Shown: positions 1 through 64,000 of the stretch, one piece after another | How positions within the stretch are numbered: the first letter of the stretch is position 1 | Layout: each line of letters begins with the position of its first letter | Source: Synergistota bacterium | GTDB taxonomy: Bacteria > Synergistota > GBS-1 | Direction of reading: 5' to 3' | NCBI GenBank assembly: GCA_025060595.1 | Contig: JANXBX010000001.1 | Coordinates: forward strand, 1 to 64,000 | Length of the DNA stretch: 64,000 bases | Position numbers and translations under genes: made by a program | Notes under the pieces: generated by a model | Databases searched by the model: none | Told to the model about the DNA's origin: nothing | Seen by the model: the letters and a program-made list of their open reading frames with translations, nothing else

Positions 1-209
1 TACTCTATATGAGATATCGCTATCGTTATCCCTCTCGCCTTCTCCTCAGGCGCCTTGTCTATCTGATCAAATGGAACATACTGCGCTAACCCATGCTGCG
101 ATAAACAACGCGTTATCGCAGCAGTTAAAGTGGTCTTCCCATGATCTATATGCCCTATGGTACCTACGTTAACATGCGGCTTCTTCCTTTCAAACTTCTC
201 CTTAGCCAT
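1..209 (-). CDS. tuf: Elongation factor Tu, N-terminal part (cut by window edge)
   Basis: Delivers aminoacyl-tRNA to the ribosome as a GTP-dependent cytosolic factor. The 69 visible residues begin [20 protein letters not shown] and contain the P-loop [10 protein letters not shown] and the switch I start KARGITI, all diagnostic of EF-Tu. The ATG at 207-209 follows an AAGGGGG SD. The rest of the gene lies left of the window. It is the last visible gene of a transcript that begins with three tRNAs, the classic tRNA-Thr/Tyr/Thr-tuf order; the tRNA-Gly found in the enterobacterial version is missing here. Confidence 0.97.
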
Positions 210-255
210 ATCTATACCCCCTTGTTAAAGATAATAACAGGCAAAAATAAAAAGG

Positions 256-331
256 TGGAGCCCACGACCGGAATCGAACCGGTGACCTTGTCCTTACCAT
301 GGACACGCTCTACCGATTGAGCTACGTGGGC
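256..331 (-). tRNA. tRNA-Thr (anticodon GGT)
   Basis: A 76-nt cloverleaf on the minus strand. The acceptor stem GCCCACG pairs with CGTGGGC, the anticodon loop ATGGTAA gives GGT (reads ACC/ACU), the T loop is TTCGATT, and CCA is encoded. It lies 46 bp before tuf. Confidence 0.97.
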
Positions 332-341
332 CCATTTGGTT

Positions 342-428
342 TGGTGGGGAGGGGAGGATTTGAACCTCCGAAGGCAATCCGCCCGCGGATCTACAGTCCG
401 CTGCCTTTGACCCCTTGGCTACCTCCCC
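342..428 (-). tRNA. tRNA-Tyr (anticodon GTA)
   Basis: An 87-nt class II tRNA with a long variable arm. The acceptor stem GGGGAGG pairs with CCTCCCC, the anticodon stem-loop CGGA-CTGTAGA-TCCG gives GTA, and discriminator A plus CCA are encoded. It sits between the two tRNA-Thr genes. Confidence 0.97.
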
Positions 429-451
429 ACTTTGCATTAAAAACGAAAGTT

Positions 452-527
452 TGGAGCCGACGGCCGGACTCGAACCGGCAACCTACTGATTACAAATCAG
501 TCGCTCTGCCAGTTGAGCTACGCCGGC
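452..527 (-). tRNA. tRNA-Thr (anticodon TGT)
   Basis: A 76-nt cloverleaf. The acceptor stem GCCGGCG pairs with CGTCGGC through one G-T pair, the anticodon loop TTTGTAA gives TGT (reads ACA/ACG), and CCA is encoded. It is the first gene of the tRNA-tuf transcript. Confidence 0.97.
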
Positions 528-554
528 AAACTTCGCCAACCCAAGCCGAAATAC

Positions 555-583
555 ATTATAAAAGAGAACTTCTTTTAAGTCAA
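555..583 (-). promoter_or_regulatory. Promoter of the tRNA-tuf transcript
   Basis: On the minus strand, TTGACT (578-583), a 17-nt spacer and TATAAT (555-560): near-consensus sigma70. It lies 28 bp upstream of the first tRNA, as expected for a strong stable-RNA promoter. Confidence 0.85.
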
Positions 584-736
584 TAGGGTTACGGCTCTAT
601 TATATTAAGAGTGTTAATTGAAATCCTCAAAAAGAATTTAAAAATCAAATTAAAAAGCGACTGGCTGTGAGTAAATACTTTGAAAATAAGTAGCTAACGG
701 ACTTACTAAGGGAATAGACCAAATAAAAGTTAAATA
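584..736. other. Intergenic stretch with no recognised feature
   Basis: AT-rich and stop-rich in all frames. It lies between the tRNA promoter and the pseudogene remnant at 737. It may hold more decayed sequence of the same ABC-transporter gene, but no residue pattern could be recognised. Confidence 0.5.
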
Positions 737-945
737 ATGGGGATTTTTTCAGATGCCTCCACACAAGCTTCTATAATAGAATTCTTATGAAATTACACAG
801 GAAGATAGATTTAAGCTTAGTAATAACAAAGCACAATCTAAAGCTAGCAAAGTTCATAAACAGAAGAACAGCCATAATGAATAAAGGTGAAGTTGTAGAA
901 AAGGGGGCAAATTCTCCACTCCTTGCCCAGAAAGAAAACCCGTGA
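737..945 (+). pseudogene. Decayed fragment of an oligopeptide ABC transporter ATPase (OppD/OppF type)
   Basis: Two reading frames join into the C-terminal part of a peptide-transport ATPase. Frame 1 (737-787) reads DASTQASIIEFL, matching the D-loop region 'SALD.S.QAQ...LL'. Frame 2 (787-945) reads MKLHRKIDLSLVITKHN then LAKFINRRTAIMNKGEVVEKG, matching 'ITHDL..a..iaDRiaVMy.GkivE.G' just after the H-loop. The H-loop motif ITHD has become ITKH, frame 1 ends at TGA 788-790, and the Walker A and B regions are absent. The gene is therefore truncated and frameshifted. There is no partner permease nearby. Confidence 0.6.
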
Positions 946-1010
946 AGAAAAAACACCAATGGTTAAGTCAGGAGAAAAGGAAAGGGAGATAAAAGCTAGT
1001 TATTTATATA

Positions 1011-1080
1011 AGGAGTGGAGTTTCCCCCGTAGGGGGAGAGACTACGGGGGAAACTCGGCGCTTAGCTAAGCTCCACTCCT
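1011..1080. repeat. Nested inverted repeats at the leuA 3' end (probable operon terminator)
   Basis: An inner 15-bp perfect inverted repeat (1018-1032 with 1042-1056, 9-nt loop) lies immediately after the leuA stop. An outer 10-bp repeat (1011-1020 with 1071-1080) overlaps it at 1018-1020 and reaches into the last leuA codons. The two stems are partly exclusive. No long T tract follows on the minus strand, so this is a transcript-end or stability element rather than a textbook intrinsic terminator. Confidence 0.6.
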
Positions 1081-2606
1081 TTAAGCGAGGCGGCGGCAAA
1101 GAGTCTGTTTAAGGCGTTAACATACGCCTTTATACTCGCTTCTATAATATCCGTGCTTGTACCTCTACCAACCACGGTAAAGTTGTCATACTGGAGAGTT
1201 ATAACCGCTTCGCCAAGCGCATCAGAACGCTCACTTGTAGCTTCTATTCTATAACTCTTCAAAACAGGATCTATACCAACTATTCTTTTTATAGCCTTAT
1301 AAGAAGCATCGACAGGACCATTTCCAACAGCAGCATCCACTTTTTCAAGACCATTTTCAAGAAGAGTTACTGTAGCGGTAGCCTTACCCCCATTGTCTAT
1401 AACCAGGGAAAAACCCTTAAGCTCAAATCTCTTTGACGCAGAAACACCTATAATTTCATCAGCAATGAAGGCCTCTATATCACTATCTGTAACTATCTCC
1501 TTCCTGTCACAAAGCTCCTTAAATAGTTTAAAAGCCCTCTCAAAAGATTCTTCATCTAAGTTAAACCCCATCTCTTCTAGACGTTTCTTAAAAGCATGCC
1601 TACCAGAGTGCTTACCTAAATATAAGCGAGTTCCAGGAAAGCCCACATCTTCTGGGCGCATTATCTCATAAGTAGCTCTATTACAAAGAACCCCATGCTG
1701 ATGAATTCCAGATTCATGAGAAAAGGCATTAGCACCAACTATAGCCTTATTAGGAGGAACAATCACACCTGTAAGTCTCGAAACAAGCCTGCTTGTCTCA
1801 TAAAGTCTTTGAGTATCTATCCTAGTATCCAACCCAAATATATCCTTTCTAGTTTTCAATGCCATAACTATCTCCTCTAATGCAGCATTTCCTGCTCTCT
1901 CTCCGAGACCATTTATAGTACACTCAACCTGACGAGCTCCAGCCCTAATCCCAGCAAGGGAATTAGCTACAGCAAGCCCAAGATCATTATGACAATGAAC
2001 TGACCATATGGCAGTTTTCCCACCGTCAACTCTCTCTATGATAGCCCGAACAAACTCCCCAAACTCACCTGGATAAGCATAACCTACCGTATCTGGAATG
2101 TTCAAAGTAGTCGCACCACAATCTAAGGCCAACCTAAAGATTTGGACAAGGAAATCCAAATCCGATCTACTTGCGTCTTCAGCTGAAAATTCGACATCAT
2201 CAACTAAACTCCTAGCATAAGTAACTGCCTCTTTAACAGCTTCAAAGACTTGCTCTCGCGACATTTTAAGTTTATACTGCATATGAATATCGCTTGTAGC
2301 TATAAATGTATGAATCCTCGGTCTATCAGAGTATTTAACTGCCTCATAAGCTGCCTTTATATCTTCTTTACGAGCACGAGCTAACCCTGCTATTATAGGT
2401 CCTTTAACTTCCTGAGCTATTCTCTTAACTGCTTCAAAATCCCCCTCTGAAGCTGCAGGAAAACCTGCCTCTATTACATCTACCCTTAAACGCGATAATT
2501 GATGAGCAATCTGGAGCTTCTCAGCTATGTTAAGATTGATACCTGCTGCTTGCTCTCCGTCCCTCAGGGTCGTGTCGAAAATAATAACCCCATCATCACC
2601 CATCAT
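1062..2606 (-). CDS. leuA: 2-isopropylmalate synthase
   Basis: First step of leucine synthesis: condenses acetyl-CoA with 2-oxoisovalerate. The 514 residues carry the HMGL-like signature DTTLRDGEQ near residue 11, the metal-binding HCHNDLGLA near 204, and a C-terminal LeuA dimer/allosteric domain (about 385-510) expected to bind leucine. Length is typical for LeuA and the regulatory domain is complete, which argues against homocitrate or citramalate synthase lacking it, although a citramalate synthase with a similar domain cannot be fully excluded. ATG at 2606 follows GGGGGG. It is the last gene of ilvN-ilvB-ilvC-leuA, 10 bp after ilvC, and is expected to be under the attenuator upstream of ilvN. 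Confidence 0.93.
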   Translation of the reverse strand: MMGDDGVIIFDTTLRDGEQAAGINLNIAEKLQIAHQLSRLRVDVIEAGFPAASEGDFEAVKRIAQEVKGPIIAGLARARKEDIKAAYEAVKYSDRPRIHTFIATSDIHMQYKLKMSREQVFEAVKEAVTYARSLVDDVEFSAEDASRSDLDFLVQIFRLALDCGATTLNIPDTVGYAYPGEFGEFVRAIIERVDGGKTAIWSVHCHNDLGLAVANSLAGIRAGARQVECTINGLGERAGNAALEEIVMALKTRKDIFGLDTRIDTQRLYETSRLVSRLTGVIVPPNKAIVGANAFSHESGIHQHGVLCNRATYEIMRPEDVGFPGTRLYLGKHSGRHAFKKRLEEMGFNLDEESFERAFKLFKELCDRKEIVTDSDIEAFIADEIIGVSASKRFELKGFSLVIDNGGKATATVTLLENGLEKVDAAVGNGPVDASYKAIKRIVGIDPVLKSYRIEATSERSDALGEAVITLQYDNFTVVGRGTSTDIIEASIKAYVNALNRLFAAASLKGVELS

Positions 2607-2616
2607 TTAATCCCCC

Positions 2617-3624
2617 CTATACTGGTGGCTTTTTGTTTTCAAGCCAAGGCATCATCTCTCTAAGTTTAGATCCTACCTTCTCTATAAGATGCTCTCTTTC
2701 TTTAGCAAGCCAAGCCTTAAAGCGCGGCCTTCCACACTGATTTTCAAGAATCCAATCCTTTGCAAAAGACCCGTCTTTAACTCTTTTAAGAAGCTCCCTC
2801 ATTCGATTTCTCACATCTTCATTTATAATATAATTTCCAGCTATCAAGTCTCCGTACTTAGCAGTATCGCTAACCGAGTACCTCATCCAGGAAAGCCCAC
2901 CCTCATATATAAGATCAACTATAAGCTTAAGCTCATTCAAACATTCAAAATATGCAATTTCCGGCTGATAACCCGCTTCAACAAGTATTTCGAAACCAGC
3001 TTTAATAAGCTCGCTAACCCCACCACATAAGACAGCCTGTTCACCAAAAAGATCCGTTTCTGTTTCCTCAGCAAATGTAGTTACAATAACTCCTGCACGA
3101 CCTGCACCTATGGCACTTGCATAGGCTAAACCGATCTGCTTAGCTTTACCCGAAGCATCCTGATGTACAGCCAGCAAAGCTGGAACACCTTTTCCCTCCT
3201 TATACATCCTTCTAACTAAATGACCAGGACCTTTAGGGGCTACCATGAAAACATCAACGTTCGGAGGAGGCTCTATCTGATGATAGTGAATAGTAAACCC
3301 ATGAGAGAAGCCCATTGCAGCACCAAGCTTTAAATTATCCTTCACATATGTCTTGTAAACATCTGCTTGAACGCTATCCGGAATAAGGAACATAACTATG
3401 TCTGCAACCTTAGTAGCCTCGTCCACTTTCCTAACGTCAAATCCATCATTTTTTGCAATCTCCCAAGATCTACTCCCATTATAAAGCCCAACTACCACAT
3501 CAACACCGCTATCTCTTAGGTTTTGCGCATGAGCATGCCCTTGGCTACCATACCCTAAAATCGCTACCTTTTTCCCTTTTAAAAGGGATAAGTCCGCATC
3601 CTTATCGTATAAAACTTCTGCCAT
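2617..3624 (-). CDS. ilvC: Ketol-acid reductoisomerase
   Basis: Converts acetolactate (or acetohydroxybutyrate) to the dihydroxy acid with NADPH and Mg2+. The N-terminal Rossmann motif [13 protein letters not shown] is followed by GLYNGSRSW, whose serine/arginine loop favours NADPH. The C-terminal knotted domain holds the metal ligands in ETDLFGEQ and ECLNELKLI. At 335 residues this is a short class I enzyme. The start [12 protein letters not shown] at 3624 is preceded by AAGGAGG; a longer reading from 3645 would run into ilvB and lacks an SD. It lies 7 bp after ilvB and 10 bp before leuA. Confidence 0.96.
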
Positions 3625-3631
3625 AATAAAA

Positions 3632-5335
3632 CTACCTCCTTTCAAGGCTTTCCTCAGTTATGATATCTTTAAGAGTACCACCAGGGACCATCATCGGTAA
3701 AACCTTCTCCTCTTGGGGAATAAGAAAGTTCACAACTACAGGCCCTGGTGTCTCTAAAGCCCTTTCTATCGCACCTCTAACCTGTGATGCTTCGCGGACT
3801 GTCCAGCCTTGAGCCCCTAAAGACCTCGCCAAACCTTCATAATCAGGTTCCTTTGAAAAAATCGTTTCAGAGTAACGCTTACCAAAGAATAGCTCTTGCC
3901 ACTGTCTAACCATACCTAAAGCCCTGTTATTAAGTAAAAGAACCTTAACAGGCAAGTTATAGCGAGCACAGGTATCAAGCTCATGAACGGACATCATAAA
4001 ACTACCATCCCCCGCAATATTAAAAACCGGCATCTCACAACCACAAGCTATACAAGCTCCCATTGCCGCAGGAAGACCATATCCCATCGTTCCAAGTCCT
4101 CCTGAAGTTATAAATCTTCGTGGTTTATTTACCTTGTAGTACAGAGCCGCCCACATTTGGTTCTGTCCTACCTCTGTAGTTAAAATAGCTTCCCCTTTGG
4201 TGATCTCCATAACAGCTTTTAATACATGTTGAGGTCTAACCTGACCAGAATATTCCAAGTCAAATCTCAGCTCCTCTTTCCAATCAGCAATTTTCTTCAA
4301 CCACTCCCTTCTACGACTTATATCAACTTTACCAACAGAATCTACTATCTCCTTGATGATCTTCCTAGCATCTCCAACAAGATAAATATTCGGTCTAACA
4401 TTCTTTCCCACTTCCGCAGGATCGTAATCTATATGAACTACCTTAGCTGAGTTAGCAAACTTATCAGGCCTTCCTATGCTTCTATCACTAAATCTCACAC
4501 CTATAGCAACAATAAGATCGGCCTCACAAAGAGCTTTATTAGCTGCTGGAGTTCCGTGCATTCCAACCATTCCCAAAGAAAGCCAGTGTTCTTCAGGAAA
4601 AGCTCCCTTCCCCATTAAGGTCGTCGCTACAGGTATTTCAAGCTTCTCTGCCAAGTTTAGTAACTCAGTGCAAGCATTAGATATGATAACTCCACCTCCA
4701 GCTAAGATAACCGGCCTTTCACAATTCAGGATTGCCTCAATTGCTTCTGGCATCTTATCTAAATTCCAAAAACCCTCTGGATTATATCCCCTGAAGTTTA
4801 AATCCGTCCCTCTAAAAACCCCCTCCTGCCTTTGAACATCCGATGGCAATTCAACCAAAACTGGACCAGGTCTCCCTGTCTTAGCTATATAAAAAGCCCC
4901 TCTAATTGCGAAGTAAATATCACCAAACTTTTTCACTTTAAAGCTGTGTTTAACTATTGGTAAGGTGATGCCAACTATATCAGTTTCTTGAAAAGCATCC
5001 TTCCCTACAAGGGAAGTAGCTACTTGACCAACTATTGCAACAAGAGGAACAGAATCCATATAGGCTGTTGCTATACCGGTAACGAGGTTAGTACTACCTG
5101 GGCCAGAAGTTGCAATACAAACACCTACTTCCTTACTTACACGGGCATAACCATCAGCTGCATGAGCTGCAGATTGCTCATGCCTAACCAAAATATGCTT
5201 AAAGCTCTTTCTCTTATAAAGCTCATCATAAAAGGGCATTATAGCACCACCTGGTAGGCCAAAAGCTACTCTAACATTCTCAAGCTCCAAACATCTTAAT
5301 ACAGCCGCAGCTCCTGTCATTCTCTCCTCGCTCAT
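3632..5335 (-). CDS. ilvB: Acetolactate synthase, large (catalytic) subunit
   Basis: ThDP-dependent condensation of pyruvate to acetolactate, or of pyruvate with 2-oxobutyrate, the first common step of Val/Ile/Leu synthesis. The 567 residues show the N-terminal ThDP pyrimidine domain ([29 protein letters not shown] with the catalytic Glu), a central FAD-binding domain, and the C-terminal ThDP/Mg motif [12 protein letters not shown]...LLNN near residues 445-470. The start at 5335 follows GGAGG and lies 6 bp after the ilvN stop. The adjacent regulatory subunit supports anabolic ALS rather than catabolic AlsS. Confidence 0.96.
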
Positions 5336-5341
5336 GATTTT

Positions 5342-5830
5342 CTAACCTCCATTAAAACCAACTCTTTTCATAGCAACACTACCACTACAGGCAATTTCTC
5401 TAATTCCATAAGGTTTGAAAGCACTAATACAAGCATTTATCTTATCCTTATCACCAGTAACTTCTACAACGATTCCTTCCTCACCCACATCTATCACATG
5501 AGCTCTAAAAACATCTACAAGTTGAAACACTTCCAGCCTTTTAGCAGCATTAGCCTCAACTTTCACCAAGGATAGTCCCCTCTCAACAAAGTTTCCACTA
5601 GTTAAATCCTCAACTGCTATAACCTCTACTAACTTCCTAAATTGAGCAATAATTTGCTTTACAGCCTCATCATCCCCTTCAAAAACTATAGTAAATCTAG
5701 AGATTCCAGCACCATTTATTCTTCCAACGCTTAAACTTTCAACATTATATCCCCGTCTAAAAATCAAGCTAGCAATCCTACACAATACGCCGGGGTGATC
5801 CTCTGTCCAAATACTAATTACATGCCTCAC
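5342..5830 (-). CDS. ilvN: Acetolactate synthase, small (regulatory) subunit
   Basis: Regulatory partner of IlvB that confers valine feedback control and raises activity. It has an N-terminal ACT domain (about residues 2-75; HVISIWTEDHPGVLCRIA, RRGYNVESLSVG) and a C-terminal ALS_ss domain. Starts are possible at ATG 5836 and GTG 5830. The SD GGGAGG touches the ATG but sits 7 nt before the GTG, and the GTG start gives MRHVISI, matching family N-termini, so 5830 was chosen (162 aa). It is the first structural gene behind the attenuator. Confidence 0.93.
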   Translation of the reverse strand: MRHVISIWTEDHPGVLCRIASLIFRRGYNVESLSVGRINGAGISRFTIVFEGDDEAVKQIIAQFRKLVEVIAVEDLTSGNFVERGLSLVKVEANAAKRLEVFQLVDVFRAHVIDVGEEGIVVEVTGDKDKINACISAFKPYGIREIACSGSVAMKRVGFNGG

Positions 5831-5869
5831 TTCCATCCCTCCCAAAAGTCGTGTAAAAGTAAAATAAAA

Positions 5870-5910
5870 GGGGCGGGGGCCCCTTTCCCTTACGGCGGGG
5901 CCCCCGCCCC
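5870..5910 (-). terminator. ilv attenuator: intrinsic terminator between leader peptide and ilvN
   Basis: A perfect 14-bp G+C stem (5897-5910 as 5' arm, 5870-5883 as 3' arm in the RNA, 13-nt loop) is followed on the minus strand by a T-rich tract (5855-5869). It is conspicuous in AT-rich DNA. The leader segment 5963-5976 can pair with 5893-5904 (12 bp with two 1-nt bulges), which would dissolve the terminator: the expected antiterminator. Confidence 0.85.
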
Positions 5911-5940
5911 TTAACTACTCTCATCAGAGGAGAAACTCGG

Positions 5941-6045
5941 CTATACGCCGATCACCCCTGGAGGGGACCCGCGCCGCAGGCTAATAATAACTAGAACTAG
6001 AGCTATAATAACCATAAAGCCCATTGAACTGTTATAAGCCTGCAT
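5941..6045 (-). CDS. ilvL: ilv operon leader peptide (34 aa)
   Basis: A short open frame with SD AAGGAGG 8 nt before ATG 6045 and a TAG stop at 5941. Residues 11-22 read MVIIALVLVIIS: nine of twelve are Val, Ile or Leu, the end products of the operon. It lies between a consensus promoter and a terminator hairpin, directly upstream of ilvNBC-leuA. This is the layout of enterobacterial ilvL/ilvB leaders, where stalling at branched-chain codons lets the antiterminator form. Here the predicted antiterminator strand (5963-5976) starts at the CGG at codon 24, right after the control codons. The peptide itself probably has no function. Confidence 0.85.
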   Translation of the reverse strand: MQAYNSSMGFMVIIALVLVIISLRRGSPPGVIGV

Positions 6046-6080
6046 CTGCAAGTCCTCCTTCCTCCAAGGATTTGATTAGA

Positions 6081-6109
6081 ATTTTAAACAGTAATTCTCA
6101 CCTTGTCAA
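6081..6109 (-). promoter_or_regulatory. Promoter of the ilv-leu operon
   Basis: TTGACA (6104-6109), 17-nt spacer, TAAAAT (6081-6086) on the minus strand. It lies about 35 bp upstream of the leader peptide start. It is nearly consensus, so control is expected mainly at the attenuator. Confidence 0.85.
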
Positions 6110-6215
6110 GAGGATTAAAAAAATTTTATTTATCAAAATTAATACATTCCTATAAATAGCCTAGTTCTCAACTTCGTATCCCATTCTATTTACTTATAAG
6201 TTTAGCATCTCACTT

Positions 6216-6515
6216 TTATGCTATCTTTCCTCTCTCTTTGAGAACAACAACTGCTTGTTCTACATCTGCAGTGCTACCCCAAAAGACTATAGTATTAAAC
6301 TGTTGAGGGCAGTTCCCCACAATTTCTGCTGCTTTAACGTTAACAACTTTAGTAACTATATCAACAATTTCTATTATCTCAGCAACACTTCCTTGAACAA
6401 GTAACAAAGCTTCACATCCTTCCAAACCCATATCAACCCTAGGCCTCAATCTACTTTTAATTATTTCAAGACAAATATCCGTTGGCCTGAGTATCACGTG
6501 AGCCTTTACGCTCAA
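6216..6515 (-). CDS. Divergent BMC-domain shell protein with permuted order
   Basis: Probable minor shell protein of the microcompartment. Residues about 3-18 (VKAHVILRPTDICLEI) match the element [11 protein letters not shown] that normally ends a BMC domain. They precede a degenerate BMC core (GSVAEIIEIVDIVTKVVNVKA, then IVFWGSTADVEQAVVVL), so the fold looks circularly permuted as in EutS/PduU. The usual pore loop GGG is missing and two cysteines are present. TTG at 6515 follows GAGGGG; an earlier TTG at 6539 has no SD. It is the last gene of the operon, 17 bp after eutP. Assignment rests on motif order and context. Confidence 0.65.
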   Translation of the reverse strand: MSVKAHVILRPTDICLEIIKSRLRPRVDMGLEGCEALLLVQGSVAEIIEIVDIVTKVVNVKAAEIVGNCPQQFNTIVFWGSTADVEQAVVVLKERGKIA

Positions 6516-6532
6516 ATATATCCCCTCTTTCC

Positions 6533-6982
6533 TTAGCAAGCTAATATATCATCTATCCTTTTTTTTAACTCAATCAAACCAAACCCGGTCAAAGCTGAAA
6601 CCTCGAATACTTCTTTGACACCTGCATCTCTTAAAAACTTCCTTGCCAAATCTATTTTCAGCTCTTTACCGTCGTAAAGCAGATCTATCTTATTTATAAC
6701 TCCTAAAGCAACTGCACGTAAAACCTTAGATATTCCTGAAGGAAAAGGCTTAGGATCCACAGCATCCACAACGAGAAGAACAATCTTCGCCTTTGATGAA
6801 AACACTATTAAGGCATTATAAAATCGAGGTATATCCAGAAATTCACCAGGAGTATCTATTGAAAAAGCATCGACATCGACGCTCTCAGTTTTTTTTACCC
6901 TCTTATTCCTTAACCCCAATTTCTCTAAAAGCGTAGTTTTTCCAACACCTGTGCTGCCTATAACCATCACTCTTTTCTTCAT
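6533..6982 (-). CDS. eutP: EutP/PduV-type Ras-like GTPase
   Basis: Small G-protein of ethanolamine/propanediol operons; EutP has been described as an acetate kinase and PduV as a microcompartment-associated protein linked to positioning. The 149 residues carry G1 GSTGVGKTTL (9-18), G3 DTPGEF and G4 NKIDL. The start ATG overlaps the eutS stop (ATGA), so translation is coupled. No separate acetate kinase is seen in this operon, so EutP may complete acetyl-phosphate use; that is inference. Confidence 0.88.
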   Translation of the reverse strand: MKKRVMVIGSTGVGKTTLLEKLGLRNKRVKKTESVDVDAFSIDTPGEFLDIPRFYNALIVFSSKAKIVLLVVDAVDPKPFPSGISKVLRAVALGVINKIDLLYDGKELKIDLARKFLRDAGVKEVFEVSALTGFGLIELKKRIDDILAC

Positions 6983-7347
6983 GAAGACGTCACCTTCGCA
7001 GGGAAAAAACCAAGTACTTCATGCAAAAATTTCACCACATTATAAAGGGCCACTTCTACCGAGGAAACATCTCCACTTATAATTACACAACCAGTAAACC
7101 TATCAACAAACTCGATATGAACAGCAGCCGTTTTAGAGGCTATATCAGCAGCTATAATAGCTCCCTCACCGGGAGTTATAGTCATAATGCCAATAGCACC
7201 TTTGTTGTCAATACCTATTCTGTCACAAATATCGTCACGTGGATTTCTTATAATATGGGCTAATGTTACCTGTTTACCAGGAACATATTCCTGGACTATA
7301 CGTTGCTTCCCATTACTATTTAAGAGCTTTTTAACTTCATCCGTCAC
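6979..7347 (-). CDS. eutS: EutS/PduU-type shell protein (circularly permuted BMC)
   Basis: Hexameric shell protein. It has the family hallmarks QEYVPGKQVTLAHIIRNP (beta-barrel and permuted strand), GAIGIMTITPGEGAIIAADIA and FIDRF-like EFVDRFTGCVIISGDV. The GTG at 7347 lies 10 nt after AGGGG and gives 122 residues; a TTG at 7377 would add ten residues but has no SD. A hairpin at 7380-7411 separates it from eutH, and its 3' arm can also pair with this SD. Confidence 0.9.
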   Translation of the reverse strand: MTDEVKKLLNSNGKQRIVQEYVPGKQVTLAHIIRNPRDDICDRIGIDNKGAIGIMTITPGEGAIIAADIASKTAAVHIEFVDRFTGCVIISGDVSSVEVALYNVVKFLHEVLGFFPAKVTSS

Positions 7348-7353
7348 GCTGAT

Positions 7354-7411
7354 AACACCCCTTAAGATATTTATCAAATAGGGGTGTTGTCCTTTCTAGA
7401 ACAACACCCCT
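7354..7411 (-). promoter_or_regulatory. Hairpin with alternative pairing to the eutS ribosome site
   Basis: An 11-bp perfect stem (7401-7411 with 7380-7390, 10-nt loop) sits between eutH and eutS. The nonamer AGGGGTGTT of its 5' arm is repeated exactly at 7354-7362, where it forms the eutS SD. The 3' arm can therefore pair with either copy. No T tract follows, so translational or processing control is more likely than termination. Confidence 0.55.
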
Positions 7412-7475
7412 ACACTAACTAAAACAGGTTAAAAATTATAAATAAAATCTAAACGTGAATATATACTAGATCACA

Positions 7476-8558
7476 TCACTTACCTTTGGAACCGAAAATC
7501 ATATTAGCTACCATAACTGCCGTTATACCAGCAGTAAGCTTTCCAACTATCATAGGGAAAATCATCTCTTTTGCTACACCTGCAGTAAAGCCCAGATGAT
7601 CTCCGAATGTAAAAGCTGCGCTCACCGCAAAAGCACAGTTAAGAATCTTTCCTTTTTCATCCATTCTATCTAAGATCTGAAACATAGGAATATTATTAGC
7701 CAATGTAGCTACAAAACCAGCAGCAGCAAAGTCATTAACACCTAATCTCTTTCCAACAGCCATAAGAGGCTTATTGAAAACCGTCGTAAGAAACTTAACT
7801 AAAGGAAATGCGCCCGCAAGCATTATCGCTATAGAGCCAATAATCTGTATACCATCCCATATAGGAGCCATACCAGGAATCACAACTACTCCTGTAAGGG
7901 TCTCAATGATAGCCGATGCTAATCCCACAGTGATAACAGCTACTATGAATACCCCAAATTTTTTGAATCCAGCTATCATTTTTTCCGGAATAAGCCACAA
8001 ACCTATAGCTATAAGTGCAGCTACTATGATTATAGGAACAAGATTAGAAAGAACCATAGAAATTGGAAAACCAGCTGTTAAGCCTCCAGCCAAGCATCCC
8101 AAAGGTATAGTTATCATCCCAGCAAGAATTCCCTTAGCTAAAGGTGTACGATCTTCTGGCTTTATTATTCCCAAAGCCACCGGTATTGTGAAAACTATCG
8201 TTGGACCCATCATAGCACCTAGTATTAGACCTGCGAATAACCCAGCTTCCTTTGTAAGGGCTAATTGCATAGCTAAGGGATACCCACCCATATCATTAGC
8301 TAGAAGTGTAGTAGCAAACATCGCAGGATCTGCACCTAACGCAGTATATATAGGAACAACAACAGGCCTTAATATCTTTGCCAAAACAGGTGCAAGCGAA
8401 ACAACACCCACCATAGCTAAAGATAAAGCTCCCATCGCGTTAAATCCCTCTTCGAACTTCTCTCCATAACCAAAACGATTACCTAATATCCTATCTATTG
8501 CTCCCAGTGCCATGAAAAAAACCATTATATTAACTATCCACTGATTTATCGCTTCCAC
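7476..8558 (-). CDS. eutH: Ethanolamine permease EutH
   Basis: Integral membrane protein for ethanolamine uptake. The 360 residues form about ten hydrophobic segments, beginning INQWIVNIMVFFMALGAIDR as in EutH, with conserved DMGGYPLAM and GPTIVFTIPVALGI. GTG at 8558 follows GGGGGGAGG. It lies 39 bp after a shell gene and before eutS in the microcompartment operon, which supports ethanolamine as the substrate. Confidence 0.93.
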   Translation of the reverse strand: MEAINQWIVNIMVFFMALGAIDRILGNRFGYGEKFEEGFNAMGALSLAMVGVVSLAPVLAKILRPVVVPIYTALGADPAMFATTLLANDMGGYPLAMQLALTKEAGLFAGLILGAMMGPTIVFTIPVALGIIKPEDRTPLAKGILAGMITIPLGCLAGGLTAGFPISMVLSNLVPIIIVAALIAIGLWLIPEKMIAGFKKFGVFIVAVITVGLASAIIETLTGVVVIPGMAPIWDGIQIIGSIAIMLAGAFPLVKFLTTVFNKPLMAVGKRLGVNDFAAAGFVATLANNIPMFQILDRMDEKGKILNCAFAVSAAFTFGDHLGFTAGVAKEMIFPMIVGKLTAGITAVMVANMIFGSKGK

Positions 8559-8597
8559 CGATCCTCCCCCCTTACCGACATCTTTTACTAATTCTCC

Positions 8598-8885
8598 TTA
8601 ACCTTCTTCCAGCTTAGGCAAAATAAGCTCTACCTCAGGATGCGGTCTCGGAATGACATGAACTGCTATGAGTTCTCCCACACGCTTAGCAGCAGCTGCT
8701 CCTGCATCAACAGCCGCTTTAACTGCCCCAACATCACCTCTAACCATAACTACTACAAGTCCTCCCCCCACATGTTCTTTGCCTATCAAGGTAACATTTG
8801 CTGCCTTAACCATTGCATCGGCAGCCTCTATTGCACCAACCAAACCTTTAGTTTCAATCATTCCAAGAGCTATTTGTGTCGACAT
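8598..8885 (-). CDS. eutM: BMC-H shell protein (EutM/PduA type), second copy
   Basis: Major hexameric shell component. The single BMC domain reads [20 protein letters not shown], then [20 protein letters not shown] with pore loop GGG, and [12 protein letters not shown]. The ATG at 8885 lies 7 nt after GGAGG. It is about 80 percent identical by eye to the copy at 14510-14824, which suggests a recent duplication within the operon. Confidence 0.95.
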
Positions 8886-8977
8886 AAGCACACCTCCTCT
8901 CCACTGCTTTAAAATTACTTAGCTAAATAAGAAATAATAACCCCTCTCTCAATTCACCCCCTTTCTGTATGTAGGTC

Positions 8978-9265
8978 TTAACCTTCAAGCTCAACCTTTT
9001 TAACCCTCTCGCCTTCAAACAGTTTGATAACCCGTTTAACTATTTCATCAACAACACTTTTATCTTTAACACCATACTCAGCACACAGTGCCGAAACTAT
9101 ATTAGGAAACTCACTGGTTTCCACATAGATAAACTTTATACCTAAGCTCCTCGCTAAGTCCATAACACCGGGAGGGATTATAAGGTTTCTGCTAACAATC
9201 ATACTTTTACTGCCTCCATAGTAACATTTCTCCACGTCCTGTTTTGAAAGAATCTTTTTACCCAT
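8978..9265 (-). CDS. Small microcompartment-operon protein with EutQ/EutT-like N-terminal motif
   Basis: The 95 residues are not recognised as a named protein. Residues 22-52 (MIVSRNLIIPPGVMDLARSLGI, then KFIYVE) follow the pattern 'v....iiTPaA...l....i.i.y' seen at the N-termini of EutQ and EutT. Elsewhere this element joins enzyme domains; here it stands alone with a short C-terminal charged helix. ATG at 9265 follows GGAGGTG. It lies between pduT and a shell gene. It could be a cargo adaptor or a remnant of EutQ; no function is assigned. Confidence 0.7.
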   Translation of the reverse strand: MGKKILSKQDVEKCYYGGSKSMIVSRNLIIPPGVMDLARSLGIKFIYVETSEFPNIVSALCAEYGVKDKSVVDEIVKRVIKLFEGERVKKVELEG

Positions 9266-9284
9266 ATATTCACCTCCCCGAAAC

Positions 9285-9851
9285 CTATATCAAATTGACA
9301 AGTACATACTCCGATATATAAGGTATGATTGAAAAAGTAAGTATCATCCCCTCTCCAGCAATTCTATCTCTACCAGCATTAATAGCAGCTTCCACAGCAC
9401 TAACATCCCCTATCATAGTTACAAAGGACTTTCCCCCTATACCTATAGCTGGTCTAATCTCAAGTAAATGGATATTCCCTGTTTTTACAGCAGCATCAGC
9501 AGCATATATACATGCTGTAACAGTAAAAGTCTCTATAACCCCCAATGCCCAATGAGTTTTAAAATCTTTTGGAGCAGCAATTTCAGTCATTCCCTCTAAA
9601 GCCCTGAGAACCTCTTCATGGACTCCCGAAATAACCACAGCATCTGCCTTATACTCCCTTACAACATCTACTCCACGATCAACAGAACTATTAACAGCCG
9701 CCACATCTCCACCCACCATCACTAGAAATTTTCCGGGACATATAGTCTTCGCAACATACAGCTTCACTGGTGCGACCTTCACCATTGCATCGGCAGCTTC
9801 TATTCCCTTAGCTATACTTATACTCTCTAATATTCCTAGTGCCTTACCCAT
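9285..9851 (-). CDS. pduT: PduT-type tandem BMC shell protein with [4Fe-4S] cysteine
   Basis: Trimeric shell protein with two BMC domains (about 3-90 and 100-188). Cys38 in TICPGKF is at the position that binds a central [4Fe-4S] cluster in PduT, giving a possible electron path through the shell. The second domain contains GIGGKSFVTMIGDVSAVEAA. Length 188 compares with about 184 in Salmonella. Its start overlaps the end of pduS by 8 bp, in line with a PduS-PduT redox pair. Confidence 0.94.
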   Translation of the reverse strand: MGKALGILESISIAKGIEAADAMVKVAPVKLYVAKTICPGKFLVMVGGDVAAVNSSVDRGVDVVREYKADAVVISGVHEEVLRALEGMTEIAAPKDFKTHWALGVIETFTVTACIYAADAAVKTGNIHLLEIRPAIGIGGKSFVTMIGDVSAVEAAINAGRDRIAGEGMILTFSIIPYISEYVLVNLI

Positions 9852-11208
9852 TCTTTCTCTCCCCTTTTATCACTACCGCCTCATCCGAAACAGAAATAAC
9901 TTTACCTGATATACTAGCATGAACATTAACTCCAAGCTTACCCTCTGGTACTTTTCCTAAAACATCACCTTCAACTACATAATCCCCAACTGAAACAATA
10001 GGAGTCGCCGGAACCCCAATGTGCTGCTTCATCAAAATGGTAACTTCCTTTGCCTCAATTCTATCCTCTAAAAGAGGAGCATAGCGATCAAATTCATAAA
10101 TACCTATCCTCATCATTAACCTCTTAGTAGGAACCTTCCTATATTCTCTATCCTCTCTTACAACTATATCAGCTTTAGGTGGATACCTAACTCCTTCCTG
10201 AATAAGCTTAGCCTTTATGTATTGATTAACTCTTCTTGGAGATAAAAGTTGAGGGCAAGAGTATGCTTCGCAAACACCACATTCAGAACATAACAAAGCA
10301 CTCTTTCTAACCTCTATTCCCATATCAAAAGCCATAGAAATCATAATTCTATGAGGCTCCAAATCATGTCCTAAAAGATAACGAGGACATTGATCGGTAC
10401 AGTATCTGCATTGTATGCAACAAGTACGTGCTCTTTTTAGAATATAATCAAGAGGAGCAGTAAACTGAGAAACCGCCGGGTGCCCCTTTTCAAAAATAAG
10501 TATTCCCCCTGTAGTTTTGGTAACTGGCACATCTGGAGATATTACTCTACCTGTCATAGGACCTCCTTCTATCAAAACCTTTCCATCGTAATTAATACCA
10601 ATAATATCAAGAACCTCTTTCACTTTAATCCCCACAGGAACCCTGACAGTAACAGGATTTCTCACATCGCCACCAATAGTTATAAACTTATCAATTACAG
10701 GTGCTCTTTCTACAAAAGCCCTATACACGTTATATATAGTCTCTACATTGTTTACTACGGCTCCCACCATTATCGGAATACCAGCAGCTGGTACCGGTCT
10801 CCGAAGAATTTCATAAACCAGTACATGTTCATCACCTTCTGGATAGTAATCCCCACATTCAAAAATATCAAAGGCATAATTACGCTCACTCAATGAGTCT
10901 TTAATTAACTTCACTATTGATGAATACTTACCTTTAAGGGCTATTACTCCCCTCTTAGCCCCAACATAATCCACAAGTATCTTAAACCCCTCAAGAAATT
11001 GGAAAATCTTCTTAGCCAGCAGTTCTTTAGTAACCCAAAGGAGAGGCTCACACTCTGCACCGTTAGCAATATACTCATTAATACCCTCTTTCCTGAGCTT
11101 TGCATATGTGGGAAACCCTGCACCCCCTGCTCCTACAACACCCATCTCTTGCAGAATCAAAGCCAAGTCTTCCAAAGCTCTCACTCCTAAATCAAATCTA
11201 CTTAACAT
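9844..11208 (-). CDS. pduS: PduS-type iron-sulfur flavoprotein (cobalamin reductase)
   Basis: Membrane-independent RnfC-like protein that reduces cob(III)alamin/cob(II)alamin for the adenosyltransferase. It has the N-terminal GVVGAGGAGFPTYAKL (NADH/FMN region), an SLBB domain, two cysteine motifs CIQCRYCTDQC (about 266) and CSECGVCEAYSC (about 310), and a C-terminal RnfC barrel. The ATG at 11208 overlaps eutN by 11 bp without a clear SD; an in-frame TTG 14 codons later sits behind AGGAG and is an alternative. Neighbours pduT and eutT fit electron transfer across the shell to B12. Confidence 0.93.
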   Translation of the reverse strand: MLSRFDLGVRALEDLALILQEMGVVGAGGAGFPTYAKLRKEGINEYIANGAECEPLLWVTKELLAKKIFQFLEGFKILVDYVGAKRGVIALKGKYSSIVKLIKDSLSERNYAFDIFECGDYYPEGDEHVLVYEILRRPVPAAGIPIMVGAVVNNVETIYNVYRAFVERAPVIDKFITIGGDVRNPVTVRVPVGIKVKEVLDIIGINYDGKVLIEGGPMTGRVISPDVPVTKTTGGILIFEKGHPAVSQFTAPLDYILKRARTCCIQCRYCTDQCPRYLLGHDLEPHRIMISMAFDMGIEVRKSALLCSECGVCEAYSCPQLLSPRRVNQYIKAKLIQEGVRYPPKADIVVREDREYRKVPTKRLMMRIGIYEFDRYAPLLEDRIEAKEVTILMKQHIGVPATPIVSVGDYVVEGDVLGKVPEGKLGVNVHASISGKVISVSDEAVVIKGERKNG

Positions 11209-11464
11209 CCATAGAATCTACTATTCCCACAACAGCAGCATCCACAGGTATTTCCTCGCCCGTAGATATCTTTCTCGCAGAACTTCCCGTGGTCACTATA
11301 ACTAACTCTCCTACACCAGCTCCTATAGTGTCCACCGCAACGAAAGCCTCCCCTATCTCACGCTGATACTCATCTATCTGCTTAACGATAAGAAGCTTAT
11401 AACCCTGTAGACTTTCCTCTTTACGAGTAGCCCAGATACTTCCAACAACCTTCGCTATTAACAC
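11198..11464 (-). CDS. eutN: EutN/CcmL-type pentameric vertex protein
   Basis: Pentamer that closes the vertices of the polyhedral shell. The 88 residues show MLIAKVVGSIWATRKEESLQ, the conserved DTIGAGVGELV, and TTGSSAR. GTG at 11464 is 1 bp from the stop of the preceding flavoprotein gene. It is the only BMC-P gene in the locus. Confidence 0.95.
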   Translation of the reverse strand: MLIAKVVGSIWATRKEESLQGYKLLIVKQIDEYQREIGEAFVAVDTIGAGVGELVIVTTGSSARKISTGEEIPVDAAVVGIVDSMDVK

Positions 11465-12235
11465 CTATCCCATCCTCCTAACTACTTCTATCTTTTTGTC
11501 TCGTATAATATCAGCAGCCAATGGGGTAATTAAAGAGCAAGAATCGATGATTATCTTGGAGCACCCCATCGATACAACACCGTTTACAGTTTCAGATGTT
11601 AAGACTCTGCCCTCAAAAATAAACTCTTTTTTCTTAACGCCCTCACTTAGGCCAGACTTACTAATCTCTACAGAAGATTTACCATTTTCTAAACACAATG
11701 ATACTTCCTCAACTTTACAGAGGATTACTCCCAGTTTAACAAGTTTCTTGGCTATCTCTTCTAAAAGGAAAGCGTAATCAGTACTTACCCCTTCAGTGCT
11801 TAACGATTCACAGACAGCTATTACTTTCTTACCCATAATTAAAGCGCAAGCAGCTATTTCACTTGCTAGACAATCTCTTATACCCCAAGCTATCTTAGCA
11901 GCCGTATTTTGAGTAAGCGTCGGGAAAATCACAACTTTAGCCTCATTTACCTCTTCATAGAAGCGCTCTTCATTAAGCAAGTCAACCTCAAGTCTTGACC
12001 TCACCTCAGAAAACTGCTTCATTCTCCTTGCAGACTCAGAAAAAGCAACAACTAATTGGAATCTCTCCTTAAGCTTCAAAAGTTCATCTATTGCTTTTTC
12101 AATCAATCCAGGTGCTCCAGTAAACACCACTATTACCTTTTCTTTAGGAGAAACTTCTTTCTTTAATTTCTTTAAAACCTCATTAACAATTTCTTCAACT
12201 ATAATCTTCTTATCCTCAGCTTTTAGCGATACCAT
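11465..12235 (-). CDS. Microcompartment-associated flavoprotein (PPC-decarboxylase-like fold)
   Basis: Probable flavin-binding cargo protein. After an amphipathic helix at 8-22 (KKIIVEEIVNEVLKKLKKE), typical of encapsulation peptides, comes a flavoprotein domain (VIVVFTGAPGLIEKA...FSESARR...TQNTAAKIAWGIRDCLAS). The C-terminus ITPLAADIIRDKKIEVV repeats the EutQ/EutT-type pattern. ATG at 12235 follows GGAGG at 10 nt. Similar flavoproteins are known from several BMC loci but their substrate is unknown; a role in B12 or aldehyde redox is only a guess. Confidence 0.78.
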   Translation of the reverse strand: MVSLKAEDKKIIVEEIVNEVLKKLKKEVSPKEKVIVVFTGAPGLIEKAIDELLKLKERFQLVVAFSESARRMKQFSEVRSRLEVDLLNEERFYEEVNEAKVVIFPTLTQNTAAKIAWGIRDCLASEIAACALIMGKKVIAVCESLSTEGVSTDYAFLLEEIAKKLVKLGVILCKVEEVSLCLENGKSSVEISKSGLSEGVKKKEFIFEGRVLTSETVNGVVSMGCSKIIIDSCSLITPLAADIIRDKKIEVVRRMG

Positions 12236-12243
12236 GTCATTCC

Positions 12244-13071
12244 TCACCTCCTCAGGCAGCTAAGAGCTATGCCCAAGGGAGTAACAAATAATGGATTTCT
12301 AGGCTTCCATACAGCAAGACCAAGCTCCTGGGATATTATATCCTCAATGCCTTGCAAACACGCAGTTCCTCCCACTAAATAAACGCATTCAACTTCAAAG
12401 CCATTTAAATGTCTATGAATAATGCTCGCTACTTTCTGTACAACTGGCTTAACAATCATAAGTACGTCTTTTGCATTCTTTGGATCCTTTTTATACTCTT
12501 CCGCCTCCTCAAAGCTAATCTTTAAAGCTCCAGCTATGACTAAAGAGAAGTGAGTCCCCCCTGTAGGTTCATCAGCTGTATAAATAACCTCACCATTATT
12601 AACCACAGCTATACCCGTTGTGCCTCCCCCAACATCAACTATTACCCCATCTTTCACTCCCAAGACATAATTTGCAGCCGTAGGTTCATCTATCATCCTT
12701 ATAACTTCAAAGCCAGCACCCTCAGCAACATAAAAGTGAACCTTTTCAACCGCTTTACCCGTACCTGGAGGAAAAGCAGCAGCAGCTTTTCTTAATTCAA
12801 CGCCAAGTTTCTTTTCTAATTCCGATTTAAGACTCCTTACAATCCTAACCGCTCCAGTAAAGTCCACTACAACGCCATCTCTAACAACCTCAGCGAATCT
12901 ATAAGCGCCAGCTACTGGGTTACCATTAGAATCTACTACTGTCACCACAACATAAGCCGTCCCTAAGTCTACACCAGCAAAGAGCTCTCCTTTCCATGCT
13001 AATGGAGATTTTATTGCTTCATCCATTAAAGCCAATAAGCTTTCAGCATTTTCAGGAGAAAAGGAAGACAT
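12244..13071 (-). CDS. eutJ: EutJ, Hsp70-like ATPase of ethanolamine operons
   Basis: Actin/Hsp70-fold ATPase of unknown exact role, thought to act as a chaperone for microcompartment enzymes. The 275 residues have phosphate-1 GVDLGTAYVVVTVVDS (about 29), phosphate-2 GVIVDVGGGTTGIAVV (about 143) and the adenosine motif VYLVGGTACLQG. The substrate-binding domain of DnaK is absent, as in EutJ. Spacing to pduL is 2 bp. Confidence 0.94.
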   Translation of the reverse strand: MSSFSPENAESLLALMDEAIKSPLAWKGELFAGVDLGTAYVVVTVVDSNGNPVAGAYRFAEVVRDGVVVDFTGAVRIVRSLKSELEKKLGVELRKAAAAFPPGTGKAVEKVHFYVAEGAGFEVIRMIDEPTAANYVLGVKDGVIVDVGGGTTGIAVVNNGEVIYTADEPTGGTHFSLVIAGALKISFEEAEEYKKDPKNAKDVLMIVKPVVQKVASIIHRHLNGFEVECVYLVGGTACLQGIEDIISQELGLAVWKPRNPLFVTPLGIALSCLRR

Positions 13072-13073
13072 AC

Positions 13074-13715
13074 TTATATTCCCCCCACCTCCATGTAAAC
13101 TATATCACCTGTCTTAACCCCCAACGCATTAGCTTCCTCTACATCGAGATGACATTCTAAAGCATAATTTTCACTAACTCTAACTAATACTCCACCTAAA
13201 ACTCCACATCTTATACCTTTCTCAAATCGTATTCTCACTATATCACCATCTTTAACCCCTAAAGATCTAGCCTCTTCAGGTTTCATATGAATATGCCTTT
13301 GAGCGACTATTACTCCTTCCTCAAGCTTAATTACACCAGCCGGTCCTATAATATATATTCCAGGAGTTCCCTTAAGCTGGCCTGAATCCCTAACTACCGG
13401 CTCAACACCTAGGTGATAACAATCGGAAATTGAGACTTCAACTTGACAACTCTTTCTAACAGGTCCCACTATCCTAACGTTATCTATCATTCCCTTAGGA
13501 CCTAACAATTTTACAGTTTCATTTGCAGCAAATTGTCCCGGTTGCCTAAGATAAGCTTTCACCGTTATTTTATTCCCCCCAAAAAGTATCTTCTCCGCAT
13601 CCTCAGATATATGAACATGTCTATTGGAAACACCAACTATCACAGGTACTCTTCTTTCCCAAGCTAAAATCTCTTCGACTATTTTTTTTACGAGTTCCTC
13701 CCCAAAATCCGCCAT
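13074..13715 (-). CDS. pduL: PduL-type phosphotransacylase
   Basis: Converts acetyl-CoA and phosphate to acetyl phosphate and free CoA inside the shell. Residues 5-17 (EELVKKIVEEILA) form a likely encapsulation peptide. Two PduL beta-barrel domains follow, with metal/active-site motifs SNRHVHIS (about 30) and QRHIHMKPEEA (about 140). Length 213 matches PduL. It replaces the Pta-like EutD of enterobacterial eut operons. ATG at 13715 follows GGAGG. Confidence 0.95.
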   Translation of the reverse strand: MADFGEELVKKIVEEILAWERRVPVIVGVSNRHVHISEDAEKILFGGNKITVKAYLRQPGQFAANETVKLLGPKGMIDNVRIVGPVRKSCQVEVSISDCYHLGVEPVVRDSGQLKGTPGIYIIGPAGVIKLEEGVIVAQRHIHMKPEEARSLGVKDGDIVRIRFEKGIRCGVLGGVLVRVSENYALECHLDVEEANALGVKTGDIVYMEVGGI

Positions 13716-13718
13716 GTT

Positions 13719-14483
13719 TTATCCTCCTTTTGGATACCTGCCAGCTCGTAACCAACACATCATTACATACAAAGCGCTGCTAAGTCTATTAAAGGCTATC
13801 AGTATATCCTCCCTCTTAACCCCTTCAAATTCATCATAAAATGCTTCACATGCGGCTATCTCACACTCTCTTATCTGTGTTCTAATCAAGTTCAAATAAG
13901 CCATAACCTCTCCATTCTCCCAAGATGGAATAAAGTGATCTATTCCTATAAACTTCCTAGGATGGTGTGAAATATCTCTAATATCCGACCATGATAAACC
14001 AAACAATTTAAATTCTTCTAAAGGCTCACCTAAAACCTCAGCTCTTAGTATCTTCCTAACTATAGATAAAACCTCTTCCAAGTGACTAACAACTTGTGGG
14101 AAGCCAGCCTTTGCTATTTGTGTTTGAGCCAGAATAATATGGGCCTCTAAAGAGTCTATTTTCCCCCTCAACTTAATTCTTGGGTGGCTTTTAGAAACTA
14201 ACTTATTACCACTTAAGTGAGTAAAGTGCTCTGGCTTCTCATCAACCCCTAACCCTGCACTTAATAACTCAAATCTCGCCTTAGCCTTAGGTTCTTCTTT
14301 CTTTTTCTCCGGCTCTTTTTCCTCAGTAGATTCCGCTTCCCCGTAAACAATTTCGATCTTATTTTCATTAAGATAACTCAAAGCTGCCGGCGTAATTATC
14401 GTACCTGGCGGCACCACAAAGCGCCGCACAGGCCCCCTTTTTCTTAACTCGTTTCTTAACTCTATTTCTGTGAGAACTTTCAA
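13719..14483 (-). CDS. eutT: EutT-type ATP:cob(I)alamin adenosyltransferase
   Basis: Makes adenosylcobalamin for EutBC. The N-terminal segment has RFVVPPGTIITPAALSYL (about 22-39), followed by a charged linker (60-72, Lys/Glu) and a helical adenosyltransferase domain. The HX11CCX2C metal motif of enterobacterial EutT is not evident: the candidate region has CEIAACEAFYDE, so this may be a variant metal class. TTG at 14483 is preferred over ATG 14489 because GGGAGG lies 9 nt upstream of the TTG. It lies 3 bp before pduL. Confidence 0.85.
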   Translation of the reverse strand: MKVLTEIELRNELRKRGPVRRFVVPPGTIITPAALSYLNENKIEIVYGEAESTEEKEPEKKKEEPKAKARFELLSAGLGVDEKPEHFTHLSGNKLVSKSHPRIKLRGKIDSLEAHIILAQTQIAKAGFPQVVSHLEEVLSIVRKILRAEVLGEPLEEFKLFGLSWSDIRDISHHPRKFIGIDHFIPSWENGEVMAYLNLIRTQIRECEIAACEAFYDEFEGVKREDILIAFNRLSSALYVMMCWLRAGRYPKGG

Positions 14484-14509
14484 TATCATCTACCTCCCAG
14501 GATCAAAAG

Positions 14510-14824
14510 CTAAGTTGTTGAACCGGCTTCTTCCTCCCCTTTCTTAAGCTTAGGAAGTATGTACTCAACCTCGGGATGAGGCCTGGGAATAACATGAACA
14601 GAAACTAACTCACCCACCCTTGCAGCGGCTGCAGCTCCAGCATCTGTTGCAGCTTTAACAGCACCTACATCGCCCCTAACCATCACAGTTACATAACCTC
14701 CTCCTATCTTTTCCTTACCTATAAGCGTCACATTCGCAGCCTTCAACATAGCATCAGCAGCTTCTATTGCTGCTACAAGCCCTCTTGTTTCTATCATACC
14801 GAGGGCTATCTGATTAACTGCCAT
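14510..14824 (-). CDS. eutM: BMC-H shell protein EutM
   Basis: Major hexameric shell protein. The domain reads [39 protein letters not shown] with pore [24 protein letters not shown]. The 104 residues include a short acidic tail ([11 protein letters not shown]) that the second copy at 8598 lacks. ATG follows GGAGGGG. It lies just after eutE, as in standard eut operons. Confidence 0.96.
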
Positions 14825-14873
14825 TTAAAATCCCCTCCTTTCACACACTAAAAAATTAATAAATATATATCTT

Positions 14874-16337
14874 TCAAGATAACCTCTTAATTACTTCCTC
14901 AACAATACGCCTTACCAACTCTGGATCTAACCTCTTTTCAGAGATTGAGATCCCACCCTTAAGGTATGTTTCCAATTCCTCAACCGTCCTGACAGGATAA
15001 GCAAGTCTTTTTATATTCATTAAATGCTGTGGTCCTATATTATCAGAAGTGATATTACCACCTAATGTTCCACAACCAAGCGTTAGGGATGGAGGTAAAC
15101 CACTCGTTCCACCTATAGCTCCAAAAACTCCTGGTTGATTCACCAATATCCTAAAAGCCGGCTTTTCAAGAGCGAATTTCATAATTATCTCCTCATTACG
15201 AGAGTGAATACACAATGTATGCCCCATTCCCCCAGCTTCTAATATTTTTACACAAAGTTTACATGCCTCTTGCCAGTTACCTACCTCGTAAAAGGCTATA
15301 ACTGGACTGAGCTTTTCTTTTGAAAGTGGATACTCTTTGCCGGCTCCATCAAGAGGAACAACCAAAACCCTCGTATTCTTAGGTACCGGTATACCCGCTG
15401 CCTCAGCTATGTAACAAGCAGATTTCCCAACCACAGCTGGATTAAGAGTCCCATCACTTCTAAACATATATTTCTCAAGTCTATAAGCTTCATCGGGCCT
15501 TAAGAAAACACCCCCCAATTTTTCAATCCAAGATTTAACCTCAGAAGCGTTTGAATGCTCACAGATTATAGCTTGTTCCGCAGAACATATGGTACCGTTA
15601 TCGAAAGTCTTACTATCTATAATACATTTAACTGCAGTTGGAACATCAGCACTTGCCTCTATATAGGCAGGTACATTACCAGGACCTACCCCATAAGCGG
15701 GCTTACCAGCGCTATAAGCAGCCTTCACCATCTCAGCTCCACCAGTAGCTAAAATTAGACTCACATCTGGGTGCTTCATAAGAGCCTGAGCAGCCTCTAA
15801 CGTTACTGTACTTAAACACCCCAGAATCCCTTCCGGCGCTCCAGCTCTTACAGCAGCCTTGTGTAAAATTTCAACAGCCTTACCGGTACATTCAATAGCA
15901 CGCGGATGAGGACTAAATACCACCGCATTTCTTGCCTTAACAGCTATAAGGGATTTATATATAACTGTAGAAGTTGGATTTGTTACCGGTGTTAAAGCAG
16001 CTATAACTCCCACAGGCTCAGCTATTTCATAGATACCCTTTTCTTTATCAATATTTATGACTCCCACAGTCTTCATATCTTTTATATGGTCATAAACTGC
16101 TCTAGCAGCAAATAAATTTTTGATAATCTTATGCTCGTATACTCCAACTCCCGTCTCTTCCGCTGCAAGCTTAGCAAGCCAATCGGAAGCTTTTATGGCC
16201 TCCATAGCCATGGCCTCTACAATTCTATCCACCTGTTCCTGAGAGAAGTCCTCTACAACCTTTTGAGCTTTCTTTGCCTGTATAACAAGATCTCTAACCT
16301 CCTGTAGAGCAAGGAGATCTTTATCAATATTCCTCAT
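14874..16337 (-). CDS. eutE: CoA-acylating acetaldehyde dehydrogenase EutE/PduP
   Basis: Oxidises acetaldehyde with CoA and NAD+ to acetyl-CoA. It has an aldehyde dehydrogenase fold with the catalytic cysteine in [12 protein letters not shown] (about 260). The start ATG 16337 follows GAGG at 4 nt and gives 487 residues. The usual N-terminal encapsulation helix is missing: the protein begins directly with the ALDH helix [18 protein letters not shown]. Instead, the last 18 residues ([18 protein letters not shown]) form an amphipathic helix of the encapsulation type after a Gly/Ser linker. It overlaps the upstream BMC gene by 14 bp. Confidence 0.93.
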
Positions 16338-16944
16338 CTTTCCTCTCACCTCCCCTTCTCTTAGCAACATTAACTAAGAGCTTAAGAAGATCCGGTTTCT
16401 TCAAACGATACATACCTGTTCTGTCTATCAATTCACCACCTATAACTCTAAGTATCGCCCTCAGCTTATTAACTCCATAGTCATATATAGGTACTCCCTC
16501 CTTAATAAGATCACTTTTCCCAGCCGCTCTAAGTAAGTCAACAATAATACCGGTTAGCTGTGTTAACTCTTCCTTTATATCCAAGGTTTTACAAGCTATC
16601 TTTTCAGTCTTTCCAGATTCCTGATGGATCTTCTCCTTCCCATCTACAGGTCTTCTAAAGGTATCTCCCACACGACCATCTATTATTCTTAAAACCTGTT
16701 GATCTAAGCGTGGTATAACATGAAAGCTGATTACCTTTCCAACTTTTAAGGCAGCTTTAACCCCTGCTTCAATAGCAGCATTAACAGCTCCCACATCCCC
16801 ACCTATTATGACTGTAACAAGTCCTCCTGTCACGAATCGACAAGCTAACAGCTCCACCTGCGCAGCTTTTAAACTCGCATCAGCAGCCTCTATTGCAGGA
16901 ACAAAGCCTATAGTCTCTATCAAACCTATAGCTAAAGCAGACAT
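16324..16944 (-). CDS. EutK-like BMC protein with ~105-residue C-terminal extension
   Basis: Residues 1-95 are a BMC domain (AIGLIETIGFVPAIEAADAS, TGGLVTVIIGGDVGAVNAA, FHVIPRLDQQVL). A charged linker (about 96-120) leads to a helical domain (121-206: LTQLTGIIVDLLRAAG; VPIYDYGVNKLRAILRVIGG; KKPDLLKLLVNVAKRR). Enterobacterial EutK also fuses a BMC domain to a C-terminal helix-turn-helix of about 60 residues; this extension is longer and basic at its end, so nucleic-acid or cargo binding is possible. It lies between eutL and eutE. BMC part sure, extension function unknown. Confidence 0.85.
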   Translation of the reverse strand: MSALAIGLIETIGFVPAIEAADASLKAAQVELLACRFVTGGLVTVIIGGDVGAVNAAIEAGVKAALKVGKVISFHVIPRLDQQVLRIIDGRVGDTFRRPVDGKEKIHQESGKTEKIACKTLDIKEELTQLTGIIVDLLRAAGKSDLIKEGVPIYDYGVNKLRAILRVIGGELIDRTGMYRLKKPDLLKLLVNVAKRRGGERKDEEY

Positions 16945-16960
16945 AAATGTCTCACTTCAC

Positions 16961-17617
16961 TTAGTAGCGTTTGGGTTCCCTAGCCACCTCTATAACAGCA
17001 GCAGCAAAAGCATCACAAGCAGCTTTGCAAGCTGACTGAGTTCCAGTAAGATGACCTCCAGCAAAGTTTGTCTCTGTAGGAGGCCCAAAGAACGATGTCA
17101 TTCTAACCTCCGCAGCCTTGATAGCAGCGTCCAAAGCATACATAGCCTCTAAAGGTGGAGCTATAAGGTAAGCTAATGGGCTTCCCTCAGGAATGTTATT
17201 AATTTTAGAGAGATAAGATCCTGTTCTAGATATAGTTTGGGCATAAAATGCTATAGTTCCCTCCTCATTAGCTGCCCAGAAACAAGCCTCTTCCTCTATC
17301 ATTGCTATAGCAGCATCTAAACCGCTTCTAACCTCTGCAGGATTAGGACCAGCCAGAATTCCTATAAACTCTCCAGATAATGGCCCAGAAGCGTGAGCCG
17401 ATCCTGCATAAAAAGAACGAGCATACACAACTTCGACATCCGCTTTCTTAGTTGCTTCATCAACAGCAGTATAACCCACATCGTCTATAGTACAGGTTAG
17501 CATACCTATACTTCTTTGATGGGGTTTAAGTTTCAAAGCCTCTTTCATAAACTCATTAACATTAGGAATAATCCTAACAGCCAAAACCTTTGCTCTTACT
17601 GGTCCAAAACCGTACAC
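16961..17617 (-). CDS. eutL: EutL tandem-BMC (trimeric) shell protein
   Basis: Pseudohexameric trimer with a large gated pore. The 218 residues show VRAKVLAVRIIPNVNEF at the N-terminus, then IGMLTCTIDDVGYTAVDEA, SFYAGSAHASGPLSGE, and in the second domain TSFFGPPTETNFAGGHLTGT, all EutL hallmarks; length equals family length. GTG at 17617 follows GGGGGG. It lies 24 bp after eutC, the order seen in enteric eut operons. Confidence 0.96.
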   Translation of the reverse strand: MYGFGPVRAKVLAVRIIPNVNEFMKEALKLKPHQRSIGMLTCTIDDVGYTAVDEATKKADVEVVYARSFYAGSAHASGPLSGEFIGILAGPNPAEVRSGLDAAIAMIEEEACFWAANEEGTIAFYAQTISRTGSYLSKINNIPEGSPLAYLIAPPLEAMYALDAAIKAAEVRMTSFFGPPTETNFAGGHLTGTQSACKAACDAFAAAVIEVAREPKRY

Positions 17618-17641
17618 TTCTCATCCCCCCTATCCCTAAAA

Positions 17642-18541
17642 TTAACCCTCCATAGCAGCCAACTTAACACCGCTCATCTTAGCATCATAAATCTTTTTAA
17701 CTATACTAGCTACATGAGCACCAGCCTCTATAGGGGATAAACCTCTATCATGAATATTAGATACTAATGTTCTATCAGACTCTATGGTGCTCTTGTTAGG
17801 TCTGTAACACATGTAAGCACTCATGCTCTTTGCAGTTACAAGCCCAGGTCTCTCACCAATCAACTCGACCAGAACTTCTGGCTGCAATAGTTCCCCTATT
17901 TCATCCATTATTGCTACTCTCCCATATTTAACAAAGAATGGGGTCCCTAAACTTAAACCATATCCTTTAATAGCACTATAAAATGATGGTAAAAAATCTC
18001 TTATATTAGCCTCTATAGCAGTAGAACTAAGACCATCCACGACTATAAGTTGAACCTGGGGATTCTTCTGACAAGATGCCAAGATCTTCTCTTTCGCCTC
18101 AGGAGAAAGCTTTCTACCCAAATCTGGACGAGTAAGATGCTCATCCTTATCTTTAACCATGGTCTGAACCGTAAACATGCCAAGCTCCTCTATAAGCTTA
18201 GGATCAACTTCTTTCATAACCGCATCTTTTGCAGCTGCTAAATCCATCCTAAACCTTAACCAAGGTTCTAACTTATATCTCGCACCTACCCTCCATAAGC
18301 CTATTCTTGCCGGAGTGGTAGACTTTATCCTCTTTAGACCTTCGGGATCGACCGCATTAGGAACTAAACACCACTCTTCCATCTTTATATCAGCCAAATC
18401 TGGTAAGCAAGCCTCCTCTACAGAAGATAACCCTTCCTTTTCTTTCCCTGAGGATACCGTTGTTACAGGAGCCTTTCCTCGCTGCGAAAGCTCCTTTATT
18501 ACACTCTCCACTATCTCCCTTAATTCCTTTTCTGTTATCAT
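17642..18541 (-). CDS. eutC: Ethanolamine ammonia-lyase, small subunit
   Basis: B12-binding partner of EutB; the (EutBC)6 enzyme splits ethanolamine to acetaldehyde and ammonia. Residues 1-20 (MITEKELREIVESVIKELSQ) are an amphipathic encapsulation-type helix, followed by a linker and the EutC core (ARIGLWRVGARYKLEPWLRF, QLIVVDGLSSTAIEAN, LIGERPGL, SAYMCYRPN). ATG 18541 follows GGAGGGAG; a longer reading from 18559 has no better SD. It lies 14 bp after eutB. Confidence 0.96.
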   Translation of the reverse strand: MITEKELREIVESVIKELSQRGKAPVTTVSSGKEKEGLSSVEEACLPDLADIKMEEWCLVPNAVDPEGLKRIKSTTPARIGLWRVGARYKLEPWLRFRMDLAAAKDAVMKEVDPKLIEELGMFTVQTMVKDKDEHLTRPDLGRKLSPEAKEKILASCQKNPQVQLIVVDGLSSTAIEANIRDFLPSFYSAIKGYGLSLGTPFFVKYGRVAIMDEIGELLQPEVLVELIGERPGLVTAKSMSAYMCYRPNKSTIESDRTLVSNIHDRGLSPIEAGAHVASIVKKIYDAKMSGVKLAAMEG

Positions 18542-18555
18542 CCCGCTCCCTCCTC

Positions 18556-19923
18556 TCACTTTTTAAGGAATATACTGGGATCCCCAGCCTTCAGCGTAAG
18601 CTTTCCTTCCTCCATCAATCCCATCTCTTCCATCCACTTTTCAAACTCAGGAGCAGGTCTAAGATTAAGAATCTCTCTTAAAGCAACAACATCATGATAA
18701 CTGGTACACTGATAATTCAACATTATGTCATCTCCCATGGGAACACCCATAAAGTAATTACAGCCCGCAGCCGTAAGGAGCACAGCAAGATTTTCTACAT
18801 CATTCTGATCTGCCTTCATATGGTTAGTGTAACAAGCGTCGCACCCCATCGGAATTCCCGTGAGCTTACCCATAAAATGGTCCTCCAGACCAGCTCTTAT
18901 AACCTGTTTACTATCGTAAAGATATTCAGGTCCTATGAAACCTACCACAGTGTTAACAAGAAGCGGGTTGTATCTCTTAGCCAAACCATAACAACGAGCC
19001 TCTAAAGTAACTTGATCCGCACCATGGTGCGCCTCAGCTGATAATTCTGACCCTTGTCCTGTCTCAAAATACATGTAGTTAGGCCCTTTAGCTGTACTAT
19101 GCTTCTTAATGAGCTCATAAGCCTCATCTAACATTTCTACATTAATACCAAACGCTTCATTCGCCTTCTGAGTTCCACCAAGGCTTTGGAAAACCACCCC
19201 TACCGGAGCCCCCTGCCTTATACACTTCATCTGAGTAGTAACATGCGCTAAAACAGCATGTTGAGCAGGTATCTTCCATTTTTCTATAAACTCATAAAGA
19301 GCACAATATAACCTCGTAACGCTTTCTACCTCATCGATACAAGGATTAATGCCTATTACAGCATCACCTATACCTAAACTAACACCCTCCATTACAGCAG
19401 CCATTATTCCCTCAACACTATCAGTAGGATGATTTGGTTGGAGTCTTGCTGAAAGCGTTCCAGGTAAACCTAGCGTAGTGTTACACCTACCTATTCTTCT
19501 TATCTTCGCCGCTCCATATATAAGATCTAAATTAGAACTTATTTTTGTAACCGCAGCAACCATCTCGCTCGTCAAACCTAGGCTAATGTATTCGATATCT
19601 GCAGATGTTGTATTATGATCAAGTATAAACTCTTTTAATTGTCCAACAGTCCAGGATTTGATCTTGTTATACACATGTTCATTAACCTGATCTTGGATAA
19701 CCCTTGTAACCTCGTCCTCCTCATATGGAACCACAGGATTATTCCTTAAATCTTCTAACGTCAAATTAGCAAGAACATACTTTGCTGCAATTCTCTCTTC
19801 CTCAGAATGAGCCGCTATCCCTGCCAATATGTCTCCTGACTTCTCCTCATTAGCCTTCGCTAAAACCTCCTTAACATCCTTGAACTTATAAATCGTACCT
19901 TTAACCTTCGCCTTAAGAATCAT
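18556..19923 (-). CDS. eutB: Ethanolamine ammonia-lyase, large subunit
   Basis: Catalytic TIM-barrel subunit that holds adenosylcobalamin with EutC. The 455 residues contain GRCNTTLGLPGTLSARLQPN, AVIGINPCID, FQSLGGTQKANEAFGI and FETGQGSELSAEAHHGADQ, all typical of EutB. ATG 19923 follows a G-rich SD; upstream in-frame residues lack one. It lies 16 bp after eutA. Confidence 0.97.
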   Translation of the reverse strand: MILKAKVKGTIYKFKDVKEVLAKANEEKSGDILAGIAAHSEEERIAAKYVLANLTLEDLRNNPVVPYEEDEVTRVIQDQVNEHVYNKIKSWTVGQLKEFILDHNTTSADIEYISLGLTSEMVAAVTKISSNLDLIYGAAKIRRIGRCNTTLGLPGTLSARLQPNHPTDSVEGIMAAVMEGVSLGIGDAVIGINPCIDEVESVTRLYCALYEFIEKWKIPAQHAVLAHVTTQMKCIRQGAPVGVVFQSLGGTQKANEAFGINVEMLDEAYELIKKHSTAKGPNYMYFETGQGSELSAEAHHGADQVTLEARCYGLAKRYNPLLVNTVVGFIGPEYLYDSKQVIRAGLEDHFMGKLTGIPMGCDACYTNHMKADQNDVENLAVLLTAAGCNYFMGVPMGDDIMLNYQCTSYHDVVALREILNLRPAPEFEKWMEEMGLMEEGKLTLKAGDPSIFLKK

Positions 19924-19939
19924 GCCCGCCCCCCCTTTC

Positions 19940-21376
19940 TTATTTATGTTGAAAAACAAGTGTCTTCATAACTACTGGTATAACAGCCCCACCATAAAGA
20001 GGCTTTCCTATGTCCACATAATCACCCTCTCCTAAAGATATTTCATCAACAACTACTATATTCCACCCGCTACCCAAAATATCCTTTAACACAACACCCA
20101 TAGCCTTTCCGATGTCATCTTCACACAAAATCACAACAGGTATTCTTACTCCTATAGACTTATATGCTAAAGCAATTGCAGTAGCTATTTTATTTAAATC
20201 CTCAAACCTGCGGACTACTCCTTTAGGAATGGCTATCGCTAATATTGAATGACCTTCTACAGTTGTAAAAGTAAAAAACTTTCCCACCAATTCTTTTTTA
20301 ATGCTTTCAATATCATCGAAGAGACTATCTAAGGTTACAACAGGGACATTAACAAGTGGTAAAATATCTGAGCTCGTATAAAATATAGTAGAACCGCTTA
20401 ATTCTGTCGTATGCACCCCTGCACCTATCACAGTAGCATATATAGTTTCATAGGGCTTAATAACATCAAGCGGGAAGTTAACCAATAAAAGCCTAAGCTC
20501 ATTGGCTAAAAACGGACCTAAATCACCGTATTTCAGAAGTTCACTATCTAAGGAATTATTAACATCATAAAAGAGCCTTCCTACACCACCTGAAAACATG
20601 AAGCTATCAGCTTTTACCCCATCCCTCGGCAACTCACCTATAGCAGCCTTCGCAGCTATAGGATCAGATTCTCCTACAATAATATTTAAAAGCGCAGATG
20701 CTAGCCTTTTTGCTATACGCCTAATATCGAAGATAGATAAATAAATTCCTTGTTTTATTGATATTCCTAAATCTTCACATACAGCCCAACCTATCTCAGT
20801 CCAACTTACAACTTCCTGACTATACTCTTTAAACTTTATAACCCTGCTTCCTATATTTGCACAAAAAGTACTTTTAAGCTTACCATTAACAAATATCGCC
20901 GCGTTTGTTGTCCCTCCACCTATATCAATATTACAAATCGTCTTATTCCTATCGCGAGAAAAATGAGCTGCACCCGACCCAATCCCTGCAAGATAAGCCT
21001 CAAGATGTGGACCAGCGATAGCTACCACAAAAGTTCCAGCTAACGAAGACAAAGCCCGTGCAACCATCTCCGCATTCTTCTTTTTCGCGGTTTCACCTGT
21101 TATAATAATAGCTCCCGTTCTTACTTCTTCCGCTTTCACAAGAGCTTTTTCATACTCACTCCGAACTATACCAACTAGCTTATCAAAATCTATAACATCA
21201 ATATCAAGCAATGGAGTGAAATACACAGGGCTCCTGTAGATTATCTTTCTACCTATAATCTTGATCTTAGGAACTACAAACCCAGCTGCTATATTATCTA
21301 TTTGTAGTCTACTAAGCACAAGAGAGGTTGTAGTTGTACCAATATCAATACCTACACTCAATATTTCCTCAATCAC
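19940..21376 (-). CDS. eutA: EutA, reactivating factor for ethanolamine ammonia-lyase
   Basis: ATP-dependent chaperone that exchanges damaged cobalamin from EutBC. Actin/Hsp70-like fold: SVGIDIGTTTTSLVLSRL (about 6), TICNIDIGGGTTNAAIFVNG (about 150), SGGVGRLFYD and ATVIGAGVHTTELSGSTI. GTG 21376 follows AAAGG and gives 478 residues; an upstream GTG at 21403 is also in frame. It is the first gene of the 20-gene operon, about 160 bp downstream of the promoter. Confidence 0.93.
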   Translation of the reverse strand: MIEEILSVGIDIGTTTTSLVLSRLQIDNIAAGFVVPKIKIIGRKIIYRSPVYFTPLLDIDVIDFDKLVGIVRSEYEKALVKAEEVRTGAIIITGETAKKKNAEMVARALSSLAGTFVVAIAGPHLEAYLAGIGSGAAHFSRDRNKTICNIDIGGGTTNAAIFVNGKLKSTFCANIGSRVIKFKEYSQEVVSWTEIGWAVCEDLGISIKQGIYLSIFDIRRIAKRLASALLNIIVGESDPIAAKAAIGELPRDGVKADSFMFSGGVGRLFYDVNNSLDSELLKYGDLGPFLANELRLLLVNFPLDVIKPYETIYATVIGAGVHTTELSGSTIFYTSSDILPLVNVPVVTLDSLFDDIESIKKELVGKFFTFTTVEGHSILAIAIPKGVVRRFEDLNKIATAIALAYKSIGVRIPVVILCEDDIGKAMGVVLKDILGSGWNIVVVDEISLGEGDYVDIGKPLYGGAVIPVVMKTLVFQHK

Positions 21377-21444
21377 AGTACCTTTCCCTTCATGCAGACA
21401 CACTAATAGAGAGATTAATAACCACTCTTACACTAACCAGGAGG

Positions 21445-21466
21445 ATTAATACTTCATTGCTCTAAT
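21445..21466 (-). promoter_or_regulatory. Possible ANTAR-type hairpin in the eut leader
   Basis: The minus-strand leader contains AGCAATGAAG, close to the AGCAANGRRGCUY motif of EutV (ANTAR) targets. It can fold as a stem (ATTAGAGC with GTATTAAT, one A-A mismatch, two G-U) closing hexaloop AATGAA with A at 1 and G at 4. A second hairpin and a terminator, needed for the known mechanism, are not seen, and no eutVW is in the window. Confidence 0.3.
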
Positions 21467-21537
21467 ACGGTCTTTTGAGGAAAATTAGAAGAGAATACTC
21501 ACCCACTCCCCCACCTTATACACCAATTAGTAATTTT

Positions 21538-21567
21538 AGTATAACCTTAAAACTAGTTTTCTGTCAA
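21538..21567 (-). promoter_or_regulatory. Promoter of the eut microcompartment operon
   Basis: TTGACA (21562-21567), 18-nt spacer, TATACT (21538-21543) on the minus strand, about 160 bp upstream of eutA. A weaker second candidate lies further upstream (TTGACC near 21679). The rest of the 339-bp divergent gap (21404-21742) is AT-rich; I saw no cobalamin riboswitch. Confidence 0.7.
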
Positions 21568-21692
21568 GAGCCTTAATGCTAAAACTAAGCATTATTTTAA
21601 GTTATTACTATTCCTATTAAAGCCATTATTTTTAATACTCACTTAGAATACATTATTAAAACATAATTATTTCCACGGTCAATTCTTCCATA

Positions 21693-21701
21693 TGCTATAA
21701 T
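21693..21701 (+). promoter_or_regulatory. Extended -10 promoter of the alcohol dehydrogenase operon
   Basis: TGCTATAAT, an extended -10 element, lies 41 bp before the ATG at 21743. The -35 region is poor (CCACGG at 17 nt), so an activator may be needed. It faces the eut promoter across the shared gap. Confidence 0.5.
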
Positions 21702-21742
21702 ACCTTTTGTGTAAAAGCTACTCATGGGAGGTGAACACTAAA

Positions 21743-22963
21743 ATGACAACTCCTTTCAATTATATTTTTGGCTTTAGGGCTACACCTCTAAAGTTTGGTG
21801 TAGGAGCTACTGAACTACTAGGTAAAGAAGCCAAAAAACTAGGGGTTAAAAATGCGCTTATAATAGCAGATAACCTGGTATATGAGAAAACAGATGTCAT
21901 TAAGAGAGCTATAGAATCCTTAGAAAAGGAAGAGATAAAGTATGATATATGGAAGGAGTTAAAGGGAGAACCAACTGAAGAAGATGTTGATAAAGCCTTA
22001 GATTATGTTAAAGGAAAGGACTTTGATGGATTCATTGGGATAGGCGGTGGAAGCGCTATTGATCTAACAAAAATCGTAGATGCTTGCTATACTCACAAAC
22101 CGCAAAGCTTTAAAGATTATCTTGCAAAACCATATGGAAAAGGAGAACCTATACCGGGACCGATAAAACCCCTTATAGCCATTCCAACAACATCTGGAAC
22201 AGGTAGCGAAACCACAAGAGCTGCTGTAATAATAGTTGAAAATGCTAAAGCTACAGCTTATGATGACTTTATAGCCCCAAAATTAGCTATAGTAGATCCA
22301 TTAAATACAATAACGATGTCTCCAAAAGTCACTGCTGGTACAGGAATAGATGCTTTCACTCATGCTTTAGAGGCCTACTTAGCAAAACCTACTCATCTTA
22401 TACCCCCTGGCTCAATAGTCACTGGCTCTAACTTACTTGTGGACATCGTATCAGAAAAAGCAATAGAGCTCATAGGTAAAAGCTTAAGAGTAGCAACCTG
22501 GGATGGGAAAAACTTAGACGCAAGGAGCGATATGGCTTTAGCTGCTTATTTAGCAGGCATTGCCTTTGATAGCGCAGGACTTCATGTTATACACTCTATC
22601 GGACAAGCAATAGGAGCAATAAAGGGTATATCCCACGGAATATCAGTAGGACTTTTCGCACCTGCCTTCCTGGAGGTTGTAGCTCCAATATGCCCAGAAA
22701 AGGTAGCAAAGGTAGCAGAACTTTTAGGTAAAAGGACAAGGGGGTTAGATAAGATTGAGGCCGCGATGTTAGCTTCCGAAGCTGTTAGAGAGTTACTTAG
22801 GGATATAGGTTTCCCAAACGGCCTCTCTGAGTTCGATATCAAAGAAAATGACATATCTAAATTTGTTGAAGAATCGGTTAGACGACCAAGGATAAACTCA
22901 CCTATAGCGATAACACCTGAATTAGCAAAAAACATAATAACTAAATCGATAAAAATATGGTAG
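21743..22963 (+). CDS. Iron-containing alcohol dehydrogenase
   Basis: NAD(P)-dependent group III dehydrogenase. The Rossmann-type motif GIGGGSAIDLTK (about 92), the TTSGTGSETT signature, and metal-binding histidines in DAFTHALEA, HVIHSIGQA and GISHGISVG are present in 406 residues. Start ATG 21743 follows GGGAGGTG. Since the divergent operon makes acetaldehyde, an EutG-like role (reducing acetaldehyde to ethanol to regenerate NAD+) is attractive, but no encapsulation peptide is seen and the sequence also resembles hydroxyacid-oxoacid transhydrogenases. It overlaps the next gene by 7 bp. Confidence 0.9.
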   Translation: MTTPFNYIFGFRATPLKFGVGATELLGKEAKKLGVKNALIIADNLVYEKTDVIKRAIESLEKEEIKYDIWKELKGEPTEEDVDKALDYVKGKDFDGFIGIGGGSAIDLTKIVDACYTHKPQSFKDYLAKPYGKGEPIPGPIKPLIAIPTTSGTGSETTRAAVIIVENAKATAYDDFIAPKLAIVDPLNTITMSPKVTAGTGIDAFTHALEAYLAKPTHLIPPGSIVTGSNLLVDIVSEKAIELIGKSLRVATWDGKNLDARSDMALAAYLAGIAFDSAGLHVIHSIGQAIGAIKGISHGISVGLFAPAFLEVVAPICPEKVAKVAELLGKRTRGLDKIEAAMLASEAVRELLRDIGFPNGLSEFDIKENDISKFVEESVRRPRINSPIAITPELAKNIITKSIKIW

Positions 22964-24651
22964 AAAGGGAGAATAAAAGTTTAATATTAGGATTAGATGT
23001 AGGTGGAACTCACGTAGATGCAGTTGTACTAGAAGGGAAAAGGGTTATAGATAAGGTTAAGATACCTATAGAAAGCGATGACCTTTTTGAACCAATATGG
23101 ACTGCCTTATTAAAACTTATAAAAGATAAGAAAGATTCTATTTCCCAAATAAACTTAAGCACTACAGTAGCAACAAATGCGATAGCTCAGGATAAACTTG
23201 AACCAGTAGGTATGATTATAGAAAGCGGACCAGGTGTTGATCTTTCACATCTAACAGTTAAAGGTGGAGTTTTCTTCATCTCAGGATATATAGATCACAG
23301 GGGGGTAGAAATAAAACCCTTTAACACTAACGAAATATTTCTTGCAAAAAATCTATTTAAAAGCAAAGGGATTAACCTTTGTGGAGTCGTAACCAAATTC
23401 TCCGTAAGAAATCCCTCTCACGAAATAAAAATATGGGAGCTACTCAAAAATGATTTTGAATTCATAAGCTTAGGACATAAACTTTCCGGAAAGCTCAATT
23501 TCCCAAGGAGAATTAATACAACATATTTGAATTCAGCAACCTATCCAAGCTTTAAACGCTTTTACAAGGGAATAATAGAAGCTCTAGAAAAGGAAAAAAT
23601 AAAGACTCAGGTTAACATTCTTAAAGCTGATGGAGGAACGGTTGAGCTCGAAACCGCTAAAGACTACCCAGTTTATACAATTCTATCTGGACCAGCAGCA
23701 AGTATATTAGGAGCTTTAGCCTTAGGTGTACCTAAAGAGGATGGGATAATCATAGACATAGGAGGCACGACCACAGATATAGCTTTTGTAATTCAGGGTA
23801 TCCCAATGCTTGAACCCTTTGGCATAAAAATAGGAGATTACAATACCTTAGTAAGAGCCTTATATAGCTTCTCCATAGGTTTAGGAGGAGATAGCGCAAT
23901 AAAGATTATTAAAGGAAAGTTAAAAATAGGACCGGAAAGGGAGGGATTTCCTAAAGCATTGGGAGGCCCATCCCCCACACCAAGCGATGCTATGATAACT
24001 TTAGGGCTCCTAGATTTGGGAAATAAAGAGCAAGCTATAAAATCTATAAAAGATATATCTATTATCCTGGGCTTAGATACAAAGTCATGTGCAGAACTTA
24101 TACTAAAGGAAATGGTAGGATCGATTAAAAAGGCTGTTGAAAAAGCTTTAGATAGCATAAATAATAAGCCAATTACTACAATCAAAGAGTTACTTTATGG
24201 TAAAAAGATTTCACCAAAATTTCTTTTCCTTATTGGAGGGCCAGCTAAAGCACTCGCACCCTTTTTAAAAGAAGAATTCGGGGTTCCTTGTTATGTTCCA
24301 AAACTTTACGATGTAGCCAACGCCCTAGGAGCAGCACTTGCCAAGAAGACCTTCGAAATCAATTTGTTCATCAACACAGCTGATGAAATTCTATCTGTTC
24401 CTGAACTTGGAATTTGCAAAAAGATAAATAAGAGCTTTACCTTTGAGGAAGCTCAAAAACTTTCCTTAAGTCTCCTAAGAGAATGGGCTCTCTCGAAAGG
24501 TATGAGAGAGGAAGAATTTGAAAGTGAAATAATTGAAAGTACCAGTTTTAACATAGTAAGGGGGTTTTACACTTGTGGGAAAAACATAAGGATAAAAGCT
24601 CAAATAAAACCAGGTTTGCTTTTCAGTTTGGGAGAGATCGAAAATGCTTAA
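22957..24651 (+). CDS. Hydantoinase/oxoprolinase-family ATPase (HyuA-like)
   Basis: Actin-like ATPase family that includes N-methylhydantoinase A, 5-oxoprolinase and acetone carboxylase subunits. Motifs: LGLDVGGTHVDAVVLEG at the N-terminus, STTVATNAIA, VNILKADGGTVELE, SGPAASILGA and IIDIGGTTTDIAFV (about 268-281). At 564 residues it is shorter than classical HyuA (about 680), and no HyuB partner follows. Its start overlaps the dehydrogenase stop and its end overlaps the next gene by 8 bp, so the three are co-translated. Substrate unknown. Confidence 0.82.
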   Translation: MVERENKSLILGLDVGGTHVDAVVLEGKRVIDKVKIPIESDDLFEPIWTALLKLIKDKKDSISQINLSTTVATNAIAQDKLEPVGMIIESGPGVDLSHLTVKGGVFFISGYIDHRGVEIKPFNTNEIFLAKNLFKSKGINLCGVVTKFSVRNPSHEIKIWELLKNDFEFISLGHKLSGKLNFPRRINTTYLNSATYPSFKRFYKGIIEALEKEKIKTQVNILKADGGTVELETAKDYPVYTILSGPAASILGALALGVPKEDGIIIDIGGTTTDIAFVIQGIPMLEPFGIKIGDYNTLVRALYSFSIGLGGDSAIKIIKGKLKIGPEREGFPKALGGPSPTPSDAMITLGLLDLGNKEQAIKSIKDISIILGLDTKSCAELILKEMVGSIKKAVEKALDSINNKPITTIKELLYGKKISPKFLFLIGGPAKALAPFLKEEFGVPCYVPKLYDVANALGAALAKKTFEINLFINTADEILSVPELGICKKINKSFTFEEAQKLSLSLLREWALSKGMREEEFESEIIESTSFNIVRGFYTCGKNIRIKAQIKPGLLFSLGEIENA

Positions 24652-25954
24652 ATCTCAAAATAGATTAGCTTTGGTATTTTTCCCGGCCTTCGATTGGGCC
24701 ATAACCCCAACGCATCCAGAAAGGGAAGAGAGACTTCTATATACATGGGATCAAATCCTCGAAGAAGGAATTCTCGACATTAACGGAATCGAAGTCTACA
24801 ACCCAACAATTGCTACAGAGAAGGATATCCAAAGGGTCCATTTTTGCATACCAGATGTAAGATCAAGAGTTCCACAACCCCACCTGATATCTGCAGGAGG
24901 AGCTATAAAAGCAGCAGAATTGGTACTTAAGGGGGAAGCGGATAAAGCTTTTGCAATGGTAAGACCACCAGGTCATCACGCTCAAAGAGTGGTTTGGGGA
25001 GACAGGGGTTTTTGCATAATAAATATAGAAGCCGTTATGATAGAAAATATAAGACAGCGCTTCGGACATAAAAGAGTAGCTATTGTAGATACAGATTGTC
25101 ATCATGGAGATGGAACCCAGGATATATATTGGAACGACAGAGATACTCTCTATATATCTATACACCAAGACGGAAGGACTCTTTATCCAGGAACAGGCTT
25201 TCCCGATGAACTTGGTGGACCAGCTGCGATAGGCTATAACATAAACATCCCTCTTCCGCCAGGAACCGGAGAGGAAGGATTCCTATATGTGCTAGATAAT
25301 CTTATATTACCCATATTAGAAGAATATAAGCCCGACCTCGTTATAAATTCTGCAGGTCAGGACAATCACTACACCGATCCTATAACGAACATGAATTTCA
25401 CAGCCCAAGGTTATGCAAAGCTTACTCAAAAACTCAATCCTGATATAGCCGTATTAGAAGGGGGTTACTCAATAGAGGGAGCCTTACCTTATGTAAATGT
25501 AGGTATAATACTTGCCTTAGCAGGCTTAAACTACTCTAACGTTGTAGAACCAGATTATAATCCAGAAAAGCTAAGACAGTCTTCCAAAACCATGGACTAT
25601 ATTAAAAGGCTATGCGACAAAATTTATAATATTTGGAGAAACAGAGAAGTTATAAGAGACGAAATGATAAAGGATCAAAAATATATACTGAGAAAGAGAA
25701 ACGTTTATTATGATACTGATGGGATATTAGAGAAACAAACCCAAATATTTAAGATTTGCCCCGATTGCTCAGGAGTAAGTACTATAGAGTCAGAATCAGA
25801 CTGGGGAGCAAAAATTTTTGCTGTAACAATTCCTCGGGATGCTTGTGAAAAGTGCTTTAATGAAGGCTACAGGCTTTTCGAAGAAATAGAAAAAGAAAAA
25901 TATTACAGGGTTTATCTTCAAGACAAAGTTAACGATTTCTTCTCAAGTAAATGA
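24644..25954 (+). CDS. Histone-deacetylase-family amidohydrolase with C-terminal Cys motifs
   Basis: Zinc amidohydrolase of the HDAC/acetylpolyamine amidohydrolase/AcuC family. All catalytic elements are visible: RPPGHHA (about 107), DTDCHHGDGTQ (Asp/His zinc ligands, about 149), INSAGQDNHYTDP (third ligand Asp) and LEGGYSIEG (transition-state Tyr). After the domain (to about 310) comes a helical region and CPDC...CEKC (about 375-415), a zinc-ribbon-like addition not usual for the family. Third gene of the alcohol dehydrogenase operon. It may remove an acyl group from an amine; the substrate is not known. Confidence 0.88.
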   Translation: MLKSQNRLALVFFPAFDWAITPTHPEREERLLYTWDQILEEGILDINGIEVYNPTIATEKDIQRVHFCIPDVRSRVPQPHLISAGGAIKAAELVLKGEADKAFAMVRPPGHHAQRVVWGDRGFCIINIEAVMIENIRQRFGHKRVAIVDTDCHHGDGTQDIYWNDRDTLYISIHQDGRTLYPGTGFPDELGGPAAIGYNINIPLPPGTGEEGFLYVLDNLILPILEEYKPDLVINSAGQDNHYTDPITNMNFTAQGYAKLTQKLNPDIAVLEGGYSIEGALPYVNVGIILALAGLNYSNVVEPDYNPEKLRQSSKTMDYIKRLCDKIYNIWRNREVIRDEMIKDQKYILRKRNVYYDTDGILEKQTQIFKICPDCSGVSTIESESDWGAKIFAVTIPRDACEKCFNEGYRLFEEIEKEKYYRVYLQDKVNDFFSSK

Positions 25955-25956
25955 AT

Positions 25957-27237
25957 TTATCTTATAAACCCCAATAATCTTGGTAAAAACATCGATATTG
26001 GTTCAAAGAAAGTCACTATAGCTAGGACAGCTATCTCAGCAATAACAAACTTATAAACAGAGGCTGCTACCCTCTCTAATGATAATCCGGTTATTCCACA
26101 GCTAACGAAAAGACAAACTCCCACAGGCGGGGTAACCATTCCTATGGCAAGATTTAAAACCATTATGAAACCAAAGTGAAGCGGATGAACTCCCATTTTA
26201 ACAGCAATAGGAGCAAGTATTGGAGCTAGTATTATTATCGCAGCACCAGTTTCCATAAACATTCCCACTATAAGTAAGAAGATATTTACTAGCAAAAGAA
26301 AAACATACTTATTTTGTGAAAGTGTTAAAAATATAGAAGCTATCCTTTGAGGGATCAAATTAGCAGCTATAACCCAAGCAAAAACGTTAGCCATAGAAAT
26401 TATTAAAAGTATAGAAGCAACCGTTACACCACTTTGAAATAAAACTTCTGGAATATCTTTCCATCTCAATTCTCTATATATAAACTTACCAACTACAAAA
26501 GAATATACTACAGCAACTGCTGCAGCTTCAGTAGGAGTGAAAGCACCAAAAAGTATTCCTCCAAGGATAATTAGCGGCGAAAGCAATGCCCAGAACGCTC
26601 CTTTAAATTCTTCCCATACTTTCCTTAAAGAAAAGGCTCCAACTATAGGATAATTCCTGGTCCTTGACTCAAGAAATATAACAACCATCATAGCCAAGCC
26701 AAGCATCACTCCAGGTATAAAACCTGCAGCAAAAAGCCCCCCTATAGAAACTCCTACAGAAACTCCGTATATAACCATTATTATGCTTGGAGGAATTATG
26801 GGACCTATAGTAGCTGCAGCTGCTGTTAAAGCAGCACTAAAATCCTTTTCATAACCGCTTTTTTCCATTGCAGGTATAAGAATAGATCCAATTGCCGATG
26901 CATCAGCAATAGCCGATCCGCTTATTCCAGCGAAAAACATATTAGCAACTACATTAGTATGAGCAAGACCACCTTTTATATGTCCGACAAGACTATTAGC
27001 AAACCTTATTATTCTTAGCGTGGTACCACCGCGATTCATAAGCTCCCCCGCCAGGATAAAGAATGGAACAGCCATAAGAGGGAAAGAATCTATCCCCGTG
27101 AACATCCTTTGAGTAACAACTTGAAGAGGAACGCCCATTGCAAGTATACAGATAAATCCTGTTATTCCTAAAACAAAAGCTATGGGAACACCTAATAAAA
27201 AGGTAATCGCAAAGGCAAGAACCATAAGAGTTATCAT
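25957..27237 (-). CDS. dctM: TRAP transporter large membrane subunit (DctM)
   Basis: Twelve-segment ion-coupled permease of a tripartite TRAP importer. The 426 residues show GVPIAFVLGITGF, PFFILAGELMNRGG, FFAGISGSAIADASAIGS, GPIIPPSIIMVIYG and TPPVGVCLFVSCGI, all DctM hallmarks. It overlaps dctQ by 4 bp (ATGA). It ends 2 bp from the converging deacetylase gene, with no terminator hairpin between them. Confidence 0.96.
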   Translation of the reverse strand: MITLMVLAFAITFLLGVPIAFVLGITGFICILAMGVPLQVVTQRMFTGIDSFPLMAVPFFILAGELMNRGGTTLRIIRFANSLVGHIKGGLAHTNVVANMFFAGISGSAIADASAIGSILIPAMEKSGYEKDFSAALTAAAATIGPIIPPSIIMVIYGVSVGVSIGGLFAAGFIPGVMLGLAMMVVIFLESRTRNYPIVGAFSLRKVWEEFKGAFWALLSPLIILGGILFGAFTPTEAAAVAVVYSFVVGKFIYRELRWKDIPEVLFQSGVTVASILLIISMANVFAWVIAANLIPQRIASIFLTLSQNKYVFLLLVNIFLLIVGMFMETGAAIIILAPILAPIAVKMGVHPLHFGFIMVLNLAIGMVTPPVGVCLFVSCGITGLSLERVAASVYKFVIAEIAVLAIVTFFEPISMFLPRLLGFIR

Positions 27238-27758
27238 TTCCCTCTTTCCTCCTCTAACTTCTTAAGTTCCACATTAGACGTAGAAAGAAGCCCAATAGAG
27301 CGAGAAAGCAGCATTTCTAAAAGATGAAGGAACATATAAAAACAACCAAAAGGAATAGCAAAATAAGGTATAACCATAGGCAATCCCATTGCAGGAGAAA
27401 TCTGGTCTTTTAAGGTTAAGAGAAGGTTTATTCCTTGATAAACAAGTAAGAAAAGAAAAACAATAACAATGATCTCCGAAAAAATTATCAATGATTTTCT
27501 CAAGGATAACGGAACCTTGCTTATAAACATGGTAACTCCGATATGCCTTCCCTTTTTAACAGCGATACCAGCTCCAAGATAGGTTACCCATACCATCATA
27601 TACCTTGCTGCTTCTTCAGACCATGTTAAGGGACTATGGAGGATAAATCTAAATATAACAGCTAAAAAGGTAACTATACTCATAAAGGCCATTAAAGCAA
27701 CTAAGCCCCACATGGCAATAGAGTCAAAAATATTTAATAAGTACTTCACAAAAAACAT
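27234..27758 (-). CDS. dctQ: TRAP transporter small membrane subunit (DctQ)
   Basis: Four-helix partner of DctM. The 174 residues have hydrophobic spans near 14-38, 50-67, 88-108 and 128-150, and the DctQ signature TWSEEAARYMMVWVTYLGAG. SD AAAGGGGG precedes the ATG and directly follows a hairpin in the dctP-dctQ gap. Confidence 0.94.
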   Translation of the reverse strand: MFFVKYLLNIFDSIAMWGLVALMAFMSIVTFLAVIFRFILHSPLTWSEEAARYMMVWVTYLGAGIAVKKGRHIGVTMFISKVPLSLRKSLIIFSEIIVIVFLFLLVYQGINLLLTLKDQISPAMGLPMVIPYFAIPFGCFYMFLHLLEMLLSRSIGLLSTSNVELKKLEEERGK

Positions 27759-27788
27759 CTTAAAATAAAGCCCCCTTTAAAAATTCAT

Positions 27789-27817
27789 TGGGGGCAGACT
27801 AATTAATTCTGCCCCCA
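27789..27817 (-). repeat. Hairpin between dctP and dctQ
   Basis: A 10-bp perfect stem (27808-27817 with 27789-27798) with a 9-nt AT loop and a short T run after it on the minus strand. Likely a partial terminator or 3' end protector that keeps binding protein (dctP) levels above permease levels. Its 3' arm GCCCCC can also pair with the dctQ SD GGGGGC. Confidence 0.65.
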
Positions 27818-27838
27818 CAAAAGTTAAGAAACTAAAGC

Positions 27839-28873
27839 TTACTTAACCATTTCCTTTTGCTTAGCTTCTGCCGCTTTAACCACCTCAATAATCTCGTTAA
27901 CCCACTTCTCCCCTACTTCCTTCTTGACGTATTCTAATACAGCGGGTTGAGAGAGATTCCTAAACTGCTTTGCTTCCTCAGCATTGGGGACATAAACCTT
28001 CATACCCTGCTTTTGAAGATTTACCAAGCCAGTCTGAACCTGCCTCTCTGTTAAAGCTCTCTGAGCTATCTTAAAGAGCTGGGCTCCTTCATATATAATT
28101 AGCTTTTGCTCCTCAGTAAACTTATTCCAAACCTTATCGTTAACAAACATTATAAGCGGATTATACAGGTGCCCATCTAAAACAACATACTTGGAAACCT
28201 CATAGAATTTCATGTTATTGATCAATGTGATTGGACACTCAGCACCATCAACAACTCCCTGTTGCAAAGCCATATAAAGTTCACCAAAAGCTATAGGTGT
28301 AGGAGAAGCACCAAGTGCCTCAACTAATTTCATGTGAGCCGGATTTTCCATGGTTCTGATCTTTAACCCTTTCATATCAGCAGGAGATTTTATCTCTTTC
28401 TTGATGGTAAAGAAATGCCTGTAACCATTTTCACTTATAGCAAGACAACGTATGCCGGTTGCTTTTAACATCTCACCCATAAGCTTCTGACCAAATGGAC
28501 CATCCAATACCTCCCACGCTACATAAACATTCGGAAATAGATAAGGAATATCAAAAACCATTATGGGCTTAAATAAGGTAGGAATGGGACCCGTAGTTAT
28601 AGTACCAAATTCGATAGAACCGATTTTCAAACCTTCAAGTATCTCTTTCTCATTTCCAAGTTGGGAAGCATGAAAAGCATCAACTTTTATCTCCCCATTA
28701 GTTTTAGTGAAAACATAATTAGCAAAAATATCAACAGCTATAACTGTCCTATCCTCAGGATCTGCAGGCCCGGCATTCGCAAGCTTAAATTTTGTAAGAG
28801 CGAAAGAGCTCTCTGAAATAAACAAACCAAACAACACAAAAATTGCTATCAAGAAGCAGATTCTCCTCAACAT
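27839..28873 (-). CDS. dctP: TRAP transporter substrate-binding protein (DctP)
   Basis: Exported solute-binding protein. Signal peptide residues 1-26 (hydrophobic ICFLIAIFVLFGLFI). The mature DctP fold has the substrate carboxylate motif region KGLKIRTMENPAHM (Arg about 167), TPIAFGELYMALQQGVVDGAE and the usual C-terminal helices. The neighbouring AcoXAB genes suggest a hydroxy- or oxo-acid substrate, but the binding site cannot be read from sequence alone. ATG 28873 follows AGGAGAGGGGG. Confidence 0.95.
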   Translation of the reverse strand: MLRRICFLIAIFVLFGLFISESSFALTKFKLANAGPADPEDRTVIAVDIFANYVFTKTNGEIKVDAFHASQLGNEKEILEGLKIGSIEFGTITTGPIPTLFKPIMVFDIPYLFPNVYVAWEVLDGPFGQKLMGEMLKATGIRCLAISENGYRHFFTIKKEIKSPADMKGLKIRTMENPAHMKLVEALGASPTPIAFGELYMALQQGVVDGAECPITLINNMKFYEVSKYVVLDGHLYNPLIMFVNDKVWNKFTEEQKLIIYEGAQLFKIAQRALTERQVQTGLVNLQKQGMKVYVPNAEEAKQFRNLSQPAVLEYVKKEVGEKWVNEIIEVVKAAEAKQKEMVK

Positions 28874-28914
28874 AAAGTTACACCCCCTCTCCTGAAAACT
28901 TTGTTCTTAAGAGG

Positions 28915-28943
28915 ATTATATATCATCTTTTAAAGCTTATCCA
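28915..28943 (-). promoter_or_regulatory. Possible promoter of dctPQM
   Basis: TGGATA (28938-28943), 17-nt spacer, perfect TATAAT (28915-28920) on the minus strand, 42 bp before dctP. The weak -35 leaves it uncertain; read-through from acoX is also possible. Confidence 0.45.
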
Positions 28944-28963
28944 GTCCTTAAAAAAAGAAAAAC

Positions 28964-29953
28964 TTATCTCTTCAAGAATCCCCTCTCGCTAGCTAATATT
29001 AAAACCTTTTTAATATCTACCACAAGAGGTCCTCTTCTCGTTACCTGAACTTCCCATTTCCCATCAGAAAACTCTATTTCCCTTTCTCCATCAAGCGCTA
29101 TAACCCCTTTGTTAATACTAATAGGATACTTTTTCAAGAAAGCCACTTCAGAAAAACACTCCACATATACTTCCTTAACCACACCTGGAACCAAAGGGGC
29201 AAAAAGTCTTCTTCCCTCTTTACCCAGCCTTACATAAACTCCTCTATCATCTATCTCACTAGTAGGAATGAGGTAACCTCCTATAGAAGAAGCACCTATA
29301 GAGTCAGGTTTAGCTATCGTAGAGAAAATTTCTTTCATCTCTTCTGGATGCCATATAGCTCTTGAGCCTATAAAGGAACAATCAAGCGAAACCAAATCAA
29401 TCAAAGCTATATCTCTTAACTCCCCCTCCTTAAAGAGTTCTACCCTTTTAGCTCTAAAACATCCCTCTTCTTTTGAAACTACACCTTTAGCAATCGCAGC
29501 AGCAGCTAGCGCTGCAACAGTACCTTCTATCATATATGGAAAAACGTTATTGGTTCCGGTAGATATTGGAAGTAAAGGAAGCTCACTATCATGAGAAAGC
29601 CCCTTTGCAACTACCCTATTCGTACCATCTCCTCCAAGAGTTATCAAACAATCTACTCTTTCCCTTTCTAAAATGTGTGCGGCTTTTGTAGAATCATCCT
29701 GAGTAAACTCTACACTCATATCTATAATCTCAACCTTTAACCTCATTTTACCTAAGGCTTTCAAAGCCTTTAAGCCTATCTGAAAATAATCCGGCATAAA
29801 TAAAACCTCTTTTATACCAACTTCATCAAAAATCGAAAGCATTCTTTTAACTATATTAACTTTCTCATTATTATCAAAAACAGAACCATGAGCAACAAGC
29901 CTTCTTATATCCTTACCTGATGCTGGATTAGCTATTATCCCTATTCTCCCCAT
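28964..29953 (-). CDS. acoX: AcoX-type ATP-NAD-kinase-like protein
   Basis: Member of the NAD-kinase/AcoX family that accompanies acetoin dehydrogenase genes; its biochemical role is unsettled. The 329 residues start MGRIGIIANPASGKDIRRLV and carry the kinase motif LGGDGTNRVVAKG (about 116) and STGTNNVFPY. A C-terminal beta domain holds GVIALDGEREIEF. It follows acoB and acoA across a hairpin-containing 64-bp gap and precedes the TRAP genes. Confidence 0.88.
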   Translation of the reverse strand: MGRIGIIANPASGKDIRRLVAHGSVFDNNEKVNIVKRMLSIFDEVGIKEVLFMPDYFQIGLKALKALGKMRLKVEIIDMSVEFTQDDSTKAAHILERERVDCLITLGGDGTNRVVAKGLSHDSELPLLPISTGTNNVFPYMIEGTVAALAAAAIAKGVVSKEEGCFRAKRVELFKEGELRDIALIDLVSLDCSFIGSRAIWHPEEMKEIFSTIAKPDSIGASSIGGYLIPTSEIDDRGVYVRLGKEGRRLFAPLVPGVVKEVYVECFSEVAFLKKYPISINKGVIALDGEREIEFSDGKWEVQVTRRGPLVVDIKKVLILASERGFLKR

Positions 29954-29978
29954 AAAATATCTTCCCCCTTTAAAAGAA

Positions 29979-30007
29979 ACTGGGGCCCCTTTGGAAGGAG
30001 CCCCAGT
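29979..30007 (-). terminator. Hairpin between acoB and acoX
   Basis: An 8-bp stem (30000-30007 with 29979-29986), extended inside by further G-C pairs, followed on the minus strand by TTCTTTT. Probably a leaky intrinsic terminator after acoB. The acoX SD follows directly. Confidence 0.6.
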
Positions 30008-30017
30008 AACTTAAGGC

Positions 30018-30989
30018 TTAAAGAATAGACTTTGCAGCCTTGATAATATCCTCAACCTGAGGTATGACAAACCTCTCAAGGGGTGGAGAAAAAGGTATAG
30101 GAACATTTTTACCACAAACTCTCTTAACAGGAGCATCAAGATATTCAAAGGCCTTCTCCATTATTATTGAAACTATCTCTCCACCAAAACCGTTTCTCTC
30201 AACAGCTTCATGAACGACAACAGCCCTATGAGTCTTTCTAACCGAAGCTAAAATTTTCTCCTCATCAAGAGGGTAAAGCGTTCTAGGATCAACTACCTCA
30301 ACAGAAAAACCATCCTTCTCAAGAATAGATGCAGCATCTAAAGCTTTATGAACCATCAAAGATGTAGCTATTATAGTAAGATCCTTACCTTCTCTCTTTA
30401 TATCTGCAACACCTAGCGGTATTATATACTCTTCCTCTGGAACAGGACCTTTAAAACCGTAAAGCATCTTATGCTCCAAAAATACAACAGGGTTGTCGTC
30501 TCTTATAGAAGCCTTAAGCAAACCTTTAGCATCGTAAGGGGTTGATGGCATTACAACCTTAAGACCAGGAAGATGAGTAAACCAAGCTTCAAGACTTTGA
30601 GAATGCTGAGCCGCAGCAGAAAGCCCTCCTCCCACAGGAGTTCTAATAACCATGGGAAGTTTAACCTTTCCTCCAAACATATATCTCATCTTAGCTGCTT
30701 GATTAGTTATCTCGTCCATTGCTACACCCATGAAATCACAGAACATTATTTCTGCTACAGGTCTCATACCTGTGGCAGCAGCCCCAACAGCAGAACCAAT
30801 TATAGCTGTTTCACTTATAGGTGTATCTCTGACCCTATCATCTCCGAACTCTTCCCAAAGCCCTTTTGTAACTCCAAAGCAACCACCAAATCTTCCGACA
30901 TCTTCACCACATATATATACCTTATCATCACGCTTCATTTCCTCCCTTAAAGCTTCCCTTATCGCTTCCGCATATGTAATCTCTCTCAT
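30018..30989 (-). CDS. acoB: TPP-dependent dehydrogenase E1, beta subunit (AcoB/PdhB-like)
   Basis: Beta half of a 2-oxoacid or acetoin dehydrogenase E1. The 323 residues have the transketolase pyrimidine domain ([35 protein letters not shown]) and the C-terminal domain ([27 protein letters not shown]). ATG 30989 follows GGGGG; four extra upstream residues are not supported. AcoX next door favours acetoin-type over pyruvate-type substrate. No lipoyl E2 or E3 gene is in the window. Confidence 0.9.
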
Positions 30990-31001
30990 TCCAAGCACCC
31001 C

Positions 31002-31958
31002 CTAAGCATAAACATCCTCAAGAGCCTCTTCAGGCTCAGGATAGGGGCTATTTTCCGCAAACCTCACGGCTTCTTCAACTTCCCTAGCTATCATCTCCTC
31101 TATATCTCTTATCTTAGCTTCACTCAATATCCCCGCTTTAATAAGCCTCTCTTGAAAACGCCTTATTGGACATTTTTTCTTCCATTCCTCTATTTCGTCT
31201 TGTGTTCTATAAGTTTGAGGATCCCCCTCAAAGTGTCCCCTCCAACGAGCTGTTTTAGCCTCTATCAATGTCGGACCCCCACCAGAGCGAGCTTTATTCA
31301 CTGCCTCCTTAACTGCTTCGTAGACAGCTATAACATCGTTCCCATCTATAACAATCCCAGGCATACCGTAAGCCGAAGCTCTATCTGCCACATCATCGAT
31401 CGCCATCCCCTTTCGCTGAGGCATCGATATGCCATACATATTATTCTCGCATAGAAATATAACAGGTAGCTTCCATATAGAGGCCATGTTTAAGCTTTCA
31501 TGGAAAGTACCTCTATTTGATGCACCATCGCTAAAGAAACATAAAGCAACTCTTCCGTTCTTTTGTAAATAACTTGATAAGGCTGCACCCGTTGCTATTG
31601 GCAAACCAGCACCAACTATCCCATTAGCTCCGAGTATGCCCAGATCTACATCAGCTATATGCATAGATCCTCCTTTACCCTTACAATAGCCGGTCTTTTT
31701 ACCGTAAAGCTCAGCCATCATATATTTAAGATCTCCGCCTTTAGCTATTAGATGCCCATGTCCTCTGTGAGTACTAGTTATATAATCAGTGGGTTCTAAA
31801 GCTGAGCAAGCCCCAACAGCTACTGCCTCTTCACCTATGTAAGAGTGAACAAAACCCGGTATCTTACCTTGAGCAAAAAGCTCCACAACTTTTTCTTCGA
31901 ACCGTCTTATCCTTAACATAGAAATATACATGTTAATCCACAGTTTTTCCTCACCCAA
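31002..31958 (-). CDS. acoA: TPP-dependent dehydrogenase E1, alpha subunit (AcoA/PdhA-like)
   Basis: Alpha half of the E1 heterotetramer. The 318 residues contain THRGHGHLIAKGG, GKGGSMHIAD, and the ThDP-Mg motif GDGASNRGTFHESL...CENN (about 148-176). TTG start at 31958 follows GGAGGGG. It is 12 bp from acoB. The phosphorylation-loop region and length fit acetoin dehydrogenase alpha, but substrate specificity cannot be proven here. Confidence 0.9.
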   Translation of the reverse strand: MGEEKLWINMYISMLRIRRFEEKVVELFAQGKIPGFVHSYIGEEAVAVGACSALEPTDYITSTHRGHGHLIAKGGDLKYMMAELYGKKTGYCKGKGGSMHIADVDLGILGANGIVGAGLPIATGAALSSYLQKNGRVALCFFSDGASNRGTFHESLNMASIWKLPVIFLCENNMYGISMPQRKGMAIDDVADRASAYGMPGIVIDGNDVIAVYEAVKEAVNKARSGGGPTLIEAKTARWRGHFEGDPQTYRTQDEIEEWKKKCPIRRFQERLIKAGILSEAKIRDIEEMIAREVEEAVRFAENSPYPEPEEALEDVYA

Positions 31959-31980
31959 GGTTCTCCCCTCCTAACTAAGA

Positions 31981-32340
31981 CTACCCGGGAACTTTGACAA
32001 TTACACAAGCATTAACGACAACAATTTCTGAAGTCTCCCCAAACTTAGGAACATAAATCCCGGGCACCTTAAGCCCTCCCTTTTCTAACCTTAACTCCAC
32101 TTTACCTATGGGAATAGCTTTCTTTATTTCTTCCTCTTCTACCTCGCCTCCCTCAGGAATACCAAGTATAACTTCTACAAGAACATCCTCGAGAGGAACG
32201 TTCAAAATTTCAATTAAACCACATAAACAAACGCGAGAAATAGCATCTTTAATAGCTTTTACGCTTGCATTAGTGTAATCTCCTCCATGGAGATCCAACC
32301 CCATACCAAACTCGATAACAAATCTTTTATAGTTATTCAT
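31981..32340 (-). CDS. Lin0512-family conserved protein
   Basis: 119 residues: RFVIEFGMGLDLHGGDYTNA at the N-terminus, AIKDAISRVCLCG, a hydrophobic VLVEVILGIP and a C-terminal EIVVVNACVIVKV. This matches the small Lin0512 family, recalled as companions of AcoX/E1-type genes; function unknown. Start overlaps the preceding gene by 4 bp, so the two are coupled, possibly as a pair. Confidence 0.75.
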   Translation of the reverse strand: MNNYKRFVIEFGMGLDLHGGDYTNASVKAIKDAISRVCLCGLIEILNVPLEDVLVEVILGIPEGGEVEEEEIKKAIPIGKVELRLEKGGLKVPGIYVPKFGETSEIVVVNACVIVKVPG

Positions 32341-32642
32341 AGGAAAAACTCATCTCCACTCTTTCCGCCAAGCCCAGGATGAAGATCGAATCTAACAACT
32401 CCCACACGAGCTTTTCTCTTAACAGCTTTAGCCACCATACTAACACCTTCGTTGCCAAAGCCACCGCAAAGCTCTATACAAGATATTCCCTCTCTCACTA
32501 AATCCACTGCAATTTGAGCACCTTCTTCGTAGCTTCTAACGCCAACCACATGAAGTTCGACCTCTCCGCTTTTAACCACGGTTCTATCTTTCCGAGAGTC
32601 TGCCTGAGGAGCTATAAAAATAAAAGCAGCCCTCAAAGCCAA
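32337..32642 (-). CDS. Small conserved protein (DUF6506-like)
   Basis: 101 residues with an alternating strand-helix pattern: LRAAFIFIAPQAD, EVELHVVGVRSYEEGAQIAVDLVREGI, then the Gly-rich IELCGGFGNEGVSMVAKAV and VGVVRFDLHPG. It resembles a small alpha/beta family found next to Lin0512 proteins. TTG at 32642 follows GGAGGTG. It lies 23 bp after the short-chain dehydrogenase. No function assigned. Confidence 0.7.
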   Translation of the reverse strand: MALRAAFIFIAPQADSRKDRTVVKSGEVELHVVGVRSYEEGAQIAVDLVREGISCIELCGGFGNEGVSMVAKAVKRKARVGVVRFDLHPGLGGKSGDEFFL

Positions 32643-32665
32643 TATAAGATCACCTCCTAAACAAC

Positions 32666-33466
32666 TTATATATATGCTGCCTTTATCATACCTCCATCCA
32701 CATTAATGGCTTGACCTGTTATGTAGCTTGCTTTTTCCGAAGCCAGGAACAAAACCACATTAGCTATCTCCTCAGGATAACCATAACGACCTAGCGGAAT
32801 ATTTCCTTTAGCAAAAGCTTCTATAGCCTCAGCAGAAGATAACCCTAACATTTTACCTAACTGGTCACCAAGCTGTCCTGGCCCTTCCCATAAAGGAGTT
32901 CTCACCGGTCCTGGACAAACAGCATTAACGAGTATCCCATACTTAGCCAAATAATTAGCAAAATCTTTGGTCACCATGATCACGGCAGCCTTAGCAGTAT
33001 CATAATCCAGCAATCCACCTGGCTGCTTACCAAATATAGAAGAAATGTTGATAATCCTTCCCCATTTATTCTCACGCATATAAGGAACCACCGCCCTACT
33101 TAAGCGTACAACAGCGTATACCATTAAATCCATATTGAAGAAGAACTGCTCCTCAGGAAGCTCCATAAGATCGCTAAAGCGCGCAGTTCCAGCATTGTTA
33201 ACTAAGATATCTATACGACCAAACCTTTTAACCGTTTCTTTTACAAATTTATCTATATCCTCCTTCTTAGTTACGTCAGCTCGAACAGCCAAAACTTCAA
33301 CACCCTTCTTCTTAAGCTCATCAGCAGTCATATACAACCTTTCCTCGTTTATATCGCACAAGGACAATTTACAACCTTCATCGGCAAACGCTACAGCACA
33401 AGCCTTACCTATCCCCTGAGCCGCCCCAGTAATCATAACGACCTTATTTCTTATACCCAAATCCAT
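32666..33466 (-). CDS. Short-chain dehydrogenase/reductase
   Basis: NAD(P)-dependent classical SDR of 266 residues: cofactor motif TGAAQGIGKACA (about 13), Asp at the end of beta2 (LSLCDI) favouring NAD(H), NNAGTA, catalytic Ser in INISSIFG and Tyr/Lys in YDTAK. ATG 33466 is preceded by GGGGTGAAAGG. First gene of the acoAB cluster, so oxidation of a vicinal diol (for example butanediol to acetoin) before the E1 step is plausible, as an inference from position. Confidence 0.9.
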   Translation of the reverse strand: MDLGIRNKVVMITGAAQGIGKACAVAFADEGCKLSLCDINEERLYMTADELKKKGVEVLAVRADVTKKEDIDKFVKETVKRFGRIDILVNNAGTARFSDLMELPEEQFFFNMDLMVYAVVRLSRAVVPYMRENKWGRIINISSIFGKQPGGLLDYDTAKAAVIMVTKDFANYLAKYGILVNAVCPGPVRTPLWEGPGQLGDQLGKMLGLSSAEAIEAFAKGNIPLGRYGYPEEIANVVLFLASEKASYITGQAINVDGGMIKAAYI

Positions 33467-33501
33467 CCTTTCACCCCCTATAGAAATAATCTCTATAAGA
33501 T

Positions 33502-33529
33502 AATATAGCATTAAGGTTTACCTATTCAA
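33502..33529 (-). promoter_or_regulatory. Promoter of the SDR-acoAB cluster
   Basis: TTGAAT (33524-33529), 16-nt spacer, TATATT (33502-33507) with an upstream TG (extended -10) on the minus strand, 36 bp before the SDR start. Confidence 0.55.
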
Positions 33530-33592
33530 GTTCGAAAACATACTTTAAAGCAACCATTTACCTATATTCTCATAATTTTCTTTCAAATATTT

Positions 33593-35116
33593 TTAAGTTC
33601 TCTTCTTCTTCAAAAGTTTCAAAAGTTTACTCATAAAAATGCTCCCTTCTTCTATCTTAAATCTTCTACACAGTAAAGCATAAGGTAAAAACATAAAAAG
33701 AGAAAAAAACATAGAAAGCCAGGAATTACTAATAAAAAGAAGAGCAAAAATGGAAAAAACTAGAAAAACCAAAGATGGAAGAAATATCTTAAGGGAATAG
33801 AAAAAGAGATCGACATGAACAGACCTCATAGCAAGAGCTCTTTTTAAAAAAAGAAAATTCAAAACAAAAGCTATAGATGTAGCAAGCGCAAGTCCAGGAG
33901 GACCAAAAAGCTTTCCAAAGATTATATTCAAGATAGCATTAAAGACTACGATCCAAGCATTTATTATCGTGGGTGTTTTAGTATCTTTAAGCGCATAAAA
34001 AGCCCTCATAAATATATGAACCAGAGCTGAAAAAACAAGACCCACAGAATAAAACCTTAGCGTCATATAAGTATTTTTAAAAGCCCATTCAGAAAAAGCT
34101 CCTCTAAAAAATATGATTTTTACAAGAATTGGAGAATAGAGAAAAATAAATATTGAAGCAGGTATAACGATAAATAAAGCTATCTTTGAAGCAGATAATA
34201 AAGTGTCTTTAAACTCCTTAAGTCCATCTTTTAAAACATCTTGAGAAAGTAAGGGAAGAGCCACAGTAGAAAAAGAAACAGCAAACACACCCAAGGGAAG
34301 TTGATAAAGCCTAAAAGCGTAATTTATAACAGATATACCTCCAGGGGAAAGCAAAGAAGCTACTATCTTGTCTACAAGATTTTGAACCTGATGTATAGCC
34401 AGCCCGAAAGTAAGAGGAGCCATCATTAAAGCTATCCTTCTTATTCCCTCATGGGTAAAATCCAAAAGAGCCTCATGTCTCCAACCAAGCTTTCTTAGCC
34501 ATAAAAGCTGAAACAACCATTGCAAAAGCCCACCAAGAGTTGAGCCAATAGCAACGGAATATATCCCGAGAGATCTATAAAGAAATAAGGATAAAACTAT
34601 AATCGAAATGTTGAAGAAAGCAGAAGCCACACCAGGTATGAAAAAGTTACCAAAAGAGTTTAAAACCCCCATTGTCAAGGCAGCAAGGCTTACAAAAAAT
34701 ATAAAGGGCATGGTTATCTTAGCGAGAGAAACACACAAATTATAAGTATCTAAAGAAAATCCGGGTGCTAACAGCTTAACTAAATAGGGAAGAAGAAGAT
34801 AACCTAAAGGTATAAGTATCCCAAAGAGTAAGAAAAGAAGATTCAAAATAATATTAAGAAGCTTCCAAGCTCCTTCTCTCCCTTCCTTAATAAGATACTC
34901 ATTAAAGACTGGGACAAAAGAGGAACCTAAAGCTCCCTCAGCTAGAAGCTGCCTTAAAAGATTAGGGATAAGAAAAGCGATTAAAAAGGCATCGTAAGCA
35001 GGCGTCGCACCAAAGAGAAAAGCCATTACGCTCTCTCTCAAAAGCCCTAAAAATCTACTTATCAAAGTTCCAAACATCATTATAATAGCATTAGAAAAGA
35101 TACCTTTCCTATCCAT
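33593..35116 (-). CDS. murJ: Lipid II flippase MurJ (MviN)
   Basis: Flips lipid II across the inner membrane for peptidoglycan synthesis. The 507 residues form about 14 transmembrane segments with the family N-terminus FGTLISRFLGLLRESVMAFLFG and LIPNLLRQLLAEGALGSSFVPVF (key Arg residues). It ends in a basic tail (LLKLLKKKRT). ATG 35116 lies 25 bp from the divergent hydrogenase protease start. It appears to be a single-gene unit. Confidence 0.94.
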   Translation of the reverse strand: MDRKGIFSNAIIMMFGTLISRFLGLLRESVMAFLFGATPAYDAFLIAFLIPNLLRQLLAEGALGSSFVPVFNEYLIKEGREGAWKLLNIILNLLFLLFGILIPLGYLLLPYLVKLLAPGFSLDTYNLCVSLAKITMPFIFFVSLAALTMGVLNSFGNFFIPGVASAFFNISIIVLSLFLYRSLGIYSVAIGSTLGGLLQWLFQLLWLRKLGWRHEALLDFTHEGIRRIALMMAPLTFGLAIHQVQNLVDKIVASLLSPGGISVINYAFRLYQLPLGVFAVSFSTVALPLLSQDVLKDGLKEFKDTLLSASKIALFIVIPASIFIFLYSPILVKIIFFRGAFSEWAFKNTYMTLRFYSVGLVFSALVHIFMRAFYALKDTKTPTIINAWIVVFNAILNIIFGKLFGPPGLALATSIAFVLNFLFLKRALAMRSVHVDLFFYSLKIFLPSLVFLVFSIFALLFISNSWLSMFFSLFMFLPYALLCRRFKIEEGSIFMSKLLKLLKKKRT

Positions 35117-35141
35117 AGCCTATGAGAAGGGAGGGATATCC

Positions 35142-35591
35142 CTGAAGAGAATACTCCTTGGTGTGGGTAATGAACTTCTAGGGGACGATGGTGTAGGCCC
35201 TTGGATAGCTAAAAGAATAAATGGAATAAGAGGATGGATAGGGTTAGATGTGGGAACAGCTCCTGAGAACTTTACTTCCCTCATAAGAAGAGAAAAGCCC
35301 TCTCTTCTTGTAATAATCGATGCCACAGAAATGAATTTACTACCTGGAGAAATAAGAATGATACCATTAGAGAAAATCCCAAAGTTAACGTACTTTTCAA
35401 CCCATACACTATCTCTCTCTTTTCTAATAGAAAGCTTAAAAGGTGATGTCAAAAATATCCTTTTTATAGGAGTGCAACCCAAGGCTATAGCCTTGGGTTG
35501 CACATTATCAGAAGAAGTATTAACTTCAGCTAAAAGGCTTCTTAACTTACTTATATCTAACAAATTCCTTGAAGAACTCACTTCACTATGA
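35142..35591 (+). CDS. [NiFe]-hydrogenase maturation protease (HycI/HyaD family)
   Basis: Clips the C-terminal extension of the hydrogenase large subunit after Ni insertion. Motifs: GVGNELLGDDGVGP (first Ni-binding acid), IDATEMNL (second), STHTLSLSFLIESL (His) and FIGVQPKAIALG. The first beta strand KRILLGVGN lies upstream of the first GTG (35163). The only SD, GGGAGG at 35129-35134, is 7 nt before CTG 35142, so a CTG start (149 aa) is proposed; GTG 35163 is the fallback. Its end overlaps mbhN by 14 bp in convergent orientation, and MbhL is its natural substrate. Confidence 0.88.
   Translation: MKRILLGVGNELLGDDGVGPWIAKRINGIRGWIGLDVGTAPENFTSLIRREKPSLLVIIDATEMNLLPGEIRMIPLEKIPKLTYFSTHTLSLSFLIESLKGDVKNILFIGVQPKAIALGCTLSEEVLTSAKRLLNLLISNKFLEELTSL
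35472..35503. repeat. Perfect 32-bp palindrome inside the protease gene
   Basis: GTGCAACCCAAGGCTA and its exact complement abut with no spacer, centred in CTATAG. It encodes GVQPKAIALGCT, a conserved protein segment, so the symmetry is carried by synonymous positions. mRNA would form a strong hairpin near the 3' end of the gene. Confidence 0.9.
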
Positions 35592-35979
35592 GAGAATCTG
35601 AATATTTATTGTAATCAGCTAATAAAAACTCCGGACTCATGCTTAGACACTTTACTGGACAAATATCATTACACTGCGAGCAAAAAGTGCATCTAGCAAC
35701 ATATATTTTTATCTTTTTCTCTGAGGGAAGAAACTCTATAGCACCTGCAGGACAAACCCTTATACACTGCCTACAACCTATACACTTATCTCTATCGTAA
35801 GATATCTTACCTCTAAAGCCTGGCGGAGTCTCTATAGGCGGAATAAGTTTAATTTCTCCACTTTTAACGGCCTCTAAGAACTCTAAAACCGAATCAGGAG
35901 CATACTTTGCAGGAAAAAGATTCGTCTCCGGTCCTCCAAAGAGCTGTTTGAAAAGCTCAAGAATCATTGGGGTAGCCAT
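35578..35979 (-). CDS. mbhN: Membrane-bound hydrogenase ferredoxin-like subunit MbhN
   Basis: Electron-entry subunit with two [4Fe-4S] clusters (NuoI-like). The 133 residues carry CIGCRQCIRVCPAGAI (about 68) and CTFCSQCNDICPVKCL (about 97). ATG follows AGGAGGTG. It is the last gene of the mbh operon and passes electrons from reduced ferredoxin to MbhJ. Confidence 0.93.
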   Translation of the reverse strand: MATPMILELFKQLFGGPETNLFPAKYAPDSVLEFLEAVKSGEIKLIPPIETPPGFRGKISYDRDKCIGCRQCIRVCPAGAIEFLPSEKKIKIYVARCTFCSQCNDICPVKCLSMSPEFLLADYNKYSDSLIVK

Positions 35980-35997
35980 TCTATAATTGCACCTCCT

Positions 35998-36984
35998 TTA
36001 AACTAACTTGTCACAAACCATCAGCAACAAACCAACCATGCTTGTTAAAAGCAAGGGAAACCAATATAGAGATGCTATCTGGTCAACCTTTAGTCTGGCA
36101 AACGCAACCCTAACCAAGGTTACAGAAAAAGTAAGTAAAACTAAAACCTTAATCCAGAAAAAGAGAAAATCCAAAATATAAGCACCCATTCCTGAGATTC
36201 CTAAAATAGAAGAGAGGTTCCATGGAAAAAACAAGTTAACAATTAAAGCGGTCATTCCTATAGTTTTAACACCATCAGCTATATAAAATAGAGCGTAATT
36301 CTTACCAGAGTACTCAACCATCACTCCTTCAGCTATCTCAGTTTCAGCTTCAGCAATATCAAATGGAATCTTCCCAAGCTCTGCTGGAGTAACAACAAGT
36401 ATAGCTATTAGTATCAAAAGAGCGCCAAACACACCTAAAACTCCCAAATTAGACCAAATTGGTTTAAGTACATAAGTATATAGTGAAAAGGAAGGGAGAT
36501 CCGGAAAGGTTTTCGAATAATACCAAGCTAAAGCTATAATAGCAGTAGCTAATGGGAATTCATAACTCATCAAAAGAACCATTTCTCTTTGGGCTCCTAC
36601 TGTAGCAAAGGGAGATCCCGATGCAAAGCCACCAGCAACGATTGCTATAGCAGCAACTGTAAAAATGTATATAATTAAAATTATATCTCCTCTATCTCCC
36701 AAAAGCGGTGGTAAGCTTCCCATCGGTTGATAGAAGAAAAGGCTAATCGAGGCAAGCAAGGCTAACCAAGGAGCTCCGTTAAATATCCAAGGGACAGCAT
36801 TTTCTGGAACGATGTTTTCCTTTTGTAAAAGCTTTATAACATCATAGAAGGGCTGAATTATAGGCGGTCCAAATCTAGCCTGCAACCTAGCAGCTATTTT
36901 CCTATCTATACCTTTGTAAAGGAGCCCCACAAACATAACAAAAATAGAAAGAAAAATGGTAAGAAGAATCTTTAAGGCTAACAT
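35998..36984 (-). CDS. mbhM: Membrane-bound hydrogenase subunit MbhM (NuoH-like)
   Basis: Membrane anchor linking the hydrogenase module to the ion pump. 328 residues, about eight helices; typical NuoH/HycD elements are DRKIAARLQARFGPP near the N-terminus and the acidic loop PFDIAEAETEIAEGVMVEYSG (about 210-230). Overlaps mbhL by 7 bp. Confidence 0.95.
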   Translation of the reverse strand: MLALKILLTIFLSIFVMFVGLLYKGIDRKIAARLQARFGPPIIQPFYDVIKLLQKENIVPENAVPWIFNGAPWLALLASISLFFYQPMGSLPPLLGDRGDIILIIYIFTVAAIAIVAGGFASGSPFATVGAQREMVLLMSYEFPLATAIIALAWYYSKTFPDLPSFSLYTYVLKPIWSNLGVLGVFGALLILIAILVVTPAELGKIPFDIAEAETEIAEGVMVEYSGKNYALFYIADGVKTIGMTALIVNLFFPWNLSSILGISGMGAYILDFLFFWIKVLVLLTFSVTLVRVAFARLKVDQIASLYWFPLLLTSMVGLLLMVCDKLV

Positions 36985-38213
36985 TTTTTCCTCATCCTCC
37001 TTGTTTTTTCAACGCTCATCTTATGCAACTCTTCATGAGTCAGTATCTCTTTTCTACCGGAAGGATAAACAACCGTAACTCTATTGAGACAAGACATACA
37101 GGGATCAGTTGAAGCCACTATTATAGGAATATCAGCCACTTCAGCATCTTTAAACATCGGAACCCACGGTAGCAAGTTGTTATACGTCGGGGCCCTTATT
37201 TTCCAAACCGCTAGATTTTCACTACCAGCGACTATCTTAACATAGTGAACATCTTCACCTCTTGGTCCTTCGTGCCTACCTACTCCTTCCCCTTCTCCTT
37301 TCTTTATGAGATTAAGAAGCTTAACAAGATTCTTTTCATAAACTATGTCTCCTTCAGGCATCATGGTTAACGCTTTATCTATAAGATCTATAGACTGATC
37401 TATCTCAAGAAGACGAACCACAGTTTTATCGTAAACATCTCCTACAATCTCACCTGTATATATGTCTGGAGTTATAGCTTTAACACCAATATCTGCATAA
37501 GCAATATAAGGCTGATCTTGACGAATATCCTTGGGCACGCCTGAAGCCCTCAAAGTTGGTCCTACAGCACAAAGAGAAAGAGCGTCTTCCTTACTAAGTA
37601 TACCTACATTTCTTGTCCTCATCATGAAAGTAGGATCCTCAAGAAGTAAGACCTTTATTCTCTCCGAAAGAGTCCTATAGTAATCCAGCGATTTCCATAT
37701 TTCACGACGGAGCTCCTCATTTATGTCCCTTCTAACGCCCCCTATTTGAACTATAGCATAGTTAACCCTATTCCCAGTGATTTTTTCCAACAGATCCATA
37801 ACGTTCTCCCTGATCTTCCACAATAACATAAACGCAGAATCAAATCCGACTTCATGCGCTGCAACGCCAGCCCACAATATATGAGAGTGAATTCTCTCAA
37901 GCTCAGCCACAATCAATCTTATATACTGAGCTCTCGGGGGAACCTCTATATTAAGAGCTTTCTCAACAGCAAAAGCCAAAGCCAAAGCATGCGTAACGGA
38001 ACATATACCACAGATTCGCTCGGAAATATAAAGGCACTGTATAGGATTCCTTCTTGTTCCTATCCACTCTATACCACGATGAGCGTGTCCAGCGTATATC
38101 TTTACGTCTTTAACTCTTTCCCCCTCTATTTCAAAATGAAACTCTATAGGCTCTTTTAGGGCAGGATGAATCGGCCCTACTGGAACACTATACCCATAGC
38201 TTACTTTTCCCAT
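36978..38213 (-). CDS. mbhL: [NiFe]-hydrogenase large subunit MbhL
   Basis: Catalytic H2-evolving subunit. Both Ni-binding cysteine pairs are present: RICGICSVTHA (about 67-77) and DPCMSCLNR (about 370), so this is a true hydrogenase and not a NuoD-like complex I subunit or the Cys-poor Mbx/Mbs form. About 32 residues follow the second pair and should be removed by the protease encoded opposite at 35142. 411 residues. Confidence 0.96.
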   Translation of the reverse strand: MGKVSYGYSVPVGPIHPALKEPIEFHFEIEGERVKDVKIYAGHAHRGIEWIGTRRNPIQCLYISERICGICSVTHALALAFAVEKALNIEVPPRAQYIRLIVAELERIHSHILWAGVAAHEVGFDSAFMLLWKIRENVMDLLEKITGNRVNYAIVQIGGVRRDINEELRREIWKSLDYYRTLSERIKVLLLEDPTFMMRTRNVGILSKEDALSLCAVGPTLRASGVPKDIRQDQPYIAYADIGVKAITPDIYTGEIVGDVYDKTVVRLLEIDQSIDLIDKALTMMPEGDIVYEKNLVKLLNLIKKGEGEGVGRHEGPRGEDVHYVKIVAGSENLAVWKIRAPTYNNLLPWVPMFKDAEVADIPIIVASTDPCMSCLNRVTVVYPSGRKEILTHEELHKMSVEKTRRMRKKC

Positions 38214-38227
38214 ACTTTATAGTCACC

Positions 38228-38749
38228 TCACTCGTTAACCTTTCTAATCAAACTTTGAGGTCCTTTTTCATCCTTTCTCCATGGATAAATCCCTTCAGGA
38301 AAATCATCAGCAAGAAAAACATGTTTTCTTTCCGGAAGGTTCTCATACACAACTCCTATCATTTCTTCCTTCTCCTGCTCTGTTATCAAAGCACCTGGAA
38401 TAAGATGACTTATAGATGGTAATCTAGGATCGCTTTTAGGAACCTTAACCTTAACATTTATTTGGAGCTCCCTGCTAAACTCTCCCCCATATATAGCAAA
38501 ATGATATATAACTTGAATATCCTCTCCAATATCCTCAGCAGAAGCAACCATAGAATGAGGATACTCATCTAGCTCTTTAAGTATTGATACAAACCTCGGT
38601 AAAGCGAATGGCTTAATTTCTAACCATATTTCCTTATTTTCCAATTTTTTTACTCCAGCATTCCAGGTTTTTATTTCACCATTTATAAAATCTTCCCCTA
38701 GTCTTTCCTTAACAAGGGAGATTATCTCCTTCGCTTCAAGAATTTTCAT
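38228..38749 (-). CDS. mbhK: Membrane-bound hydrogenase subunit MbhK (NuoC-like)
   Basis: Peripheral 30-kDa-type subunit that packs against MbhL. 173 residues with the NuoC-like stretch YHFAIYGGEFSRELQINVKV (about 95-114) and SISHLIPGALITEQEKEEMIG. It lies 2 bp after mbhJ. Confidence 0.88.
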   Translation of the reverse strand: MKILEAKEIISLVKERLGEDFINGEIKTWNAGVKKLENKEIWLEIKPFALPRFVSILKELDEYPHSMVASAEDIGEDIQVIYHFAIYGGEFSRELQINVKVKVPKSDPRLPSISHLIPGALITEQEKEEMIGVVYENLPERKHVFLADDFPEGIYPWRKDEKGPQSLIRKVNE

Positions 38750-38751
38750 CT

Positions 38752-39195
38752 CTAAGCTGCCACCTCCTCACCCCTACGTAGCTTCTCAAGCTTTACCCAT
38801 GCCTGAACAACACCATAAACTATAGCCTCAGGACGTGGTGGACAACCAGGAACATACACATCAACGGGTATTATTCTATCTATAGGACCCCATATATTAT
38901 ATGACTCGTAAAACACGCCACCGGTAGAACCACATCCTCCAACAACCATAACAACTTTGGGATCAGGTATCTGCTCATAAATTCTCTTCAACTTATCAGC
39001 CATTTTATGAGTTACGGGACCTGTAACAACTAAAACATCAGCATGACGAGGTGAACCGACAAGCCTTATACCAAATCTCTCAGGATCATGACGAGGCATC
39101 AAAGCCGCCAGTATCTCTATATCACAGCCATTACAGGAGCCGCTATTAAAGTGGAATACCCAAAGAGATTTATGGAAATACTCATTTATCATCAT
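38752..39195 (-). CDS. mbhJ: Hydrogenase small subunit MbhJ (NuoB-like)
   Basis: Carries the proximal [4Fe-4S] cluster next to the NiFe site. 147 residues with ligand motifs SCNGCDIE (about 17), VVGGCGSTGGVF and PGCPPRPEAI (about 117). Its four cysteines match the NuoB/EchC set. Confidence 0.95.
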   Translation of the reverse strand: MMINEYFHKSLWVFHFNSGSCNGCDIEILAALMPRHDPERFGIRLVGSPRHADVLVVTGPVTHKMADKLKRIYEQIPDPKVVMVVGGCGSTGGVFYESYNIWGPIDRIIPVDVYVPGCPPRPEAIVYGVVQAWVKLEKLRRGEEVAA

Positions 39196-39205
39196 TCAAC
39201 CCTCC

Positions 39206-39541
39206 CTAAACAAGTAATATTACAAGACCAATTATCATCAACATACCAACAAGCCAACCTACATAATCAGAAACATCACCTGTATGCATTTCTATAAGAG
39301 GATCATAATAACCCTTTAAAGCCTCAACGAATCCCCAATATATGTTACTTGCTCTTACGTGAAGCTCACCCTTTTCAGGAGTAGGATTACCGCTTAAAAA
39401 GGGCTTTACCTGCTCTGTTCCTTTTTTGTAATCGCTTCTTCCCTTGCTCCATATCCAATAAACCAAGAGAGAGGCCAAAATCATACTCACAAGCCAAACT
39501 ATAGGATCCCAAAAACCCTGTCCTGTATATATAAGAGTCAT
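39206..39541 (-). CDS. mbhI: Membrane-bound hydrogenase subunit MbhI
   Basis: 111 residues: an N-terminal helix (IVWLVSMILASLLVYWIW), a soluble middle with NPTPEKGELHVRASNIYWGF, and a C-terminal helix. Matches MbhI, which bridges the antiporter-like and hydrogenase modules in Pyrococcus Mbh. It lies 2 bp after mbhH. Confidence 0.85.
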   Translation of the reverse strand: MTLIYTGQGFWDPIVWLVSMILASLLVYWIWSKGRSDYKKGTEQVKPFLSGNPTPEKGELHVRASNIYWGFVEALKGYYDPLIEMHTGDVSDYVGWLVGMLMIIGLVILLV

Positions 39542-39543
39542 TA

Positions 39544-41103
39544 TTACATCCCTCCCAATATCTTAGATACATATGTTGTCTGATCTACCAACGCTTTAGC
39601 AGCAGGATCAACAATCGCCTTAACTATAAGCTCGGGGAAAAGCCCAAAGAATACAACCACAAAAGCGAGAATTCCCATACCCACAAGCATGCTTGAAGGA
39701 ACCTCCTTTAACTCCTTATATTCTGGTAATTGAGGTCCAAGAAAAGCGCTCTGGAAAATTTTAACGAAAGAAGCAAGAGTTAAGACGCTAACAATCATAG
39801 CCATTATCGAAAGTATAGGATTAAATTTATAGACTGACTCGTATATCATGAGCTTGGAGGCAAAACCATTAAAGGGTGGCAAACCCGCTATAGCCGCAGC
39901 TCCAATGATAAAATAAACAGTAGTCCATGGCATATTATGAGCTAAACCCCCAAGCTTGTTTAAATCCCTCGTACCAGCTCTATAAAAAACAGCACCTGCT
40001 GTTAGAAAAAGCAATCCCTTATACATAGCGTGATTTATAATGTGAAATATTCCGCCCTTCATAGCCATAAGCCCATAATCCTTAAGCTCCATAGGATTGC
40101 CGAGAACAGCCAAACCAACACCAACTCCTAAAAGCATGTAACCTGTCTGGGAGATAGCATGAAAAGCCATAAGCCTTTTTATCTCCTTCTGAACAAGGGC
40201 CATAGTAACACCTATAAACATGGATAAAACTCCAAATATTATAACTATCCAACCAACTGTAAGCGTGGACATCTTGATCCCAAATAGACTAAAGCAAGTT
40301 CTAAACAGACCATACAAACTTGCCTGACTAACGCTCACTAAAACAGCAGTAACCGAAGCGGGAGCCTCAGCATAAGCATCAGGTAACCACATATGAAGCG
40401 GAACAGCACCACACTTTAAAGCAAGGGAAACTACAAGCAAAATTAAAGCAACCTTATCGGCCCAAGAAAACTCCATCTTTTTAGCGATAGCAGCAAAATT
40501 AAGAGCATCATACTTACCATAAAGAAAACCAACTGCAACAAGTACAAACAATGCCGCCAAGCTACTTACAATCATATATTTTATAGCTGCCTCTATAGAT
40601 TCTGCTTTGTAATATCTAAAACCTACCAAGGCTACAGAAGCTATAGAAGAGATCTCAAGGAAAACGAAGAAGTTAAATATATCACCAGTTAGCTCCATAC
40701 CAAGCATCCCAACAAACATTAAGAGAAACAGAACATAATATTTATCCCTTCCGGTTTCTCTGCTAGTGTAAGCCATCGAGTAAATAGCACCAGCAAGCGC
40801 AGCTATGCTTCCTGAAAGAGCCATAAAGGCGCTCATCCCATCAACCTCAAATATAATTCTTATAGGGAACTTCATACCTGAGGGGAGTACTAAAGAAGGT
40901 AAAGCAGCACCAAATACATAAACTTGAGGCCCTAAAGCTGCAACCCTTCTCATAAGAAGAATCATCCCGATAGTAGAGAAAACCAAGGAAGCTATAGCCA
41001 CACCATCTTGAATATATCTATTCCCAAAGACTTTATTAATTAACGGGATTGCAAAGGCAGCAAAAAGAGGAATAGCTAACACCAAAATAGGTAGATGCTC
41101 CAT
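39544..41103 (-). CDS. mbhH: Membrane-bound hydrogenase subunit MbhH (MrpD/NuoN-like)
   Basis: Main proton/ion-translocating subunit. 519 residues, about 14 helices, with the proton_antipo_M signature (VFLEISSIASVALVGFRYY, KCGAVPLHMWLPDAYAEAPA, KEIKRLMAFHAISQTGYMLL) including the key Glu and Lys residues. Starts 6 bp after mbhG. Confidence 0.95.
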   Translation of the reverse strand: MEHLPILVLAIPLFAAFAIPLINKVFGNRYIQDGVAIASLVFSTIGMILLMRRVAALGPQVYVFGAALPSLVLPSGMKFPIRIIFEVDGMSAFMALSGSIAALAGAIYSMAYTSRETGRDKYYVLFLLMFVGMLGMELTGDIFNFFVFLEISSIASVALVGFRYYKAESIEAAIKYMIVSSLAALFVLVAVGFLYGKYDALNFAAIAKKMEFSWADKVALILLVVSLALKCGAVPLHMWLPDAYAEAPASVTAVLVSVSQASLYGLFRTCFSLFGIKMSTLTVGWIVIIFGVLSMFIGVTMALVQKEIKRLMAFHAISQTGYMLLGVGVGLAVLGNPMELKDYGLMAMKGGIFHIINHAMYKGLLFLTAGAVFYRAGTRDLNKLGGLAHNMPWTTVYFIIGAAAIAGLPPFNGFASKLMIYESVYKFNPILSIMAMIVSVLTLASFVKIFQSAFLGPQLPEYKELKEVPSSMLVGMGILAFVVVFFGLFPELIVKAIVDPAAKALVDQTTYVSKILGGM

Positions 41104-41109
41104 CTTCCA

Positions 41110-41454
41110 TCACCCTTTCAATTTTCTTAATTCCTTAACATCCAAGGTTCCATAATGCTTATAGGCCATAACAATTAAGCTCAATAACATCGCAGTTGTA
41201 GCAAGACCGATGACGATAGCGGTTAATGTTAGAGCCTGAGGAGTAGGAAGAACCATCTTTTTTCCAGCAGGCGCCATTGTGTATATAGGAGCAACTGCTC
41301 CCTTAACATACCCAAGAGTTATAAGAAAAAGGTTTACCGCCGCCTCCACTATGGATAAACCTATAGCTATTTTAATCAAGTTTCTGTTAAACAATATTGC
41401 GTAAAGACCTAAGGCTAACATTATACCAACAACAACGAAGGGCATATACTTCAC
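41110..41454 (-). CDS. mbhG: Membrane-bound hydrogenase subunit MbhG (MrpC/NuoK-like)
   Basis: 114 residues with three helices; NuoK/MrpC features include IGLSIVEAAVNLFLITLGY and ALTLTAIVIGLATTAMLLSL. Overlaps mbhF by 4 bp. Confidence 0.93.
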   Translation of the reverse strand: MKYMPFVVVGIMLALGLYAILFNRNLIKIAIGLSIVEAAVNLFLITLGYVKGAVAPIYTMAPAGKKMVLPTPQALTLTAIVIGLATTAMLLSLIVMAYKHYGTLDVKELRKLKG

Positions 41455-41942
41455 CTTTTATGCACCTCGCTTTCCTCTTTATTAAATGGTTTCAAGTATG
41501 CACCAAGAAACATAAAAAATAGAATCATACTTATACCACCAAAAACCTCAAGTCCAACAGCCATATTCATCGGAGGAAGAGTCCCAGCAGTATTCAAATC
41601 GCCATCATTTATCCCTAAAGGAACTGGGTTTCCAAAAACTCCTCCAGAGTTAGCTATAAAGTTATAGAAAAAGGTAGCCCCTATACCTAAGAAAGCTATA
41701 GATATAAATAGTATTAGCCCCCCACTTTCTGCAACAGAGAAGAAGGAATCCTTATATTTCCTAAGAAAATCCTCCTTAGAGAAAGCTACTAAAAAAAGAG
41801 CTGTTGATGAGGCTATGACTGCACCTCCCTGGAAACCTCCTCCAGGTGTTAGATGTCCATGAATAACAACGTAAAGTCCAAAAACTATGATAGCCCAAAA
41901 AGTTAAAGCTGTTATAGTCTTAACTATCTTAGACATGCTCAT
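41451..41942 (-). CDS. mbhF: Membrane-bound hydrogenase subunit MbhF (MrpB-like)
   Basis: 163 residues, four helices, with the MrpB signature [18 protein letters not shown] (about 29-46) and [15 protein letters not shown]. Overlaps both neighbours by 4 bp. Confidence 0.94.
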
Positions 41943-42208
41943 TTTCTCACCACTCCCCTAAAGGTAGCAGCCACCCCAATAACCGCTGTAAAAAGAACTG
42001 TAGCTTCTCCCAAGGTATCAAAACCACGGTAATCAAAAACTATTGATGTAACAACGTTATTAGCAGCACACTCTTTCTGAGCATTTTGAATAAAGTAATC
42101 ATCCATGTCACTTTGAAGCGGCTCCCCAAAGGGGTGAATGGTTGTCAAACCCCAAATTAATATAAGAGAGAAAAATAAAAAGCTAACCCATTTCAAGGCA
42201 TTTCCCAT
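41939..42208 (-). CDS. mbhE: Membrane-bound hydrogenase subunit MbhE (MrpA C-terminal/MbhE-like)
   Basis: 89 residues with one N-terminal helix, then [20 protein letters not shown], the conserved MbhE/MrpB1 motif, and a second helix. In Mrp antiporters this part is fused into MrpA/B; as a separate gene it is typical of Mbh. Confidence 0.9.
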
Positions 42209-42211
42209 TTT

Positions 42212-42454
42212 CTAATCCCTCCTAACTCCTCTTAAGGCAAAGATAAAAATCGCAGTAGTAAGGCCAGCTCCAATACCAGCTTCAGCTATCGCAACATCCG
42301 GAGCATGAAGAAGATAAAATTCTAAGGAAAGCACTAAGCTCATAGCAGATAGAGCTATAACTGAAGCAAGTAGATTTCTAAGAAAAACAGCAAGATAAGC
42401 CGCAATAACCAAAATTATCAACGTAAAGAAGTGAGCCCAATATTCTATACCCAT
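42212..42454 (-). CDS. mbhD: Membrane-bound hydrogenase subunit MbhD
   Basis: 80 residues, two to three helices; LLHAPDVAIAEAGIGAGLTT (about 47-66) is the MrpA/MbhD signature (proton_antipo DUF4040 type). It lies 3 bp before mbhE. Confidence 0.9.
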   Translation of the reverse strand: MGIEYWAHFFTLIILVIAAYLAVFLRNLLASVIALSAMSLVLSLEFYLLHAPDVAIAEAGIGAGLTTAIFIFALRGVRRD

Positions 42455-42457
42455 CTT

Positions 42458-42814
42458 TCACCACTTCCCTTCTTTCTCCGCAAGCTTATCAACTACGGCC
42501 CTCTTAGGCATGACACCACTTCTATGAGCCGCCCTTGCTATAGCATGAGCTCCCGTAGGGTTAGTTAAAAGCAAAGCTATAAGCGCAAGTATAGCGTGAA
42601 TAGCAAGAACACAAAATCTTGCTTCACCTGTACTAATCCATTTACTAAATCCGTAGATTATTACCCCAAGAGAGGTAAATATAGAACCAAAAGTTGTAGC
42701 TTTAGTAGCACCATGCAAACGAGTGTAAACATCCGGAAACCTATAAAGAGCTATAGCACCGAGACCATTAAAAGTAATCCCTACTATCAAACACAGTATA
42801 ATGAGCCCCGACAT
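42458..42814 (-). CDS. mbhC: Membrane-bound hydrogenase subunit MbhC (MrpG-like)
   Basis: 118 residues, three helices; ALYRFPDVYTRLHGATKATT (about 22-41) and LLTNPTGAHAIARAAHRSG are MrpG/PhaG signatures. It lies 2 bp after mbhB. Confidence 0.94.
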   Translation of the reverse strand: MSGLIILCLIVGITFNGLGAIALYRFPDVYTRLHGATKATTFGSIFTSLGVIIYGFSKWISTGEARFCVLAIHAILALIALLLTNPTGAHAIARAAHRSGVMPKRAVVDKLAEKEGKW

Positions 42815-42816
42815 AT

Positions 42817-43083
42817 CTAAATCCCCCTTTCTAAGTAACGAGCTATAAACAAAGTCGCTATGAAAGAAAGAAGAGCATAAACTATAGCTATATCCACGTA
42901 AATAACAGAGTCAAAAGCAGCTCCAAAAACTATCATTGCAGCAACAACATAAGTATTAACGGTATCTAAACCTACAACCCTATCTGGAACAGTAGGTCCC
43001 AATGCAGATCTCCCTATAGCCAAGAAACTAAATATAACTAAAAACACACCTGTTATCATAAACCATACGCTCAAATCCATCAT
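42817..43083 (-). CDS. mbhB: Membrane-bound hydrogenase subunit MbhB (MrpF-like)
   Basis: 88 residues, three helices, with the MrpF motif GPTVPDRVVGLDTVNTYVVA (about 30-49). ATG 43083 follows AAGGAGG; a longer frame to 43122 lies inside mbhA and was rejected. Overlaps mbhA by 4 bp. Confidence 0.93.
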   Translation of the reverse strand: MMDLSVWFMITGVFLVIFSFLAIGRSALGPTVPDRVVGLDTVNTYVVAAMIVFGAAFDSVIYVDIAIVYALLSFIATLFIARYLERGI

Positions 43084-43586
43084 TCTATTATCCTCCTTGC
43101 CCATTGGGGAAAATCTCCACAAATCTCTTGAGGTTCTGGTTCAAGATTTTTAACGTCGATCCAGTGAACATAAAGTTCGTTTTCATTCTCATCCACATCT
43201 ACACTTAAGGTACCAGGTGTTAACGTTATAGAATTAGCTAAAAAAGTTAAAGCCATGTCTTTTCTAAGCCCTGTTTTGATCTTAACTATACCCGGATTTA
43301 TATTGCCTGTAAAAACTCTAATTGCCACATCTATATTAGCCTTAGCCATAGCTATAAAGAATGGGACAAATAAATAGTACAAAAAGAGCACCCACCTATA
43401 AGGGTTTAAAAGAGTAGCAGGAATATATTCTCCAAAAACCTTACCTCCAGCCAAACCAGCCACAAACGCAACTGGGATACCGATCACGAGTTCACCCAAA
43501 CTCCACAAACCAATATCTCCACTCCCAATCGTTAGAACCAGATAAAGTAGATAAGATAAAATTGTGACGGCTATATAAGATCCCAC
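43080..43586 (-). CDS. mbhA: Membrane-bound hydrogenase subunit MbhA (MrpE-like)
   Basis: 168 residues; N-terminal helices then the MrpE signature FLANSITLTPGTLSVDVDE (about 115-133) and a soluble tail. First gene of the 14-gene operon; GTG 43586 follows GGGAGG. I saw no clear promoter in the 87 bp upstream. Confidence 0.92.
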   Translation of the reverse strand: MGSYIAVTILSYLLYLVLTIGSGDIGLWSLGELVIGIPVAFVAGLAGGKVFGEYIPATLLNPYRWVLFLYYLFVPFFIAMAKANIDVAIRVFTGNINPGIVKIKTGLRKDMALTFLANSITLTPGTLSVDVDENENELYVHWIDVKNLEPEPQEICGDFPQWARRIIE

Positions 43587-43673
43587 TTAGACCATCCCTC
43601 CTTCCAAGGAAGCTTCCGAAGCTTTATTTTATCACATTTTCTCGAAAAGAGAAAAAGAAATTTGCTTTAAAAG

Positions 43674-44552
43674 TTATACAAAACTGCCCTTACCAATCAA
43701 AATAACCTTACCACCAACTAAAACTTCTATTTCTTCTTCTTTCCTATTAGTTTTCAGGAAAAGAAGAGATGGCCTTCTAACCTCGTATCCCTGCTCAACT
43801 TTGATATTGATTTCATCACTTCCAAAATACTTATACTTAGAAAGATATGCCGCTAAACATCCATTAGCACTTCCTGTCGCAGGATCCTCAGGAACACCAT
43901 AATAATAGGCAAAAACCCTGACACTTAAAGAAGTATCTGGTCTCCTTGTTTCTGGACAAAAAGCTAAAATAAGCTTCGCGTTAAGTTTTTCCACTAAGGA
44001 ATTATATTTATCCACATTTACTCTAATTCTCTTCAGTGCAAGCAAGCTTTTCAATGGAACTATTAGAGCAGGAAGACCAGTTGATACCTCTTCTATAGGA
44101 AATCTCTCATCTAAATCTTCTACAGCTAATCCTAAAACATCTACCATAACACTCTTTTCAACTCTTTCACCGAAAGAAGGAGATCTTTGCCTCATCCACA
44201 AAACTTTTTCACCTCCACTTCCTGAAAAGAAAACAGGTATTTGCCCAACTTTTAGATTCAAGATTACTCTTTCAACCTCCCTCTTTATAATTTCCTGTTG
44301 AACCACAAACGCAGTTCCTAAGGTAGGATGACCAGCAAAGGGAACCTCACACTCTGGGGTAAAAATTCTAACATCATAACTACCACTCTTCTCTTGTGAA
44401 GAAACAAAGGTGGTTTCAGAATAGTTCATTTCCCTCGCTATAAGTTGCATTTCCTCAGGAGGTATATTCTCAGCATCAAGAAAAACAGCAAGCTGATTCC
44501 CCGAGTATTTATTTTCAGCAAAAACATCAACTATGAAAAAGTTTTTAACCAT
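43674..44552 (-). CDS. PhzF-family isomerase-like protein
   Basis: Family of diaminopimelate-epimerase-fold proteins, including PhzF; most members have no known substrate. 292 residues start MVKNFFIVDVFAENKYSGN. The catalytic Glu is in MNYSETTFV (about 45), and FTPECEVPFAGHPTLGTAFV and EDPATGSANGCLAAYL are the two signature loops. ATG 44552 follows GGGAGG at 8 nt; ten upstream residues are unlikely. Single-gene unit divergent from the sensor at 44691. Confidence 0.92.
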   Translation of the reverse strand: MVKNFFIVDVFAENKYSGNQLAVFLDAENIPPEEMQLIAREMNYSETTFVSSQEKSGSYDVRIFTPECEVPFAGHPTLGTAFVVQQEIIKREVERVILNLKVGQIPVFFSGSGGEKVLWMRQRSPSFGERVEKSVMVDVLGLAVEDLDERFPIEEVSTGLPALIVPLKSLLALKRIRVNVDKYNSLVEKLNAKLILAFCPETRRPDTSLSVRVFAYYYGVPEDPATGSANGCLAAYLSKYKYFGSDEINIKVEQGYEVRRPSLLFLKTNRKEEEIEVLVGGKVILIGKGSFV

Positions 44553-44625
44553 AATCCATACCTCCCTTAAGAAAGCTATCAAAATGATAGCACAAAAATT
44601 TGATTTAAAAGTTGCTTTCGGAAAA

Positions 44626-44654
44626 TTGACAGACTTTAAAAATTAACCTATTAT
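44626..44654 (+). promoter_or_regulatory. Promoter of the globin-sensor gene
   Basis: TTGACA (44626-44631), 17-nt spacer, TATTAT (44649-44654), 36 bp before the start at 44691. Near consensus. Confidence 0.8.
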
Positions 44655-44690
44655 GAAAAAAAACCTCTCATAAAAAGGAGGCTTTACAGC

Positions 44691-45404
44691 ATGATTGAAG
44701 AAAAAAAGATTAATTTCAAAAAAAGGTTCATCGATCTTAAAGAGGAAGAAGAACAAGCATTAATGGAAGCAAGTAGCTTTTTTGATAAGAGAGTTTCAGA
44801 ATTAAGCGAAAAGCTCTTTTCCCACCTATCTCGCCTAGGAGAAAAAAGCCATTTTAAGCTGAAAGAAGACTGGAGGGAAATAATAAATGAGTATCTTAAA
44901 AGTCTCTTTAAAGATCCTGTAGACGATGCTTACCTTGATAAGAGAAGCTCCCTTGGAGAAAAAATTTATAATAAGGGTATAGCAATAGAAGGCTTCATAG
45001 GCATTTATAACCCAATAATTAAAGCCATACTTGAAACAGCTTTTGAAGTATATAGAGAAGAAAAAGAAAAAATAATTCTCCTAATAGCTTCTATCTTTAA
45101 GAGAATTAACCTTGATATCCAATTAATCGTAGAAGAATATATGAATTTGATAGGCAAGGGAATAGCTGAAGCAAGCGAGGATCTTAAAAATATAGTTAAA
45201 ACCATATATAAGATCGCAGGACAGACAAAGTTAATAGCCTTAAACGCAGCAATTGAGGCTGCTCGAGCAGGAACATCAGGAAAAACCTTCACCGTTGTTG
45301 CCCAGGAGATAAGTAAATTAGCAGCTTCCTCAGCAAAGGCAGCTGAAGAGGCTGACGAAATGATAAGAAAGCACTTAGAGAGCTTTGTTAAAGGTTGGGA
45401 GTAA
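44691..45404 (+). CDS. Soluble globin-fold sensor with truncated chemoreceptor signalling tip
   Basis: Residues 1-150 resemble the protoglobin/globin-coupled sensor domain ([52 protein letters not shown]). In HemAT-like proteins the element 'R..iG..H..iGl' holds the proximal haem histidine; here that position reads KIYNKGI, with no histidine nearby. Residues 155-237 form a short methyl-accepting signalling hairpin, with tip [18 protein letters not shown] (about 177-194), but most of the coiled coil is missing. No membrane span. SD AAGGAGG. Likely a cytoplasmic sensor that lost haem; no che genes are nearby. Confidence 0.75.
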
Positions 45405-45410
45405 ATATAA

Positions 45411-46130
45411 ATGGATGCAATTCAGATATCAGAAGAAAAACCTCCCAGTCTTATACTTGCAATATGTTTGGTAACCCTAGGAATACTTTCAGAAATAATT
45501 TTGATACCAGTGTTTTCAACACTAACATCAGATTTACCAATCTTTTTAGAGAAGAAAGAGTTAGTCAAATCAATTAACTTAATTACCTTATCGCTATTTA
45601 TAAAAATAGCAGCAGGAATTCTACAACTAATACTTCTATACTCTTGGAGTAAAGCATTAGAAAGAAACATTAAAAACACTATGTTAGTTTTCCAATTAGT
45701 ATACGAAAATATTAATGAAGACAAAAGAGGAACTCTATCCCTCTTTTTATTTAGGCTTTCTCAAATGAAAATAAACTCTTGGGCTTTTCCCATTTATGCG
45801 TTTCTTTATGCTTTTGGAGCTATAATTCCTGTATTAAATGTAATGAATATACCAGCATTAATATTCTTAGCCATATACTTACACTCGTTATTTTCCGTGA
45901 GTTCTGACCTTTCAAAGTTTAAAAATATGATCTACTTCCATCTCTTAGGTGGCATACCATTCCCAATACCAGAAATAAGAGAAAGAAACGTAATAGTAGT
46001 TGCTATACTTTCCATCATAACACTCAATATATATTGGCTTTACCTCCTGATAAAGCTCACCAAAGAAATATCAAATTTCATAAACGCCGATATGAAAATA
46101 AGAAAACACTTAACAGAGACTTTAAAATAA
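45411..46130 (+). CDS. Integral membrane protein of unknown function (DUF4234-like C-terminus)
   Basis: 239 residues with six or so hydrophobic segments (18-40, 55-80, 118-136, 142-160, 192-215). The C-terminal NVIVVAILSIITLNIYWLYLL pattern resembles DUF4234 proteins. It lies 6 bp after the globin sensor in the same transcript, which suggests a joint function such as a membrane partner. No SD is obvious, so it may depend on coupling. Function unknown. Confidence 0.75.
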   Translation: MDAIQISEEKPPSLILAICLVTLGILSEIILIPVFSTLTSDLPIFLEKKELVKSINLITLSLFIKIAAGILQLILLYSWSKALERNIKNTMLVFQLVYENINEDKRGTLSLFLFRLSQMKINSWAFPIYAFLYAFGAIIPVLNVMNIPALIFLAIYLHSLFSVSSDLSKFKNMIYFHLLGGIPFPIPEIRERNVIVVAILSIITLNIYWLYLLIKLTKEISNFINADMKIRKHLTETLK

Positions 46131-46166
46131 AGAGGGGATCACCTTTTAAAAGGTGATCCCCTCTTT
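46129..46166. terminator. Bidirectional terminator, perfect 38-bp palindrome
   Basis: AAAGAGGGGATCACCTTTT and its exact complement abut. A/T runs flank the G+C stem on both sides, so it can end the plus-strand sensor operon and the minus-strand por operon. Confidence 0.9.
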
Positions 46167-46183
46167 AGCTTACCGCGTTATTT

Positions 46184-47113
46184 CTAGACAGTTTCCCCAC
46201 ACATTTTAAGAACGAAGTTCCATTCCCTATCTACATGCTTCTGTATTTCATCAATAAGATGTCTTTTTTCAGGAACAAATAGGTGACGGAACCTTCCCTG
46301 AATTTTCAGGAATTCTTCGATAGGTTTTTTCTCCTTAGGTTTGTAAGAAAGCTTCCACTCGTCATTGATAATTTCAAACACAGGCCAGAAGCAAGTGTCA
46401 ACAGCAAGCTTACAGAGTTTAATCATATCTGCAGGATCTACCCTCCAGAACCTTACGCAAGGAGCAAGGACGTTTATAAAGGCAGGTCCCGGTGTCTCGA
46501 TAGCTTTCCTTACCTTATTAACCAGATCTAGAGGGTTATGTAATGTAGTTTGAGCAACATAAGGTATATGATGACCAGCAACTATAGCAGTCAGATCCTT
46601 TCTCCACTGTGTTTTACCAGGTATAACTTTTCCAACAGGTGCAGTAGTTGTATCAGCACACATCGGAGTTCCTCCGGATCTCTGAGCCCCTGTATTCATA
46701 TAACCCTCATTGTTATAGCATATGTATAGGAAATCATGTCCTCTCTCAAGGGCTCCAGAAAGCGACTGAAGTCCTATATCGTAGGTTCCACCATCACCGC
46801 CAAAAGCCACAAACTTCACATCTTTGCTTATCTTACCCTTCTTTTTTAGAGCCCTATAGGCAGCTTCTACTCCAGATATCGTAGCAGCAGCATTCTCGAA
46901 AGCGCTATGAATCCAGGAAACTCTCCAAGCAGTATAAGGGTAAATAGTTGTAGAAACCTCAAGACAACCCGTAGCACAAGAAACCACAACAGGCTCATTA
47001 ATAGCGAGCATGGTTAGTCTGGCCGTTAAAGCTGCTCCACAACCAGGACACAATCTATGTCCATAAACGAACTTTTCTTCCCTTTTAAGAAGGTCTCTAA
47101 CAGTTAAAGGCAT
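46184..47113 (-). CDS. porB: 2-oxoacid:ferredoxin oxidoreductase, beta subunit (PorB)
   Basis: ThDP-binding subunit that decarboxylates pyruvate or a related 2-oxoacid to acyl-CoA. 309 residues with cluster ligands CPGCGAAL (about 21) and SCATGCLE, the ThDP motif GDGGTYDIGLQSL...YNNEGYMNTG (about 107-140) and APCVRFW. ATG 47113 follows AGGAGGTG. Last of porG-porD-porA-porB. Confidence 0.94.
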   Translation of the reverse strand: MPLTVRDLLKREEKFVYGHRLCPGCGAALTARLTMLAINEPVVVSCATGCLEVSTTIYPYTAWRVSWIHSAFENAAATISGVEAAYRALKKKGKISKDVKFVAFGGDGGTYDIGLQSLSGALERGHDFLYICYNNEGYMNTGAQRSGGTPMCADTTTAPVGKVIPGKTQWRKDLTAIVAGHHIPYVAQTTLHNPLDLVNKVRKAIETPGPAFINVLAPCVRFWRVDPADMIKLCKLAVDTCFWPVFEIINDEWKLSYKPKEKKPIEEFLKIQGRFRHLFVPEKRHLIDEIQKHVDREWNFVLKMCGETV

Positions 47114-47127
47114 CAAAGCACACCTCC

Positions 47128-48294
47128 TTATTCCCTAACCCCGAGATACTTCTCTTCCTTGGATATATTACCATTCATCAAATCCTCATAAACGCTTCTT
47201 ATAAGAGATGGAGGAGTATCTCTTCCTCCAAGACCATAGATATAAGATGCTAAAACAGGTTTCGCCTTTACATCATAAAGTGCAGACTTTATTTCACAGA
47301 AGAGAGGAGCTTCTGCACCTACAGAGTAAGCCCTATCTAAAACAGCCACAGCCTTCTTACCTTCTAGAAGACGAGATATTTCTTCTTTGGGGAACGGACG
47401 ATAAAGTCTTATCTTAAGTAGACCAACCTTTTTACCTTGAGCCCTTAATTCCTTAACAACATGCTTTGTAGTTCCAGCTGTGGAAGACATAACAACTATT
47501 ACATATTCAGCATCATCCATGTAAAACCCCTCAACTTTAGGATATTTTCTACCTGTAATTTTAGATAGCTCTTCAGCTACCTCCTCGTAAGCCTTCGGAA
47601 CATGCTTCATTGCCTCAAACTGTTGACGTTTATGCTCAAAGTAGTAATCAAAAAGATCAAGAGCTCCATAAGTCTTCGGATTATCAGTATCAAGTAAAGG
47701 ATTCCAAGGCTTAAACTCCCCTATAAACTTCTTAACCACCTCATCATCTAATATCTCAACAGGTTCAACTCCATGAGAGGTTATAAACCCGTCTTGGCAA
47801 ACCATAACAGGTAAACGAACATCTTCACGCTCTGCAAGTCTTATAGCCAAGATGGTATGATCGTAAACCTCTTGAGCTGTTTCACTATAGATCTGGATCC
47901 AACCAGAATCCCTCTCCGCCATTGTATCAGCATGATCACAATGTATGTTTATAGGAGCAGAAAGAGCTCTATTAACCACACCCATAACAATCGGTAGCCT
48001 TAAGCCAGATGCTATATAAACTACCTCGTGCATCAAAGCCAAACCCTGAGCAGATGTAGCAGTCATAACCCTTGCACCTGCAGCAGAGGCTCCAACGCAA
48101 GCCGACATAGCAGAGTGCTCACTCTCAGCAGTGACAAGCTCGGTATCTACAAGACCGTCGGCAACAAATTCAGCAAAGGTCATCATTATCTCCGTCTGAG
48201 GAGTTATGGGATAAGCAGCAACCACATCAGGGTTAATTTGTCTCATAGCCTCAGCAAAGGCTGCATTACCAGTCAAAGGTATTTTCTTTTTCAT
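47128..48294 (-). CDS. porA: 2-oxoacid:ferredoxin oxidoreductase, alpha subunit (PorA)
   Basis: 388 residues with the pyrimidine-binding domain signature AYPITPQTEIM (about 24-34), TAESEHSAMSACVGASAAGA and the C-terminal domain. RDSGWIQIYSETAQEVYDH fits pyruvate-type enzymes, so pyruvate is the likely substrate, although a branched-chain 2-oxoacid form is not excluded. Overlaps porD by 4 bp. Confidence 0.93.
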   Translation of the reverse strand: MKKKIPLTGNAAFAEAMRQINPDVVAAYPITPQTEIMMTFAEFVADGLVDTELVTAESEHSAMSACVGASAAGARVMTATSAQGLALMHEVVYIASGLRLPIVMGVVNRALSAPINIHCDHADTMAERDSGWIQIYSETAQEVYDHTILAIRLAEREDVRLPVMVCQDGFITSHGVEPVEILDDEVVKKFIGEFKPWNPLLDTDNPKTYGALDLFDYYFEHKRQQFEAMKHVPKAYEEVAEELSKITGRKYPKVEGFYMDDAEYVIVVMSSTAGTTKHVVKELRAQGKKVGLLKIRLYRPFPKEEISRLLEGKKAVAVLDRAYSVGAEAPLFCEIKSALYDVKAKPVLASYIYGLGGRDTPPSLIRSVYEDLMNGNISKEEKYLGVRE

Positions 48295-48593
48295 TTCTTC
48301 TCACCTTCCTCAAAAAGTGACTCCGGTTTCATCTCTATAGCACTTTTTGGACAAATAGCAGCACAGACTCCACAACCTTTACAATAATCATAATTTATAC
48401 CACTTACCTTATTGTCCCTTACAAGAATAGAGCCATCCGGACAGTGAAGCCAACACATAAAACAATTTATGCATTTATCCTTATTCCATACAGGTCTTAT
48501 ACTTCTCCACGTCCCAGTTTTATACTTAATGCTGTTTCCCGCTTCAAGTATTACACCCCCAGGCGGGAGTTCCTTCCAACCCTTAAGACTCAT
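48291..48593 (-). CDS. porD: 2-oxoacid:ferredoxin oxidoreductase, delta (ferredoxin) subunit
   Basis: 100 residues with two [4Fe-4S] motifs: CINCFMCWLHCPDGSI (about 42) and CKGCGVCAAICPKSAI (about 73). Carries electrons from ThDP chemistry to soluble ferredoxin. Overlaps both neighbours by 4 bp. Confidence 0.95.
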   Translation of the reverse strand: MSLKGWKELPPGGVILEAGNSIKYKTGTWRSIRPVWNKDKCINCFMCWLHCPDGSILVRDNKVSGINYDYCKGCGVCAAICPKSAIEMKPESLFEEGEKK

Positions 48594-49171
48594 TCTCCCT
48601 GCACCTCCTCATAGCCACGGCGCATGGCCCTTAGATTCGCTTCCACTCTCTCAGGAGTAAGTCTCCCCTCAAACTTACTTCTAAAATGTTCCTCAAAGCT
48701 TCTAAGAGGAACTTCCCCTATTATCTTAGCAAGAGCCCCAAGTATCGGCGTATTAGGGAAATTAACTTTCATTTCCTCAAGAGCAATCTTAGTAGCATCA
48801 ACAACATAAACTTTCTGAGACTTCAAGCCTAATTTTCTCTTCACATCAGCAGGAGTCAATGTGGTATTTACAAGCAGTACGCCGTCTTCTTTTAAACCCT
48901 CAGCTACATTAACAGCTGTAAGCAATGTAGGATCAATTACCACAACAATATCAGGATTCTCTACCTGACAGTGAAGTAAAATTTCCACCTTACTTAACCT
49001 ATCAAAGGCTTTCATAGGAGCTCCCGACCTCTCCGCGCCATACTCAGGAAAGGCCTGAATGTGATATCCCTGCTCAAAAAACACCTCAGCTAAAATCTGG
49101 GCCCCTGTTTTAGCCCCTTGGCCTCCTCTACCATGCCAACGTACTTCAATGAGCCTCTCCAAGACCTTCAC
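48590..49171 (-). CDS. porG: 2-oxoacid:ferredoxin oxidoreductase, gamma subunit
   Basis: 193 residues; RWHGRGGQGAKTGAQILAEV at the N-terminus, PEYGAERSGAPMKAFDRLS and ILGALAKIIGEVPL are typical of PorG. First gene of the operon, 31 bp downstream of a strong promoter. SD GGGAGGTG. Confidence 0.95.
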   Translation of the reverse strand: MKVLERLIEVRWHGRGGQGAKTGAQILAEVFFEQGYHIQAFPEYGAERSGAPMKAFDRLSKVEILLHCQVENPDIVVVIDPTLLTAVNVAEGLKEDGVLLVNTTLTPADVKRKLGLKSQKVYVVDATKIALEEMKVNFPNTPILGALAKIIGEVPLRSFEEHFRSKFEGRLTPERVEANLRAMRRGYEEVQGE

Positions 49172-49202
49172 CTCCCAACCTTAAGCCAAATAAACCCTTA
49201 GT

Positions 49203-49231
49203 ATTATACCCTTACAACCCTAACTTTTCAA
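49203..49231 (-). promoter_or_regulatory. Promoter of the porGDAB operon
   Basis: TTGAAA (49226-49231), 17-nt spacer, TATAAT (49203-49208) on the minus strand, 31 bp before porG. Near consensus. Confidence 0.8.
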
Positions 49232-49234
49232 TCT

Positions 49235-49867
49235 CTAAACCTCTTCGACAACAAAATCTATCAAATGTTTGGTTTCATTAAGTAAAACCAAGGTGAAACC
49301 TCTTTCCCTTCTATACTCAACGATACTATAAGAAGCCGTGTCAAAATGAAACTTCCAGAAATAAGGTTTCTTAACCTCAAACATAGCTGCAAAGAGAGGT
49401 TTCAAAACTGCCCTATGAGTAACAATAGCTATCGTTTCCCTCTCATGCTTCTCAAGAATCTTTAACAAGGCAGAAAAAGCTCTTTCTTTAACGTCATCTA
49501 CCTTCTCCGCCCCAGGAATATTCAGATCCTCTGGAACTGTAATCCAGATTTTCCATTCGCGTGGATACTCTTTTTCTATCTCCGTTTTAACCCTGCCCTC
49601 CCAAAAGCTAAGAGAGATGTTATTAAAACCTTCCTCCACTATGGGAGTTAAATTATGAGGTTCTCCTATTATCTCTGCGGTTTTTAATGCCCTTAGAAGA
49701 GGGCTCGTATAAATCGCATTAATCTTAAATTTCTTTATCTCATCTCTTAGAAGTTCAGCCTGTTTTATTCCATTTTTGTTTAAAGGAAAATCTATTCTTC
49801 CCCTAAAAAGACCTACTCTATTACCCTCACACTCACCATGTCTCACAAAAATAAGGGTGGTTTTCAC
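49235..49867 (-). CDS. Histidine phosphatase (phosphoglycerate-mutase-like)
   Basis: 210 residues of the branch 1 histidine phosphatase family: LIFVRHGECEGN (catalytic His 10), TSPLLRALKTAEII, the acid donor region SFWEGRVKTEIE, and IVTHRAVLKPL (second His). Candidate roles include phosphoglycerate mutase, CobC-type alpha-ribazole phosphatase or broad phosphatase; CobC would fit the B12 use elsewhere but nothing here proves it. It lies 43 bp after larA and may belong to the lactate operon. Confidence 0.88.
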   Translation of the reverse strand: MKTTLIFVRHGECEGNRVGLFRGRIDFPLNKNGIKQAELLRDEIKKFKINAIYTSPLLRALKTAEIIGEPHNLTPIVEEGFNNISLSFWEGRVKTEIEKEYPREWKIWITVPEDLNIPGAEKVDDVKERAFSALLKILEKHERETIAIVTHRAVLKPLFAAMFEVKKPYFWKFHFDTASYSIVEYRRERGFTLVLLNETKHLIDFVVEEV

Positions 49868-49910
49868 AGCTTCACCTCCCTACATACAATGAATCTCTTT
49901 CAAAATTATA

Positions 49911-51212
49911 TCAGTTTTTTCTTAAAACAGGTAGCAATTTATGACCTTCTGGAATAATATAAGTAGAGGGGTTAGGGCCAAGCAAACTCTTAGCTTCCTC
50001 TATTCCTTTCCTCAAGCTTCTTACCGGTTCCATACCCATTTTTTTAACCTCATCTTCAGGCAAATTAGAGATAAGATAAACCTTAAACTTTTCCGCTATC
50101 AGCGCCATATGAAAAGCCATATGCCCACCTATAGTATAATTTTCTCTTAAAGCCATCTCTCTTTCCTTACTATCTCGATAATTAACAAGGGTTTGATAAA
50201 AATCCTCATTACCTATGCCCTCTCTACATTCAGATAAAAGTATTATGACCCCTCCCTCTTTAGTAGCTTTTTCTGCGTTATAAAGTGTTTTATAAGTTTG
50301 ATAAAGATTTATATCTTCAGGATAACCGCCACAAGAGATTATCGTAAGTTCAGCAAGCTCTTCTATTTCAACACTACAATACTCATTATAGAGTCTTGCG
50401 CCTTCCTCATGAGCAGCCACATAATCTCCTGCAACAACATGAGCTATCTTTCTTTCTGGATTCACAATAGTGTTAATAAGAAAAGCCGGCTTTATAAAGC
50501 TTGCTACCTCAAGAGCATCTTCGCTTACTCTGTTACCACGCATTACACCTGAACAAACTGATGGATCAAGACCTTTACCAGGTTCAGGATGAAGAGCAAG
50601 CCCGTGATTTTTCATTATAGAGTCCCTTGAGGAAACACCAGGCATTATCGATTTTTTCCCTCCACCAAAACCATATAAGAAGTGATGAACTATTCCACCA
50701 GTTAAAATGACCTTGTCAGCTTCAAGAAGTCTCCTGTTTATCTCCACAGGAGTTCCATAGCTTGTCTTTCCAAGATAAACAACTTCCTTTTTGTTTCGAG
50801 CACGATGGTTATATATTCTTCCTTTAAGAAATGCGTAAGCTTCCTTCCCGAGAATTTTTTCAAACTCTTCCTCAGTATGATCCCGATGATCACCATTAGC
50901 ACAAATAGCAAATATATCTTCATCTATAACACCAGCGTTCTTAAGTTCCTTCAAAATAAACGGCATAAAAACATGATGTCTAACCCAAAGTCTCGTCATA
51001 TCGCTAAAGAGAATGCATACCTTTTCTCCCTTCTTAACTATTTCCCTTAAAGGAGCAGAGTTTATAGGTTTAGTAAGGGCCTCTATAACTGGTTTTTCTT
51101 CGCTCTGATGTTTTGGCATTTCCTTGGGCTCTAGGATCCCTATTATATTATCCAACTCATAATCGAACTCTATAAAACCATTTCCAAATGCCAAGCCAAA
51201 AGGTTTTTTCAT
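49911..51212 (-). CDS. larA: LarA-family nickel-pincer lactate racemase-like protein
   Basis: 433 residues with LarA hallmarks: ILFSDMTRLWVRHHVFMPFI, ANGDHRDHT (catalytic His, about 110), and GFGGGKKSIMPGVSS (Lys that tethers the nicotinic pincer cofactor, about 190). Gene context (FAD lactate dehydrogenase, Etf, GntR regulator) supports a lactate or related 2-hydroxyacid racemase. The cofactor-making larB, larC and larE are not in the window. Confidence 0.88.
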   Translation of the reverse strand: MKKPFGLAFGNGFIEFDYELDNIIGILEPKEMPKHQSEEKPVIEALTKPINSAPLREIVKKGEKVCILFSDMTRLWVRHHVFMPFILKELKNAGVIDEDIFAICANGDHRDHTEEEFEKILGKEAYAFLKGRIYNHRARNKKEVVYLGKTSYGTPVEINRRLLEADKVILTGGIVHHFLYGFGGGKKSIMPGVSSRDSIMKNHGLALHPEPGKGLDPSVCSGVMRGNRVSEDALEVASFIKPAFLINTIVNPERKIAHVVAGDYVAAHEEGARLYNEYCSVEIEELAELTIISCGGYPEDINLYQTYKTLYNAEKATKEGGVIILLSECREGIGNEDFYQTLVNYRDSKEREMALRENYTIGGHMAFHMALIAEKFKVYLISNLPEDEVKKMGMEPVRSLRKGIEEAKSLLGPNPSTYIIPEGHKLLPVLRKN

Positions 51213-51231
51213 TTTTTTTTCGCCTCGCTTT

Positions 51232-52650
51232 TTAAAATATCTTACCAGGATTCATTATATTATTAGGATCAAAAACTCTTTTCATCTTCTTCATCAATTC
51301 TACTTCTTTTCTTTTGGTTTCATTTAAGACCCTTTTCTTAAGAAGACCTATCCCATGCTCGCCGCTTACAGCTCCACCAAGCTCTGCTGCTTTTAAAGCT
51401 AACTTATCAAGAATCTCCTCAGAGATATATCTCCATTCCTCCAAAGATACATGCGATGGTTTTAAAGGAGCTGGGTGGAGGTTACCATCAGCTACATGAG
51501 CTGCAACTGGAATTTTAACTTTATACTCATTTGACATCTCACTCAAAAAGGACATCATATCAGGAATACTTGATGTAGGAAGAACCACATCCCCTGTGGA
51601 AACATAAGGATCAACTGCCTTAAGAGCCTCAAGCCATGTTCTTCTAACCTTCCAAATGCTTTCAGAGGCGCTTCTATTATCAGCTACAAAAACATCAATT
51701 GCTCCTTTAGACAATAATGCTTTTCCCACTTTTTCATAAATATTTTCCAATTCCGTTCTATTTTTTCCTTCCAGCTGAACTATTAAGAAAGCCTCAGCCT
51801 CGCCTTGAAACGGAAAACTCGTGTTGTTATACTTAGCACTAAGCTCAATAGAAACCTTATCTATAAACTCTAAAGCTGATGGAAGTTCTTTACTTTCCAT
51901 TAGGATCAAAGGCACGCTATCTACAGCATCCTCTACCTTCTTAAAAGGAATCAATAAATCTACCGTTTTGCCCGGTAATGGTATCAAGTTAAGGTAAATT
52001 TTAGAAAACACCGCTAAGGTCCCTTCAGAACCTACTAACAGCTTCACAAAGTTATAACCGCTTGAATCCTTTCTTCTTTTACCTCCAAATATTACAACCT
52101 CCCCATTAGGAAATACAGCTTCTATTCCTAAAACATGGTGTCCCGTACTTCCATATTTTATTACCTTACTCCCTCCCGCATTTGTCGCCACATTTCCTCC
52201 TATAAAACTTGTCTCAACGCTCATAGGATAACCTGCATAATATAATCCCTCCTCCATAACTCTCCTACACAAGTCGTTTGTTACAACCCCTGGTTCAACC
52301 ACAGCAACAAGGTTCTTCTTATCCACCTCTATAACTCTATTCATCCTTTCCAAGGAAAGAACTATTCCACCAAATAGAGGGATGCAACCTCCTGAAAGTC
52401 CACTTCCCGCGCCTCTTGGAGTAACAGGTATCTTTTCCTCATTTGCCAATTTCATTATCTCTGAAATCTGCTCAACCTTTTCAGGTTTAACAACTACATC
52501 AGGCATACGAGCATAGTATTTGAAAGCCGATTCATCATGAGAGTAGGCCTCAAGAGCATCTTTATCTTCGTAAATAACCCCTCTTTCTCCAACTATCCTT
52601 ATCAACTCCCTAACAAAGGAGGGAGTAACCTTCCCAAATTCCTCAATCAT
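51232..52650 (-). CDS. lctD: FAD-linked lactate/glycolate dehydrogenase (LctD/GlcD type)
   Basis: 472 residues: PCMH FAD domain (VTPRGAGSGLSGGCIPLFGG, about 76; SFIGGNVATNAGGSKVIKYG, about 148) and the C-terminal FAD-linked oxidase domain with AAHVADGNLHPAP and GAVSGEHGIGLLKKR. It lies 1 bp after etfA, the order of the Acetobacterium lct operon, where this enzyme and Etf couple lactate oxidation by NAD+ to ferredoxin oxidation by electron confurcation. Glycolate or another hydroxyacid is possible. Confidence 0.9.
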   Translation of the reverse strand: MIEEFGKVTPSFVRELIRIVGERGVIYEDKDALEAYSHDESAFKYYARMPDVVVKPEKVEQISEIMKLANEEKIPVTPRGAGSGLSGGCIPLFGGIVLSLERMNRVIEVDKKNLVAVVEPGVVTNDLCRRVMEEGLYYAGYPMSVETSFIGGNVATNAGGSKVIKYGSTGHHVLGIEAVFPNGEVVIFGGKRRKDSSGYNFVKLLVGSEGTLAVFSKIYLNLIPLPGKTVDLLIPFKKVEDAVDSVPLILMESKELPSALEFIDKVSIELSAKYNNTSFPFQGEAEAFLIVQLEGKNRTELENIYEKVGKALLSKGAIDVFVADNRSASESIWKVRRTWLEALKAVDPYVSTGDVVLPTSSIPDMMSFLSEMSNEYKVKIPVAAHVADGNLHPAPLKPSHVSLEEWRYISEEILDKLALKAAELGGAVSGEHGIGLLKKRVLNETKRKEVELMKKMKRVFDPNNIMNPGKIF

Positions 52651-52651
52651 A

Positions 52652-53668
52652 CTATCTTCCCTCCTTATAACTTTTAAGCCTCTCTATTAAAAGAGGAACC
52701 ACTTCAAACAAGTCTCCTACTATTCCAAAATCACAAACCTTAAATATGTTAGCCTCAGGATCATTATTTATAGCAACGATCGTCTCAGAGGAGGACATAC
52801 CAGCAATATGTTGAACAGCACCAGAGATCCCTATAGCCATATAAAGCCTTGGGCTAACCGTCTTCCCACTTAAACCTACCTGATGAGGATAGGATACCCA
52901 TCCCATATCAACAGCAGATCTCGAAGCTCCTAAAGCCCCTCCCAAGAGCCTAGCAAGCTCACGAACCATCCCAAAGTTCTTCTCGCCTTTAAGTCCTTTA
53001 CCACCAGATACAACTACATCAGCCTCCTGAATGGGAGCCTCCAACGAATTATCTTTAATAAATCTAACAAATCTTACTTTAGACTCATAAAGGCTTTCAG
53101 GATACTCCTTTAATATAATTTCCCCAGAACGAGATGTATTCCTTGACAGTGGTTTCCTCGATCTAGGTCGAACGGTGGCCATTTGCGGTCTATGATTGGG
53201 AGTTTTAATAGTAGCCATTACATTACCCCCAATAGCTGGTCTCGTTTGAAGAAGAAGCCCCGTCTCAGGTTCTATATCGAGTCCAGTACAATCAGCTGTA
53301 AGGCCAGTCCTTATTCTTGCAGCAAGTATAGGCATAACAGTCCTGCCAACTGTAGTTGCCGAAGCAATAAATATCTCTGGGTTAAACTCTTTTACCAGTT
53401 CCTCAAGAACACGGGCATAAGCATCAGGCTTAAAACGCTCAAGGAGAGGATGATCCACAAGGTAAACTTTATCAGCCCCTCTATATATTAACTCCCTTAC
53501 TTTATCCTTTAGCCCACAACCTATAATAACACTTGAAAGCTTAACACCAAGCTTGTCTGCAAGCTCTCTACCCCAATTTAAAAGCTCATAAGAAACAGAG
53601 CTTATTTCGCCCTCCCTTTGCTCTCCAAGAGTCCATACCTCCCTAAGTATTCCAGATTCGTTCATCAA
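52652..53668 (-). CDS. etfA: Electron transfer flavoprotein, alpha subunit
   Basis: 338 residues: domain I, then the C-terminal FAD domain with PRAIG-like TRPAIGGNVMAT, GRGVKG-like SGGKGLKGEKNFGMV, SRSAVDMGWVSY and GISGAVQHIAGM...AINNDPEANIF. It lacks the N-terminal ferredoxin domain of Acetobacterium LctC. It lies 8 bp after etfB. Confidence 0.94.
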   Translation of the reverse strand: MMNESGILREVWTLGEQREGEISSVSYELLNWGRELADKLGVKLSSVIIGCGLKDKVRELIYRGADKVYLVDHPLLERFKPDAYARVLEELVKEFNPEIFIASATTVGRTVMPILAARIRTGLTADCTGLDIEPETGLLLQTRPAIGGNVMATIKTPNHRPQMATVRPRSRKPLSRNTSRSGEIILKEYPESLYESKVRFVRFIKDNSLEAPIQEADVVVSGGKGLKGEKNFGMVRELARLLGGALGASRSAVDMGWVSYPHQVGLSGKTVSPRLYMAIGISGAVQHIAGMSSSETIVAINNDPEANIFKVCDFGIVGDLFEVVPLLIERLKSYKEGR

Positions 53669-53676
53669 AATCCCTC

Positions 53677-54471
53677 CTATAATATTCCCTTACTTTCAAG
53701 AAAAACTATAAGCTCACTAACTGCCTTATAGGGATCCTTGCCAGAAATGATTTTCCCACCTCTTGATAACTTAGGATAAAATATTTTAACAACTCTTGTA
53801 GGAGAACCCTCTAATCCTATTAATTTCCTATCCAGGTTCAGCTTTTCCACTGTTAGAATCGGAATCTGAATCTCCTTAGCCCTAAGCTTTCCAGAAAGAT
53901 TAGGTAATCTCGGTTCATTTATTTCTTTTACTACACTTAACAATGCAGGTAAATCCGTTTCAACTACCTCATACCCTCCTTCAACTACCCTCCATACCCT
54001 TATATATCCCCTTTCGAGCTTTTCTATTTTACTTACATAAGTTAGAGCTGGAATTCCAAGAAAAGAGGCAACACTTGGTCCAACCTGACCAGTTTCCCCA
54101 TCTGTAGCTCGTTCGCCACAAAATATAAGATCGAATCCTCCTAGATACTTTATGGCTTCTGAGAGAGTATAAGCAGTAGCCCATGTATCAGATCCTGCAA
54201 GAAGCTTATCGGAAATAAGATAACCTTCATCACAACCCATAGATATAGCATCTTTAATAGCATCAGCTGCCATAAGTGGTCCCATAGATATCACGGTAAT
54301 CTTGGCATCTCCACCCATACGCTCTTTAACTCGAACGGCTTCCTCAACAGCATACATATCTAATGGGTTAAGCTCCGCCTCCATTTCTGTTCTTATCATG
54401 GTTCCAGTCTTCTCATCCATCTTTACCTTATCCGTCGCAGGAACCTGTTTCACCAATACACAAATTTTCAA
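53677..54471 (-). CDS. etfB: Electron transfer flavoprotein, beta subunit
   Basis: 264 residues: MKICVLVKQVPATDKVKMDE, the AELNPLDMYAVEEAVRVKE stretch seen in bifurcating Etfs, and the nucleotide loop FCGERATDGETGQVGP (about 118-133). In bifurcating Etfs this subunit binds a FAD that splits electrons between NAD(H) and ferredoxin; membership of that class is inferred. Overlaps the regulator gene by 4 bp. Confidence 0.94.
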   Translation of the reverse strand: MKICVLVKQVPATDKVKMDEKTGTMIRTEMEAELNPLDMYAVEEAVRVKERMGGDAKITVISMGPLMAADAIKDAISMGCDEGYLISDKLLAGSDTWATAYTLSEAIKYLGGFDLIFCGERATDGETGQVGPSVASFLGIPALTYVSKIEKLERGYIRVWRVVEGGYEVVETDLPALLSVVKEINEPRLPNLSGKLRAKEIQIPILTVEKLNLDRKLIGLEGSPTRVVKIFYPKLSRGGKIISGKDPYKAVSELIVFLESKGIL

Positions 54472-55133
54472 GGTTCTCCCCTCCCAATCCCCTTAATTCT
54501 CTTAAGCACATTTTCTATATGCTCCCTCATAAGCTCTTCCACTTCCTCAGCCTTTTTCTGACTAACGAGACTTATGATCTCTTCGTGATCTTTAAGAGAG
54601 CTCTCCATAACCCCAGGAACATAAAGAGACTTAAGCCTATAAGCATCAATATAAGACATCATACTCTCAAGCACCTTTAAAAGCCTATCATTTCCGGAAA
54701 AGGCCCAGATAAACTTATGGAAACTCGCATCTAAATCAGCATAAGCTATAACATCTTTTCTCTCACATGCTAATTTCATCTCTTTCAGTTTAAGATTTAA
54801 CTTCTCTATCTCAGTGATGCCACATCTACTCGTAAATAGCCTTACTGCAAGTCCCTCTAAAGCGCTCCTTATTTGAAAGACATCCTCTATATCCTTCAAG
54901 GAAATTTCAGCCACAAAGGCACCCTGATTGGGAAGAAGTTCTACCAATCCTTCCGCGGCAAGACGATGAATAGCTTCTCTCACCGGTGTTCTACTTGTGC
55001 CTAACTGAGAAGCAAGCTGAGACTCTACCAATCTACTACCTCCTTTAAGATCCCCTTTTAAGATAGCCTCCTTAAGAATCTCATAAACCTTATGATTCAG
55101 CAGATCCCGTCTTTCAACCTTCCGTAGAGATAT
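54468..55133 (-). CDS. GntR-family (FadR/LldR type) regulator of the lactate operon
   Basis: N-terminal winged helix (about 10-75: LLNHKVYEILKEAILKGDL, SQLGTSRTPVREAIHRLAAE) and an all-helical FCD effector domain with metal-type His/Asp (DLDASFHKFI, KDHEEII, MREHIENVL). Open frame conserved upstream to ATA 55133, giving 221 residues, the usual family length. The first standard codon (TTG 55031) would cut the DNA-binding domain in half. SD GGGAGG lies 9 nt before the ATA; an ATG nearby is out of frame. It probably represses its own operon via the palindrome at 55150. Confidence 0.85.
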   Translation of the reverse strand: MSLRKVERRDLLNHKVYEILKEAILKGDLKGGSRLVESQLASQLGTSRTPVREAIHRLAAEGLVELLPNQGAFVAEISLKDIEDVFQIRSALEGLAVRLFTSRCGITEIEKLNLKLKEMKLACERKDVIAYADLDASFHKFIWAFSGNDRLLKVLESMMSYIDAYRLKSLYVPGVMESSLKDHEEIISLVSQKKAEEVEELMREHIENVLKRIKGIGRGEP

Positions 55134-55149
55134 TTACCATCACCTCCCT

Positions 55150-55175
55150 GTGGTATACTGTATACAGTATACCAC
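55150..55175. promoter_or_regulatory. Operator of the GntR regulator, perfect 26-bp palindrome
   Basis: GTGGTATACTGTA followed by its exact complement, containing GTATAC half sites typical of FadR/LldR-like GntR regulators. It ends 5 bp before the regulator's SD and covers a TATACT -10 candidate (with TTTATT 17 nt upstream), so binding would block transcription of the lactate operon. Confidence 0.8.
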
Positions 55176-55196
55176 AAGCGGCTTAAAAAATAAAGC

Positions 55197-56318
55197 TCAC
55201 CTTAAAAGATGTATATTTCCTATAGCAACGTTTTTCAAGCCCATTTTTATAGCCACATCATAACATCTATAAGCTAGCTCTTTAGACGTTAATGGCAAAT
55301 CACTCATATAAAAATGGGGGTAAAAAGCAAGCAACCTGTAAGGGATATTCTTATCTATTTGGGCTATAAATTTAGCTATCCCCTCTACCTCTCTCTCATC
55401 TATATAACCAGGGATGAGCAATGTGCTTGCTATAAGGAGAGGAACTTGAGGTCTTCTATCTATATACTGAGCTATAAAAGCAAAATTATCGAGTATCCTT
55501 TCATTAGAAATTCCTGTTAATGCAACGTGAAGGTTTTTATCCCAGGCTTTTAGGTCAATTTTTATACAACCTCCAGAAATCAAGGAAAGCTCAATCACCC
55601 TCTTTAGAAGCTCTCTATTCATTAAGCCATTGGTCTCCCAACATATTCTTAAAATTCTTCCCTTAGTGTTCTCTAGAGTTTTTTCAGAAACTTTTATAGC
55701 AAAGGGAAGTTGAGGGGATGGATCTCCACCGAAAAAGCAAATACATGAAACTTTGAAGTTTACAGAATCAACTAGCTCTTCCACTTTTCTAGTCTCAGAT
55801 CTAAGGCTAAGCTCCTTAAATTGCCAGTTCTGACAGAAAAGGCAATTCAAGCTACAGGCGTGGAAGAATACAGCTAAGTTATAATAACCATATTCAGGAC
55901 CATTTTTATAAGCGTACTGAGGATAACCACAACCGGTTCCTGCAGGACATACCCAATCAGCCACGCAATTAGTAGGAAGAGGATCTAAATACCACGAAAC
56001 CTTAGCTTCCTCAGATAATGGACCTATCAACCTCCCACCAATATTCCTCCTCAATCCACAAAATCCAACCTCACCCTCAGGGACTTGACACTCATTAGCA
56101 CATAAATTACACTTTAACCCTAAAGGATCATGCGGAATAGGAAATGGAAGGTGGTATTTCTCTCTACTTTCCCTATGAGCTTCCTGAACAAAGGGAAAGG
56201 CCTCTTCTGGAAAATTTCTGATACAATTCAAACAAACTTTTAAAAACTTTGAAACTATGGGAAGCTCTTTTCTACATATCTGACAGATCATTTCAAAATC
56301 CCAAAAACATTTTATCAT
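55197..56318 (-). CDS. Radical SAM protein (PflA-like, AmmeMemoRadiSam relative)
   Basis: 373 residues. N-terminal zinc-finger-like cysteines (CQICRKEL, CLNC), then CNLCANECQVPEGEVGFCGLR (residue 70-90 region), then the radical SAM cluster motif CSLNCLFCQNW (about 155), FFGGDPSPQ and IDLKAW. The family activates glycyl radical enzymes or modifies unknown targets; no glycyl radical enzyme gene is in the window. ATG 56318 has no SD and an internal ATG at residue 10 (before ICQICRKEL) is equally possible. Divergent from the tRNA thiolase gene. Confidence 0.82.
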   Translation of the reverse strand: MIKCFWDFEMICQICRKELPIVSKFLKVCLNCIRNFPEEAFPFVQEAHRESREKYHLPFPIPHDPLGLKCNLCANECQVPEGEVGFCGLRRNIGGRLIGPLSEEAKVSWYLDPLPTNCVADWVCPAGTGCGYPQYAYKNGPEYGYYNLAVFFHACSLNCLFCQNWQFKELSLRSETRKVEELVDSVNFKVSCICFFGGDPSPQLPFAIKVSEKTLENTKGRILRICWETNGLMNRELLKRVIELSLISGGCIKIDLKAWDKNLHVALTGISNERILDNFAFIAQYIDRRPQVPLLIASTLLIPGYIDEREVEGIAKFIAQIDKNIPYRLLAFYPHFYMSDLPLTSKELAYRCYDVAIKMGLKNVAIGNIHLLR

Positions 56319-56333
56319 AAAGAGGTGAAAGAC

Positions 56334-57275
56334 TTGAAGCTCTGTAAAATTTGTAAGAAAAAGTCTGTAGTATTTTTAAAGTCACATAGAATAGCCCTTT
56401 GCGAGGATCATCTTAAGAGCTTTGTAGAAAAAAGAGTGATTGAAAGCATAAAATCTTACAAAATGATAAATAATGGAGAAAAGGTTCTTATAGCCGTGTC
56501 AGGAGGAAAAGATAGTCTAAGTTTATGGCAGATATTAACAAACATCGGATATGAAGCTGATGGTATGTTTATCGATCTTGGAATACCAGGATTCTCCCAG
56601 GAATCCTGGAAAAAGTGCGAAAATTTATCTAATAAACTCTCTAGAAAGCTTTTTAAAGTAAATTTAGAGGAAATCCTAGGTATGAACTTGCTTAGTATAT
56701 CGAAGTTAGAGAGAAGAGTACCATGCGCATTCTGCGGCATGATAAAAAGATATATTATGAATAACTTTGCTTTGCAAAACGGCTATAAAGTTATAGCTAC
56801 GGGACATCACCTTAATGATGAGTGTTCGATTCTCCTTGGAAACATACTTAATTGGCAAGTGGAATACCTAAAGAGACAGAATCCAACCCTTGAAGAATCT
56901 AATGGCTTTGTTAGAAAGATAAAACCGCTTGTCTTATGCAGTGAAGAAGAAATAGAAAGTTACGCTAAAATTATGAACATAGATCATGTCGGTAAAGGCT
57001 GTCCGCTTTCTGAGGGAGCCACATCACACTTTTATAAAAGTATTATAAACCAAATAGAAGAAAGAATGCCCGGAACTAAGCTACGCTTTTACAAGGGTTT
57101 CTTAAAAATCAAAAATGACATTTTCGGAGAAGAAAAACCAGCTCAACTTAAGCCCTGCATTAAGTGCGGATACCCCACAACAACTGAAGTGTGTTCTTTC
57201 TGTAGACTTCTTGATAGAATAAAAGCTAAATCTCAAATTTCGAAAGAAAATCTTCAAAAGAGCGAGGAATCCTAA
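56334..57275 (+). CDS. ttuA: TtuA/Ncs6-type tRNA thiolation ATPase
   Basis: PP-loop enzyme that adenylates and thiolates a tRNA uridine; TtuA makes 2-thio-T54, a modification tied to thermophily. N-terminal zinc finger (CKICKKK...CEDH), PP-loop AVSGGKDSLSLW (about 50), catalytic CAFCGMIKRY, ATGHHLNDE, and C-terminal zinc finger CIKCGYPTTTEVCSFC. TTG 56334 sits 6 nt after AGAGGTG and gives MKLCKICKKK; GTG 56325 is an alternative. Its last 50 bp overlap the converging aminotransferase gene. Confidence 0.85.
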   Translation: MKLCKICKKKSVVFLKSHRIALCEDHLKSFVEKRVIESIKSYKMINNGEKVLIAVSGGKDSLSLWQILTNIGYEADGMFIDLGIPGFSQESWKKCENLSNKLSRKLFKVNLEEILGMNLLSISKLERRVPCAFCGMIKRYIMNNFALQNGYKVIATGHHLNDECSILLGNILNWQVEYLKRQNPTLEESNGFVRKIKPLVLCSEEEIESYAKIMNIDHVGKGCPLSEGATSHFYKSIINQIEERMPGTKLRFYKGFLKIKNDIFGEEKPAQLKPCIKCGYPTTTEVCSFCRLLDRIKAKSQISKENLQKSEES

Positions 57276-58314
57276 TTCTTACATAAGAAGAGTTAAGACC
57301 TGTAAAGTTCTTACCATCAATGCAAAGTATCCCTCTTTCCTTAAAATAAAGATAAAGGTTCTCTTTCTCTCTCCACAAAAGAAAAATAGGAACGCTTAAG
57401 CTGGTTTTAGAGCAATCAAAGCCTCTATCACAAAGAAACCTTATGACTTTTCCTTTTATTTCTGCTATGTAAGCCCTGCTTTCTTCTATAAGGGATATGT
57501 TTTTTATTGCTTTTAAAGCTATTTCTTCAGAAAGGGAACTTATAGCAAATGGTAAGTTTACCTTGGAGTATAATTTTTTAAGCTCTCTACCCTTTATAAC
57601 AGCGTACCCCACCCTTAAGCCTGCTAAGCCAAAACCCTTAGAGAAAGATCTTACAACTATAAGATTAGGATAATCAAGATTAATAGCGGAACTCTCATCA
57701 TCGATGAAATCTCCATATGCTTCGTCTATCACAACTATAACCCCCAATTTATAAGCCTTATCTAATATAGCCCTTATACTCTCTATCGGAATTAATTGAC
57801 CTGTAGGATTATTGGGATTATCTATGTAAATAAGAGCATACTCTTCAGAAAGCTTGTCCAAAAACATATCAGCATTAAACTCAAAGCCGTCTTTAGGACT
57901 TAAAGGAAGATATTCATATACACCGCCACAAATCTTAACCTCAGTGATGTACTCCGTAAACTGAGGGGTATAGCCTAAGACCAAAGAGTTTTCCTTAAGA
58001 AAGGCTTTGTTTATCTTCTCCAAACATCCCATTGAACCAGAACCTACAAAAACATCTTCCTCTTTAAAGCGATTTTTCCATCTTTCCACAAGAGCCTGTT
58101 TAAGACGATGATGATAAGGATCAGGGTAACTGCTTAAATCGAAACCTTCTAAATCTAAACCCTCTAAAATATTCTTAAATACCCCAAAAGGATTTTGCCC
58201 CAGGGAACAATCAAGCAAGTTGTTCCCTGGGCTTTCTTCTTCAACATAACTTTCCCTCTCCAAAACAAGTAAACTTCTCCTTATTTTATTTCCGGACAGA
58301 TAAAAACTTACCAT
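57226..58314 (-). CDS. Class I/II aminotransferase (HisC/CobD-like)
   Basis: PLP enzyme of 362 residues: SLGQNPFG and [13 protein letters not shown] at the N-terminus, NPNNPTGQ (about 164), DEAYGDF, and the PLP lysine in [19 protein letters not shown] (about 225). It resembles histidinol-phosphate aminotransferase and the related threonine-phosphate decarboxylase CobD; no his or cob genes adjoin, so substrate is open. Overlaps the next gene upstream by 7 bp and ttuA by 50 bp (tail to tail). Confidence 0.85.
58199..58231 (-). repeat. 12-bp perfect hairpin inside the aminotransferase gene
   Basis: CCCAGGGAACAA (58199-58210) and its complement (58220-58231) with a 9-nt loop, lying over codons for [14 protein letters not shown]. 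On the minus strand it is followed by CAAAATCCTTTT. An mRNA hairpin early in the gene; possible attenuation or protein-coding coincidence. Confidence 0.7.
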
Positions 58315-59699
58315 CCCCTTAGAAATCTTAAAACCTCATCAGAAACCTTCCCATCACGAACGTCCCTCATAGAGGACTCTATTACATCCAGAGCTCTTTC
58401 TAGTTCCTCTTCTTTTATTGTCAAAGGCGGGGCGATTCTTAAAACGTTTCCTCCCTTACCAAAGGTTACCAATATAAGTCCCTTCTCCCAAGCCCTCCAA
58501 CAAATCTTAAGAGCTGTATTCCTATCGGCCTCTTTTTTATCCCTATCTTTGACTATATCTATACCTATTAAGAAGGCCACTCCTCTTACATCACCTATGA
58601 AACCAAATTCATCTTTCATCCTATTAAATTCATCTAAAGCTCTCTTCCCAAGCTTATTCGCCCTTTCAAGAAGGCCTTCCTCTTCCACAACTTCAATCGT
58701 AGCCAGAGCTGCTCTTGCATTAACAGCATGTCCACAATGCGTGAAAACAAAAAGTGGTGGAGGAACACTTTCTATTATATCCTCTTTACCAATAGTAGCC
58801 GAAATAGGCATACCTCCTCCCAAGGCTTTTGCAGTAACTATAATATCCGGAACAACATCGAAATTCTCTATAGCCCACCACTTACCTGTCCTTCCTATAC
58901 CGGTCTGGACCTCTTCATCCACTAAAACTATTCCATATTTATCGGCTAAGTTTCTTAAGCCTACGATAAATTCTTTAGGAGGAATAACTACCCCAGCATC
59001 TCCCTGCATGGGTTCAAAAACTATAGCAGCAACGTCACCATCAAGTTCCTTAATTTTGCTTTCGATTTCCTCCAAAGCTTTAGAGCTCAAGACCTTAGGA
59101 TCCTTGTATCCATCGATATTCCAAATATTTCTATAGGGATCAGGATATTCGACGAAGTGAACATCAGGTATAGGGAAAACCTTTCCTCTAACCTCAGGTT
59201 TAACTATACCTGTTAAAGACAAGGAACCATAAGTTGTACCATGGTAAGAATCCCTGAAAGCTATAACCTTTCTCCTACCTGTATAAGCCCTTGCAGCCTT
59301 AATTGCAGAATCGACCCCATCAGAGCCAGAAAACCCAAAGGTAACCCTCTTCTTGAAATTACCAGGAGTTATCTGAGCAAGCTTTTTAGCTAACTTAACG
59401 GGTGGCTCCTCATAGAGATAAGCGATAGTGTAGTTTAAAACTTTCTCCACCTGATCCTTTATAGCTGCTACTACCTTAGGATGCCTGTGCCCTACATTAT
59501 AGACACAAGCGCTAGTTAAGAAATCTATATACTCGTTTCCATCCTTATCCCAAACTTTAGCACCCTCAGCTCTTTCAACACATAATGGATAATACTTAAG
59601 ACCTGAAGCAGATGCTATATACTCATCAGAGTCTTTAACCTGCTTCAGATTCTCACTAACCTTAATAGACACATACCTCTCTACATCTTCCCACCGCAT
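58308..59699 (-). CDS. Class III aminotransferase (4-aminobutyrate aminotransferase-like)
   Basis: PLP enzyme of 463 residues that moves an omega- or alpha-amino group to a 2-oxoacid. Motifs: [20 protein letters not shown] (about 58), [38 protein letters not shown] (Asp holding PLP N1), and the PLP lysine in [14 protein letters not shown] (about 290). ATG 59699 follows GGGGGGTG; eight extra upstream residues are not supported. Co-transcribed with the HisC-like enzyme. Substrate not determined. Confidence 0.88.
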
Positions 59700-59805
59700 A
59701 AGAACACCCCCCATAATCAAACTTTTGATTAAAGCTCTTTTCTTACCCTCAATTCGCTATCCTTATAATACCAAATAGCAACAAAAGAAACAAAGTAGAT
59801 TAGCA

Positions 59806-59834
59806 AAAATGGGGAGGTTAAACCTCCCCATTTT
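59806..59834 (-). terminator. ilvD terminator
   Basis: A 14-bp perfect stem (59821-59834 with 59806-59819, 1-nt centre) just after the ilvD stop; the minus strand continues ATTTTTG. Intrinsic terminator. Confidence 0.88.
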
Positions 59835-59844
59835 AACCAAAAGC

Positions 59845-61515
59845 TTATTCATTAAGCAAAATAGCTCCCCTATTAGCTGAAGTAACGAGCTTAGCATACC
59901 TGGCTAAATATCCAGTTCTATACTTGGGAGGTGGCGGAGTCCAACGAGATAACCTTCTTTTTATTTCCTCATCAGAAACACGAAGGGTAAGCTTTCTATT
60001 TGGTATATCTATTTCTATTTCATCCCCATCTTCAACTATAGCTATGGGTCCTCCTCTTTGAGCCTCAGGGGAAATATGCCCTATAACCGCACCCCTACTT
60101 GCTCCAGAGAATCTTCCATCGGTAACCAAAGCAACGCTCCCATCAAGTCCCATTCCGGCAATCGCAGAGGTAGGTCCAAGCATCTCCCTCATTCCAGGGC
60201 CACCCGCTGGTCCCTCATATCTAATTACAACTACATCTCCTTCTCTAATCTTTTTACCATATATAGCTTCTATGGCTTCCTCCTCAGAATTAAAAACCTT
60301 CGCCTTACCTACATGATAAAGCATCTCCTTCTTTACTGCAGACTCCTTAACCACAGCGCCATCAGGAGCAAGATTCCCCCAAAGTATAGCAAGTCCACCT
60401 CTTGGACTATAAGGATCTTCAACGCTTCTTATGACACTCCTATCAAGAACCTCTGCCTTCTTTATAAGTTCCCCCATAGTCACTCCCATAACAGTTAGTG
60501 CATCAAGATGAAGAAGGCCAAGCTTTGAAAGCTCTTTTAATACCGCTGGTATCCCTCCAGCTCTGTTTAAATCCTCTACATGTTGTTTACTTGCAGGAGA
60601 AATCTTACATAAAGTTGGGGTCTTCTTTGAAAGCTCATCGAACTTAGACAAGGGAAGCTCTATACCAGCCTCATGTGCTATAGCGGTAAGATGCAAAACT
60701 GAATTAGTAGAACCACCAAGGGCAAGATCTAAAACTATAGCATTTTCAAAGGCCTTTTCTGTCATTATATCCCTTGCTTTTATACCTTTTTGCACCATTT
60801 CAACTACCCTAATCCCAGCCCTAAAAGCTATTCTCTTTCTTATTCCATCGAACCCAGCTGGAACGGTACCATTTCCGGGAATGGCCATACCAAGCCCCTC
60901 TGATAAACAGTTCATCGTATTAGCGGTAAACATTCCCGCACAGGAACCGCAGCCAGGACAAGCAACCATAGCAAGACCCTCAAGATCTTCCTCCGTTATT
61001 TCTCCCTTCTTTTGTTTTCCTACCCATTCAAAAACAGTAGAAAGATCTACACTTTCCCCCTTATACAAGGAGGAAAACATAGGGCCACCGCTAACTATAG
61101 CTGCAGGAATATTAAGTCGAGCAGCAGCCATAAGCATTCCGGGTATTATCTTGTCACAATTGGTGATAAGAACAACACCGTCAAACTGATGGGCATTAAC
61201 CATAAGCTCTATAGAATCAGCAATAACTTCCCTTGAAGGAAGAGAACTTTTCATTCCCTCATGACCCATGGCAATTCCGTCACATATACCTATAACAGGG
61301 AATTCTACGGGTGTCCCACCAGCATACATTACCCCTCTTTTTGCAGCATAAGAAATAAGATCAAGATGAACGTGTCCAGGGATAATTTCGTTTGCAGCAT
61401 TAACGATACCTATAATTGGCCTTTTAAGCTCCTCTGGAGAATACCCTAGAGCATAAAAAAGCGACCTATGAGGAGCCCTTTCAACCCCTTCGACCACCTT
61501 TCTACTTCTTAACAT
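59845..61515 (-). CDS. ilvD: Dihydroxy-acid dehydratase
   Basis: Third step of valine/isoleucine synthesis: dehydrates the dihydroxy acid made by IlvC. 556 residues with Fe-S ligands in [11 protein letters not shown] (about 120) and [18 protein letters not shown] (about 192), then [11 protein letters not shown] and [17 protein letters not shown] 61515 with GGGGGTG upstream. It stands apart from ilvNBC-leuA, between its own terminator and that of the TRAP genes. Confidence 0.97.
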
Positions 61516-61542
61516 TAGAATCACCCCCATTACTTAACATAA

Positions 61543-61571
61543 TGGCGGGGTAGCTTTTCACCACCCCGCCA
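61543..61571 (-). terminator. Terminator between TRAP genes and ilvD
   Basis: A 9-bp G+C stem (61563-61571 with 61543-61551, 11-nt loop) in the 88-bp gap after dctP. No long T run follows on the minus strand, so termination may be partial and ilvD could receive read-through. Confidence 0.65.
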
Positions 61572-61603
61572 ATTCATAAACACGTATGCTAACTAAAGCA
61601 GAT

Positions 61604-62650
61604 TTATGGTTTCGGCCAAACTGATCTAAACTTCTCCTTGAAACCATTATAAGATTCCAAAACCTTAGCGGTGAATGGATCTTTCTTCGCCTGTTCTGCA
61701 TAATACTTATCAGCCTCTGCTATAAAGGCATCTTCTATCTCCTTAGGTAACTGAAGAACCTGAATTCCAGCCTTACGGAACTTTTCCAAGGCCTCCAGGT
61801 CTGCCTTTACAGCCCTAGCATAGTAAGCAAAGGCTTCCTCGCTCCAAGCAGCTTCTATAATGTTCTGCAAATCTTTAGGAAGTTCTTCCCATTTCTTCTT
61901 ATTGAAGAAGAACGGATTCCATTCATAAGGATGCCTTACTGGAGAGAGATAGATGTACTTTCCAGCCTCCTGAAGACCCATAGTCCAGTTAACAGCAGGA
62001 CTCGCTACTTCATAAGCATCGATAACACCACGATGCATGGCCTCGAAAACCTCACCAACAGGCATTAACGTACAGGCAGCTCCTAACCTATCTAAGATAG
62101 CCGCACCATCTCCAGCCGAGCGAATCCTCATTCCCTTAAGATCCGCAACAGTCTTAAGAGGTTTGTTAGTAGTAAGGAATATCTCTGGCGGTGCCATCTG
62201 ACCAGCGCTTCTAAGTATCTGAACGTTATAATCCTTTACCATTTCTAATATAAGCTCATGTCCTCCTCCTTCGAGAACCCAAAGTAAGGCTTCAGCTGGA
62301 GACATACCAGCGGGTTTAGCCGTAAATATAGGAGCTGCAGGCCACCTATCTCTATAGTACATATAACAGGTATCAGCAAAGTCTAGAACCCCCCTATGAA
62401 CTCCATCTAGTTCTTTAGTAGCTGGATAAATAGCTCCCGCTGGATTAACCTTAAGAACCAACCTCCCACCACTTGCAGCCTCAGCTCTCTGACAAGCCCG
62501 TACTAAAGACTCATAGAAAACGTTTCCTGACGGCATACGAGATTGACCTGTAAAGGTATAGACCTTCTGCTGCTGTGCATAAGCTAACCCGACAAAAAGA
62601 GCAACTATTAGGCAAACAACTACTATTAACCACCATACCCTTTTCTTCAT
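61604..62650 (-). CDS. dctP: TRAP transporter substrate-binding protein (second system)
   Basis: 348 residues with a signal peptide (1-25, hydrophobic WWLIVVVCLIVALFVGLAYA, cut after AQA-like AYAQ). Mature part has KVNPAGAIYPATKELDGVHRG, LKGMRIRSAGDGAAILDRLG (substrate Arg), GEVFEAMHRGVIDAYEVASP and WNPFFFNKKKWEELP. The pattern with EVASPAVNW is close to 2-oxoacid-type (TakP-like) binding proteins; this is a guess. It follows dctM by 29 bp. Confidence 0.93.
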   Translation of the reverse strand: MKKRVWWLIVVVCLIVALFVGLAYAQQQKVYTFTGQSRMPSGNVFYESLVRACQRAEAASGGRLVLKVNPAGAIYPATKELDGVHRGVLDFADTCYMYYRDRWPAAPIFTAKPAGMSPAEALLWVLEGGGHELILEMVKDYNVQILRSAGQMAPPEIFLTTNKPLKTVADLKGMRIRSAGDGAAILDRLGAACTLMPVGEVFEAMHRGVIDAYEVASPAVNWTMGLQEAGKYIYLSPVRHPYEWNPFFFNKKKWEELPKDLQNIIEAAWSEEAFAYYARAVKADLEALEKFRKAGIQVLQLPKEIEDAFIAEADKYYAEQAKKDPFTAKVLESYNGFKEKFRSVWPKP

Positions 62651-62679
62651 GACTCACCTACCTCCTCTCTTTAAAATTA

Positions 62680-64000
62680 CTAACGAGTAAACATCTTGCT
62701 TGGCAGCCAAAGAATTATCTGCGGGAAGGCTACACACAAGGCTAACCCAATCATTATCAAAACTATAAAGGGTATAACACCACGAATAATATGATTTGTC
62801 TCTATACCGAGTTCCGGTGGAGCTGTACCTTTAAGGAAAAATATAGCATAAGCAAAAGGTGGCGTTAAGAAGGACATCTGAAGGTTCACGCAAACCATCA
62901 TAGCAAACCATATAGGATCAAATCCTAATTTTGCTGCAATAGGAGTAACGATAGGTACAAGAAGGAGAACTATACCAAGCCAGTCTATGAACATGCCAAG
63001 GAAGAAAAGTATAGCCATTATTACAATAAATACTCCCCACTTTCCTCCAGGCGATTTCAGTATTAGGTTTCCTACCACATCACCGCAACCAGCCTTAAGA
63101 AAAACTCCTACAAAGGCAGAAGCCATCGCTAATATAAGGAAAACCATTCCGCTTAAGCGAAATGTATCAATAGCAACGCTTTTTAGTATCCCCCAACTAA
63201 ACCTACGATAAGCTATAGCTAAAATGATGGCTGCAAAGCTTCCAACGGCCGCTGCTTCCGTTGGGGCTGCTATACCAAAAAATATACTACCAAGAACAGC
63301 TAAAATCAATATAACTGGTGGAACAAGAGAAACAAGAAGCATCTTAAGTTTCCTCGATAAGGGTATACCTATGATTTCCTCAAGAGGGACAGCCGGACCA
63401 GCATCCTTGTTTATCAAACAGTAAATAAGTATGTAAAGACAATAGAGGAAAGAAAGTAAAAATCCAGGGAAAAACGCTCCAAAGAAAAGCTTACCTACGG
63501 AAATACCCGCAGCAGGTCCATAAACTACAAGCATTATGCTTGGAGGGATGAGAATTCCTAAAGTACCTGCAGCACAAACAGTACCACTAGCTAAAGCTTT
63601 ATCATAGCCTCGCTTAACCATAGGACCTAAGGCAAGCAAGGCCAAAGCTGTAACAGAAGCAGCTATGACACCTACACAAGCTGCCAAAATCGTACCCATT
63701 AAAACGGTAGCTACAGCGAGCCCTCCACGCAATCTGCCAAGCAAGATATAAAGGGTCTCGAAAAGACTCTCCGTTATTCCAGATCGCTCAAGCATATTAC
63801 CCATGAACACAAAAAGAGGAATAGCCAATAAAGTATAGTTAGTAATCTGAGCAAATATTCGGCTATAATATAGCTCTATGGTGCTGGGAAGACCAAAAAC
63901 CAAGGCTCCTAACGCAAATCCGACAGTACCTATACCTAAGGCAAATGGAAAACCGCTTATAACTGCTAAGAAAACCCCTAAAAACATTAAGACAGTGATA
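62680..64000 (-). CDS. dctM: TRAP transporter large membrane subunit (second system, 5' end outside window)
   Basis: At least 440 residues with the DctM pattern: GFPFALGIGTVGFALGALVF, PLFVFMGNMLERSG, IGVIAASVTALALLALGP, GILIPPSIMLVVYGPAAGIS, TPPFAYAIFFLKG. The frame stays open to the window edge (codons for ITVL precede the first visible ATG at 63987), so the true start lies outside. A dctQ gene is expected just beyond. Confidence 0.95.
   Translation of the reverse strand, partial: ITVLMFLGVFLAVISGFPFALGIGTVGFALGALVFGLPSTIELYYSRIFAQITNYTLLAIPLFVFMGNMLERSGITESLFETLYILLGRLRGGLAVATVLMGTILAACVGVIAASVTALALLALGPMVKRGYDKALASGTVCAAGTLGILIPPSIMLVVYGPAAGISVGKLFFGAFFPGFLLSFLYCLYILIYCLINKDAGPAVPLEEIIGIPLSRKLKMLLVSLVPPVILILAVLGSIFFGIAAPTEAAAVGSFAAIILAIAYRRFSWGILKSVAIDTFRLSGMVFLILAMASAFVGVFLKAGCGDVVGNLILKSPGGKWGVFIVIMAILFFLGMFIDWLGIVLLLVPIVTPIAAKLGFDPIWFAMMVCVNLQMSFLTPPFAYAIFFLKGTAPPELGIETNHIIRGVIPFIVLIMIGLALCVAFPQIILWLPSKMFTR

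Follow-up and report, generated by a model that had tools for sequence, protein, structure and literature searches.

In a survey of 2010, attenuators were considered proved only in Proteobacteria and Actinobacteria, to which Firmicutes were then added (PMC2965389). The enteric trp, his, leu and ilvGMEDA attenuators resemble the locus described here in that they have an open reading frame (ORF) with control codons, mutually exclusive pairings of region 2 with region 3 (2:3) and of region 3 with region 4 (3:4), and targets in the sensed pathway. Enteric leaders that sense different amino acids are not known to share any recognisable ancestry, and their region 1 includes the control codons. The best-studied comparison outside Proteobacteria is provided by the ilv attenuators of Corynebacterium (the ilvB-II motif/ilvBNC attenuator; PMC10272879, PMC11857589), in which an upstream ORF (uORF) for branched-chain amino acids (BCAA) likewise precedes ilv, and terminator, antiterminator and anti-antiterminator hairpins are found. 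BCAA/Thr-rich uORFs upstream of ilvB have also been proposed for the ilvB-OMG and Leptospira ilvB motifs (PMC10272879). The T-box (RF00230) is comparable in that one RNA architecture serves many operons and codon identity reprograms the amino acid sensed. For Synergistetes, the phylum concerned here, a CodY-like regulon was proposed to control ilv and leu genes (PMC9318921), and Thermovirga lienii of the same phylum was analyzed by Stav et al. (2019).

The window, a stretch of 64,000 nt from a Synergistota bacterium, carries an ilv-leu leader that is very likely a genuine attenuator and a member of an apparently unrecognised Synergistota family, with a shared core and with sensing codons matched to the target. 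The ORF, the pairings, their covariation and the match between codons and genes are shown by sequence evidence; the mechanism is inferred, without expression data.

Organisation of the ilv-leu leader

The leader sits between a bacterial-microcompartment operon and ilvN. Its elements and the genes behind it are as follows:

6081-6109, minus strand: sigma-70-type promoter (TTGACA 6109-6104, 17-nt spacer, TAAAAT 6086-6081; 11 of 12 consensus matches)
6054-6060, minus strand: Shine-Dalgarno (SD) sequence AAGGAGG of the leader ORF
6037-6071, minus strand: region 1, made up of the SD and start codon of the leader with the bases around them; forms 27 pairs with region 2 in the minimum-energy fold (own and swapped pairing compared family-wide)
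5941-6045, minus strand: leader peptide ORF of 34 codons plus stop, MQAYNSSMGFMVIIALVLVIISLRRGSPPGVIGV (ATG 6045, TAG 5941), kept in relatives
5983-6012, minus strand: control codons VIIALVLVII, nine of ten branched-chain; an Ile/Leu/Val run is present in all ilv leaders
5954-5982, minus strand: region 2, the antiterminator 5' arm and anti-SD, within the leader ORF at its 3' end, where LRRGSPPG is encoded (recurring motif GCNGCGGGTCCCCTCC)
5937-5951, minus strand: small hairpin TCGGC-GTATA-GCCGA with the TAG stop in its loop (from folding)
5893-5910, minus strand: region 3, the terminator 5' arm and antiterminator 3' arm
5870-5883, minus strand: region 4, the terminator 3' arm
5855-5869, minus strand: T-rich termination tract TTTTATTTTACTTTT
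5342-5830, minus strand: ilvN, acetolactate synthase small subunit (likely start GTG 5830, SD GGGAGG; ATG at that place in relatives)
3632-5335, minus strand: ilvB, acetolactate synthase large subunit (TIGR00118)
2617-3645, minus strand: ilvC, ketol-acid reductoisomerase
1062-2606, minus strand: leuA, 2-isopropylmalate synthase (TIGR00973)

Residues 12-21 of the leader peptide include nine Val, Ile or Leu. As only two of the 422 short ATG ORFs of the window (15-61 codons, both strands) reach nine such residues in ten, this composition is not ascribed to chance. The terminator consists of GGGGCGGGGGCCCC (5910-5897), perfectly complementary to GGGGCCCCCGCCCC (5883-5870) over 14 G+C base pairs and followed by TTTTATTTTACTTTT. 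In the antiterminator, CGGCGCGGGTCCCC (5976-5963) pairs with GGGGCCCCGCCG (5904-5893) over 12 bp with one bulged C. The minimum-energy fold of the leader was 7.4 sd more stable than dinucleotide shuffles and held two elements, namely region 2 (5982-5954) with the SD/start (6071-6037), hereafter 1:2, and the terminator. When the RNA was cut before region 4, the antiterminator fold was obtained, with regions 2 and 3 paired and the stop-codon hairpin present. No Rfam family reached its gathering score for the window leader or ten other members, and the T-box covariance model (RF00230) gave no match upstream of ilvN. Rfam matches near 5860-5930 (mir-337, rox2 and others) were rejected as effects of the GC-rich terminator, their scores falling far short of the gathering cutoffs.

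The genome of the window comprises 1.86 Mb on 34 contigs and groups with the MAGs 'bacterium GBS-1' and 'bacterium 42_11'. A search of plasmids for ilvN and the leader gave no match. Two strong T-boxes above the gathering score were found in this genome, before carA (L001; G000:C6:62681-62941) and before argG (L002; G000:C2:125296-125555), so both RNA strategies coexist in it; the two are presumably arginine-specific. Between 0 and 6 T-boxes per genome were counted in the 41 genomes checked. Directly upstream of the ilv leader, at 6216-19959 of the window (minus strand), lies a large ethanolamine-utilisation-like microcompartment locus with several shell-protein-like ORFs, a EutP/PduV-like GTPase, a EutH-like permease, a PduS-like protein, an aldehyde dehydrogenase, and EutL-, EutC- and EutB-like genes, named by reading translations without HMM support.

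Conservation and base pairing of the leaders

About 23 relatives, belonging to several families, share one layout upstream of ilvN: the leader ORF contains a run of Ile/Leu/Val codons, directly followed by a motif close to AGCTGCGGGTCCCCTCCYGGAGC, and then comes a terminator, the 5' arm of which bears the complement GGGACCC. All three pairings were strong in 20 ilv leaders (1:2, -12 to -36; 2:3, -19 to -36; 3:4, -17 to -42 kcal/mol). Compensatory changes were recognised by eye, GGGCTC occurring with GAGCCC in leaders L014 and L022, and GGATCCC with GGGATCC in L010. The core sequence of leader L026 is largely different, yet all three pairings are kept.

Covariation was analyzed in 57 aligned leaders. 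The main helix of the antiterminator 2:3 was 95.9% paired, and the whole antiterminator contained 37 double-change cells against 10.5 in shuffles, a signal that collapsed when the partner was slid. The terminator 3:4 of the same leaders was 97.5% paired, with 66 double-change cells against 13.4. This alignment had been fitted to the terminator and not to the antiterminator, and the antiterminator columns were picked after inspecting pairing percentages on the same alignment. When own partners were compared with partners swapped between leaders, the own partners paired better in both cases (1:2, -21.1 vs -18.4; 2:3, -21.4 vs -17.7 kcal/mol; p<=0.0002 each).

Ribosome-footprint folding was performed for the window leader and across 54 leaders of the family. 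For the window leader without a ribosome, 22 expected 1:2 pairs and zero 2:3 pairs were obtained; a stall at the last control codons gave 8.6 pairs of 2:3 and was the only ribosome position to do so, no 2:3 pairs being formed with the ribosome at the stop codon. A choice between structures by a stalled ribosome is consistent with these results, although only in a folding model. Among the family leaders, 2:3 was dominant in 50 of the 54 once a ribosome had stalled at the last control codons; with the SD occupied as well, it was dominant in every one of the 54. Without a ribosome, the equilibrium nascent RNA favoured 2:3 over 1:2 in 42 of the 54, the window leader being an exception to this behaviour.

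Several ilv loci with other arrangements were observed. In L074 (genome G133), two seemingly identical cores (401-517 and 641-757) lie 240 bases apart before ilv genes. Either the attenuator was duplicated in tandem or the assembly is at fault here, the second copy being followed by masked bases. L025 (G028) shows a tandem pair of ilvN-like genes at 979-1974, and the visible bases upstream of the second copy contain no direct leader. In the species-rich genus g8 of family f4, ilvN directly follows ilvB, and the genomes checked gave hardly any matches to the leader family, if any, and none to the T-box; both RNA control systems have apparently been lost there.

The promoter, SD, Val/Ile/Leu-rich 34-codon ORF, 14-bp terminator, T tract and antiterminator described in an earlier note, made from the sequence alone, all held at the positions listed above, and the RNA folding it proposed as a check gave the terminator with 1:2, or the antiterminator upon truncation. 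It had named a lack of conservation in relatives, or a T-box acting instead, as refuting: the Val/Ile/Leu-rich ORF and the antiterminator pairing were found across the phylum, and the T-box alternative failed. Comparison of genomes supports its interpretation of the leader as a transcription attenuator, the ORF, 2:3 and 3:4 recurring phylum-wide with compensatory changes; the mechanism remains inferred. The statement that the leader is too short for routine gene calling is consistent with family leaders of 27-40 codons, easily overlooked by gene callers. The comparison with low-GC anaerobes concerns a different group, as the organism belongs to the Synergistota and is not a low-GC Firmicute.

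A leader family with exchanged control codons

A covariance model (R1) built solely from ilv leaders matched 144 of the 185 genomes of the phylum and 60 of its 62 genera; a single genome held as many as 17 matches. Family members score up to 101 bits. Because the first MAFFT alignment that included the family of the window (A1) misregistered the terminator arms, that family was left out of the first model, and matches were realigned by the covariance model; members in the window's own genome are known from model searches only. Matches to the terminator alone (model positions 70-105) were dropped as unspecific. Target genes were confirmed by HMM searches, and the control codons and genes of the members included the following:

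Met/Cys leaders: MMMCSMMMC before metQ; MMMCM before metN; MMMCAMMMC before metX; MMMCGMMMC before metY
Leu leaders: SLSLLL before leuA; NLLGLL before leuC
Ile leaders: NIIIIIIN before the gamma subunit gene of a 2-oxoacid:ferredoxin oxidoreductase; AIIIIT before a threonine-dehydratase-like gene
Val leader: FDVVVVVDV before panB
Phe leader: FFFSFFF before the gene of a solute-binding protein, which is closely followed by a DAHP synthase gene
Phe/Tyr leaders: FAFTYYY and CFFEYYY before paaK; AYYYFYF before a DAHP synthase gene
FFYFYF before the gene of a membrane protein that has no Pfam match
Thr+Met leaders: MGTMTT and TTMMCTT before homoserine dehydrogenase and aspartate kinase
AAAAMA before an aminotransferase

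An ORF was present in 97 leaders, 71 of which precede a gene from 16 seed families. For these 71, the richest ten-residue stretch was compared with the class of the downstream gene. Met genes were preceded by 6.4 Met/Cys vs 1.0 elsewhere and BCAA genes by 8.0 matching residues vs 3.2; the corresponding values were 3.9 vs 1.1 for aromatic genes (p=5e-5 for each of these three classes), 4.1 vs 1.7 for Leu genes (p=2.5e-4) and 5.3 vs 2.4 for Thr+Met genes (p=0.02, n=3). The seed families were picked after the loci had been viewed, the classes themselves being textbook pathways, and the p-values are indicative only since related genomes are not independent.

In the genome of the window, a Tyr/Phe leader (L120; G000:C1:130356-130474, minus strand), the peptide of which ends in RQHYVVYLFVFYFRCLGSPV, precedes paaK (phenylacetate-CoA ligase); its counterparts in two sister genera read FRFYFSWKGSPA and FGFYYYTNRGSPA. 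As its model score of 30 bits is within the noise seen elsewhere, its membership rests on gene context and sister-genus conservation. Its 5' UTR may be very short, given that the promoter-like TTGACT-TATACT is very close to the leader start.

Look-alike membrane proteins, none of which has a Pfam match at E<=1e-8, follow leaders L086 (G183), L178 (G133) and L182 (G023), the codons of which differ (Met/Cys, Ile and Phe/Tyr/Trp, respectively). This suggests an uncharacterised amino-acid transporter family, with substrates perhaps predictable from the leaders.

Proposed mechanism, alternatives and known systems

The window leader very likely acts as a ribosome-mediated transcription attenuator of ilvNBC-leuA, although every kinetic and ribosomal step, including amino-acid-dependent read-through, is inferred. 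A translatable ORF with an SD, a codon run for the end product, an intrinsic terminator before the first gene and a covarying antiterminator are all present; the textbook trp-type criterion that region 1 contains the control codons is not met, as region 1 is the leader SD/start. The earlier description as a classic ilv attenuator is refined in two respects: the competitor of the antiterminator is the leader's own ribosome-binding site, and the leader is not isolated but belongs to a large family in which many specificities occur. In the proposed model, region 2 would pair with the leader SD/start when no ribosome is present or the ribosome has finished, leaving region 3 free to pair with region 4 and stop transcription. 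With ample charged Val/Ile/Leu-tRNA, the ribosome would reach the stop codon just past region 2 and cover region 2, and the terminator would form. With scarce charged tRNA, it would stall at the control codons immediately 5' of region 2; 1:2 would then be blocked, since the stalled ribosome covers part of the 5' edge of region 2 and further ribosomes may occupy the SD, so that region 2 would pair with region 3 and the operon would be read. Because region 1 is the leader's own SD, its occupancy by following ribosomes is predicted to favour read-through. As the other members exchange only the control-codon run (Met/Cys, Leu, Phe/Tyr, Ile, Val or Thr+Met), the same core would report a different amino acid to the matching gene.

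The switch must be kinetic, because the full-length RNA always ends in the terminator, and default termination in most family leaders would need 1:2 to be formed first, co-transcriptionally, because without a ribosome they favour 2:3 at equilibrium. This early formation of 1:2 is inferred and is the weakest step of the model.

A riboswitch binding BCAA or ppGpp, or a leader recognised by a protein, with the short ORF merely incidental in either case, could account for the strongly structured and conserved core, and ilvB genes are under ppGpp riboswitches in some bacteria (PMC10272879). This is very unlikely, given that the leader codons track the downstream pathway in 71 leaders, that region 2 lies inside the ORF directly after the control codons in every member, that no Rfam riboswitch matched the window leader or ten other members, and that genes for Met, Leu, aromatic amino acids and BCAA could not all be under a single aptamer. 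There is equally little to recommend a real terminator combined with a small membrane peptide acting in trans, without attenuation. VIIALVLVII does look like a short transmembrane stretch, and leader peptides can act in trans (peTrpL, PMC7298713); however, paralogous leaders have MMMCSMMMC, FFFSFFF or TYYY at that position, and region 2 is kept as RNA, GGGUCC occurring in ORFs that read GSPPG, GSPEV, GGPP and others, and GGGCUC (which codes GL) being matched by GAGCCC in region 3. Stalling of the EF-P type at Pro-Pro-Gly of the recurrent GSPPG peptide was set aside, since the peptide varies (GSPEV, GLPEV, GGPPG) as the RNA pairing changes, the pairing itself being kept.

It remains possible that attenuation is real and the resemblance convergent, leaders of separate origin having become alike in region 2 through pairing with a generic SD (GGAGG) and through a strong terminator. 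CCUCC of region 2 is an anti-SD, and pairing is still good with an SD partner from another leader (-18.4 kcal/mol). Against this, the SD imposes neither the GGGUCC half nor the constant spacing from the control codons nor the stop hairpin, and still all three recur across specificities; two other bacterial groups with SDs and terminators gave no comparable matches. For one group, a Thermodesulfobacteriaceae MAG gave access to 198 genomes of its phylum, in which the best match reached 33.5 bits and the inspected matches had no family-like leader; for the other, reached by way of a Dehalococcoidia MAG, none of 201 genomes gave a match at E<=1e-7. Both scans used stricter filters, which diverged members could escape.

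Beyond the preferred reading as an attenuator family, a bolder one was considered, to which we give slightly less than even weight: that a single ancestral core was duplicated and reprogrammed by control codons alone, forming a regulon for at least BCAA, Leu, Val, Ile, Met/Cys, Phe/Tyr and Thr+Met as a translation-based counterpart of the T-box, and that it also senses occupancy of the leader ribosome-binding site. In this reading, the antiterminator segment doubles as anti-SD of its own leader ORF, and the switch would therefore sense initiation or ribosome queueing and not just the stall position.

No description of a Synergistota attenuator family was found in the literature searched, subscription journals being outside its scope. 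The main text of Stav et al. (2019) contains no such family; unnamed or 'repeat' motifs in the supplement of that study might include some of the leaders. The novelty lies in a core common to many amino acids phylum-wide and in an SD-sequestering region 1; the ilv leader alone would be an ordinary attenuator. Unlike the enteric attenuators, the Synergistota core serves many amino acids, its region 1 is the SD/start and its region 2 lies inside the leader ORF. The Corynebacterium uORF differs in having 15-17 residues and in occurring once per genome, only before ilvB; its initiation site is described as open during an RNA polymerase pause, and no sequence relation to the Synergistota leader was seen. 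The ilvB-OMG and Leptospira ilvB motifs gave no Rfam match at the window leader. The CodY-like regulon involves a DNA-binding repressor, and the text of PMC9318921 mentions neither attenuation nor leader peptides; such a regulator may act on the BCAA genes in addition.

Leader-peptide attenuators are usually seen as scattered, operon-specific inventions, whereas here one core is found in a phylum of amino-acid fermenters. It permits annotation by covariance models and a direct test of attenuator duplication and specificity change, and its codons may predict transporter substrates, as with the Met/Cys leader L086. The attenuator regulon is comparable in scope to the T-box, which differs in reading uncharged tRNA directly, without translation.
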